The position numbers and the translations under genes are program-made. From the NCBI RefSeq assembly GCF_030814995.1, contig NZ_JAUSVX010000002.1, positions 701,785-738,173 on the forward strand: DNA of 36,389 bases. Direction: 5' to 3'. The notes below the pieces were generated by a model. It did not search any database. It was not told the origin of the DNA and saw only the letters and a program-made list of their open reading frames with translations. The stretch comes from Labrys wisconsinensis. GTDB lineage: Bacteria; Pseudomonadota; Alphaproteobacteria; Rhizobiales; Labraceae. Shown in pieces: positions 1 to 36,389 of this stretch (position 1 is the stretch's first letter; each line of letters begins with the position of its first letter).

Positions 1-495
1 GAGGCGGACAGGCGCCGGCCCGCCCGGCTGCGCCGCACGGCGATCGCGCACGACCAGGCGGGGGTAGGAGTACTGCGTCGGTCCGCCCCCTTGCGCCTGT
101 GAGATCGCCATGGCGAAGCCCAGGACCTCGGCGCCGGGCGTCCCTGGCGCTCCGGCCTGCGTGCCCGTCGCCGCGGTGCCGATTTCGCCCCGGCCGAAGG
201 CTCCCTCACGCCCGATCCTGTAGAACCCGCCGGACTGGGTGCCGACGAACAGCGGTCCCTGCGTCCCGGGTGCCCAGGCCAGGGCCGTCACCGGGTCGGG
301 CGTGCCATCCGGACGGACGAGGCGTGCGTCGAAGGCGCGCTGCGCACCGCCGACATAGGTCCTCACGCCGTAGGCGATGGCTGCCGGGATGAGGACGAAC
401 GCGGCGATCAGGACGATCGCGATGGTCCAGGGCCGGCTGGGCCGCCGCCGAGCGGATTTGCCTCTCTCGGACGAGGGTACGGTTGCGCTGGTCAT
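1..495 (-). CDS. Membrane-anchored propeller-like protein, 3' end beyond window
   Basis: The start ATG at 495 overlaps the TGA of the gene upstream (ATGA at 492-495), so it is the fourth gene of the protease-MoxR operon. About 165 residues are visible with no stop before the window edge. An N-terminal basic stretch (SARRRPSRPW) is followed by one hydrophobic helix at about residues 24-43, then a soluble part. The soluble part contains a strand-rich segment (ALAWAPGT, PLFVGTQSGGFYRI) that looks like a WD40/beta-propeller blade. I infer a membrane-anchored sensor or scaffold for the operon. Only one blade can be seen, so the propeller call is tentative. Confidence 0.6.
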   Translation of the reverse strand, partial: MTSATVPSSERGKSARRRPSRPWTIAIVLIAAFVLIPAAIAYGVRTYVGGAQRAFDARLVRPDGTPDPVTALAWAPGTQGPLFVGTQSGGFYRIGREGAFGRGEIGTAATGTQAGAPGTPGAEVLGFAMAISQAQGGGPTQYSYPRLVVRDRRAAQPGGPAPVRL

Positions 496-3110
496 GCCGG
501 CGCTCCCGCGCGCCGGCTTCGCCGGCCGATGAGCATCAGCGCGACGGCGGCTGCCACGGTGGCGGCGCCGTAGCAGAGCAGCGGCAGCCAGGCGCCCGTC
601 GCCGGCGTGCTCGTGTCCGAGGCCGGCCAGATCCACCAGGCCACGGCGCACCACAGCAGAACGGGCAGCACGACGCGGCACCGGCTCGCCGCCAGGTCGA
701 GGAAGCGCTCGCGGAACACGGTCCGGAACGCGACATTGCGCAGGGACGGCGCGAGATCGTCGGCTGCGCGCCCCGTCAGCTCGGCCATGACCGCGTCGGG
801 CGGCACGTCGAGGCCGCGGGCCTCGGGTCGCCAGATCGGCAGCCGCGCCGCCGCGGCGGGTGTCGCCTGCCGCGAGAACGGCGGCTCGCCGTTCAGCATG
901 GTGTCCACCGCCGCCCGCGCCCACTCGCGCGCGGTGACCGGCAGGGCGTCGAACAGGGCCCGGCGCAGCCAGGGCGGCATCCGTCCGAGGCGGAACCAGG
1001 GCAGCAGCGTCAGGCGCGCCAGCAGCGCTTCGTCATAGAGCGGCATCCGCATCGGCCCCAGCGGCACGGCGATCTTCAGCCCGAGATAGAGCGTGATGTC
1101 GAAGCGCAGCTGCGGATAGGCGGCGCAGGCCGCGAGCCAGAGGAAGCCGCGCGGGCCGAGCCAGCCGCGCAGCGCCTCGACCAGGGCCTGCGTGTCAGCG
1201 GGCGGCAGCGGTGCGTCCGAGCGCAGCATGGGGTCGTCGAAACGCACCGGGTCGGGCCGGGGCGCGACGTCGTCGGGACCGATCAGCCGGTCCATTGCTT
1301 CCAGCCAGGCGACGAGACGGGTGGGAAAGCCCGCCTCGTCGTCCGCGGCCGCCGGCGGCAGTCGCGGCGGCCGACTCGGGCGCTCGCCGAAGGCGAGGGC
1401 GAGATCGCGGAACCCGTCCGGCGTGGCGCGTCCCACCAGCGCCCCGAGCGCTTGCGCCAGGTTCAGCTCGCGTTCGCCCCACTCCGCCATCGGTGTCGGC
1501 GTCAGCAGCATGCGCGCGGGCCAGGCGGCAAGCTCGTCGGTCAGCGAACGCCGCGGACGCTGGGTGAAGAAGTCGACGAGCTCGGCGCCGTCCGTGACGA
1601 GCACGAGGCGCGCCTCGGCGTGGCGCTCGCGCAGCCCTCTCAGGCCGATGCCGGCTTGCGGCGTCGCCGCATCGTCGTCACCCGGCCGACGCGGGATCAG
1701 GCGGCTCGGGTCGGGATCGTAGTCGTAGACGGTCAGGGCGAGACCGCCCCGAGACAGGGCGTCGATGAAGCGGCTGACGCGGTCGCGCTCGACATCGTCG
1801 CGCCGCAGCCGCGAGACCAGGAAGACATATTCGGCGCTGCGCGGCCGGCGCAGCGGGACGGCCGTCAGGAAGCCGCCCCGAGCCAGCGTGGCGCGGATGC
1901 TGCGCTCGACGTTCATGCGCCGGCTCGAGCCCGGCTCTCGCCAGGAGATCTGCCGGGCCAGCTTGCGCTGCGGCGGCGGCGTGGTGACGAGCAAGCCTTC
2001 GACGGGCAGAGACACCGGCTGGCCTCTGGCGCCGACCTCCGGATTGACCAGGCTCGCGCTCAAGGCGCGAGGAAGGCTCGCAACCGCCCAGGCCAGCGTC
2101 AAGGCCGCCGGCAGGAAGGCCAGCCACGGCAGCCAGGGCGGCCAGGTGACGACAGCGGCGGGTCGGGGTGGCCCGACCGGAGCGCCATTGGCGAACCGCG
2201 CCAGGATCTGCCGCTGCGTATCGTCCAGTGCGCTTTCCTGGTCCGCCGTGCCGATCGTCGAGGGCATGGTGCCGCTCTCGATCGCCGCGTCCACGGCGGC
2301 ATAGTGTGTGAGGGCACGCACCCCCCCGGCGTCGCGCGGGATCGGCGCGTCCGCCCGCAGCGACCATTGCCGCAGCATGGCGGCGAGGAAAGCCGCCGGC
2401 GCCGCCGCCGAGTCGGATTCGCCGGCATAGATCGCGGCCAGGGCACGCGGCGTGATGTCGTTGCCGTGCTGGACCACCGCGCCGACCGTGATGGTCATCG
2501 CCGCCCGATAGGCACGGGTGTCGGGAGCCGCCGCCGCATCATTGGTCGCGTCCGGGGCCACGAGGGGGAGCGGCGCTGGGCTGGGCACAGGTTCCGGTGG
2601 CGCCGGGCACCCCGAGCATGGCGGAGGAGCGGGCCCCTCCCATCCCACGTAGAGGCCCAGCGCGGCGACACCAACCGCCACGACCGTGGCGATCAGCATG
2701 CCGGCGTTCCGTCGGGACGGCGGCGGCCGGAGCGATGGAGGCGGCGGTGCCGACGATGACGCGACCCCGGCGATGGGCGGATCAAACGCGCCGGGCAGGC
2801 CTGCCCGGGCCGCGACGGCCAGGGCCGCGGCGCTTTCGCGCGTCTCGGCGAGGACCGGCGTCAGGTAGCGCAGCCAGAGGTCGGCCGCCGGCTCCTCGCC
2901 GATCCGGCGCCAGCCCTTCGAAGCATTGAGGCCGAACATGGCCACGACGGCGTCGATGCGCTGCTGCGGCGAGACGCGCTGCAGGGTCGCTCCGATGCCG
3001 CCGAGCCGTCGCTCCTGCTCATAGCGCGCGAACAGGGCGTCCAGGCCGGCCGCCGTCGGCACGAAGCGGTAGCTGACCTCGTCGCGATAGCCGACCTCGG
3101 CGCCCGTCAT
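492..3110 (-). CDS. Large four-helix membrane protein with Rossmann/vWA-like central domain
   Basis: 872 residues from ATG 3110, preceded by GGAGGGG, 24 nt after the MoxR stop. Visible architecture: a soluble N-terminal region (1-130), a hydrophobic helix at about 136-157, a Pro-rich linker, a second helix at about 323-345, a globular region at about 380-560, a long helical region, and two closing helices at about 810-828 and 839-861. The globular region alternates strands and helices (YVFLVSRL, LTVYDYDPDP, RLVLVTDGAEL, RMLLTPTP followed by WGERE), suggesting a Rossmann or vWA-like fold. I do not see a clear MIDAS DxSxS motif. I recall similar proteins beside MoxR ATPases and trypsin-like proteases, but I cannot name the family. 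It is probably the membrane partner of the AAA+ ATPase. Confidence 0.75.
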   Translation of the reverse strand: MTGAEVGYRDEVSYRFVPTAAGLDALFARYEQERRLGGIGATLQRVSPQQRIDAVVAMFGLNASKGWRRIGEEPAADLWLRYLTPVLAETRESAAALAVAARAGLPGAFDPPIAGVASSSAPPPPSLRPPPSRRNAGMLIATVVAVGVAALGLYVGWEGPAPPPCSGCPAPPEPVPSPAPLPLVAPDATNDAAAAPDTRAYRAAMTITVGAVVQHGNDITPRALAAIYAGESDSAAAPAAFLAAMLRQWSLRADAPIPRDAGGVRALTHYAAVDAAIESGTMPSTIGTADQESALDDTQRQILARFANGAPVGPPRPAAVVTWPPWLPWLAFLPAALTLAWAVASLPRALSASLVNPEVGARGQPVSLPVEGLLVTTPPPQRKLARQISWREPGSSRRMNVERSIRATLARGGFLTAVPLRRPRSAEYVFLVSRLRRDDVERDRVSRFIDALSRGGLALTVYDYDPDPSRLIPRRPGDDDAATPQAGIGLRGLRERHAEARLVLVTDGAELVDFFTQRPRRSLTDELAAWPARMLLTPTPMAEWGERELNLAQALGALVGRATPDGFRDLALAFGERPSRPPRLPPAAADDEAGFPTRLVAWLEAMDRLIGPDDVAPRPDPVRFDDPMLRSDAPLPPADTQALVEALRGWLGPRGFLWLAACAAYPQLRFDITLYLGLKIAVPLGPMRMPLYDEALLARLTLLPWFRLGRMPPWLRRALFDALPVTAREWARAAVDTMLNGEPPFSRQATPAAAARLPIWRPEARGLDVPPDAVMAELTGRAADDLAPSLRNVAFRTVFRERFLDLAASRCRVVLPVLLWCAVAWWIWPASDTSTPATGAWLPLLCYGAATVAAAVALMLIGRRSRRAGAPA

Positions 3111-3134
3111 CGGCCCCTCCCCGCGCTTCGAGCC

Positions 3135-4163
3135 TCACACCTGGCGCTGGATCAGGTCGGTGAGGATGGTGCGGTCGCTCTTCAGCTTGGCGAGGGCGGC
3201 GACGATGGCCGGCAATCGCCGCTCGAGCGGCGGCGGCGCCGACCGGCTGGGATAGGCCAGCAGGGTTGCCGCATCGATGGTCTCCGAAATGCCGGGGCGC
3301 TTGTCGAGCTGCATGCCGCGAAACTCCTCGAGGAGCCGCAGCAGCATCGCCCGATCGTCGTCGGGCAGCGTGAACGCGTCGCCGCCGCCCGGCGGCAGCC
3401 GCTTGCGCAGGCCGCTCGCGATGATGCGCCCGAGGATGTCGCCTTCGGGAAAGGCGATCTCGTGGAAGACGCAGCGGCGCAGGAAGGCGTCCGGCAATTG
3501 CCGCTCCTCGTTCGAGGTGACGACGACGATCGGGCGCAGATCCGGCGCGATGCCGCCCGGGGTCTCGGGCTCGGCCGCGTCGCCCTCGCGCCGCGCCAGC
3601 TCCGGCACCCGGAACGACAGGTCCTCGATCTCGCGCAGCAGGTCGTTGGGAAAATCGCGGGAGGCCTTGTCGATCTCGTCGAGGATGACCACCGAGCGCC
3701 GCGGCCGGCCGGGATGGGAATAGGGCCGGCTGCCGCGCAGCAGGTGCCGGATCGAGGCCTCCTCGTGCGCGTCGAGGATGGCCCGGCCGAGCGCCTGGTA
3801 TTCGACGTAGTCGGCTATATCGGGCGCCGGCGCGGCGGGATCGCGGGTGGCCTGGGCATCGCGGAACCGCCCGATGGCGTCGTAGCTGTAGAAGAGGTCG
3901 CGCGCTTCGGAATTCGACTTGGTCGAGAAGAAATGCACGCGGCCGATGCCCATGCAGCGTGCGATGGCATAGCCGAGCTCGGTCTTGCCGCAGCCGGGCT
4001 CGCCGGAGACCAGGAGGGGGCGGCCGAGGCCGATGGCGACGTCGATCGCGGCCATCAGCTCCTCGGTGAAGACGTAGTCGCGTCCCTTGTCGGCCACGAT
4101 GCGGCCATTCTCCTCGATCTCGGCGCGGTCGCCGCCGTCACGCGGAAAGCTGTTGAACCACAT
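3135..4163 (-). CDS. MoxR-family AAA+ ATPase
   Basis: 342 residues from ATG 4163, which has a close AGGAGG and gives the normal MoxR N-terminus. Longer upstream frames run into the protease gene and are not coding. Walker A is GEPGCGKT at residues 54-61 and Walker B is VVILDE at 158-163. A sensor-1 strand (VVVTSNE) is followed by an arginine-finger-like FLRRC. MoxR ATPases remodel partner proteins, usually alongside vWA-domain proteins. The gene lies 22 nt after the protease stop and 24 nt before the membrane protein, so I infer that it powers assembly or activation of that partner set. The AAA+ assignment is firm; the biological process is not known. Confidence 0.9.
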   Translation of the reverse strand: MWFNSFPRDGGDRAEIEENGRIVADKGRDYVFTEELMAAIDVAIGLGRPLLVSGEPGCGKTELGYAIARCMGIGRVHFFSTKSNSEARDLFYSYDAIGRFRDAQATRDPAAPAPDIADYVEYQALGRAILDAHEEASIRHLLRGSRPYSHPGRPRRSVVILDEIDKASRDFPNDLLREIEDLSFRVPELARREGDAAEPETPGGIAPDLRPIVVVTSNEERQLPDAFLRRCVFHEIAFPEGDILGRIIASGLRKRLPPGGGDAFTLPDDDRAMLLRLLEEFRGMQLDKRPGISETIDAATLLAYPSRSAPPPLERRLPAIVAALAKLKSDRTILTDLIQRQV

Positions 4164-4185
4164 GGCCTCCTCCCCTGCCTCCGCC

Positions 4186-5856
4186 TCAGCGGGCCGCCTC
4201 GACATAGCCGCGCACCACCGGCGCGAGGATGTCCTCGGCCTCCAGCATCGGCAGGCGGCGCCCGTCCGGCAGGACGCCGTCGACGTCGCGGAACAAACGG
4301 TCCTGGTCGATCTTCCAGATGGTCTGCAGGGCGCCGCACCAGCCCGTGAGATCGGCGCTGCCGACATCGTCGAAGGCCAGGCAGGCGCCGCAGCCGGGCG
4401 GACGGGCATCGAAGCTCCAGAGCGCGCCGAGCTCGGCGCGCCTGGCGGCGAAGCGGTCCGGGCTGCCGCGGGGCGCATTGTCGCAATAGACCACGATCAC
4501 CTGCAGCCGGTCGGCCCCCGCTCCCGTCGCCGGGTCGGCGCAGTGTCGCGCCAGGGCCAGGACCAGCTCGCGTTCGCGCGCCACGTCGCAGCCGTCGATC
4601 GCCACGGCCGCCTCGACGATGGTGGGCCGGCGCGCCTGCAGGAGGGTCCGCAGCTGCTGCTGGACCAGGCCCAAGGCCACGCGTGTCGACAGGCTCCGGC
4701 CCGGCCAGGTCAGATGCTCCAGGGCCCAGCCCGGCGCCGCCGCCTCGTCCTTGCCGAGCAGCACGGCCTCGAGCCGCCGGCGCGTGTCGAGCCCCTGCGC
4801 CCCTGCCGGCGGCAGGCGCACCAGGCGCTCGAGAAAATTGCGGTGATTGTCGACATGCCGGCAGGCGAAGGCATGGACCAGGCCCGGATTGTCCTCCGCT
4901 TGGGAGAGCTGGATCAGGCCCGCGGGATCCTCCCGGTCCATCAGGATCATGGCGGCGCGCTGGCGCCTCTCGTTGCGCTTGGCCGAAACCTGGGCGACCT
5001 GGCGCTGAACCGGCGCGGCCCGAGGCGTCGCCGTGGTCTGGCGGGGCGGCACCACGCCGACCAGGGCGCCATGGCCCGTCCGGCGCAGGTGGCGCACGAT
5101 CGCGGTGACCGGGATCGCCTGGTTCCACTTGCCCCAGTTGTTGCGATCCAGCTTGGGATCGCCGGCATGGTGCAGGGCGATGAAGCGGAAATCATTGTCG
5201 AAGCAGGCGGCGCCGGAGGAGCCGGCCCGCGTCGTGGCGCTGTGGCGCAGGCGCAGGTCGCCGTCGAGGAGCTTCAGCACGCGGCCCTTGCTCTCCTGGA
5301 TCGGCATCGCCTTGCGCTGCTCTTCCTCCGAAGGGTGCTGCCAGATCCAGATGTCGGTGCCCTCGACCGGCACTCCACCGTCGTCGGGGATGGTGAGCCA
5401 GCCGCGCAGCCGCTTGGCCGAGCGCAGCGGGTTGGTGACCGGCTGCTCGCCGATCCGCTCGACCAGCCTGATGATGGCGTAGTCGAGGTGGTCGTCGTCG
5501 AAGCCCGCGTCGGCGCCGGCAAGGTCCTTGTCGCTGTAGCGGCTCCTGGCGTTGATGTCCCAGTCGGCCGCGAAGCCGACGGACAAAGCGCCGGCGGGGT
5601 CGCCGAACCAGGCATCCCCTCGGAAATCGAAGCGGCAACGGGCCTTGGCATACTGCTCGGGCCGGCGGAGCAGCGCCTCCATCACATGGAAATTGGTGAG
5701 CACCAGGTCCGGGCCGACGAGAATGCCGGTCCCCATGGAACCGACGCCGGTGTCGATGGCGCAGGTCCAGTCGATGCGCTCGCACAGGCGATCGATGTGC
5801 TCGCCCGGCGAGCGCAGGAACGCCAGCGGATCGACGGAGACTTCCAGGCCCGCCAT
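4186..5856 (-). CDS. Trypsin-like serine protease fused to a C-terminal iSTAND-like domain
   Basis: 556 residues from ATG 5856, chosen because GGAAGAG precedes it and the protease fold begins at once. An extension to ATG 6003 is possible but reads like non-coding sequence. The catalytic triad is readable: His57 in TNFHV, Asp125 in LDYAII, Ser214 in GSSGAA. No signal peptide or membrane helix is seen, so it is probably cytoplasmic. Residues about 290-556 form a second domain starting near MILMDRED, with HAFACRH, FLERL and LTWPGRS. The pattern is reminiscent of the inactive-STAND (iSTAND) modules fused to trypsin domains in NTP-dependent conflict systems. That identification is from memory and moderate. 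It is the first gene of a four-gene operon and may be the effector, with the other genes as switch and sensor. Confidence 0.85.
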   Translation of the reverse strand: MAGLEVSVDPLAFLRSPGEHIDRLCERIDWTCAIDTGVGSMGTGILVGPDLVLTNFHVMEALLRRPEQYAKARCRFDFRGDAWFGDPAGALSVGFAADWDINARSRYSDKDLAGADAGFDDDHLDYAIIRLVERIGEQPVTNPLRSAKRLRGWLTIPDDGGVPVEGTDIWIWQHPSEEEQRKAMPIQESKGRVLKLLDGDLRLRHSATTRAGSSGAACFDNDFRFIALHHAGDPKLDRNNWGKWNQAIPVTAIVRHLRRTGHGALVGVVPPRQTTATPRAAPVQRQVAQVSAKRNERRQRAAMILMDREDPAGLIQLSQAEDNPGLVHAFACRHVDNHRNFLERLVRLPPAGAQGLDTRRRLEAVLLGKDEAAAPGWALEHLTWPGRSLSTRVALGLVQQQLRTLLQARRPTIVEAAVAIDGCDVARERELVLALARHCADPATGAGADRLQVIVVYCDNAPRGSPDRFAARRAELGALWSFDARPPGCGACLAFDDVGSADLTGWCGALQTIWKIDQDRLFRDVDGVLPDGRRLPMLEAEDILAPVVRGYVEAAR

Positions 5857-6075
5857 GTCTCTTCCATCCCGTCGGCAGCGATCCGACCGCACGCACGGAC
5901 ACGCCGGTCCGCCGCATGTACCGGCGGTTGCGATCATGCAGGCTTTCCCGGTCGGCCGCGGTATCCCTCGGAACGCTGGCGCCCACCGGCCTTGCGCCGT
6001 CATTCGCAGGCCGGACGAACGCGAGCCGCACCGCGACCGCCCGCGTCGCCAGCGGCATGCATCGGGCTCGCAACC

Positions 6076-6105
6076 AAGCTAGTCGCCTTTGTTCCCTTCG
6101 GTCAA
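6076..6105 (-). promoter_or_regulatory. Possible sigma-70 promoter of the protease-MoxR operon
   Basis: On the minus strand TTGACC (6105-6100) is followed after 18 nt by TAGCTT (6081-6076). It lies in the 328-base gap 5857-6184, between the protease start and the ttuC-like stop. It would leave a long leader of about 215 nt. Nothing else recognisable was seen in that gap. The -10 is weak, so this is only a candidate. Confidence 0.3.
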
Positions 6106-6184
6106 TGCCGCTAGGGAATGGGCGGGGAAGGCACGACAGCGCTTCGCCCGACACGCCGATCGGGGGCGCGATGCGGCCGCCCGC

Positions 6185-7258
6185 TCAGAGTGCCCCGGCG
6201 ATGGCCTTGCCGCAGGCCTGCGTATCCGCCCGGCCGGCCAGGTCGCGCGTGCGCAGCGCGGGCTCGGCCAGCGTCCGCTCGATCGCCGCGACGATCGCGG
6301 CCGCGGCTTCGGCATGGCCGAGATGCTCCAGCATCATCGCGCCGGACCAGATCTGCCCGACCGGATTGGCCACGCCCTGGCCGGCGATGTCGGGGGCCGA
6401 GCCGTGCACCGGCTCGAACAGCGAGGGAAAGCTGCGGTCCGGATTGATATTGGCGGAGGGCGCGATGCCGATCGTGCCGGTGCAGGCGGGGCCGAGGTCG
6501 GAGAGGATGTCGCCGAACAGGTTGGAGGCGACGACCACGTCGAACCAGTCGGGATGCAGCACGAAATGCGCGGTGAGGATGTCGATGTGGAACTTGTCCC
6601 AGGTCACGCCGGGATAGGCCTGCGCCATCGCTTCGACGCGCTCGTCCCAATAGGGCATGGTGATCGAGATGCCGTTCGACTTGGTGGCCGAGGTCAGGTG
6701 CCGGCGCGGCCGCCGGGCGGCGAGGTCGAAGGCGAATTTGAGGACGCGGTCGACGCCGATCCGGGTCATCACCGTCTCCTGCACCACCACTTCGCGGTCG
6801 GTGCCGGCGAACATGCGCCCGCCGATGGAGGAATATTCGCCTTCGGTGTTCTCGCGCACCACCCAGAAATCGATATCGCCGGGCCTGCGTCCGGCGAGCG
6901 GGCACGGCACGCCCGGCATCAGGCGGACCGGGCGCAGGTTGACGTACTGGTCGAACTCGCGGCGGAACTGCAGCAGCGAGCCCCAGAGCGAGACATGGTC
7001 GGGCACCGTCGCCGGCCAGCCGACGGCGCCGAAGAAGATGGCATCGTGCGAGCCGATCCGCTCCTTCCAGTCCTCCGGCATCATCCGGCCGTGCCGGGCG
7101 TGATAGTCGCAGGAGGCGAAGTCGAACCAGTCGAGCGTGAGGCCGATGCCGAAGCGCGCCGCGGCCTTCTCCAGGACGCGGACGCCCTCGGGCATGACCT
7201 CCTTGCCGATGCCGTCGCCGGGGATGACCGCGATGCGGAGCGTGTTCGAAGGGGCCAT
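6185..7258 (-). CDS. ttuC: Tartrate/D-malate dehydrogenase family (beta-decarboxylating)
   Basis: 357 residues, full length for the isocitrate/isopropylmalate dehydrogenase superfamily and closest to the tartrate dehydrogenase/decarboxylase (TtuC) and D-malate dehydrogenase (DmlA) branch. Visible signatures are GDGIGKEV near the N-terminus, the substrate-Arg segment VNLRPVRLMPG, RENTEGEYSS, TKSNGISI and the metal/NAD region SNLFGDILSD, then HGSAPDIAGQG. The family carries out NAD- and divalent-metal-dependent oxidation, often with decarboxylation, of 2-hydroxy acids such as tartrate or D-malate. It starts 16 nt after the pdxA-like stop and is clearly co-transcribed with it. The exact substrate is inferred only at family level. 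Confidence 0.88.
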   Translation of the reverse strand: MAPSNTLRIAVIPGDGIGKEVMPEGVRVLEKAAARFGIGLTLDWFDFASCDYHARHGRMMPEDWKERIGSHDAIFFGAVGWPATVPDHVSLWGSLLQFRREFDQYVNLRPVRLMPGVPCPLAGRRPGDIDFWVVRENTEGEYSSIGGRMFAGTDREVVVQETVMTRIGVDRVLKFAFDLAARRPRRHLTSATKSNGISITMPYWDERVEAMAQAYPGVTWDKFHIDILTAHFVLHPDWFDVVVASNLFGDILSDLGPACTGTIGIAPSANINPDRSFPSLFEPVHGSAPDIAGQGVANPVGQIWSGAMMLEHLGHAEAAAAIVAAIERTLAEPALRTRDLAGRADTQACGKAIAGAL

Positions 7259-7274
7259 GGGACGTGCCTTCCGG

Positions 7275-8315
7275 TCAGGCGGCGGCGCGGCCGCGCTGCG
7301 CCGCGCGGCTCGCGAGGGTGGCGGCGAGGCGCAGCGCGCTCTCCAGGGCGCCGGTGCTCGCCACGCCCTTGCCGACGATGTCGAAGGCGGTGCCGTGCGC
7401 CGGCGTGGTGAAGACCGTGTCGAGACCGGCCGTCACGGTGACGCCGCGGTTGAAGCCGCGCAGCTTGGTCGCGATCTGGCCCTGGTCGTGATACATGGCG
7501 ACGACGCTGTCATACGCGCCGGCGAAGGCCTTGATGTAGACGGTGTCGGCCGGGAACGGGCCCTTGCAGTCGATGCCGCTCGCCGCGGCGGCCTGCACCG
7601 CCGGGCCGATGACCTCGATCTCCTCGCGGCCGAACAGGCCGTTCTCGCCGGCATGCGGATTGAGCGCGGCGACGGCGATGCGCGGCGTCTCGATCCCCGC
7701 CCGCCGCATGGTGCGGTCGACAAGCCCGATCGCCTCGAGGATGCTGGCATGGCTGATCTGGTCGAGCGCGGTGCGCAGCGAGACGTGCGAGGTGACCCGC
7801 GACATCCATTGCCCGTCGAGCACGTTCATCTCGGAGAAATAGCCGCGATGGCCGAGGAGATGGGCGAACATCTTGTGCTCGTCGGGAAACTTCCAGCCGC
7901 CGGCATGCAGGGCCGCCTTGTTGAGCGGGGCGAAGGTGACGGCATCGATCGCACCCGCCTGGGCCAGGCGCACCGCCTCGGCCAGGGTCTCGCCGGTCAG
8001 CCGGCCGGACTCCGGCGAGACGACGCCGCGCGGCAGGCGGCCGGGATCGATATTGCCGAGGTCGAGGAGCGGCGTCGCGGCGTCGTCCCAGTCGATGTCC
8101 TCGATGCTCGATACCGCCCGGACAGCCAGCCGCACGCCCGTATCGCGCTCCCCCATGTCGAGCACGCGGCGGTCGCCGAGGACGAGGATGCGCGCCGCCT
8201 CGCGCAATCGGCCGTCCGCCAGCACGCGGGCACAGAGCTCCGGACCGATGCCGGTCATGTCGCCGAGCAGGAGGGCGATGCGGGGCAGGTCGGGGGAACC
8301 GGCCGGTCGGGACAT
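7275..8315 (-). CDS. pdxA: PdxA-family NAD-dependent dehydrogenase (catabolic PdxA2-like)
   Basis: 346 residues from ATG 8315, which has AGGAGG five bases upstream; the longer frame to 8417 would read through the operator. PdxA hallmarks are present: GDMTGIGPE at the N-terminus, LNPHAGENGLFGREE, and MYHDQGQIATK with the downstream GTAFDIVGKG. PdxA oxidises 4-phosphohydroxy-L-threonine in vitamin B6 synthesis. Paralogues in sugar-acid or aromatic pathways oxidise other hydroxy acids. The pairing with a tartrate-dehydrogenase-like gene and a GntR operator 85 bp upstream favours a catabolic paralogue rather than the B6 enzyme. That preference is inference. Confidence 0.85.
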   Translation of the reverse strand: MSRPAGSPDLPRIALLLGDMTGIGPELCARVLADGRLREAARILVLGDRRVLDMGERDTGVRLAVRAVSSIEDIDWDDAATPLLDLGNIDPGRLPRGVVSPESGRLTGETLAEAVRLAQAGAIDAVTFAPLNKAALHAGGWKFPDEHKMFAHLLGHRGYFSEMNVLDGQWMSRVTSHVSLRTALDQISHASILEAIGLVDRTMRRAGIETPRIAVAALNPHAGENGLFGREEIEVIGPAVQAAAASGIDCKGPFPADTVYIKAFAGAYDSVVAMYHDQGQIATKLRGFNRGVTVTAGLDTVFTTPAHGTAFDIVGKGVASTGALESALRLAATLASRAAQRGRAAA

Positions 8316-8388
8316 GGACGCCTCCTCGGCTCGAGCGGCGGCAGGCCGTCGCTGGACGCCGGCGCATGGTGAAGGGGCGCGGCAAAAA

Positions 8389-8412
8389 GTCAACTGAATA
8401 TTGTTGACAATA
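8389..8412. promoter_or_regulatory. GntR-type operator 1, upstream of pdxA-ttuC
   Basis: ATTGTTGACAAT at 8400-8411 is an inverted repeat (ATTGT, 2-nt centre, ACAAT), extended by a T/A pair at 8399/8412. It is the exact reverse complement of the copy at 19296-19307. A second GTCAAC at 8389-8394 forms a wider inverted repeat with GTTGAC at 8403-8408. Read toward pdxA, that element gives TTGACT, a possible -35 hexamer. The site lies 85 bp from the pdxA start. Confidence 0.7.
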
Positions 8413-8460
8413 AGCAATCTGAGGGGGACCTTATGCGCCGTCCGGGGTCGTGAGGCGGTT

Positions 8461-8549
8461 CGTCATGGCCGGACTTGATCCGGCCATCCACGCGAACTCG
8501 ACATGAGCCTGTGTTCGCGTGGATGGCCGGGACGAACCCGGCCATGACG
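8461..8549. repeat. REP-like palindromic element
   Basis: Outer arms CGTCATGGCCGG (8461-8472) and its complement (8538-8549) enclose a perfect 16-bp inverted repeat (8482-8497 with 8513-8528) around a 15-nt loop. Read on the minus strand it encodes MAGFVPAIHA, a peptide I recall from spurious open frames over dispersed palindromes in alphaproteobacterial genomes. It sits in the divergent intergenic region between pdxA and the dehalogenase-like gene. It could act as a hairpin or insulator, but its function is unknown. Confidence 0.8.
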
Positions 8550-8601
8550 GCGGAGAGCGCAGCGCGCTTATCTGCGGACGCATCTTGAGGGAGGACGGCC
8601 C

Positions 8602-9588
8602 ATGCAAAGCCGAACGGGCGCAGCCGCAAGTCCGGCGCAGACCGCGATGCCGCCGCTGGCAGAGCGCCATGCGAGCCTGATGGAGGGCTTCTCCCGGCGC
8701 ACGATCCGCACGAGCGGCGCCGAGATCAACGTCGCGGTCGGCGGCGAGGGCCCGCCGCTCTTGTTGCTGCACGGCAATCCCCTGACGCATGTGAGCTGGC
8801 ACCGGATCGCGCCGACCCTGGCCAGGTCCTTCACCGTGGTGGCCCCGGACCTGCGCGGCTATGGCGACAGCTCCAAGCCGGACGGTGGGCCGGACCATGC
8901 CGCCTACACCTTCCGCGCCATGGGCGAGGACGCGTTCGACGTGATGGACAGCCTCGGCTTCGACAGCTTCGCCCTGGCCGGCCACGACCGCGGGGCGCGC
9001 GTCGGCTTCCGCATGGCGCTGGACCGGCCGGAGCGCGTCAGCCGCTTCTGCGCCCTCGACATCATTCCGACCCATCATCTCCTGACCAACGTGACGCTGG
9101 GCTGGGGCCTGGAGAGCTATCACTGGTTCTTCATGGCGCAGAAGGCGCCCTTCCCCGAGCGGCTGATCTGCGCCGACCTCGACTATTACATCCAGTACAA
9201 GCTCAACAAGAAAGGCGTCGGCCTCGAGATCTTCACGCCGGAGGCCCTGGCCGAATATGCCCGCTGCACCACGCCCGCGCAGATCCATGCGGTGTGCGAG
9301 GACTACCGGGCGACGGTGACGCTCGACCTCGCCATGGACAGCACCGATTTCGGCAAGCGCAGGATCGGCTGCCCGGTGCTGGTGCTGTGGGGCAGCAACA
9401 GCCATGTCGGCCGCCACCTCAAGCCGATCGAGGCCTGGTCGCCCTGGGCCGAGGACCTCAGGGGCTGGGCCATCCCGACCGGGCACTATCCGGCGGAGCA
9501 CCGGCCCGACCTCGTCTACGAAAGCTTCTGGACCTTCTTCAACGGCGGCGAGCCCCGGCCCTATTCGGCCGCGCGGGATGCCGCATAG
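8602..9588 (+). CDS. Fluoroacetate/haloacetate dehalogenase-like alpha/beta hydrolase
   Basis: 328 residues; ATG 8602 follows GGGAGG at good spacing. The alpha/beta-hydrolase layout is clear: HGNP oxyanion loop, DLRGYGDSSKP, nucleophile Asp129 in GHDRGAR, acid Asp153, and base His295 in TGHY. Fluoroacetate dehalogenase residues as I recall them (Asp110, Arg111, Arg114, Asp134, His155, Trp156, Tyr219, His280) map onto Asp129, Arg130, Arg133, Asp153, His174, Trp175, Tyr235 and His295 with nearly constant offsets. The enzyme would hydrolyse haloacetate to glycolate, but epoxide-hydrolase-like relatives share the fold. No halide transporter or glycolate gene is adjacent. The N-terminus is about 19 residues longer than the classical enzyme. 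Confidence 0.82.
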   Translation: MQSRTGAAASPAQTAMPPLAERHASLMEGFSRRTIRTSGAEINVAVGGEGPPLLLLHGNPLTHVSWHRIAPTLARSFTVVAPDLRGYGDSSKPDGGPDHAAYTFRAMGEDAFDVMDSLGFDSFALAGHDRGARVGFRMALDRPERVSRFCALDIIPTHHLLTNVTLGWGLESYHWFFMAQKAPFPERLICADLDYYIQYKLNKKGVGLEIFTPEALAEYARCTTPAQIHAVCEDYRATVTLDLAMDSTDFGKRRIGCPVLVLWGSNSHVGRHLKPIEAWSPWAEDLRGWAIPTGHYPAEHRPDLVYESFWTFFNGGEPRPYSAARDAA

Positions 9589-9655
9589 CGCCGGCGCGTC
9601 CCGGACTTTCGCAACGCCGCCGCCCGGCAGCGGCCTGACCCCGGGCCCCGGCCGG

Positions 9656-10600
9656 TCAAAGCCATGCCTTGATCTGTTGATCCGTGAGGTTCGCACCACA
9701 CAAGATGGTCGCGACGCGGCTGCCGTTCAGCGCAGACGCTTGTGCGAGAACGGCTGCGAGCCCCGCCGCTCCGGCCGGCTCGACGAGGCGGTTCCATGTT
9801 TCATGGGCGAACCGCATCGCATCCAGAATCTGGTCGTCATCGACGAGAACGACGTCGTCGATGGTTTCCTTGAGCCATGCGATCGCCGACGGCACGGGAT
9901 TCCGGACAGCAATTCCGTCGGCGATCGTGCAAGCCTCGCGGGTCGAGATCACTTCACCCGCCTTGTAGGACAGAGCCATGCAGGGCGCGCCCTTTGCGGC
10001 AACGGCGACGACCCTTGTCAGCGGCGATCTCGACTTGAACCAGCACCCTATTCCGGCCGCCAGCGCACCGTTGCCGAGCGGAATGAAAGCTGCGTCGATA
10101 TCTTCGACCTCTTCGGTCAGTTCCGCCGCGATCGTTCCAGCCCCTTCCGCGATGGCTGCGCTCGCACCGTCCTCGACGAACTGCAGATTCCGTTCGCCGG
10201 CGTAGGTCTTGGCGGCTTCCTTGGCAGCGTCGAAGTCCTCCCCGACGAGAAGGACCTCCGCCCCAAACCTGCGCATGGCATCGATCTTCAGCGGATTGGC
10301 CTTCAGGCTCGCGAAGACGACCAGAGGTCGCCCATGCCGCGCGGCATTATAGGCAAGCCCCTGACCAAAGTTCCCGGCCGATGCCGTGACCAGAGGCGCT
10401 CCGGCGTCGGTGAGATCTGCGCAAAAATACCCTGTACCGCGCCCCTTGAAGCTGCGGATCGGGTTGTCCGTTTCGTCCTTTGCGACGAGGGACAGCGCCA
10501 GCCTTTCGGAATGCAGCAGGCTGGTGTTCAGAAAGATCGGATCGATGCGCCTGCGCGCATCCTCGATGTTCGTGGCTGAGAGAGGCGCTTGTTTTGTCAT
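9656..10600 (-). CDS. PLP-dependent threonine/serine dehydratase-like enzyme (fold type II)
   Basis: 314 residues, in the size range of serine racemase and catabolic threonine dehydratase without a regulatory ACT domain. The PLP Schiff-base lysine is Lys52 in RSFKGRG. The substrate/PLP loop SAGNFG is at 74-79 and a glycine-rich phosphate loop (PLGNGALAAGIG) follows. The family eliminates water from beta-hydroxy amino acids, giving 2-oxo acids and ammonia; 3-hydroxyaspartate dehydratases belong here too. It is divergent from an Lrp/AsnC regulator over an 89-bp gap with two palindromes, so it is probably that regulator's target. By eye its third codon positions are less GC-rich than those of its neighbours. 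No strong ribosome-binding site precedes ATG 10600. Confidence 0.85.
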   Translation of the reverse strand: MTKQAPLSATNIEDARRRIDPIFLNTSLLHSERLALSLVAKDETDNPIRSFKGRGTGYFCADLTDAGAPLVTASAGNFGQGLAYNAARHGRPLVVFASLKANPLKIDAMRRFGAEVLLVGEDFDAAKEAAKTYAGERNLQFVEDGASAAIAEGAGTIAAELTEEVEDIDAAFIPLGNGALAAGIGCWFKSRSPLTRVVAVAAKGAPCMALSYKAGEVISTREACTIADGIAVRNPVPSAIAWLKETIDDVVLVDDDQILDAMRFAHETWNRLVEPAGAAGLAAVLAQASALNGSRVATILCGANLTDQQIKAWL

Positions 10601-10621
10601 GAGGAGACATTATGAATTCTC

Positions 10622-10668
10622 TACGCGGAAAAACCGCGTATAAATCAGGCTCATAGCGGATTTTCCGC
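10622..10668. promoter_or_regulatory. Pair of inverted-repeat operators between dehydratase and Lrp/AsnC gene
   Basis: Site A (10622-10640) is a perfect TACGCGG-N5-CCGCGTA palindrome. Site B (10656-10668) is GCGGA-TTT-TCCGC. Both contain GCGGAAAA(A/T)CCGC, on opposite strands. Their centres (10631 and 10662) are 31 bp apart, about three helical turns. This fits cooperative binding by an Lrp/AsnC octamer on one DNA face, controlling both divergent genes. The binding protein is inferred from position. Confidence 0.72.
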
Positions 10669-10689
10669 ATCTATGGTCGAGCGCACGCC

Positions 10690-11151
10690 ATGGACGACAT
10701 CGACCGCACCATTCTTTCGATCCTCCAGGAGACCGCCGACGTTCCCGGCAAGGTCATTGCTGACACCGTCAATCTTTCCACCTCGGCCGTCGAACGCCGA
10801 ATCAGCAAACTGAAGCAGGATGGGGTCATCGAGAAGATCGTGGCGGTGGTCAGTCCGAAAGCCGTCGATCGCACCTTGTCCATTCTGGTCGAGCTGGAAA
10901 TCCAGAACGAACATCGACACACGCTGGAGCAATTCCAGCGGTGGTTGGATCGTGCGCCTGAAGTTCAATCCTGCTGGTATGTCACCGGCGACGTCGACTT
11001 TGTCCTGCTGGTGGTTGTCCGCAACCTCGAAGAATACAATGCCTTTGTCGATCGGCTCATGAATGAACAACAGGCGCTCGTGCGAAAATACAAGAGCCTG
11101 ATCGCGCTCAAAACGATCAAGCATGGCTTGGAGCTTTCCGTCCACGCGTGA
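10690..11151 (+). CDS. Lrp/AsnC family transcriptional regulator
   Basis: 153 residues, the usual length. It begins MDDIDRTILSILQ, the classic Lrp start, with a winged HTH at about residues 5-60 (recognition region STSAVERRISKLKQDGVI). A RAM/AsnC ligand domain follows (WYVTGDVDFVLLVV at about 97-110). Lrp/AsnC proteins bind amino acids and often control an adjacent amino-acid enzyme. Here the divergent PLP dehydratase is the obvious target, so the effector may be its hydroxy-amino-acid substrate. Two matched palindromes lie in the shared promoter region. Confidence 0.93.
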   Translation: MDDIDRTILSILQETADVPGKVIADTVNLSTSAVERRISKLKQDGVIEKIVAVVSPKAVDRTLSILVELEIQNEHRHTLEQFQRWLDRAPEVQSCWYVTGDVDFVLLVVVRNLEEYNAFVDRLMNEQQALVRKYKSLIALKTIKHGLELSVHA

Positions 11152-11290
11152 CGGCTCTTCGCGGCGATCTCGACGAAATCGATTCGACTGTTCCGACGGA
11201 GATGGAAGCGACGATAAGAATTGACGTGGCCAGATCACCGGCATGAGGTCGCGGCGATCGTTTTCGGCTCAACCACCCCAGGGCTCGGCC

Positions 11291-11617
11291 ATGAAGAACA
11301 TTCAGGTCATCGACGGTGCCGACAACTGCACCTTCAGCATCTTCCAGGCTACGAATGCGGAATTCGCTTTGCTTTTCCCGGCCGAGGGGCAGGATCTTCA
11401 ATTTGCCGAAGACCTCGACGCACAGGCCCTGAACGCGCTCGGGCCGGTCTGGGATCGTCCCATCCCCAAGCGGGACGTCCAGGGCATCCACGGGACCTTG
11501 TTCTACGGCTTTGCCGGCAAGCGCAGCCATTTTCCGGCGTCGAAGCAGGAGGCGGACTGGCCGGCGGACGCTCTCAATCCGGCGCAACGACGTCGGCATG
11601 TCCGAGGTCCTCGATAG
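11291..11617 (+). CDS. Conserved hypothetical small protein
   Basis: 108 residues from ATG 11291 (MKNIQVIDGADNCTF). An upstream in-frame ATG at 11243 gives a less protein-like N-terminus. It has no signal peptide or membrane helix. It is acidic in its first half and contains KRDVQGIHGTLFYGF followed by a basic C-terminus (RRRHVRG). I recall similar small proteins in Rhizobiales but know of no function. It converges on the dehydrogenase gene with only 13 bp between stops. A promoter was not identified in the 139-base gap before it. Confidence 0.6.
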   Translation: MKNIQVIDGADNCTFSIFQATNAEFALLFPAEGQDLQFAEDLDAQALNALGPVWDRPIPKRDVQGIHGTLFYGFAGKRSHFPASKQEADWPADALNPAQRRRHVRGPR

Positions 11618-11630
11618 GCCCGGCTGTCGT

Positions 11631-12722
11631 CTATGCGAGATCTGCCGCCGCCTCCCGCTCGATCGCTCCGACGATGGCATCCGTCATGCCTTGCGTGCCG
11701 GTGGCGCCGCCGATGTCGCCGGTGCGGGTCTGCGGCGAAGCCAGCGCCGTCGCGATGGCGCGCTGCATCAGCGCCGCGGCCGTCACGGCTTCGCCGACGC
11801 CCCGGTTGAGCCCGAGCCATTCCAGCATCATCCGGGTGGATTCGATCATCGCATAGGGATTGGCGATGCCCTTGCCGGCAATGTCGGGGGCCGAGCCGTG
11901 CGTCGCCTGCGCCATGGCGATGTCGCCCTCGCCGATGCACAGGCCCGGCGCCATGCCGAGGCCGCCGACCAGGCCGGCCGCCTCGTCGGACAGGATGTCG
12001 CCGAACATGTTGGTGGTCACCACCACGTCGAAAATCTGCGGCTCGCGCACCAGGCGCATGGCGAAGGTATCGACGATGACCTCGTCGACCGCGACGTCGG
12101 GAAACTCGCGCGCGGCGCGGTAGCACTCCTCCACGAACATGCCGCAGCCGAGCTTGAACACGGTGTTCTTGTGGACCAGCGTCAGCTTCTTGCGCCGCGA
12201 GCGGGCGATGGCGAGCGCCGCCCTGGCGACGCGGTAGCTGCCGGCGCGGGTAATGACGCGGACCGAGATGGTGACGTCCTCGGTCGGGCGGAACTCGCCG
12301 CAGCCGGCGACGACGTTGCGGTCCGGCTGGAAGCCCTCGTTGTTCTCGCGCACGATGACGAGGTCGATGTCGTCGCGCAGGGCGCCGAGGCCGGGGAAGG
12401 CGCGGGTCGGGCGCACATTGGCGAAGAGGCCGAAATGCTTGCGCATGATCGGGTGCGGATTGATCGCACCCGGCCCCTTGGGATAGGCCTGATGGCCGAT
12501 CGGCCCGAGGATGAAGCCGTCCATGCCGGACAGCGCTTCGAGGGTGCCTTCCGGCAAGGTCGAGCCGTGGCTGTCGAGAGCGCGGCGCCCGATCGGCATC
12601 GGCCTCCAGTCGATGGCAAGGCCGGCGCGGGCCGAGGCGGCGCGGGCGACGCGCACGGCCGCCGGCACGATCTCGTGGCCGATATCGTCCCCCTCGAGGA
12701 CGCCGATGGTGAGAGGAGCCAT
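11631..12722 (-). CDS. Isocitrate/isopropylmalate dehydrogenase family protein
   Basis: 363 residues with the superfamily signatures: GDDIGHEIV at the N-terminus, NVRPTRAFPGL (substrate arginines), VRENNEGF, KNTVFKLG, and TNMFGDILSDEAAGL with HGSAPDIAGKG. It is clearly a different branch from the ttuC-like paralogue at 6185-7258. The family oxidises 2-hydroxy-dicarboxylates with loss of CO2. It follows prpD1 by only 11 nt, so the two are one operon. Substrate cannot be assigned; isopropylmalate synthesis is unlikely because no leu genes are near and the context is catabolic. Confidence 0.85.
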   Translation of the reverse strand: MAPLTIGVLEGDDIGHEIVPAAVRVARAASARAGLAIDWRPMPIGRRALDSHGSTLPEGTLEALSGMDGFILGPIGHQAYPKGPGAINPHPIMRKHFGLFANVRPTRAFPGLGALRDDIDLVIVRENNEGFQPDRNVVAGCGEFRPTEDVTISVRVITRAGSYRVARAALAIARSRRKKLTLVHKNTVFKLGCGMFVEECYRAAREFPDVAVDEVIVDTFAMRLVREPQIFDVVVTTNMFGDILSDEAAGLVGGLGMAPGLCIGEGDIAMAQATHGSAPDIAGKGIANPYAMIESTRMMLEWLGLNRGVGEAVTAAALMQRAIATALASPQTRTGDIGGATGTQGMTDAIVGAIEREAAADLA

Positions 12723-12733
12723 GCGCGCTGCCC

Positions 12734-14149
12734 TCAGCCGGCCCGGATGACGAGCGCCATCAGCGGCGCGATCGAAGGCAGCGTCTCGAGGTCGCGCACC
12801 CGCGCCACCACTTCGTCCGCCGCGGCCCGGCCGAGCCGGGCATGCCCGGCGCAGTCGCGGAACTTGTCGGCGACCTCCTCGTAGCTCATCGGATCGGCCG
12901 GGCTGCCCTTGCCGAAATCGGCCCGGCCGTGGACGGTGCGGCCGTTGCGCAGGGAGATGTCGATGATCGTCGTCATCTTGTGATAGCCGGCCCGCTCGGC
13001 CTCCTCGTCGACGACGAAGTCGATCCTTTCGATCATCGCCTTGACATCGGGACGCTGCGTCGTGGGGTCGGTGAACTCGGCCAGGCCCGCCCTGCCCTCC
13101 AGCAACAGGATGGCCATGCAGAACTCCATCGAGAACTTGGCCTGCAATTCGTCATGCGGGCGATGATGGATCAGGGCGTTCGGCATGTTCGAATTGGTGC
13201 CGACGCGCACGCGCTCCACGTCCGCTACCTCGATGCCGTTCTCGCGGATCAGGCGCAGCATCTCGGTCATGCCGGGATGGGTCAGCGAGCCGGATGGGTG
13301 CGGCTTGATCGAGATGCCGGGGTCGGCGAAGGTCCAGGGCGCGCCGAGGCGGCCATGGATGGCGGCGAGGTCGTAGCCGCCGCCGGCCGCCCGGAAGAAG
13401 CCGCGCGGCGCCTCCAGGATCCTGTCCGTCGCCGTCCAGCCATAGCCGGCGAACTGCGCCGCCGCGACGCCGCTCTCCGAGGCGCGGCCGGCATGGAAGG
13501 GCTTGGTCATCGTGCCGAAATTCTCGCGCAGGCCGGCCGACTGACTGCCGGCGATCGACAGGGCCCGCGCCGTGGTCTCGCGGTCGAAGCCCATCAGCGC
13601 CGCGCTGGCGGCGGCGGCGGCGAAGGTGCCGCAGGTGGCGGTGGCGTGGAAGCCGGTCTGGTAGTGGCGCGGATCGATCGCCTCGGCAATCTTGCACTCG
13701 ACCTCGACGCCGAGATGGTAGGCGAGCATGACGTCGCGGCCCGAGGCGCCGGTGAGCTCGCCGACGGCGAGCGCGGCCGGCAGGGCCGGCGCCGTCGGAT
13801 GGGTCAGGAGGCCATAGACGCGGTCGGCGGCGACGGCGAGCTGGGTGTCGTCATAGTCGTCGGCATGGATGCCGACGCCGTTGGCGAAGGCGGCGAAGCG
13901 CGGCGCCACCTTGCGGCCGCCGCCGATCACGGTCGCGGCGCCCGCGGCGAGGCCGAGCTCGTCGAGATGCCGGCGCACCAGCGCGCCGCTCTGGGCCACC
14001 GAGCCGGACAGGGCGAGGCCGATGCCGTCCAGAATGGATTTCTTGCCGAGGGCGACGACCGCCTCGGGCAGGTCGTCCGCCTTCGTGCTCACGACGAAGT
14101 CGGCGACATGGTTGGTGAGTTCGACGCCGGCGCGGGCGATATCCTGCAT
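12734..14149 (-). CDS. MmgE/PrpD family protein 1
   Basis: 471 residues from ATG 14149, preceded by AGAGGAAGG; a longer open frame exists but would extend toward the operator region. The N-terminal all-helical MmgE/PrpD domain holds the family motif as IHADDYDDTQ, then HPTAPALPAALAVGE. The C-terminal lid domain carries KPHPSGSLTHPGM and AKFSMEFCMA. Family members include 2-methylcitrate dehydratase, cis-aconitate decarboxylase and iminodisuccinate epimerase; all act on polycarboxylates without a metal. It is the first gene of a two-gene operon with the dehydrogenase at 11631-12722 and has a GntR-type operator 164 bp upstream. Exact reaction unknown. Confidence 0.88.
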   Translation of the reverse strand: MQDIARAGVELTNHVADFVVSTKADDLPEAVVALGKKSILDGIGLALSGSVAQSGALVRRHLDELGLAAGAATVIGGGRKVAPRFAAFANGVGIHADDYDDTQLAVAADRVYGLLTHPTAPALPAALAVGELTGASGRDVMLAYHLGVEVECKIAEAIDPRHYQTGFHATATCGTFAAAAASAALMGFDRETTARALSIAGSQSAGLRENFGTMTKPFHAGRASESGVAAAQFAGYGWTATDRILEAPRGFFRAAGGGYDLAAIHGRLGAPWTFADPGISIKPHPSGSLTHPGMTEMLRLIRENGIEVADVERVRVGTNSNMPNALIHHRPHDELQAKFSMEFCMAILLLEGRAGLAEFTDPTTQRPDVKAMIERIDFVVDEEAERAGYHKMTTIIDISLRNGRTVHGRADFGKGSPADPMSYEEVADKFRDCAGHARLGRAAADEVVARVRDLETLPSIAPLMALVIRAG

Positions 14150-14312
14150 GGCCTTCCTCTCGCAGCGGGCGCGGCCGCGGGGATCACCCGCCGAGCCGTC
14201 GCACCAAGGTCTCCAGGCGCCGCAAGGCGCCCGAGCGCGGTGGCGAAGCGTCATGCCGAGACGGCAACACGCTCCGTCGCCTTCTCAGGGAAAGTGGACC
14301 TACGAATGGTAA

Positions 14313-14324
14313 ACTGTCAACAAT
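14313..14324. promoter_or_regulatory. GntR-type operator 2, upstream of prpD1
   Basis: ACTGTCAACAAT; the reverse complement ATTGTTGACAGT differs by one base from operators 1 and 3. On the minus strand it contains TTGACA pointing at prpD1, so it may overlap a -35 box. It lies between the prpD1 start (14149) and the gntR1 stop (14346). Confidence 0.65.
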
Positions 14325-14345
14325 TTTCTGACGACAACGCGATCC

Positions 14346-15053
14346 CTAACGCTTCGCCGGGCTTCGCGCCAGCGCGGCCCGGTGCGTGCGCTGCATGCCG
14401 TTGACGATATGGGCGCGGCCGGCGGCGAAGGCGCGCGCGGCATCATGCGCCGCGACGGCGTCGAGAAGGGCGCGATGCTCGGCATTCGAGACGTCGAGCA
14501 CGTCGCCGCTCGACAGGGCGCGGTAGCGCTGGATGTGCAGCTCACGGGCGAGGCTGAGATAGATCTGCGCCAGGCGGGCATTGCCGCACATCCGCGCCAC
14601 CTCCGAATGGAACTCGAGGTTGACCGGATAGTACTGGCTGACCTCGCCCAGCCTGGCGAGCTCGTCCATGCGGTCGACCAGGGCCCTGAGCTTGGCGACC
14701 TCGGGCTCGGTGATGCGCTCGGCGAGCAGCATGGCCATGCAGGCGAAGACACCTGCCCGCGCTTCGGAGACCTCGCGGGCCTCGCTCTCGCTGAGCTCGC
14801 GGACGAAGAAGCCGCGGTTGGGGATGATCTGGATCAGGCCGAGGGCGGCGAGCGCGCTGCAGGCCTCGCGGATCGGCCCGCGGCTGACGCCGAGGCGCTG
14901 GGCGAGGGCGTTCTCGTTGATGCGCTCGTTCGGCGTGAACTCACCCTCGACGATCATCCGCTCGATCTCGGCCTGCACCACGTTGGCGAGCGAGCGCGTG
15001 CGCAGGAAATCGATCGGGGAGAAGCTCGGCGCGTCGGCGGGGCTGTCGCTCAT
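14346..15053 (-). CDS. GntR family regulator 1 (FadR subfamily, FCD domain)
   Basis: 235 residues from ATG 15053, preceded by GGGAGAG; a weaker in-frame start at 15089 adds 12 residues. An N-terminal winged HTH (about 20-80: FTPNERINENALAQRLGVSRGPIREA) is followed by an FCD ligand domain with likely metal/ligand histidines in NLEFH and NAEHRALL. It is closely related to the second regulator at 20566-21249: both share NEN.LA.R..VSRGP, NRG..VR, YYP.NL.FH and VSN.EHR. FCD regulators of this type are usually repressors released by carboxylic acids. It sits downstream of operator 2, and the TGTTGACA palindromes are its probable targets. Confidence 0.92.
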   Translation of the reverse strand: MSDSPADAPSFSPIDFLRTRSLANVVQAEIERMIVEGEFTPNERINENALAQRLGVSRGPIREACSALAALGLIQIIPNRGFFVRELSESEAREVSEARAGVFACMAMLLAERITEPEVAKLRALVDRMDELARLGEVSQYYPVNLEFHSEVARMCGNARLAQIYLSLARELHIQRYRALSSGDVLDVSNAEHRALLDAVAAHDAARAFAAGRAHIVNGMQRTHRAALARSPAKR

Positions 15054-15287
15054 GGCCTGCTCTCCCGCCGGATCGCCGGAACACGGCACCGCGCGGCCGG
15101 CGATGTGTATCCTTCATGTCCACCGCCCATGTCCGGATCCCCCTTCTTCAACGGCGAGGCCAGCACTGCGATCGACTCCTGTTCCCGATGCGTTGCCAGC
15201 CATCACTCGGATGGTGCCGCATCTTGTCAAGCGCCGGGCGAGATTTCATGTGTCCGAGCTCCGAAACGGCGGCCGGGCCGGGCGGCC

Positions 15288-17033
15288 TCAGGTCGTCCCC
15301 TCCCTGGCGCCCGGCCCGCCCAGGACCGGCACCCGGTTGGCGATGAAGACGACGGTGAAGGAGACGACGAGAAGCAGGATGCCGAGCACCGAGATCGCGC
15401 CGAAATCGCCGCTTTCGTTGAGATCGTAGATGATCACCGAGACCAGCTTGGTGTTGGCCGTCGTCAGGAGGATGGTCGCCGACAATTCGCGGATGGTGCC
15501 GATGAAGACGAAGCACCAGGCCGCGACGATGTTGGTGCGCAGGAGCGGCGCCGTGATCTGCCACAGGCTCCTGAGGCGCGTGGCGCCGAGGATGCGGCTC
15601 GCCTCCTCCAATTCCGGATGCACGCCGCTGAAGGCGGCCGAGAGCTGCTGGTAGCCGGCCGGCAGCTCCAGGGTGAGAAAGGCGATCAGCAGGATCCACA
15701 GCGTGCCGTAGAGGCGGAACGTCGGATTGGCATAGGCCAGGAACAGGCCGACGCCGAGCACGATGCCGGGGACGGCGATCGGGGCGGTGGCGAGCAGGCC
15801 GAGCCAGCTCGTGCCGGCGACCGGGCGCCGCGCCACGAGATAGGCGATGACGAGCGCCATGGCCGTGGCGATGGTCGCCGTCATCAGGCCGAGCACCAGC
15901 GTGTTCCAGATGGCGAGCCGCGTGCTGGAGAAGTCGAACAGCACGAACTCGAAATTGTGCAGCGTCAGGCTCTCCCACGTCAGCGGCTCGGCGATGGTGT
16001 GGGTCAGCGCCGTCTTCAGGAGCGCCGCATAGGGGAAGATCACGGTGAGGCAGAGGATCAGGACGACATAGGCCCAGGCGAGCCAGGCCCAGCGCCCGAG
16101 CCGCACGCGGCGCGCCGCGCCGCTCTTGCCGCCGAGCACGGTATAGCCGCGGCGGCCGAGCAGCCATTTCTGCCCCTGCAGCAGGAGCACCGTGACGACG
16201 AGCAGCGGCAGGGCGCTGGCGGCCGCGAGGTCGAGGCGCGGCGGGAACTGGAAGAAGCTCCAGATCTTGGTGGTGATGACGTGGAAGCCGGCCGGCAGGG
16301 CGAGGATCGCCGGCGAGCCGAACATGGTCAGCGCCTGCACCACGGCGACCAGCGAGCCGGCCAGCATTGCCGGCAGCACCATCGGCAGGGTGATGCGCCT
16401 GAGCGTCGCGCCCGGCCTGGCGCCAAGGATGGCGGAGGCCTCCTCCAGGTCCGACGGCACCCTGTCCAGGGCATTGGCCACCAGGGTGAAGACGAAGGGG
16501 AAGGAGTAGCAGGTGACGGCGAAGACCAGGCCGGGGAAGGAGAAGATGTTGAAGAGGTAGTCGGAGGGATCGGCGCCGAAGGCCCAGCGGTAGATTGCGT
16601 TGAGGATGCCGCTGTTCGGCGCCGCCAGCATCTCCCAGGCAAGGGCGCCGAGGAAGGGCGGCGTGACGAAGGAGGCGGTGACGAGGCTGCGGATGAAGCG
16701 CCGCCCCGGCATGTCGGTGCGCGCCACCAGCCAGGCGAGCGGGGTTGCGACCAGGCAGGAGAAGAAGCCGACGCCGGCGGCCAGCGCGAGCGCGATCAGG
16801 AAGGCGCGCCGGATGGCCGGATCGACCAGCAGGCGGCCGAAATTGGCCAGCGTCGGCATGCCGCTCTTGTCGACCAGGCTGTACCAGGCCAGCCAGAACA
16901 GCGGCAGCAGGACCAGCACGCACAGGATGGCGGCGAGCAGGAGGAACAGCGGTGTCGAGAGATCGAGACGCCGCGCCGGCCTGCCGCCCGCGCCGCCGAG
17001 GGTCAGTGTGGTGCTGGTCACCGTCTGCCTCAT
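15288..17033 (-). CDS. Fused double permease of an Fbp-type ABC transporter
   Basis: 581 residues with about 12 membrane segments arranged as two binding-protein-dependent permease modules in one chain. Each has its own EAA loop: EEASAILGARPGATLRRITLP in the first half and EEASRILGATRLRSLWQIT in the second. This fused layout is typical of FbpB-like iron permeases and related importers. The start ATG 17033 overlaps the stop of the binding protein (ATGA). It is the last gene of the ATPase, binding protein, permease operon. Substrate is not shown by the permease; the surrounding organic-acid genes make a carboxylate or a metal-carboxylate complex plausible. Confidence 0.9.
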   Translation of the reverse strand: MRQTVTSTTLTLGGAGGRPARRLDLSTPLFLLLAAILCVLVLLPLFWLAWYSLVDKSGMPTLANFGRLLVDPAIRRAFLIALALAAGVGFFSCLVATPLAWLVARTDMPGRRFIRSLVTASFVTPPFLGALAWEMLAAPNSGILNAIYRWAFGADPSDYLFNIFSFPGLVFAVTCYSFPFVFTLVANALDRVPSDLEEASAILGARPGATLRRITLPMVLPAMLAGSLVAVVQALTMFGSPAILALPAGFHVITTKIWSFFQFPPRLDLAAASALPLLVVTVLLLQGQKWLLGRRGYTVLGGKSGAARRVRLGRWAWLAWAYVVLILCLTVIFPYAALLKTALTHTIAEPLTWESLTLHNFEFVLFDFSSTRLAIWNTLVLGLMTATIATAMALVIAYLVARRPVAGTSWLGLLATAPIAVPGIVLGVGLFLAYANPTFRLYGTLWILLIAFLTLELPAGYQQLSAAFSGVHPELEEASRILGATRLRSLWQITAPLLRTNIVAAWCFVFIGTIRELSATILLTTANTKLVSVIIYDLNESGDFGAISVLGILLLVVSFTVVFIANRVPVLGGPGAREGTT

Positions 17034-18076
17034 GTTCCGAAATACTGCTCGTATTTCTGCTTGATGGTGTCGACCGCATCGCGCACGGCGGCGGGATCGG
17101 AATAGATCAGCTTGATCTGCGACAGCGGCGTGCGCGTCGCCTTCTCCTTGATGTCGGGCCGGACCGAGCGCAGGCCGCCGAAGTCGTAGTTCAGCTGCTG
17201 GGCCTCCTGGGTGAACATGAAGGCGTAGAACAGCCTGGCGGCGTTGGGATGCGGCGCGTGACCGAGGATCGCCGCATTGCCGAAGGCGATCGAGGTGCCC
17301 TCGGGGGGATAGACCACCTTGATCGGCACGCCCTTATCCTGAAGGATGAAGACGTTGTATTCGTTGCCGTCCGCCTGGATCGGCCGCTCGCCCTGCGACA
17401 GGATCTTGGGCGGCTCGGTCGAGGACTGGACCTGCATGATGCCCTGGTGGCCGAGCTTCTCGAAATAGTCCCAGCCCAGGAGCTGGCTCATCGCATAGGT
17501 CGCGGTCATGACGTTGCCGCTGTAGCCGGGATGCGACTTGACGAGCTTGCCCTTGTATTTGGGGTCGAGAAGGTCGGTCCAGGTCCTGGGCGCGTCTTCC
17601 GCCTTCACCAGGTCGGAGCGGTAGGCGAGGACGGTCAGGGTGCAGCGGAACGCGGCATATTGCCCGTCGGGGTCGCGGTCCTTCTCGGGCCAATACTTGG
17701 CCACGTCCTCGGGGACCGCGGGGCTGAGCCAGCCCTGGTCCTTGAACACCAGGAAATGCGCGGCGTCCGAGGTCTCGATCACGTCGGCATTGTAGACGCC
17801 GCTGGAATATTCCTGGCCGATGCGCTGGAAGACGCGTTCGGAGCCGGCACGCTCGACCTGGACGCTGATGCCGGGATATTTCGCCTTGAAGGCGGCCCCG
17901 AGCTTCTCGGCCACCTGCACGTCGGTCGAGGTGTAGTAGACGACGTGGCCCTCCTTGGTGGCCGCGGCGACGAGGTCCGATGTGACGGGATAGGGGGCCG
18001 GGGCGCCCGCCGACGCCGCCTGGCTCAATGCCAGGCCGCCGACGAAGACGGCCGCTGCGATCATGGTCCTCGACAT
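17030..18076 (-). CDS. Periplasmic binding protein of an Fbp-type ABC transporter
   Basis: 348 residues from ATG 18076 (GGGAGGG upstream). A signal peptide ends at about residue 23 (AASA/GAP) with no lipobox cysteine. The mature part reads as a class-II type-1 solute-binding protein of the iron(III)/2-aminoethylphosphonate/thiamine group: VVYYTSTD, NADVIETSDAAHF, AYRSDLVKAEDAPRTWTDLLDPKYKGKL. These phrases are common in the group. The paired C-terminal tyrosines that bind ferric iron in FbpA are not obvious, so a ligand other than free iron is possible. It is translationally coupled to the permease. Confidence 0.88.
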   Translation of the reverse strand: MSRTMIAAAVFVGGLALSQAASAGAPAPYPVTSDLVAAATKEGHVVYYTSTDVQVAEKLGAAFKAKYPGISVQVERAGSERVFQRIGQEYSSGVYNADVIETSDAAHFLVFKDQGWLSPAVPEDVAKYWPEKDRDPDGQYAAFRCTLTVLAYRSDLVKAEDAPRTWTDLLDPKYKGKLVKSHPGYSGNVMTATYAMSQLLGWDYFEKLGHQGIMQVQSSTEPPKILSQGERPIQADGNEYNVFILQDKGVPIKVVYPPEGTSIAFGNAAILGHAPHPNAARLFYAFMFTQEAQQLNYDFGGLRSVRPDIKEKATRTPLSQIKLIYSDPAAVRDAVDTIKQKYEQYFGT

Positions 18077-18119
18077 GGATTCCCTCCCTGGTTTCGTGCT
18101 GGCAAGGCTCTGGTCTTGA

Positions 18120-18146
18120 CCGTCGGCCGGGAAAGCCGGCCGTCGG
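18120..18146 (-). other. Intercistronic stem-loop between ABC ATPase and binding-protein genes
   Basis: CGGCCGG (18124-18130) pairs with CCGGCCG (18136-18142) around a 5-nt loop, extended by three more pairs beyond one T-T mismatch. It lies in the 77-nt gap after the ATPase stop. No T-run follows, so it is not a classical terminator. It could shield the 5' end of the binding-protein message and raise its level. Confidence 0.5.
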
Positions 18147-18153
18147 CGCCGAG

Positions 18154-19221
18154 CTAAAGTGCGAGCGCCCGGCAGGTGTCCGGCGGGCAATGGAGCCAGA
18201 CCTGCTCGCCCGCGGGAATGGCGACGTCGACGGGCGCGATCGCCCGCACCGTGTCGCCGCCCGATGTGCTGAGGAGATAGTCGCGGTGGGAGCCGAGATA
18301 GACCTGCCGCACGACCTGCCCGGCCGCCCAGTTGGTGTCCTCGCCCGGCGGCCGCTGCCGCGCCAGCCGGACGTCGTGGTGACGCACCGAGACCGCGGTC
18401 TCGGCGCCGGTGGCAAAATCGCCGCCGCCGCAGCGCAGCACGAGCCCGCCGCCGCAATCGACCGCGTCCGCGCCGACGCGGCGGCCCGAGAAGACATTGG
18501 TGCCGCCGATGAACTGCGCCACGAATTTCGAGCGGGGCCGCTGATAGATCTCCTCTGGCGTGCCGGCCTGCTCGACCGCGCCCCGGTTCATCACCACGAT
18601 CATGTCGGCAGCGGTCATCGCCTCGGTCTGGTCATGGGTGACATAGACGGTGGTGTAGCGGAACTCGTCGTGCAGCCGGCGGATCTCGAAGCGCATCTCC
18701 TCGCGCAGATTGGCATCGAGGTTGGACAGCGGCTCGTCGAGCAGCAGCGTCTCCGGCTCGACGACCAGGGCGCGCGCCAGCGACACCCGCTGCTGCTGGC
18801 CGCCGGAGAGCTCGGCGGGATAGCGCTCGGCGAGCTCGGCCAGGCGCGTGGCCTGCAGGATGCGGCCGACGCGGGTGCGGACGTCCTCCCGGCCCAGGCG
18901 CCGGAGCTTCAGGCCGTAGGCGACGTTCTCGAACACGGTCATGTGCGGCCAGAGCGCATAGCTCTGGAAGATCATCGACATGTTGCGCGCCTCGGGCGGC
19001 TCGCTGGCCCCAGGCGAGGAGATCACCCGCCCGCCGACGCGGATCCGGCCGTCCGAGGGCTGGACGAAGCCGGCGATCAGGCGCAGCGTCGTGGTCTTGC
19101 CGCATCCCGACGGGCCGAGCAGGCAGACCAGCGTGCCCTTTTCAATGGCGAGATCGACCGCATCGACGACCGTCAGGCTGCCGTAGCGCTTGGTCAGGCC
19201 GTCCAGTTCCACAAAGGCCAT
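18154..19221 (-). CDS. ABC transporter ATPase (Fbp/PotA type)
   Basis: 355 residues from ATG 19221, which gives the usual MAFVELDGLTKRYG start; an upstream in-frame ATG at 19296 would lie inside the operator. Walker A is GPSGCGKTT at residues 36-44, with Q-loop FQSYALWPHMT, signature LSGGQQQRVSLARAL, Walker [13 protein letters not shown] and H-loop VTHDQTEAM. A C-terminal TOBE-like domain (about 280-355) is present, as in FbpC and PotA. It is the first gene of the importer operon, 75 bp downstream of operator 3. Confidence 0.92.
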   Translation of the reverse strand: MAFVELDGLTKRYGSLTVVDAVDLAIEKGTLVCLLGPSGCGKTTTLRLIAGFVQPSDGRIRVGGRVISSPGASEPPEARNMSMIFQSYALWPHMTVFENVAYGLKLRRLGREDVRTRVGRILQATRLAELAERYPAELSGGQQQRVSLARALVVEPETLLLDEPLSNLDANLREEMRFEIRRLHDEFRYTTVYVTHDQTEAMTAADMIVVMNRGAVEQAGTPEEIYQRPRSKFVAQFIGGTNVFSGRRVGADAVDCGGGLVLRCGGGDFATGAETAVSVRHHDVRLARQRPPGEDTNWAAGQVVRQVYLGSHRDYLLSTSGGDTVRAIAPVDVAIPAGEQVWLHCPPDTCRALAL

Positions 19222-19295
19222 GCCGTTTCCCTGCCTGCTGCTGGCACATGGGCTTCTTGTTCTTGCCTGCCGTGATGGTTTCCTTAACTCTGTCA

Positions 19296-19307
19296 ATTGT
19301 CAACAAT
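19296..19307. promoter_or_regulatory. GntR-type operator 3, upstream of the ABC transporter operon
   Basis: ATTGTCAACAAT, the exact reverse complement of operator 1 (8400-8411). On the minus strand it contains TTGACA facing the ATPase gene, and a second TTGACA overlaps the adjacent GTCAAT. It lies in the 118-bp gap between the ATPase start and the upstream chromate-transporter stop. Confidence 0.7.
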
Positions 19308-19339
19308 AAACTGAAAACGACCCAATTCAGCGGCAGGAA

Positions 19340-19885
19340 TCAGACCTGCCCGGTCGCGACCGCCAGCCCCAGGAACAGGACCGAGCCGGCCAGCATCAGC
19401 GCCAGGGCGCCAGCCTTCGTGCGCGAGACGGCGACCGCCGCCAGCAGCGCCACGCACCAGGCCACCCACCCTCCCCTGGCGTCGCGCAGCAGCGAGAAGA
19501 CGCTGGAGAGCACCAGCCCGGCTGCGATCGGCGCCAGGCCCTTGGCCACGGCGCGCTGCCAGATCGCGCCGGGATGGCTGTGCCAGAGATAGGCGATGCC
19601 GAAGACGAGCAGCGAGGACGGCAGGAAGATGGCTGCGGTCGCGAGCACGGCGCCGAGCCAGCCCGAGACGTGCCAGCCGATCAGGGTGACGATCAGCGTG
19701 CCGGGGCCGGGCGCCACCCGCGACACGGCGAACACGTCGAGGAAGCCCGGCCCGCTCAGCCAATGATGCTGGTCGACGACGCTGCGCCGAACGTCGCCCA
19801 GGATCGAGACGCCGCCGCCGATCGTCATCAGCGACAGCGGCGCGAAGGTGAGGACCAGCGCGAGGAGCGGATCATCCTTGTTCAC
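19340..19885 (-). CDS. Chromate transporter family protein, second half
   Basis: 181 residues from GTG 19885. The CHR domain shows the family signature near the N-terminus (FAPLSLMTIGGG, then SRVAPGPGTLIVTLIGW) and about five to six membrane segments. It overlaps the upstream CHR gene by 14 bp, forming a short-chain pair. Such pairs work as heterodimers, and known members export chromate. No chrB or other metal-resistance gene is near and the pair sits inside a carboxylate-catabolic cluster, so the real substrate may be another anion. That last point is inference. Confidence 0.85.
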   Translation of the reverse strand: MNKDDPLLALVLTFAPLSLMTIGGGVSILGDVRRSVVDQHHWLSGPGFLDVFAVSRVAPGPGTLIVTLIGWHVSGWLGAVLATAAIFLPSSLLVFGIAYLWHSHPGAIWQRAVAKGLAPIAAGLVLSSVFSLLRDARGGWVAWCVALLAAVAVSRTKAGALALMLAGSVLFLGLAVATGQV

Positions 19886-20456
19886 GGCGGGAGCGTCCGA
19901 AGGCCAGGCCGATGCCGATCGGGGCGAACACCGCGATCAGGACCGGGGTCGAGAGGTGGAAGACGAGGGCACCGACGATCGTGCCGGCGAGGATGGCCAC
20001 CGAGGCGAGATCACCGCCGGCATGGCGCGCCGCCCGGTAGCCGACGGCGAGCGACAGGCCCATGGCCGTGGCCGCCACGCCGGCGAGCAAGGCGCCGGCG
20101 ACGGGCCAGGCGCTGAGGCGGAGCAGCGTCTCGCCGATCAGCACGATGAGGACGGCCGGCGGCAGGATGACGGCCGCGAGCGCGATCAAGGCCCCGCCGG
20201 CGCCGCGGGCACGGTAGCCGAGCCAGATCGCCAGGTTGGCGACGTTGACGCCGGGCAGCGCCTGGCTGACCGCCAGGCCTTCAAGGAACTCGTCCTCCCG
20301 CATCCAGCGCCGCCTGACCACCAGCTCGGCATGCATCATGCCGCTGACGCCGCCGCCGAAGCTGGTGATGCCGAGCTTGGCGAAGACGAAGAACAGGGCC
20401 GCGAGGCTTTGCCGGCCGGCCTCCTCGGCAGGCGGCGACGGGCTGGCTCCGTCCAT
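19872..20456 (-). CDS. Chromate transporter family protein, first half
   Basis: 194 residues from ATG 20456 (TGAGGAG upstream); a longer frame to 20516 lacks support. It contains the CHR motif FAKLGITSFGGGVSGMM and VSQALPGVNVANLAIWLGY, the counterpart of the proline/glycine-rich loop in its partner. About five to six membrane segments are visible. It is the first gene of the two-gene CHR unit and diverges from gntR2; operator 4 lies in the shared 109-bp region, so it may respond to the same regulator. Confidence 0.86.
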   Translation of the reverse strand: MDGASPSPPAEEAGRQSLAALFFVFAKLGITSFGGGVSGMMHAELVVRRRWMREDEFLEGLAVSQALPGVNVANLAIWLGYRARGAGGALIALAAVILPPAVLIVLIGETLLRLSAWPVAGALLAGVAATAMGLSLAVGYRAARHAGGDLASVAILAGTIVGALVFHLSTPVLIAVFAPIGIGLAFGRSRREQG

Positions 20457-20526
20457 GGGCGGCTCCTCAGGGTGAGCTCGGCGGTAGTGCCACGGCCGCG
20501 ACGGCCGTGCAACCACGGTTTTGTAG

Positions 20527-20538
20527 TCTGTTGACAGT
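20527..20538. promoter_or_regulatory. GntR-type operator 4, between the CHR pair and gntR2
   Basis: TCTGTTGACAGT, with CTGT-TG-ACAG (20528-20537) a perfect inverted repeat. It shares the core TGTTGACA with operators 1-3. TTGACA here points toward gntR2, whose start is 28 bp away, suggesting autoregulation. Confidence 0.65.
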
Positions 20539-20565
20539 TTGCAGTAAATAGTAGAACGTCACCAC

Positions 20566-21249
20566 ATGGGCGGCGACCTCGAATTCCTCCAGAACCATTC
20601 CCTGACCAGCGTGCTGCGGCGCGAGATCGAGGCGCTGATCCTGTCGGGCGCCTTCGGCCCGGGCGAGCGCCTCAACGAGAACCTGCTCGCCGCGCGCTTC
20701 GCCGTCAGCCGCGGGCCGGTGCGCGAGGCCTGCCGGGCCCTGGTCGAGAAGGGCCTGCTCGAGCTCGTCCCCAATCGCGGGGTGTACGTGCGCCGGATCG
20801 ACGACCGCCAGGCTGCAGAGCTCTACGACCTGCGCGCCGGCCTGTTCGCCACCGCGGCCCGCCTGCTGGCCGCCACCATCACGGACGCCGAGCTGGACGA
20901 GCTCGACGCCCTGCTTCTCGGCATGGAGGCGGCCGCGGCGCGGCAGTCGCTGGAGGACTACTATCCGCTCAACCTCGCCTTCCACGAGCGGATCCTGAGC
21001 TTTGCCGGCAACGCAAGCCTGCTGGCCGCCTATCGCGAGGCGATCAAGGCGCTGCACCTGTTCCGCGAGCGCGGCCTGCTGCACGGCGGCGGCCTCTCGG
21101 TCTCGAACAGCGAGCATCGCGCCATCCTCGAGGCCCTGCGCGGGCACCGGCCGCTCGCCGCCATGGAAGCGGCGTTCCTCCACGTCCAGAACGGTAAGGC
21201 GCGGATGATCCTGCCCGGCCGCGAGGACGGACAGACCGGGACGGCCTGA
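20566..21249 (+). CDS. GntR family regulator 2 (FadR subfamily, FCD domain)
   Basis: 227 residues. The winged HTH is at about 12-72 (FGPGERLNENLLAARFAVSR, then GPVREA) and the FCD domain holds NLAFH and NSEHRAIL. It is a sister of regulator 1 at 14346-15053, probably from an old duplication. It heads the plus-strand unit gntR2-tctCBA-prpD2-SDR-prpD3, with 37 nt to tctC. A TGTTGACA palindrome 28 bp before its start suggests self-regulation. The effector is presumably the acid imported by the Tct system. Start ATG 20566 lacks a strong Shine-Dalgarno sequence but fits the family N-terminus. Confidence 0.92.
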   Translation: MGGDLEFLQNHSLTSVLRREIEALILSGAFGPGERLNENLLAARFAVSRGPVREACRALVEKGLLELVPNRGVYVRRIDDRQAAELYDLRAGLFATAARLLAATITDAELDELDALLLGMEAAAARQSLEDYYPLNLAFHERILSFAGNASLLAAYREAIKALHLFRERGLLHGGGLSVSNSEHRAILEALRGHRPLAAMEAAFLHVQNGKARMILPGREDGQTGTA

Positions 21250-21286
21250 CCACCCCGGGAAAGACACAAGAACGAGAGGGAGGACC

Positions 21287-22330
21287 ATGACCGCAGACCC
21301 GTTCAAGCTCGCCATGGCGCGGCTGGCGATCGCCGCCGCGCTCGGTGCGACGATCCCCGCCGCGCTCGGTGCGACGATCCCCGCCGCGCTCTGCGCGACG
21401 ATCCCCGCCGCGCTCTGCGCGGCGATCACCGCTCCGGCTCTTGCAGCCGGCAAATATCCGAGCGGCGTCGTGACGCTCGTCACCCATTCCAGCCCGGGCG
21501 GCGGCAGCGACGTCTTCCTGCGCGAGATGCTGCCGCATCTGCAGGCGCATCTCGGCGGCACGCTGATCGTGCAGAACATCCAGGGCGGCAGCGGCGCCAA
21601 GGCGGTGGCGATCACCGCGTCGGCCCCGCCCGACGGCACGATGCTCTATGCCACCACGCCGACCTACATCTATACCTCGCTGCTCAGCCACCCTGCGGCG
21701 ACCTACAAGGACCTCGAGCCGCTGGTGAACGTGTTCTACGACCCCGAGGTCGTCTACACCGCCGCCGACTCCGCCTTCCCCGACCTCGCCTCGGTGATCG
21801 CGCATGCCAGGGAAGCGCGCGGCAAATGGGGCGCGGCCAACCCGGCCTCGCTCGAGCGCCAGGCGCTCGAGCAGATCAAGCAGAAGACCGGCGTCAACGC
21901 CTCGATCGTCACTTTCGAGGGCGGCGGCGACATGCTGATCAACGTGCTCAACCACGGGCTCGACATCGGTGTCGGCGAGGTCGAGGAGATCCGCGCCCAG
22001 CTCGATGCCGGCAAGATCCGCCTGCTGGCGGTGCTCGGCGACAAGCGGCTCGACCAGTTCCCCGACCTCAAGACCGCGCGGGAGCAGGGCGTCGACGTCG
22101 CGGTGGTCAAGTTCCGCGGCCTCGCCGGCCCGAAGAACACGCCGCCCGAGGTGATCGCCGCCTGGGAGGAGGCCATTCCCAAGCTGCTCGCCGATCCCGC
22201 CTACGAGAAAGTCTACCTGGAGAACAATCTCCAGCCCGGCTTCATGAACCATGCCGACTACATCAGGTTCATCGACGGCTTCGGCAGCGACACCACCGCC
22301 TTTCTCAGGAAGAGCGGGGTGATCAAATGA
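21287..22330 (+). CDS. tctC: Tripartite tricarboxylate transporter substrate-binding protein (TctC/Bug)
   Basis: 347 residues from ATG 21287 after GGGAGGACC. It is a Bug-family periplasmic binding protein: VTHSSPGGGSDVFLREM is the ligand-binding loop, followed by NIQGGSGAKA and GTMLYATTP. C-terminal phrases RLLAVLGDKR and FRGLAGPKNTPPEV are typical. The signal peptide is abnormally long because four copies of an eight-residue unit (AALGATIP or variants) expand its hydrophobic core; cleavage is probably after PALAA near residue 54. The stop overlaps the tctB start (ATGA). Bug proteins bind carboxylates such as citrate; the ligand here is unknown. Confidence 0.93.
   Translation: MTADPFKLAMARLAIAAALGATIPAALGATIPAALCATIPAALCAAITAPALAAGKYPSGVVTLVTHSSPGGGSDVFLREMLPHLQAHLGGTLIVQNIQGGSGAKAVAITASAPPDGTMLYATTPTYIYTSLLSHPAATYKDLEPLVNVFYDPEVVYTAADSAFPDLASVIAHAREARGKWGAANPASLERQALEQIKQKTGVNASIVTFEGGGDMLINVLNHGLDIGVGEVEEIRAQLDAGKIRLLAVLGDKRLDQFPDLKTAREQGVDVAVVKFRGLAGPKNTPPEVIAAWEEAIPKLLADPAYEKVYLENNLQPGFMNHADYIRFIDGFGSDTTAFLRKSGVIK
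21335..21430 (+). repeat. Four 24-bp tandem repeats inside the tctC signal peptide
   Basis: Units at 21335-21358, 21359-21382, 21383-21406 and 21407-21430. Units 1 and 2 are identical (GCCGCGCTCGGTGCGACG then ATCCCC). Unit 3 changes GGT to TGC and unit 4 has two further changes. The repeat stays in frame and adds 24 residues to the hydrophobic core. Confidence 0.92.
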
Positions 22331-22905
22331 ACGCCCGTTCGACCGACCGCACGTCGCGCGCCACCGTCGGCCGCGATGCGGTCTGCGGCGTGGCGACGCT
22401 CGTCGTCGCGCTCCTCTACTATCTCGGCGCCAGGGCCATCCCGGAGAGCATGCTGGCCGATGCGATCGGGCCGAGCGGGCTGCCGATCGGCTATGCCGGC
22501 GTGCTGGCCGCGCTCTCGGTCGTGCTGATCGCGCGCTCGGTGCTCGGCCGCTCGCCCGCAGCCGACAGGCGGGGCGCGCCGACAGCGAGGCCGCCGGCCG
22601 CCGACGAAGCGGCGCCGGGGCGAAGCGCCCGACCCCGCCGCGGCGAGGACGTCGCGCTGCGCGACGTCGCCCGCGCGGCCGGTGTCCTGGCGATCGGCAT
22701 TGCCTATGTCCTGGCCCTGCCGGCGATCGGCTATCCCCTCGGCATCGCCCTGCTCATATCAGCGATGGTGCTCTACCAGGGCGGCAAGGCCGGGCGCAGC
22801 CTGGCGCTGGCGGCGATCGGCGGCGCCGCGCTGTTCTGGCTGGTCTTCGCCCATGTCCTCCACCTCCCCGTGCCGATGGGCCTGTGGCCCTCGGTCATCC
22901 CCTGA
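22327..22905 (+). CDS. tctB: Tripartite tricarboxylate transporter small membrane subunit TctB
   Basis: 192 residues starting at ATG 22327, overlapping the tctC stop. Four membrane helices are visible: about 17-35, 53-72, 115-140 and 145-175. A Pro/Ala/Arg-rich cytoplasmic linker between helices 2 and 3 (about residues 75-110) is longer than average. TctB subunits are poorly conserved in sequence but keep this four-helix plan between tctC and tctA. It ends 8 nt before tctA. Confidence 0.88.
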   Translation: MNARSTDRTSRATVGRDAVCGVATLVVALLYYLGARAIPESMLADAIGPSGLPIGYAGVLAALSVVLIARSVLGRSPAADRRGAPTARPPAADEAAPGRSARPRRGEDVALRDVARAAGVLAIGIAYVLALPAIGYPLGIALLISAMVLYQGGKAGRSLALAAIGGAALFWLVFAHVLHLPVPMGLWPSVIP

Positions 22906-22913
22906 GGACGGCC

Positions 22914-24404
22914 ATGGAAGCTCTCCTCGCCACGCTCTTCACCACGCCGATCGTCCCGGCCGCCGTCGCCGGCGTGATCTGGGGCGTGCTCGGCGGCGCC
23001 CTGCCCGGCATATCCCCGTCGATCACCATGGCGCTGCTGCTGCCCTTCACCTATGGCATGGACCCCTCGGCCGCCGTGGTGCTGCTCGGCTCGACCTATT
23101 ACGGCGCCGAATATGGCGGCTCGATCCCGGCCATCCTGATCCGCACGCCCGGGACCAATTCCGCCGCGGCGACGCTGCTCGACGGCTATGCCATGAACCA
23201 GCAGGGCCGCGCCGGCGAGGCGCTCGGCATCTCGCTGTTCTCCGGCGTGGTCGGCGGCATCGTCGGCCTGATGATGCTGGTGCTGCTGACCAAGCCTTTG
23301 TCGCAGGTCGCGCTCGCCTTCCAGCCCTCCTCCTATTTCGCCCTCGGCATGCTCGGGCTCAGCGTCATCGCCTCGCTGTCGGGCGACTCCCTGATCAAGG
23401 GCCTGATGGCCGGGGTGATGGGCCTGATGGTGGCTTCGATCGGCACCGATCCGGTCACCGGCATGAACCGCTTCACCTTCGACAGCCCCGAGCTCCTGTC
23501 GGGCATCCCGCCGATCCTGGTGATGGTCGGCCTCTACGCCGTCGCCGAGCTGATGACCAAGAGCGGCGAGAGCCAATGGGCCAAGGCCGACCGGGCGCAG
23601 GCGCGCGTGGTGTTCCCGAGCCCGTCGATGTGGCGGCGGATCGCCCCGGCCCAGCTGATCGGCTCGATCGTCGGCCTGATCGAAGGCGTCACCCCCGGCG
23701 CCGGCGGCACGGTCGCCTCCTTCCTCGCCTATAACGAGGCGCGGCGCTGGTCCTCGCGCAAGGAGGAGTTCGGCCACGGCTCGCCCGAGGGCATCGCCGC
23801 GCCGGAGGCCGCCAACACCGCGACGTCGAAGACGGCCCTGATCCCGATGCTCAGCCTCGGCATCCCCGGCTCGAACTCGGCCGCGGTGCTGCTCGGCGGC
23901 TTCCTGATCCAGGGGCTGATCCCGGGGCCGATGCTGTTCGTCCAGCACGGGGAGGTGGTGACAGACCTCTATCTCGGCCTCGCCGTCAGCGTCTTCGCCC
24001 TGATCCCGGTGGGCTATCTCATCATGCCGCCGTGCATCTGGCTGGTGAACCGGCCGCAGCCCTACCTCATGGCCTTCATCTTCGCGCTGGTGCTGTCGGG
24101 CGTCTATGCCATCGAGAACAGCCTGTTCCAGGTCGGCCTGACGCTGGCCTTCGGCGCGGTCGGCTTCGCCATGCGCTATCTCCGCATGCCGGTGCTGCCG
24201 ATGGTGCTCGGCGTGGTGCTTGGCTTCATGGTCGAATCGAACTTCCGCCGCGCCCTCGTCCTCTCCGACGGGGACGTGACCGTGTTCCTCAGCGATCCGA
24301 TCTCCGCCGGCCTGCTGATCGTCGCCGCCGGCTTCCTCATCAGCGCCCTGGTTCGCCACTGGAAGGACGGTCGGTCCCACACTGCAAGGGAAGCCCATCC
24401 GTGA
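22914..24404 (+). CDS. tctA: Tripartite tricarboxylate transporter large membrane subunit TctA
   Basis: 496 residues from ATG 22914, 8 nt after tctB. It contains the two hallmark loops: GALPGISPSITMALLLPFTYG followed by YYGAEYGGSIPAILIRTPGT in the first half, and EGVTPGAGGTVASFLAYNEA followed by SLGIPGSNSAAVLLGGF in the second. About 11-12 membrane segments. TctA forms the sodium- or proton-coupled channel for acids delivered by TctC. Its stop overlaps a GTG start (GTGA) of the next gene, so transport and catabolism are translationally coupled. Confidence 0.95.
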   Translation: MEALLATLFTTPIVPAAVAGVIWGVLGGALPGISPSITMALLLPFTYGMDPSAAVVLLGSTYYGAEYGGSIPAILIRTPGTNSAAATLLDGYAMNQQGRAGEALGISLFSGVVGGIVGLMMLVLLTKPLSQVALAFQPSSYFALGMLGLSVIASLSGDSLIKGLMAGVMGLMVASIGTDPVTGMNRFTFDSPELLSGIPPILVMVGLYAVAELMTKSGESQWAKADRAQARVVFPSPSMWRRIAPAQLIGSIVGLIEGVTPGAGGTVASFLAYNEARRWSSRKEEFGHGSPEGIAAPEAANTATSKTALIPMLSLGIPGSNSAAVLLGGFLIQGLIPGPMLFVQHGEVVTDLYLGLAVSVFALIPVGYLIMPPCIWLVNRPQPYLMAFIFALVLSGVYAIENSLFQVGLTLAFGAVGFAMRYLRMPVLPMVLGVVLGFMVESNFRRALVLSDGDVTVFLSDPISAGLLIVAAGFLISALVRHWKDGRSHTAREAHP

Positions 24405-25783
24405 ACAGCCCCGCATCCGCCACATCGGCCATCAGCGACACCCTGGCGCTCTGGCTCGCCGCAACCGATCGCGCCGCCCTGCCCGGTGCCGTGGTCGAGA
24501 CCGCCCGCAAGCTGCTGCTCGACATCGCCGGCCTCGCCATCGCCGCGCGCCGGCAGGACTACGTCTCGGCGACCCTCGCCGCCGTCGACCGCGGCGGCGC
24601 CTGCTCGGCGCTCGGCCACGGCGGCGGCTTCGACGCCTTCGGCGCCGCGCTGGTCAACGGCACGGCCGCGCATGGCGAGGACTATGACGACACGTTCGAG
24701 GGCGGCCCGGTGCATTCGGGGACGGTGATCGTCCCCGCCGTGCTGGCCGCCTGCGAGCGCGAGGGGCTCGGCGGCGAACGTCTGCTCGTCGGCATCGCCG
24801 CCGGCACCGAGCTGCTTTGCCGGCTCAGCCTGGTCACCCCGAAGGCGATCCACAAGGCCGGCTTCCATCCCACCGCCGTGCTCGGCGCCCTGGCGGCGGC
24901 GGGCGGCGTCGGCGCGGCGCTGCGGCTCCGGCCGCCCGAGATCGCGGCGGCGCTCGGCATCGCCGGCAGCATGGCCTCCGGGATCATCGAATATCTCGCC
25001 GACGGCAGCTGGACCAAGCGCATGCATGCGGGATGGGCGGCGCAATCGGGCATCCGCGCCGCGCTGATGGCCCGCGGCGGCTTCACCGGCCCGCGCACGG
25101 TCTTCGAAGGGACGCATGGCGTCTTCAAGGCCTTCGCGCCTTCGCTCGCTCCGGATTTCCGCCAGCTCCTGGACGGCCTCGGCGAGCGCTGGGTCAGCGA
25201 GGCCATCGCCTTCAAGCCCTATGCCTGCGGGACCATGACCCAGCCCTTCATCGACTGCGCCATCGAGCTCGCCCGCCGCGGCGTCGCTGCGGACGATATC
25301 GACACCATCCTGTGCCGCGTCGGCGAAGGCACCGTGCATCGGCTGTGGGAACCGCTGGCGCTCAAGCACCGTCCGCCGACGGCCTATGCCGCGAAATTCG
25401 GCACGCCCTGGTGCATGGCGATCGGCTTCATCGAGGGCAAGGCCGGCCTGGCGCAGTTCACCGAGGAGAAGGTGCGGGACGAGCGCGTGCTCGCCCTCGC
25501 CTCGCGGATCCGCTACGTCGTCGACCCCGACGACGAATATCCCGCCAACTTCACCGGCCAGCTCACGGCGACGCTGAGGGACGGCACCGTGCACGAGATC
25601 CGCCAGGGCCATATGCGTGGCGGCGTGCATGCTCCGCTCTCGACCGCCGAGGTCGAGGCCAAGTTCATCGACAACGCGCTCCACGGCGGCTGGAGCGAAG
25701 CGGTGGCGAACCGCTTTCGCGATCTCTCGCACAGCCTGTTCGACAGCGCCGATCTCGCCGCCATCGCGGAGTTTCGTGTATGA
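24401..25783 (+). CDS. MmgE/PrpD family protein 2
   Basis: 460 residues from GTG 24401, overlapping the tctA stop. The N-terminal helical domain carries the family motif as AHGEDYDDTFEGGPVHSG. FHPTAVLGALAAAGG, MHAGWAAQSGI and FKPYACGTMTQPFIDCA follow, and the lid domain has YAAKFGTPWCMAIGF. It differs clearly from proteins 1 and 3, so it is not a recent tandem duplicate. Its stop overlaps the SDR start (ATGA). Likely a dehydratase, epimerase or decarboxylase for the acid imported by TctCBA; reaction not determined. Confidence 0.88.
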   Translation: MNSPASATSAISDTLALWLAATDRAALPGAVVETARKLLLDIAGLAIAARRQDYVSATLAAVDRGGACSALGHGGGFDAFGAALVNGTAAHGEDYDDTFEGGPVHSGTVIVPAVLAACEREGLGGERLLVGIAAGTELLCRLSLVTPKAIHKAGFHPTAVLGALAAAGGVGAALRLRPPEIAAALGIAGSMASGIIEYLADGSWTKRMHAGWAAQSGIRAALMARGGFTGPRTVFEGTHGVFKAFAPSLAPDFRQLLDGLGERWVSEAIAFKPYACGTMTQPFIDCAIELARRGVAADDIDTILCRVGEGTVHRLWEPLALKHRPPTAYAAKFGTPWCMAIGFIEGKAGLAQFTEEKVRDERVLALASRIRYVVDPDDEYPANFTGQLTATLRDGTVHEIRQGHMRGGVHAPLSTAEVEAKFIDNALHGGWSEAVANRFRDLSHSLFDSADLAAIAEFRV

Positions 25784-26532
25784 GCGAGGGGCGCGAACTG
25801 GCAGGACGGGTGGCGATCGTCACGGGCGGCGCCCGCAATATCGGGCGCGTCATCGCCCTCGAGCTGGCGGGCGCCGGCGCCGCCGTGATGGTGAATGCGC
25901 GCAACTCCCTGGACGAGGCCGAAGCCGTGGTCGAGGCCATCGCCAGGTCCGGCGGCACGGCAGCCGCCATGCTGGCCGACGTCACCGACCCGGAAGCGGT
26001 CGACGCGCTCATCGAGGCGACCGCGGCGAAGTTCGGCGGCATCGACATCCTGGTCAACAATGCCGCTGTGCGGCGCGAGACGCCCTTCGCCGAGCTCGCA
26101 TTCGCGGAATGGCGCGAGGTGCTGTCGATCATCCTCGACGGCGCCTTCCTCACCGCCCATGCCGCCCTGCCCCATCTCGAACGGTCGAGCCAGGGCGCCG
26201 TGGTCAATATCGGCGGGCTGTCGGGGCACAGCGGCGCCGCCAATCGCGCCCATGTCGTTGCGGCCAAGGCCGGCCTCGCCGGCTTCACCCGCGGCCTGGC
26301 GCACGACCTCGCGCCAAAGGGCATCACCGTCAACTGCGTCTCGCCGGGCATGATCGACACCGTGCGGTCCGGCGCGGCGGTGCCCTCGCACCACGCCGTC
26401 CACCAGCCGCCGGTCGGCCGCCGCGGCCGGCCGGACGAGGTCGCGGCGCTGGTGCGCTATCTCTGCGGCCCCGCCGCCCGCTACATCACCGGCCAGACCA
26501 TTCACGCCAATGGCGGGGCCTACATGGCGTGA
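25780..26532 (+). CDS. Short-chain dehydrogenase/reductase fold protein lacking the catalytic Tyr
   Basis: 250 residues. The NAD(P)-binding motif TGGARNIG is at 15-22, followed by NNA, and the C-terminus has NCVSPGMIDT and ITGQTIHANGG. The expected YxxxK reads VVAAK: Lys163 is kept but the tyrosine position is Val159. The family serine region is GGLSGHSG. I recall a subgroup of FabG-like SDRs with AHVV.AKAG in this place, so this is probably a natural variant and not an error. It may use an atypical acid, or act non-oxidatively. It is coupled to prpD2 by an ATGA overlap. Confidence 0.88.
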   Translation: MSEGRELAGRVAIVTGGARNIGRVIALELAGAGAAVMVNARNSLDEAEAVVEAIARSGGTAAAMLADVTDPEAVDALIEATAAKFGGIDILVNNAAVRRETPFAELAFAEWREVLSIILDGAFLTAHAALPHLERSSQGAVVNIGGLSGHSGAANRAHVVAAKAGLAGFTRGLAHDLAPKGITVNCVSPGMIDTVRSGAAVPSHHAVHQPPVGRRGRPDEVAALVRYLCGPAARYITGQTIHANGGAYMA

Positions 26533-26595
26533 GCCCCCGCGCCGGGCCGGCTCCCTCCCCTTCGAAGATCGATTGCAAGCTCTGGAGAACCATCG

Positions 26596-27930
26596 ATGGA
26601 CGTCACCCGCACGCTGGCCCGCTATGTCGTGGAGGCGCCCGTCGACAGTGTACCGGAGATTGTCCGCCGCGAGGCCGTGCGCTCCCTGGTCAACTGGGTC
26701 GGCTGCGCGGTCGGCGGCTCGCGCCATCGCAGCGTCGATCTCGCCCTCGCCGCGGTCTCGCCCTTCGCCGGCAGCGCCCAGGCCGGGCTGCTCGGCCGCA
26801 GCGAGCGGCTCGATCTGCTCAACGCGGCGCTGCTCAACGGCATTGCCGGCCATGTCTTCGACTTCGACGACACCCACCTGAAGACCATCATCCATCCCGC
26901 CGGCCCGGTCGCCGCGGCACTGATCGGCCTCGCCGAGCTCCGGCCGGTGAGCGGACGCGAGCTCCTGCACGCCTTCATCCTCGGCGTCGAGGTCGAGTGC
27001 CGCATCGGCAACGCCGTCTACCCAGCGCATTACGACATCGGCTGGCACATCACCGGCACGGCCGGCGTGTTCGGCGCCGCGGCCGCCGCCGGCCGCCTGC
27101 TCGGCCTCGACGAGCAGCAGATGGTCTGGGCGCTCGGCATTGCCGGCACGCAATCCTCCGGCTTCCGCGAGATGTTCGGCACGATGTGCAAGAGCTTTCA
27201 TCCCGGCCGTGCCGCGCAGAACGGCCTCCTCGCCGCCTTCCTGGCGGAGCGGGGCTTCACCTCGTCCGACCGCGTGCTCGAAGCCCCGCGGGGCTTCGCC
27301 CATGTCATGGCGACGGCGCGCGACTTCGGCGCGATCACCGACGGTCTCGGCGAAAGCTTCGAGATCGCGCTCAACACCTACAAGCCCTTCGCCTGCGGCA
27401 TCGTCATCCACCCCTCGATCGACGGCTGCATCCAGCTGCGCAACGAATTCGGCCTGAAGGCCTCCGACATCGAGCGCATCGAGCTCACCGTCGCGCCGCT
27501 CGTCCTGGAGCTGACCGGCAAGAAGACGCCGCAGGTCGGCCTCGAAGGCAAGTTCAGCGTCTACCACTCGGCGGCGGTCGCCATCCTTCATGGCCGGGCG
27601 GGCGAGGAGGAGTATGGCGACGCGGTCGTGCGCGATCCCGCCGTCATCGCCCTGCGCGATCGCGTCGTGGCGACCGCCTCGCCGGCAATCGCCGACGACG
27701 AATGCCGTGTCAGGATCCTGCTCCAGGACGGACGCGTCCTCGAACGTCACGTCGCCCATGCCATCGGCAGCCTGGAGCGGCCGATGTCCGACGCCGGCCT
27801 CGACGCCAAGTTCGCCGGTCTGGCGGAGCCAGTGCTCGGGCCGGCTGCAGCCGAGCGCCTGCGCTCGAGCTGCTGGCAGATCGAGACCCTCGGCGACGCT
27901 GCCGCCATCGCCCGCGGCGCGGCGGCGTAG
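26596..27930 (+). CDS. MmgE/PrpD family protein 3
   Basis: 444 residues from ATG 26596, with GGAGA eight bases upstream and a 63-nt gap after the SDR gene. The family motif reads GHVFDFDDTHLKTIIHPAGP. GTMCKSFHPGRAAQNG, YKPFACGIVIHPSIDGCI and GKFSVYHSAAVAILHGRAG follow. The histidine-rich FDDTHLKTIIHP segment matches catabolic members better than protein 2 does. It is the last gene of the plus-strand operon. No clear terminator is seen in the 161-base gap that follows. Confidence 0.88.
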   Translation: MDVTRTLARYVVEAPVDSVPEIVRREAVRSLVNWVGCAVGGSRHRSVDLALAAVSPFAGSAQAGLLGRSERLDLLNAALLNGIAGHVFDFDDTHLKTIIHPAGPVAAALIGLAELRPVSGRELLHAFILGVEVECRIGNAVYPAHYDIGWHITGTAGVFGAAAAAGRLLGLDEQQMVWALGIAGTQSSGFREMFGTMCKSFHPGRAAQNGLLAAFLAERGFTSSDRVLEAPRGFAHVMATARDFGAITDGLGESFEIALNTYKPFACGIVIHPSIDGCIQLRNEFGLKASDIERIELTVAPLVLELTGKKTPQVGLEGKFSVYHSAAVAILHGRAGEEEYGDAVVRDPAVIALRDRVVATASPAIADDECRVRILLQDGRVLERHVAHAIGSLERPMSDAGLDAKFAGLAEPVLGPAAAERLRSSCWQIETLGDAAAIARGAAA

Positions 27931-28091
27931 GACGACCTCTCTTCCCCGGAGGCTTGGCTCGTAGCGGATCGCGACGCGCGGCTCCCGGGCGCACAAGCGC
28001 GGCGCGGAGCCTCCGTCGCGTCTATTGCGCTCACGGGGAAGGAGAGGCAGAGCCTCTTCCTCCCCACCTGGCCGCGTCTGCGGCGGAAAAT

Positions 28092-28529
28092 CTATTCGGT
28101 CCGCGGCACCGTGCCTGCCCGGCGCTCTTTCAGCGCTTTGATGAAGCCTTGGCGAATCTGTTCGAACAGCCGGTAAGGCAGCGGACCGTAGACGACGCTG
28201 CTTGCATCCCCGTGCCTGGCAGGCCGAAGATCGGGCGCCGGCCAGGCGAACTGGTTGGCTTCCGTGAGCATGACCCAGGAACGTTCATCATCAAGGCCGA
28301 TGCGTCGCTTCACAGAGGTTGGAATTTCCACCGCAAGCTGAGGATTGCTCTGGGGCGTGTGCGTGATCGGCAAAACGACCACCGTTTGTCGGCCCTCATC
28401 CGTCGTGGTCGCCAGGACGACCGCGCAGGGACGATCTTTGACACCTTCCTCCTGGCCCCGCCGATGCTCAGCCAGCCACAGATAGCTATAGCGGATAACC
28501 AGGCCAGGGACGGGAGAGGGAAACGTCAC
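28092..28529 (-). CDS. PemK/MazF-like type II toxin (putative)
   Basis: 145 residues from GTG 28529. The N-terminal beta-strand pattern (PGLVIRYSYLW) and KDRPCAVVLATT, VVVLPITHTP and SWVMLTEANQFAWP resemble the SH3-like PemK/MazF ribonuclease toxins. It lies 4 nt after a Phd/YefM-type antitoxin gene, which supports the call. The usual MazF order (VxxG..RPxxVl) is recognisable but diverged. Base composition is lower in GC than neighbouring genes, as is common for mobile TA modules. It would cleave mRNA when free of antitoxin; untested here. Confidence 0.72.
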   Translation of the reverse strand: MTFPSPVPGLVIRYSYLWLAEHRRGQEEGVKDRPCAVVLATTTDEGRQTVVVLPITHTPQSNPQLAVEIPTSVKRRIGLDDERSWVMLTEANQFAWPAPDLRPARHGDASSVVYGPLPYRLFEQIRQGFIKALKERRAGTVPRTE

Positions 28530-28533
28530 GCAG

Positions 28534-28800
28534 CTACTGGTCTAGCTCGTGATCAAAGGCTTTCGACGATTCGGGGGCACGTGTCGCCTCCAGGGCGGCG
28601 ATATCCTCATCGGTGAAGTCGTCGAGGCTGAGGACCTGACGATCACGGCGTTTGAGGCGATGATATTCCTCGGTCGAGATCATCACCGTGCGTTCGCGGC
28701 CGTTGCGGGTGACCGCCACAGGCTGCGTGAGCGCCAAGTCCTGGTACCGTCCGATATTGCGCTGAAACTCTGCCGCGCTGACCTTGATCATTCCGCGCAT
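28534..28800 (-). CDS. Phd/YefM-type antitoxin
   Basis: Up to 88 residues. ATG 28800 or ATG 28791 may start it; the second has AAGG at a better distance and gives the typical MIKVSAAEFQRNIGRY opening. The N-terminal DNA-binding fold continues with PVAVTRNGRERTVMISTEEY, the classic Phd/YefM phrase. The acidic C-terminus (LSLDDFTDEDIAALEATR) would wrap the toxin. It is the first gene of the pair and has a strong promoter just upstream, where it probably represses itself. Confidence 0.85.
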   Translation of the reverse strand: MRGMIKVSAAEFQRNIGRYQDLALTQPVAVTRNGRERTVMISTEEYHRLKRRDRQVLSLDDFTDEDIAALEATRAPESSKAFDHELDQ

Positions 28801-28821
28801 ACCTTCATCCAGGTTTTATGG

Positions 28822-28850
28822 ATTATACGTAAAATGCATGAAATCTTCAA
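28822..28850 (-). promoter_or_regulatory. Consensus-like promoter of the toxin-antitoxin operon
   Basis: On the minus strand TTGAAG (28850-28845) is followed after exactly 17 nt by a perfect TATAAT (28827-28822). A TACGTA palindrome overlaps the -10 and could be the antitoxin operator. It is the most AT-rich stretch of the window. Confidence 0.65.
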
Positions 28851-28910
28851 TTGAAATCAACCCTGCTGCCCGCTGGCCTGATTGGGAAAGGTGACGGGGC
28901 TTCGCTTCAG

Positions 28911-29939
28911 TCATTCTCGAACAGCTCCCAAGATCACGTCCACCGCGATCAGCTCGTGATCGGAGAGCGCCCTGTCGCTGCCGTCGACGGCCGGGATGGT
29001 CCGGGGCGCCGCGGCGGCAAGCCCACGGGTGAACAGCCAGTCGATACGGCGGAACGGCGGCTGCGGCGTGCCGTCGGGGCGGGTGCGCTGGGTCACGTCG
29101 GGCGTGTTGCAGGCCGACCAGTCGAAGCCGGCCGCGGCAAGGTCGGCGAACAGAGGCTCATATCGCTGCGGCTCCGCCACGCTGGCGCCGGGTGGCAGAG
29201 CATTGGTGTTGAAGTCGCCGCCGAGCACGACCGGGGCGCCTCCCGCCATCGCCTCGACCGCGTCGAGGAGGCGGCGGACCTGAGCGGCACGGTCGGCCGC
29301 ATCGGTCTTGCTTTCCAGATGCACCGCAACCGCCAGCAGCGGCCCGGCCGCCGTGGCGATCCGAGCGGCCACGGCCATGCGCCAGCCGAGACGCCGCTCG
29401 CCGTCACGGGCGTCCAGCCACCAGACGGCGCCGTCATCGAGCCGGATGATCGCCGCGTCGGAAAACGGGTGCCGGCTCAGCAGCGCATTGCCGTGGAAGC
29501 CGACGGCATTGGCCTCGCCGGCATGCCAGGCACGCTCGCGCTCGTCGCCGAGCCCGAGCTCGAGGAACTCGACGCCATAGGCGTAGCCCATGCCGAGGCC
29601 CGTCGCGAGGTCGTCCACCGTGTGGCGGTTGCCGGCGCGCGCCATGCCGACATCGGCCTCGGTCAGCAGCAGGATGTCCGGCGCAACCTCCTGGACGAAG
29701 CCGCAGGAGGGCCCGTGATATTTGAGCCGCTCGGCATTCCACGCGGCGATCCTCAGGCCGGCTGACCCCGGCGCCGCGCCGGCCGACACGGGCCGGATCT
29801 CGACGCCGTCGAAGGCTGCCAGGCCGGCAGTCAGCCGATCGTGCTGCTCCCGGTCGTTCGGCACAAGGAGAGCCTCGCGAAACAGCGCATCGTCCGGACG
29901 CGGCAGGGCGCGGACGGGCCGGGTGACCAAGGCGGACAT
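28911..29939 (-). CDS. Endonuclease/exonuclease/phosphatase (EEP) family hydrolase
   Basis: 342 residues. EEP motifs occur in order: AAWNAERL (Asn), LTEADVG (metal Glu), HGNALLSR, VHLESK (His), GGDFNT (Asp/Asn), RRIDWLFTRG and SDHELIAVD (catalytic Asp-His). There is no signal peptide, so it is probably cytoplasmic. A roughly 60-residue N-terminal extension precedes the first motif. It starts 24 nt after the ugpC stop and is the last gene of the ugp operon, the place often held by the glycerophosphodiesterase ugpQ. A phosphodiesterase or phosphatase acting on imported glycerophosphodiesters is therefore a reasonable guess; nuclease activity is the alternative. Confidence 0.86.
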   Translation of the reverse strand: MSALVTRPVRALPRPDDALFREALLVPNDREQHDRLTAGLAAFDGVEIRPVSAGAAPGSAGLRIAAWNAERLKYHGPSCGFVQEVAPDILLLTEADVGMARAGNRHTVDDLATGLGMGYAYGVEFLELGLGDERERAWHAGEANAVGFHGNALLSRHPFSDAAIIRLDDGAVWWLDARDGERRLGWRMAVAARIATAAGPLLAVAVHLESKTDAADRAAQVRRLLDAVEAMAGGAPVVLGGDFNTNALPPGASVAEPQRYEPLFADLAAAGFDWSACNTPDVTQRTRPDGTPQPPFRRIDWLFTRGLAAAAPRTIPAVDGSDRALSDHELIAVDVILGAVRE

Positions 29940-29963
29940 GGCGACCTCGGGGTCGGGGCGGCG

Positions 29964-31073
29964 TCAAGCCGCCAGGATGCGGGCTGGTTCGGCCGTGGCG
30001 CCGTCCAGCCGCAGGCCGGACTCGCGCGAGAACAGGTGGGCGGCGTCCGGCGGGACCGACAGGCCGACCGGCTGGCCCGGGCTGAGCGAGCGAGCGTCTG
30101 CGATCGCCACAGCGAAGGGCATGCCGTCGAGGTCCGTCTGCACGATGCGGCCGGTGCCGAGATCCTCGACGAAATCCACGGTGGCCTGCAGGCTGCCGGG
30201 CGTGTCGGGCGGCCCGATCGCGATCGCCTCCGGACGAACGCCGAGCGTGAGCTTCTGGCCGCGCAGGGCCTGGCTCGCGGAGCCGGCGAGCGCGATGCGG
30301 TGGCGCCCGGCGAAGACAAAGGCGCCGTCGGCCTCGACCTCGCCGTCGAGCAGGTTCATCGGCGGCGAGCCGATGAAGCCGGCGACGAAGCGGGTGGCCG
30401 GGGTTGTGAACACGGCCGAGGGTGTGCCCACCTGCTCGACCCGGCCCTGGTTCATCACCACCAGCCGGTCGGCGAGCGTCATGGCCTCGACCTGGTCGTG
30501 GGTGACGAAGATCGAGGTGGTGCCGAGGCGCTGGTGCAGGCGGCGGATCTCCGCCCGCATCTGCACGCGCAGCCGGGCATCGAGATTGGAGAGCGGCTCA
30601 TCGAACAGGAACACCTTGGGCTCGCGGATCATGGCGCGGCCCATGGCGACGCGCTGGCGCTGGCCGCCGGAGAGCGCAGCCGGCTTGCGGTCGAGCATCG
30701 TCTCCAGGCCGAGCGAGGTGGCGACCTTGAGCACGCGCGCCTGGCGCTCGGCCTTGGGGACGCGGGCGACCTTGAGCGCGTAGCCGATATTGCCCGCCAC
30801 GGTCATGTGGGGATAGAGCGCATAATTCTGGAACACCATGGCGCAGCCGCGCTGGCGCGGCTCCAGCCGGTTGACCACCGTGCCGCCGATGGCGATCTCA
30901 CCGGAGGTGATCTCCTCCAGCCCGGCGACCATCCGCAGCAGGGTCGACTTGCCGCAGCCCGAAGGGCCGAGGACGACGATGAACTCGCCCTGGCGAATCT
31001 CGAGGTCGACGCCGTGGACGATCTCGGTGCGGCCATAGCTCTTGCGCACCTTGCGCATGGCGATCTCGGTCAT
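29964..31073 (-). CDS. ugpC: sn-glycerol-3-phosphate ABC transporter ATPase UgpC
   Basis: 369 residues of the MalK/UgpC class. Walker [10 protein letters not shown] is at residues 36-44, with Q-loop [11 protein letters not shown], signature [15 protein letters not shown], Walker [13 protein letters not shown] and H-loop [10 protein letters not shown] regulatory TOBE/OB region (about 235-369) contains LGVRPEAI. It follows ugpE by 31 nt. It energises uptake of glycerol-3-phosphate or glycerophosphodiesters through UgpAE. Confidence 0.93.
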
Positions 31074-31104
31074 GCCGTCGCTCCTCTTCGCCTCTTCGCC
31101 ATGG

Positions 31105-32019
31105 TCATTTCTCCGTGGCGATCAGGCCGCGCACGAACCAGCGCTGCATCACGATCACCAGGATGAGCGGAGGCAGCATGACGATCAGCGTGCCCGCCAT
31201 CGCCACGTTCCAGTCGGGAACGCCGTAGTTGGAGGGGATGAGCTCCTTGAGCTCGGTGACGGCCGTGCCGTAGGCCGGGTCCGTGGTCGCCAGCAGCGGC
31301 CACAGATACTGGTTCCAGGCCCAGACGAACATGATGGTGAACAGCGCGATCATGGTGGACTTGGAGAGCGGCAGCAGCACGTCGAGGAAGAAGCGGACCG
31401 GGCCGGAGCCGTCCATCTTCGCCGCCTCGCAGATCTCGTCGGGGATGGTGAGGAAGAACTGCCGGTAGAGGAAGGTGCCGGTCGCCGTCGCCACCAGCGG
31501 CAGCACCAGGCCGGTATAGGAATTGAGCAGCCCCCATTGCAGCTTGACCTCGATGCCGGAGACCTTGGCGATGAGCGCGCTGAGGCCGGTGATGTCGAGG
31601 ATGGCCTGGAAGGGCTGCAGGGCGTTGGCGGCGACCGCGTAGGTCGGCACGATGCGCACCTCGAGCGGCAGCATCAGCGTGATGAAGATCGCCCAGAAGA
31701 TCAGCCAGCGCCCGGGGAAGCGGAAATAGACGATGGAGAAGGCCGCCATCGAGGCCAGGACGACCTTGCCGGCGCCGACCGCCGCCGCGAAGACGATGCT
31801 GTTGAAGATCTTCTGGCCGAGATGGGCTCGTGTCCAGGCCTCCTGGATATTGGCCAGGAAGTCGTGGCCGGGGATCAGCGGCATCGGCACCATGTTGACG
31901 GTCGGGATGTCATGCGTGGCGGCGATCACCACGATCAGGAAGGGCAGCACCGCGACGATCAGGCCGAGGAACAGCACGATCTGGCAGATGGCGTCGAAGA
32001 TGGGCGTGCGCTCGACCAT
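31105..32019 (-). CDS. ugpE: sn-glycerol-3-phosphate ABC transporter permease UgpE
   Basis: 304 residues with six membrane helices and the EAA loop [21 protein letters not shown]. The N-terminal [12 protein letters not shown] and PMPLIPG, and the C-terminal [13 protein letters not shown] and [15 protein letters not shown], are typical of UgpE. It starts 9 nt after ugpA. With UgpA it forms the inner-membrane channel. Confidence 0.94.
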
Positions 32020-32028
32020 GGCTCCGCC

Positions 32029-32913
32029 TCACTTGTAATGGACGCGCCGCTCGATGAAGCGGAACTGGACGATGGTGAGCATCACCACCAGGATCATCAG
32101 GATGATCGACTGGGCGGCGGCGCCGGAATAGTCGAGGCCTTTGAATCCGTCGAAATAGATCTTGTAGACCATCAGCTCGGTGGCGCGCGCCGGGCCGCCC
32201 GAGGTCATGATGTCGACGATGCCGAAACTGTCCTGGAAGCTCTCGGTGATGTTGATGATCAGGAGGAAGAACAGCGTCGGGGTCAGCAGCGGCAGCTGGA
32301 TGTCGAGCATGCGGCGCCACGGCCCCGAGCCGTCCATCGCCGCCGCCTCGATCTGGGAGCGTGGAATGCCCTGCAGCGCCGAAAGGAAGAAGATGAAGTT
32401 GTAGCCGATATACTTCCAGGCGAAGGTGACGATGACGGCGATCATCGCGTCGGTGCCGTCGAGCGCCGGATTCCACAGGCCGGGCCAGGTCTTGTTGATG
32501 AAGGCGAGCAGGCCGGCCTCGGGCGCCAGGATGAAGCGGAAGGCGAGCCCGAGCGCCGGCGCGGCGATGGCATAGGGCCAGACGAACACGGTGCGGTAGA
32601 CCCGGCTGCCGCGCAGCTCCCGGTCGGTGAACAGCGCCAGCAGCAGGGCGATGCCCATGGCGAGGCCGGTCGAGGCGAAACCGAAGACCAGGCTGCGCGC
32701 GACCGAGTCCCAATAGACGGGATCGCGCAGCAGCTCGGCAAAGTTGCGGAAGCCGACCCAGCGGTTTCCCCCGCCCCAGGCCTGCTCCAGCGTGAAGGCC
32801 CAGTAGAGCGCCTGGCCGCTCGGCCAATAGAAGAAGACGAAGACGAGCAGCATCATCGGCGCCGCGAACAGGGCGCCGATGGTGGTGGAGGAGAAGGTGA
32901 CGCGCTTTTCCAT
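32029..32913 (-). CDS. ugpA: sn-glycerol-3-phosphate ABC transporter permease UgpA
   Basis: 294 residues from ATG 32913. Six membrane helices; the EAA loop is EAAAMDGSGPWRRMLDIQLPL. The C-terminal phrase TSGGPARATELMVYKIYFDGF, followed by RFIERRVHYK, matches UgpA well. A longer open frame upstream to 33201 overlaps the end of ugpB and is not used. It begins 68 nt after ugpB, with a stem-loop in the gap. Confidence 0.94.
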   Translation of the reverse strand: MEKRVTFSSTTIGALFAAPMMLLVFVFFYWPSGQALYWAFTLEQAWGGGNRWVGFRNFAELLRDPVYWDSVARSLVFGFASTGLAMGIALLLALFTDRELRGSRVYRTVFVWPYAIAAPALGLAFRFILAPEAGLLAFINKTWPGLWNPALDGTDAMIAVIVTFAWKYIGYNFIFFLSALQGIPRSQIEAAAMDGSGPWRRMLDIQLPLLTPTLFFLLIINITESFQDSFGIVDIMTSGGPARATELMVYKIYFDGFKGLDYSGAAAQSIILMILVVMLTIVQFRFIERRVHYK

Positions 32914-32939
32914 GCGGACTGCCGGTGCCCCTGCGAGAG

Positions 32940-32970
32940 GCGCCCGGCGACCGCATCGGCCACCGGGCGC
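32940..32970 (-). other. Intercistronic stem-loop between ugpB and ugpA
   Basis: GCGCCCGG (32940-32947) pairs perfectly with CCGGGCGC (32963-32970), and inner bases extend the stem around a 3-nt loop with two mismatches. No T-run follows, so it probably slows 3' decay of ugpB mRNA or partly terminates transcription, making more binding protein than permease. Confidence 0.55.
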
Positions 32971-32981
32971 ATGGGCTGGTC

Positions 32982-34337
32982 TCAGGGCAGCGTCTTGCCT
33001 TCGTAGGTGTCGGCGAAGCGCTTGATCAGATCGTTGCCGCGGGCGACGACGTCGTCGATCGCCACCTGGACGTCGGTGTTCTTGGCGAAGATCGCCTGCA
33101 GGCCGTTGGCGACCTCGCCGCGGATCTGGATCATGGAGCCGAGGCGGATGCCGCGGGTGATCGGGGTCGGCTCGGTGGCGGTCAGGCTCTTGATCGCCCA
33201 TTCGCGGCCCTTGTAGGGCGCCTTGTCGTAGAAGCCGTGCTCGACCATGTAGTCATAGCCCGACTTGGTGACCGGGATGTAGCCGGTGACCGTGGACCAG
33301 AACAGCGCTTCCTCGGGCTTGGCGATGAAGGCGAGGAAGGCGGCCGCGCCCTTGTACTCGGCCTGGGACTTGCCGGAGAGCACCCAGAGCGAGGCGCCGC
33401 CGACCAGGGAGTTCTTGCGCTCGGTGCCCTGGTAGACCGGCAGCCAGGACACGTCCCACTGCATGCCCTGCTTGGCGGTGCGGCCGATGGTGCCGTGGTC
33501 GCCGACCGAGGTGAGGATCATCTGGCAGTCGCCGCCGGCGAAGGCCTCGACCATGGTCTGGCCGGTCTCCTTCGACTTGATCACGGCAAGACCCTGGTCG
33601 TACCAGCTCTTGAGGTCCTTCACGTATTGGACGAACTTGGTCTTGTTGAACAGGAGCTGGGCGTCGAGGCCGTCATAGCCATTGTTCTTGGTGGCGATCG
33701 GCTCGCCATGGATGGCGGAGAACTGCTCAAGCAGCTGCCAGCTCTCGTCGCGGCTGATGTTGAAGCCGAAGGGGCAGCTGTAGCCGGCGGCCTTCAGCGC
33801 CTTCATGTCCTCGCCGGCCTCTTCCCAGGTCGCCGGCGCATGGTCCTTGCCGATCTTGGCGAAGGCGTCCTTGTTCCAGTAGAGCAGCGCCGTGGAGGAG
33901 TTGAAGGGGAAGGACAGCATCTCGCCCTTGGAGGTGGCGTAGTAGCGGGCGATGCCGGGGAAGTAGTTGTTCCAGTCGACGGTGTAGCCGTTGTCGGCCA
34001 TCAGCTTGTAGGCGGGGTAGTAGGCGTCGGAGAGCATCAGCGTCGCGGTGCCGACATCGAAGACCTGGACGATGGTCGGCTGCTTGCCGGCGCGGAAGGC
34101 GGCGATGGTGTTCTGCACCGCGGCATCGTAGGAGCCCTGCGTGGTGCAGACGATTTCGTAGTCCGGCTGCGAGTCGTTGAAGTGCTTGCACACTTCCTGC
34201 ACGCGATTGGCGATGTCGCCGCTGTTGCCGAACCAGAAATCGATCTTCGTCTTCTCGGCGAGAGCCGTGGACACGCCGAGCGACAGGGTCAGGAGCCCCG
34301 CGGCGGCAAACGTTGCTTGGCGCAACAAATGGTTCAT
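32982..34337 (-). CDS. ugpB: sn-glycerol-3-phosphate periplasmic binding protein UgpB
   Basis: 451 residues from ATG 34337. A signal peptide ends near residue 27 (STALA/EKTKIDFW). The mature protein matches the UgpB pattern remembered from E. coli along its length: DFWFGNSGD, NDSQPDYEIV, AAFRAGKQPTIVQVFDVGTA, PFNSSTALLYWNKDAF, KNNGYDGLDA, GGASLWVLSGK and GIRLGSMIQIR. This is strong support for glycerol-3-phosphate or glycerophosphocholine binding, and it fixes the identity of the whole ABC operon. It is the first gene of ugpBAEC plus the EEP gene. A possible Pho-box-like repeat lies upstream at about 34399-34415. Confidence 0.95.
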   Translation of the reverse strand: MNHLLRQATFAAAGLLTLSLGVSTALAEKTKIDFWFGNSGDIANRVQEVCKHFNDSQPDYEIVCTTQGSYDAAVQNTIAAFRAGKQPTIVQVFDVGTATLMLSDAYYPAYKLMADNGYTVDWNNYFPGIARYYATSKGEMLSFPFNSSTALLYWNKDAFAKIGKDHAPATWEEAGEDMKALKAAGYSCPFGFNISRDESWQLLEQFSAIHGEPIATKNNGYDGLDAQLLFNKTKFVQYVKDLKSWYDQGLAVIKSKETGQTMVEAFAGGDCQMILTSVGDHGTIGRTAKQGMQWDVSWLPVYQGTERKNSLVGGASLWVLSGKSQAEYKGAAAFLAFIAKPEEALFWSTVTGYIPVTKSGYDYMVEHGFYDKAPYKGREWAIKSLTATEPTPITRGIRLGSMIQIRGEVANGLQAIFAKNTDVQVAIDDVVARGNDLIKRFADTYEGKTLP

Positions 34338-34447
34338 CTTCTCGTCCCCATGCGATGACTGGTCGCCTGACCGGTCGCCAAACCCGCCTGGGTTGGTAGT
34401 GACTTTCTGTGACAGTATGAAAACCGCCGGTCCGGCGCCGTCGGGAC

Positions 34448-36389
<1,942 letters not shown>

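Follow-up and report, generated by a model that had tools for sequence, protein, structure and literature searches.

The operators of the FadR (FCD) subfamily of GntR regulators have been described as TKGT and ACMA half-sites lying 2–3 nt apart (Suvorova et al. 2015, PMC4494728). According to the parts of that survey used here, the gap is 2 nt in the GntR, HpxS, HypR, MdcY, PrpR and UxuR groups, single sites in divergons usually serve both operons, and helix-turn-helix (HTH) positions 28, 39, 40 and 59 correlate with operator bases, position 39 with the central ones. The locus analysed here lies in a stretch of 36,389 nucleotides of Labrys wisconsinensis, referred to as the window. It resembles the subfamily in having TKGT/ACMA half-sites with a 2-nt gap and in its putative control of carboxylic-acid catabolism, and it differs from the groups in that survey (PMC4494728) in its TG/CA centre, in a Gly at mapped position 39 and in a centre that appears to serve as a −35 box. 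Sites 1 and 3 of the window read TTGT-N2-ACAA and site 2 TTGT-N2-ACAG, and site 4, CTGT-N2-ACAG, is one base off the TKGT/ACMA form in each half. The portion of PMC4494728 drawn on here names no FadR-subfamily group with the gene content of the window.

Two other systems come close. GntR1, the regulator of the window that was scanned, has TIGR03338 phnR_burk (phosphonate utilization associated regulator) as its best NCBIfam match, and its 199.7 bits fall short of the cut-off of 271.5 for membership. The adjoining ABC binding protein weakly resembles 2-aminoethylphosphonate binding proteins, whereas the regulated enzymes here are PrpD proteins, isocitrate-type dehydrogenases and a hydrolase. 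The Tct-PrpD-TtuC islands on rhizobial plasmids (Phyllobacterium, Neorhizobium and R. jaguaris) share gene sets and sites with the window, which differs in its gene order, in having prpD3 and in having a GntR2 module beside the GntR1 module. Among open-licence PMC full texts, we found none that deals with this operator or with the gene set. The genes of the island are as follows.

6185..7258, minus strand: isodh1, tartrate dehydrogenase TtuC family (TIGR02089, 575 bits, cut-off 470)
7275..8315, minus strand: pdxA-like dehydrogenase (PF04166; under the NCBIfam equivalog cut-offs)
8602..9588, plus strand: abh, alpha/beta hydrolase like fluoroacetate dehalogenases
11631..12722, minus strand: isodh2, isocitrate/isopropylmalate dehydrogenase family
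12734..14254, minus strand: prpD1, MmgE/PrpD family, start uncertain
14346..15053, minus strand: GntR1, FCD/GntR regulator (Pfam GntR and FCD over cut-off; longest ORF to 15089)
15288..17033, minus strand: ABC importer permease (fused)
17030..18076, minus strand: ABC importer solute-binding protein
18154..19221, minus strand: ABC importer ATPase (domain match; start by codon-model gene caller)
19340..20516, minus strand: chrA1 and chrA2, half-size chromate transporter proteins, between sites 3 and 4
20566..21249, plus strand: GntR2, FCD/GntR regulator, 44% identical to GntR1
21287..24404, plus strand: tctC, tctB and tctA, tripartite tricarboxylate transporter (tctB an ORF, named by position only)
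24401..27930, plus strand: prpD2, sdr and prpD3

A PALP enzyme is also encoded in the island, as judged by Pfam/NCBIfam, and gntR1 is the gene after the ABC permease. Among proteins of solved structure, PrpD1 is nearest to IDS-epimerase and cis-aconitate decarboxylases, the hydrolase to Alr0039 and fluoroacetate dehalogenases, and isodh2 to homoisocitrate/isocitrate dehydrogenases. Because two PrpD/dehydrogenase pairs, which look like a hydratase step followed by a decarboxylating dehydrogenase step, accompany organic-acid importers, the gene content suggests as the substrate a dicarboxylate or tricarboxylate, or a related compound bearing a halogen or an epoxide group. A GntR1 match at E 1e-40 was absent from all four same-genus genomes searched; thus, the island was probably acquired.

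We found that TGTTGACA occurs four times in the window, at 8402-8409 (+), 14315-14322 (−), 19298-19305 (−) and 20529-20536 (+), and nowhere else there. The chance expectation is 0.11 (mean of 100 dinucleotide shuffles, none of which reached 4), so the four matched palindromes of the original prediction are borne out, as is its claim of an exact reverse-complement match across 12 bp between two of them, namely sites 1 and 3. The palindromes are real and longer than that: the profile described below extends to about 24 bp. The prediction also assigned one unit to each site; its gene order is right, and it omitted two neighbours, chrA1-chrA2 and the alpha/beta hydrolase gene. The sites and their candidate promoter parts are listed here at full length.

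8394..8417, plus strand: site 1 operator, between pdxA-ttuC (minus) and the hydrolase gene (plus), with TGTTGACA at 8402-8409; −35 TTGACA 8404-8409, weak −10 GACCTT 8427-8432
8389..8394, minus strand: second TTGACT at site 1, reading toward pdxA, 8 bp from the core
14307..14330, minus strand: site 2 operator, before prpD1-isodh2; −35 14315-14320, candidate −10 CCACTT 14292-14297
19290..19313, minus strand: site 3 operator, before the ABC importer operon; −35 19298-19303, candidate −10 AACCAT 19275-19280
20521..20544, plus strand: site 4 operator, between chrA1-chrA2 (minus) and gntR2-tct-prpD2-sdr-prpD3 (plus); −35 20531-20536, candidate −10 GAACGT 20554-20559, ATG at +35 (leaderless predicted)

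In the genome of 8.93 Mb, TGTTGACA occurs 42 times, compared with 8 times for the same word read backwards; the 38 copies that lie elsewhere than in the window correspond to a density of about 0.15 per window length. By the codon-model gene caller, all four window copies lie between genes, compared with 21 of the 38 elsewhere. The bare 8-mer does therefore turn up in coding sequence (17 of the 38 non-window copies). The original prediction would have been refuted by a palindrome equally common in unrelated coding sequence; instead, the palindrome in its long form clusters in the window and recurs beside clade genes in other genomes. When the genome was searched with a 20-base pattern, which is partly derived from the window sites and hence circular, with up to 3 mismatches, the window sites had 0, 1, 1 and 2 mismatches among the 11 matches listed, and one other place, C3:511206, tied at 2. 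A non-circular 17-base pattern, taken only from the sites of other species, gave 49 listed matches in the same genome. Sites 2 and 3 were at 1 mismatch, as was C6:255458, and site 1 was at 2. Site 4, at 3 mismatches, is indistinguishable from background with this external pattern, by which it is the weakest and most divergent of the four.

Next, the link between the palindrome and the regulators was examined in 385 genomes sampled at class level and 397 at order level, in each case from a larger group, together with one genome-contig scan. Proteins were accepted at E 1e-40 or from 43% identity upward, which gave 40 external clade proteins in 38 loci. Six of the eight loci of one search, with identity of 37% or less, were omitted before counting, and L091, a more distant GntR of genome G044 (37%; best p 0.05), was excluded from the 38. 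A 16-base matrix built from the four window sites alone was run on the external loci against 60 Markov copies of each. The best match beat all 60 copies in 26 of the 38 clade loci; the remainder stood at p 0.02 (six loci), 0.03 (two), 0.05, 0.07, 0.57 and 0.90, which leaves six of the 38 without a match at p 0.02 or better. None of six control loci, the next nearest FCD genes, reached p 0.1 (p 0.13 to 0.25), and some of them carried TTGTATACAA instead. Furthermore, a matrix score of at least 13 was found within about 1.5 kb of the gene in 25/40 clade cases compared with 2/52 other FCD genes (Fisher p 4e-10), although some loci are close relatives and such counts overstate the number of independent events. 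The exact 8-mer was present in 21 of 40 clade loci and 4 of 52 other FCD loci, so it is typical of the clade, and the four non-clade loci rule out that it is private to the clade. One non-clade FCD locus, L011, holds the full TTGTTGACAA.

Individual sites were also kept in other genomes. Sites 1, 2 and 3 all have counterparts in loci L159, L161, L264 and L265. In L159 and L161, site 1 precedes the orthologue of the hydrolase gene (84-85% identity) and site 3 that of the ABC ATPase gene (74%), with a gntR1 orthologue (75-77%) at the end of the ATPase row; site 2 stands before the prpD1 orthologue in all four loci (75-78% in L159 and L161). GntR1 orthologues at 68-69% occur in three rhizobial plasmids. 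Six plasmid records have a GntR1 relative and five of these the exact core; Paracoccus versutus has CG-centred palindromes only. On the plasmids of Phyllobacterium zundukense and Neorhizobium, sites lie before the ABC ATPase gene, before PrpD and in the divergent gap between hydrolase and ttuC-pdxA, and the Phyllobacterium plasmid has two more before a PrpD-TTT unit. A second TTGAC(A/T), 8 bp from the core toward ttuC/pdxA, is TTGACT in the window and TTGACA in both Phyllobacterium and Neorhizobium. Site 4 is found in Rhizobium jaguaris (L268) between chrA and gntR2-tctCBA-prpD2-sdr-prpD3, that is, between the same divergent genes.

To describe the operator, we compared 55 intergenic matches from 39 sources, 45 of which have an oriented TGTTGACA core. 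In the profile of the oriented sites, an outer CTG and CAG lengthen the palindrome to the length given above, and the operator is approximately CTG-N-AAAYTGT-TG-ACARTTT-N-CAG. With a 17-bp spacer from TTGACA, T at the sixth base of the −10 box was present in 25 of 41 external sites, compared with a background of 19% (p about 2e-9). The pair A2 and T6 occurred in 15 of the 41 at this spacer and in 0–5 at spacers of 14–16 and 18–21. The signal thus falls at 17 bp only, within the 16–18 bp fixed as the spacing for an operator over a sigma-70-type −35 box. These results suggest that the −35 box lies within the operator, and the 17-bp signature across the 41 external sites strongly backs the earlier proposal that the operator may cover it; the window's own −10 boxes are poor. 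Because the operator appears to overlie the −35 box, steric repression is likely.

The orientation of TTGACA was scored with gene calls around the sites from a model trained on the window's genes. Of the 38 external sites that could be scored, 33 had TTGACA pointing at the closest gene and 5 had it pointing away (p 4e-6, relatedness ignored); a further 3 were unscorable. The model handled locus L089 poorly, and its two sites were treated as unscorable. The ORFs of L089 put prpD1 and tctC beside these two sites. In the window, TTGACA faces the nearest gene at sites 2, 3 and 4, and at site 1 it faces the hydrolase gene, the farther of its two neighbours. The second TTGACT of site 1 faces the pdxA side, in agreement with the original prediction. 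Where TTGACA points at a clade gntR as the first gene, the likely start codon falls +33 to +37 from TTGACA at 11 of 13 sites, and at +49 and +50 at the other two. The gntR2 start codon of the window is at +35, and gntR2 is predicted to be translated from a leaderless mRNA, its start codon coinciding with the transcription start expected for a −10 box at 17-bp spacing.

GntR1 and GntR2 both exceed the Pfam cut-offs for PF00392 and PF07729 and belong to the FCD (FadR) subfamily, which, with the identity listed above, agrees with the earlier description of two sister FCD-GntR genes in the region. Three His in their usual surroundings are visible in both, a candidate FCD pattern for a carboxylate or metal ligand that would alter DNA binding. 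Their recognition helices read SRGPIREAC in GntR1 and SRGPVREAC in GntR2, with flanking residues in common, and in our own mapping onto the published numbering both have Asn, Gly, Pro and Asn at HTH positions 28, 39, 40 and 59. Since these inferred specificity residues are the same, each regulator can probably bind all four sites, and joint control by GntR1 and GntR2 is likely. SRGP is present in 32 of the 39 external clade proteins compared (one of the 40 is missing from this comparison) and SRTP in 6/6 controls. The Gly at inferred position 39 is suggestive as a cause of the TG/CA centre; FCD genes of the same genome with a recognisable palindrome were too few for a comparison at this position.

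Could another FCD regulator of this genome read the sites? The genome has 86 FCD matches, 85 of which were examined after exclusion of C7:345264, which is under the cut-off. Similar palindromes do lie near FCD genes at C6:260403, C19:129395, C1:997146 and C2:618051, the last with CTGTTGACAA upstream. These palindromes, however, differ at the central two bases or are less symmetric, and among the 55 genes with a recognised helix (none was recognised in 30) GntR1 and GntR2 alone have Asn and Gly at two of the inferred specificity positions. In addition, the tie of the palindrome to GntR1/GntR2 orthologues recurs in other genomes, so that we consider another regulator improbable. Slightly less probable still is that the sites are merely strong −35 boxes of ordinary promoters. 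Every site does contain TTGACA, the signal in the spacing to the −10 box is genuine, and certain intergenic TGTTGACA copies elsewhere in the genome resemble plain promoters (for example, C36 and C40). Nevertheless, the palindrome is conserved on both sides, far beyond the −35 box, and the sites are tied to one regulator clade and keep gene-specific positions across genera; we reject promoters without an operator on the two-sided palindrome and the clade linkage.

The more serious alternative is a pair of separate regulons, in which GntR1 would act at sites 1–3 and GntR2 at site 4, kept apart by protein-level or concentration effects despite the similar sites. The two modules are indeed found separately: genomes G096 and G398 each have one clade GntR at E 1e-40 together with three sites, and the Rhizobium jaguaris plasmid has the GntR2 type only with one site. 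This and the divergence of site 4, the greatest among the window sites, are consistent with such a separation. Yet the inferred specificity residues of the two proteins are identical and site 4 has the same core and flanks. The Phyllobacterium plasmid record (the plasmid only was searched) also has one clade GntR and nevertheless carries sites on both the ABC and the PrpD-TTT sides. Separate regulons are thus possible but doubtful. We favour the reading that the four sites are predicted operators of an FCD-type GntR repressor clade that includes GntR1 and GntR2, forming one regulon with two possible inputs, and give it a probability of about 0.87. The comparative evidence, from clade linkage and per-site conservation, supports the original idea of a GntR regulon spanning two transporters and several enzymes.

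In the mechanism that we propose, the asymmetric centre of the palindrome would double as a −35 TTGACA aimed at the gene under control and followed after 17 bp by a weak −10 box. A repressor on the operator would block RNA polymerase and would come off on binding a small ligand, probably a carboxylate connected with the substrate that is imported. The GntR1 module would comprise sites 1, 2 and 3, serving the hydrolase gene and pdxA-ttuC, prpD1-isodh2, and the ABC importer with gntR1, respectively. The GntR2 module would comprise site 4, serving gntR2-tctCBA-prpD2-sdr-prpD3 and probably also chrA1-chrA2. With both modules in the window, they may act as the single two-input regulon favoured above.

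FCD/GntR operators are of an already known kind; what is notable here is the apparent use of the operator as a −35 box and the predicted leaderless repressor gene. We are evenly divided on a broader reading, in which an FCD clade would have fused its operator with the core promoter, so that the TG centre is the −35 box and its direction names the gene served. A repressor whose gene is the first of its unit would then have a leaderless mRNA and the enzymes normal leaders, and two sisters with the same DNA code and diverged ligand domains would create the two-input regulon.

Together, these analyses predict a sharply defined operator code for one group of FCD regulators, whose members were found in several genomes and plasmids of Alphaproteobacteria. 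The putative regulon ties together the PrpD family, tartrate/isocitrate-type dehydrogenases, a dehalogenase-like hydrolase, TTT and ABC importers and chromate-type transporters, and the linkage of these enzymes and transporters narrows the search for the substrate. Sister repressors that would share one DNA code also offer a system for studying how paralogous regulators avoid or use cross-talk after their modules have merged.

Elsewhere in the source genome, we found further palindromes of the TGTNNACA kind, which resemble the four window sites read as putative operators of the FCD/GntR regulators GntR1 and GntR2. These lie at 618752 and 627755 of contig C2, 260403 of C6, 129395 of C19 and 997146 of C1, each close to another FCD gene, and their centres vary.

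The alpha/beta hydrolase encoded at 8602-9588 resembles fluoroacetate dehalogenases (top chain of that type, E 6e-78), and its Neorhizobium counterpart is annotated as a haloacetate dehalogenase. Codon-model scores at 9656-11151 were far below those of the neighbouring genes, at 37 for the PALP enzyme and 36 for the Lrp-type regulator, suggesting that these two genes may differ in origin from the genes around them.

In the translation of tctC, the first gene of the tripartite tricarboxylate transporter set, a peptide is repeated in tandem within the signal-peptide region (21287-21450), once as AALGATIP and once as AALCATIP. Directly past prpD3 lies a further feature:

28092-28800, minus strand: two small adjoining genes

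Judged by eye, one looks similar to antitoxins of the Phd/YefM type and the other to toxins of the PemK/MazF type.

The chromate-transporter pair (19340-20516) is also present in Phyllobacterium, Neorhizobium and R. jaguaris plasmids, and is a travelling companion of the island.
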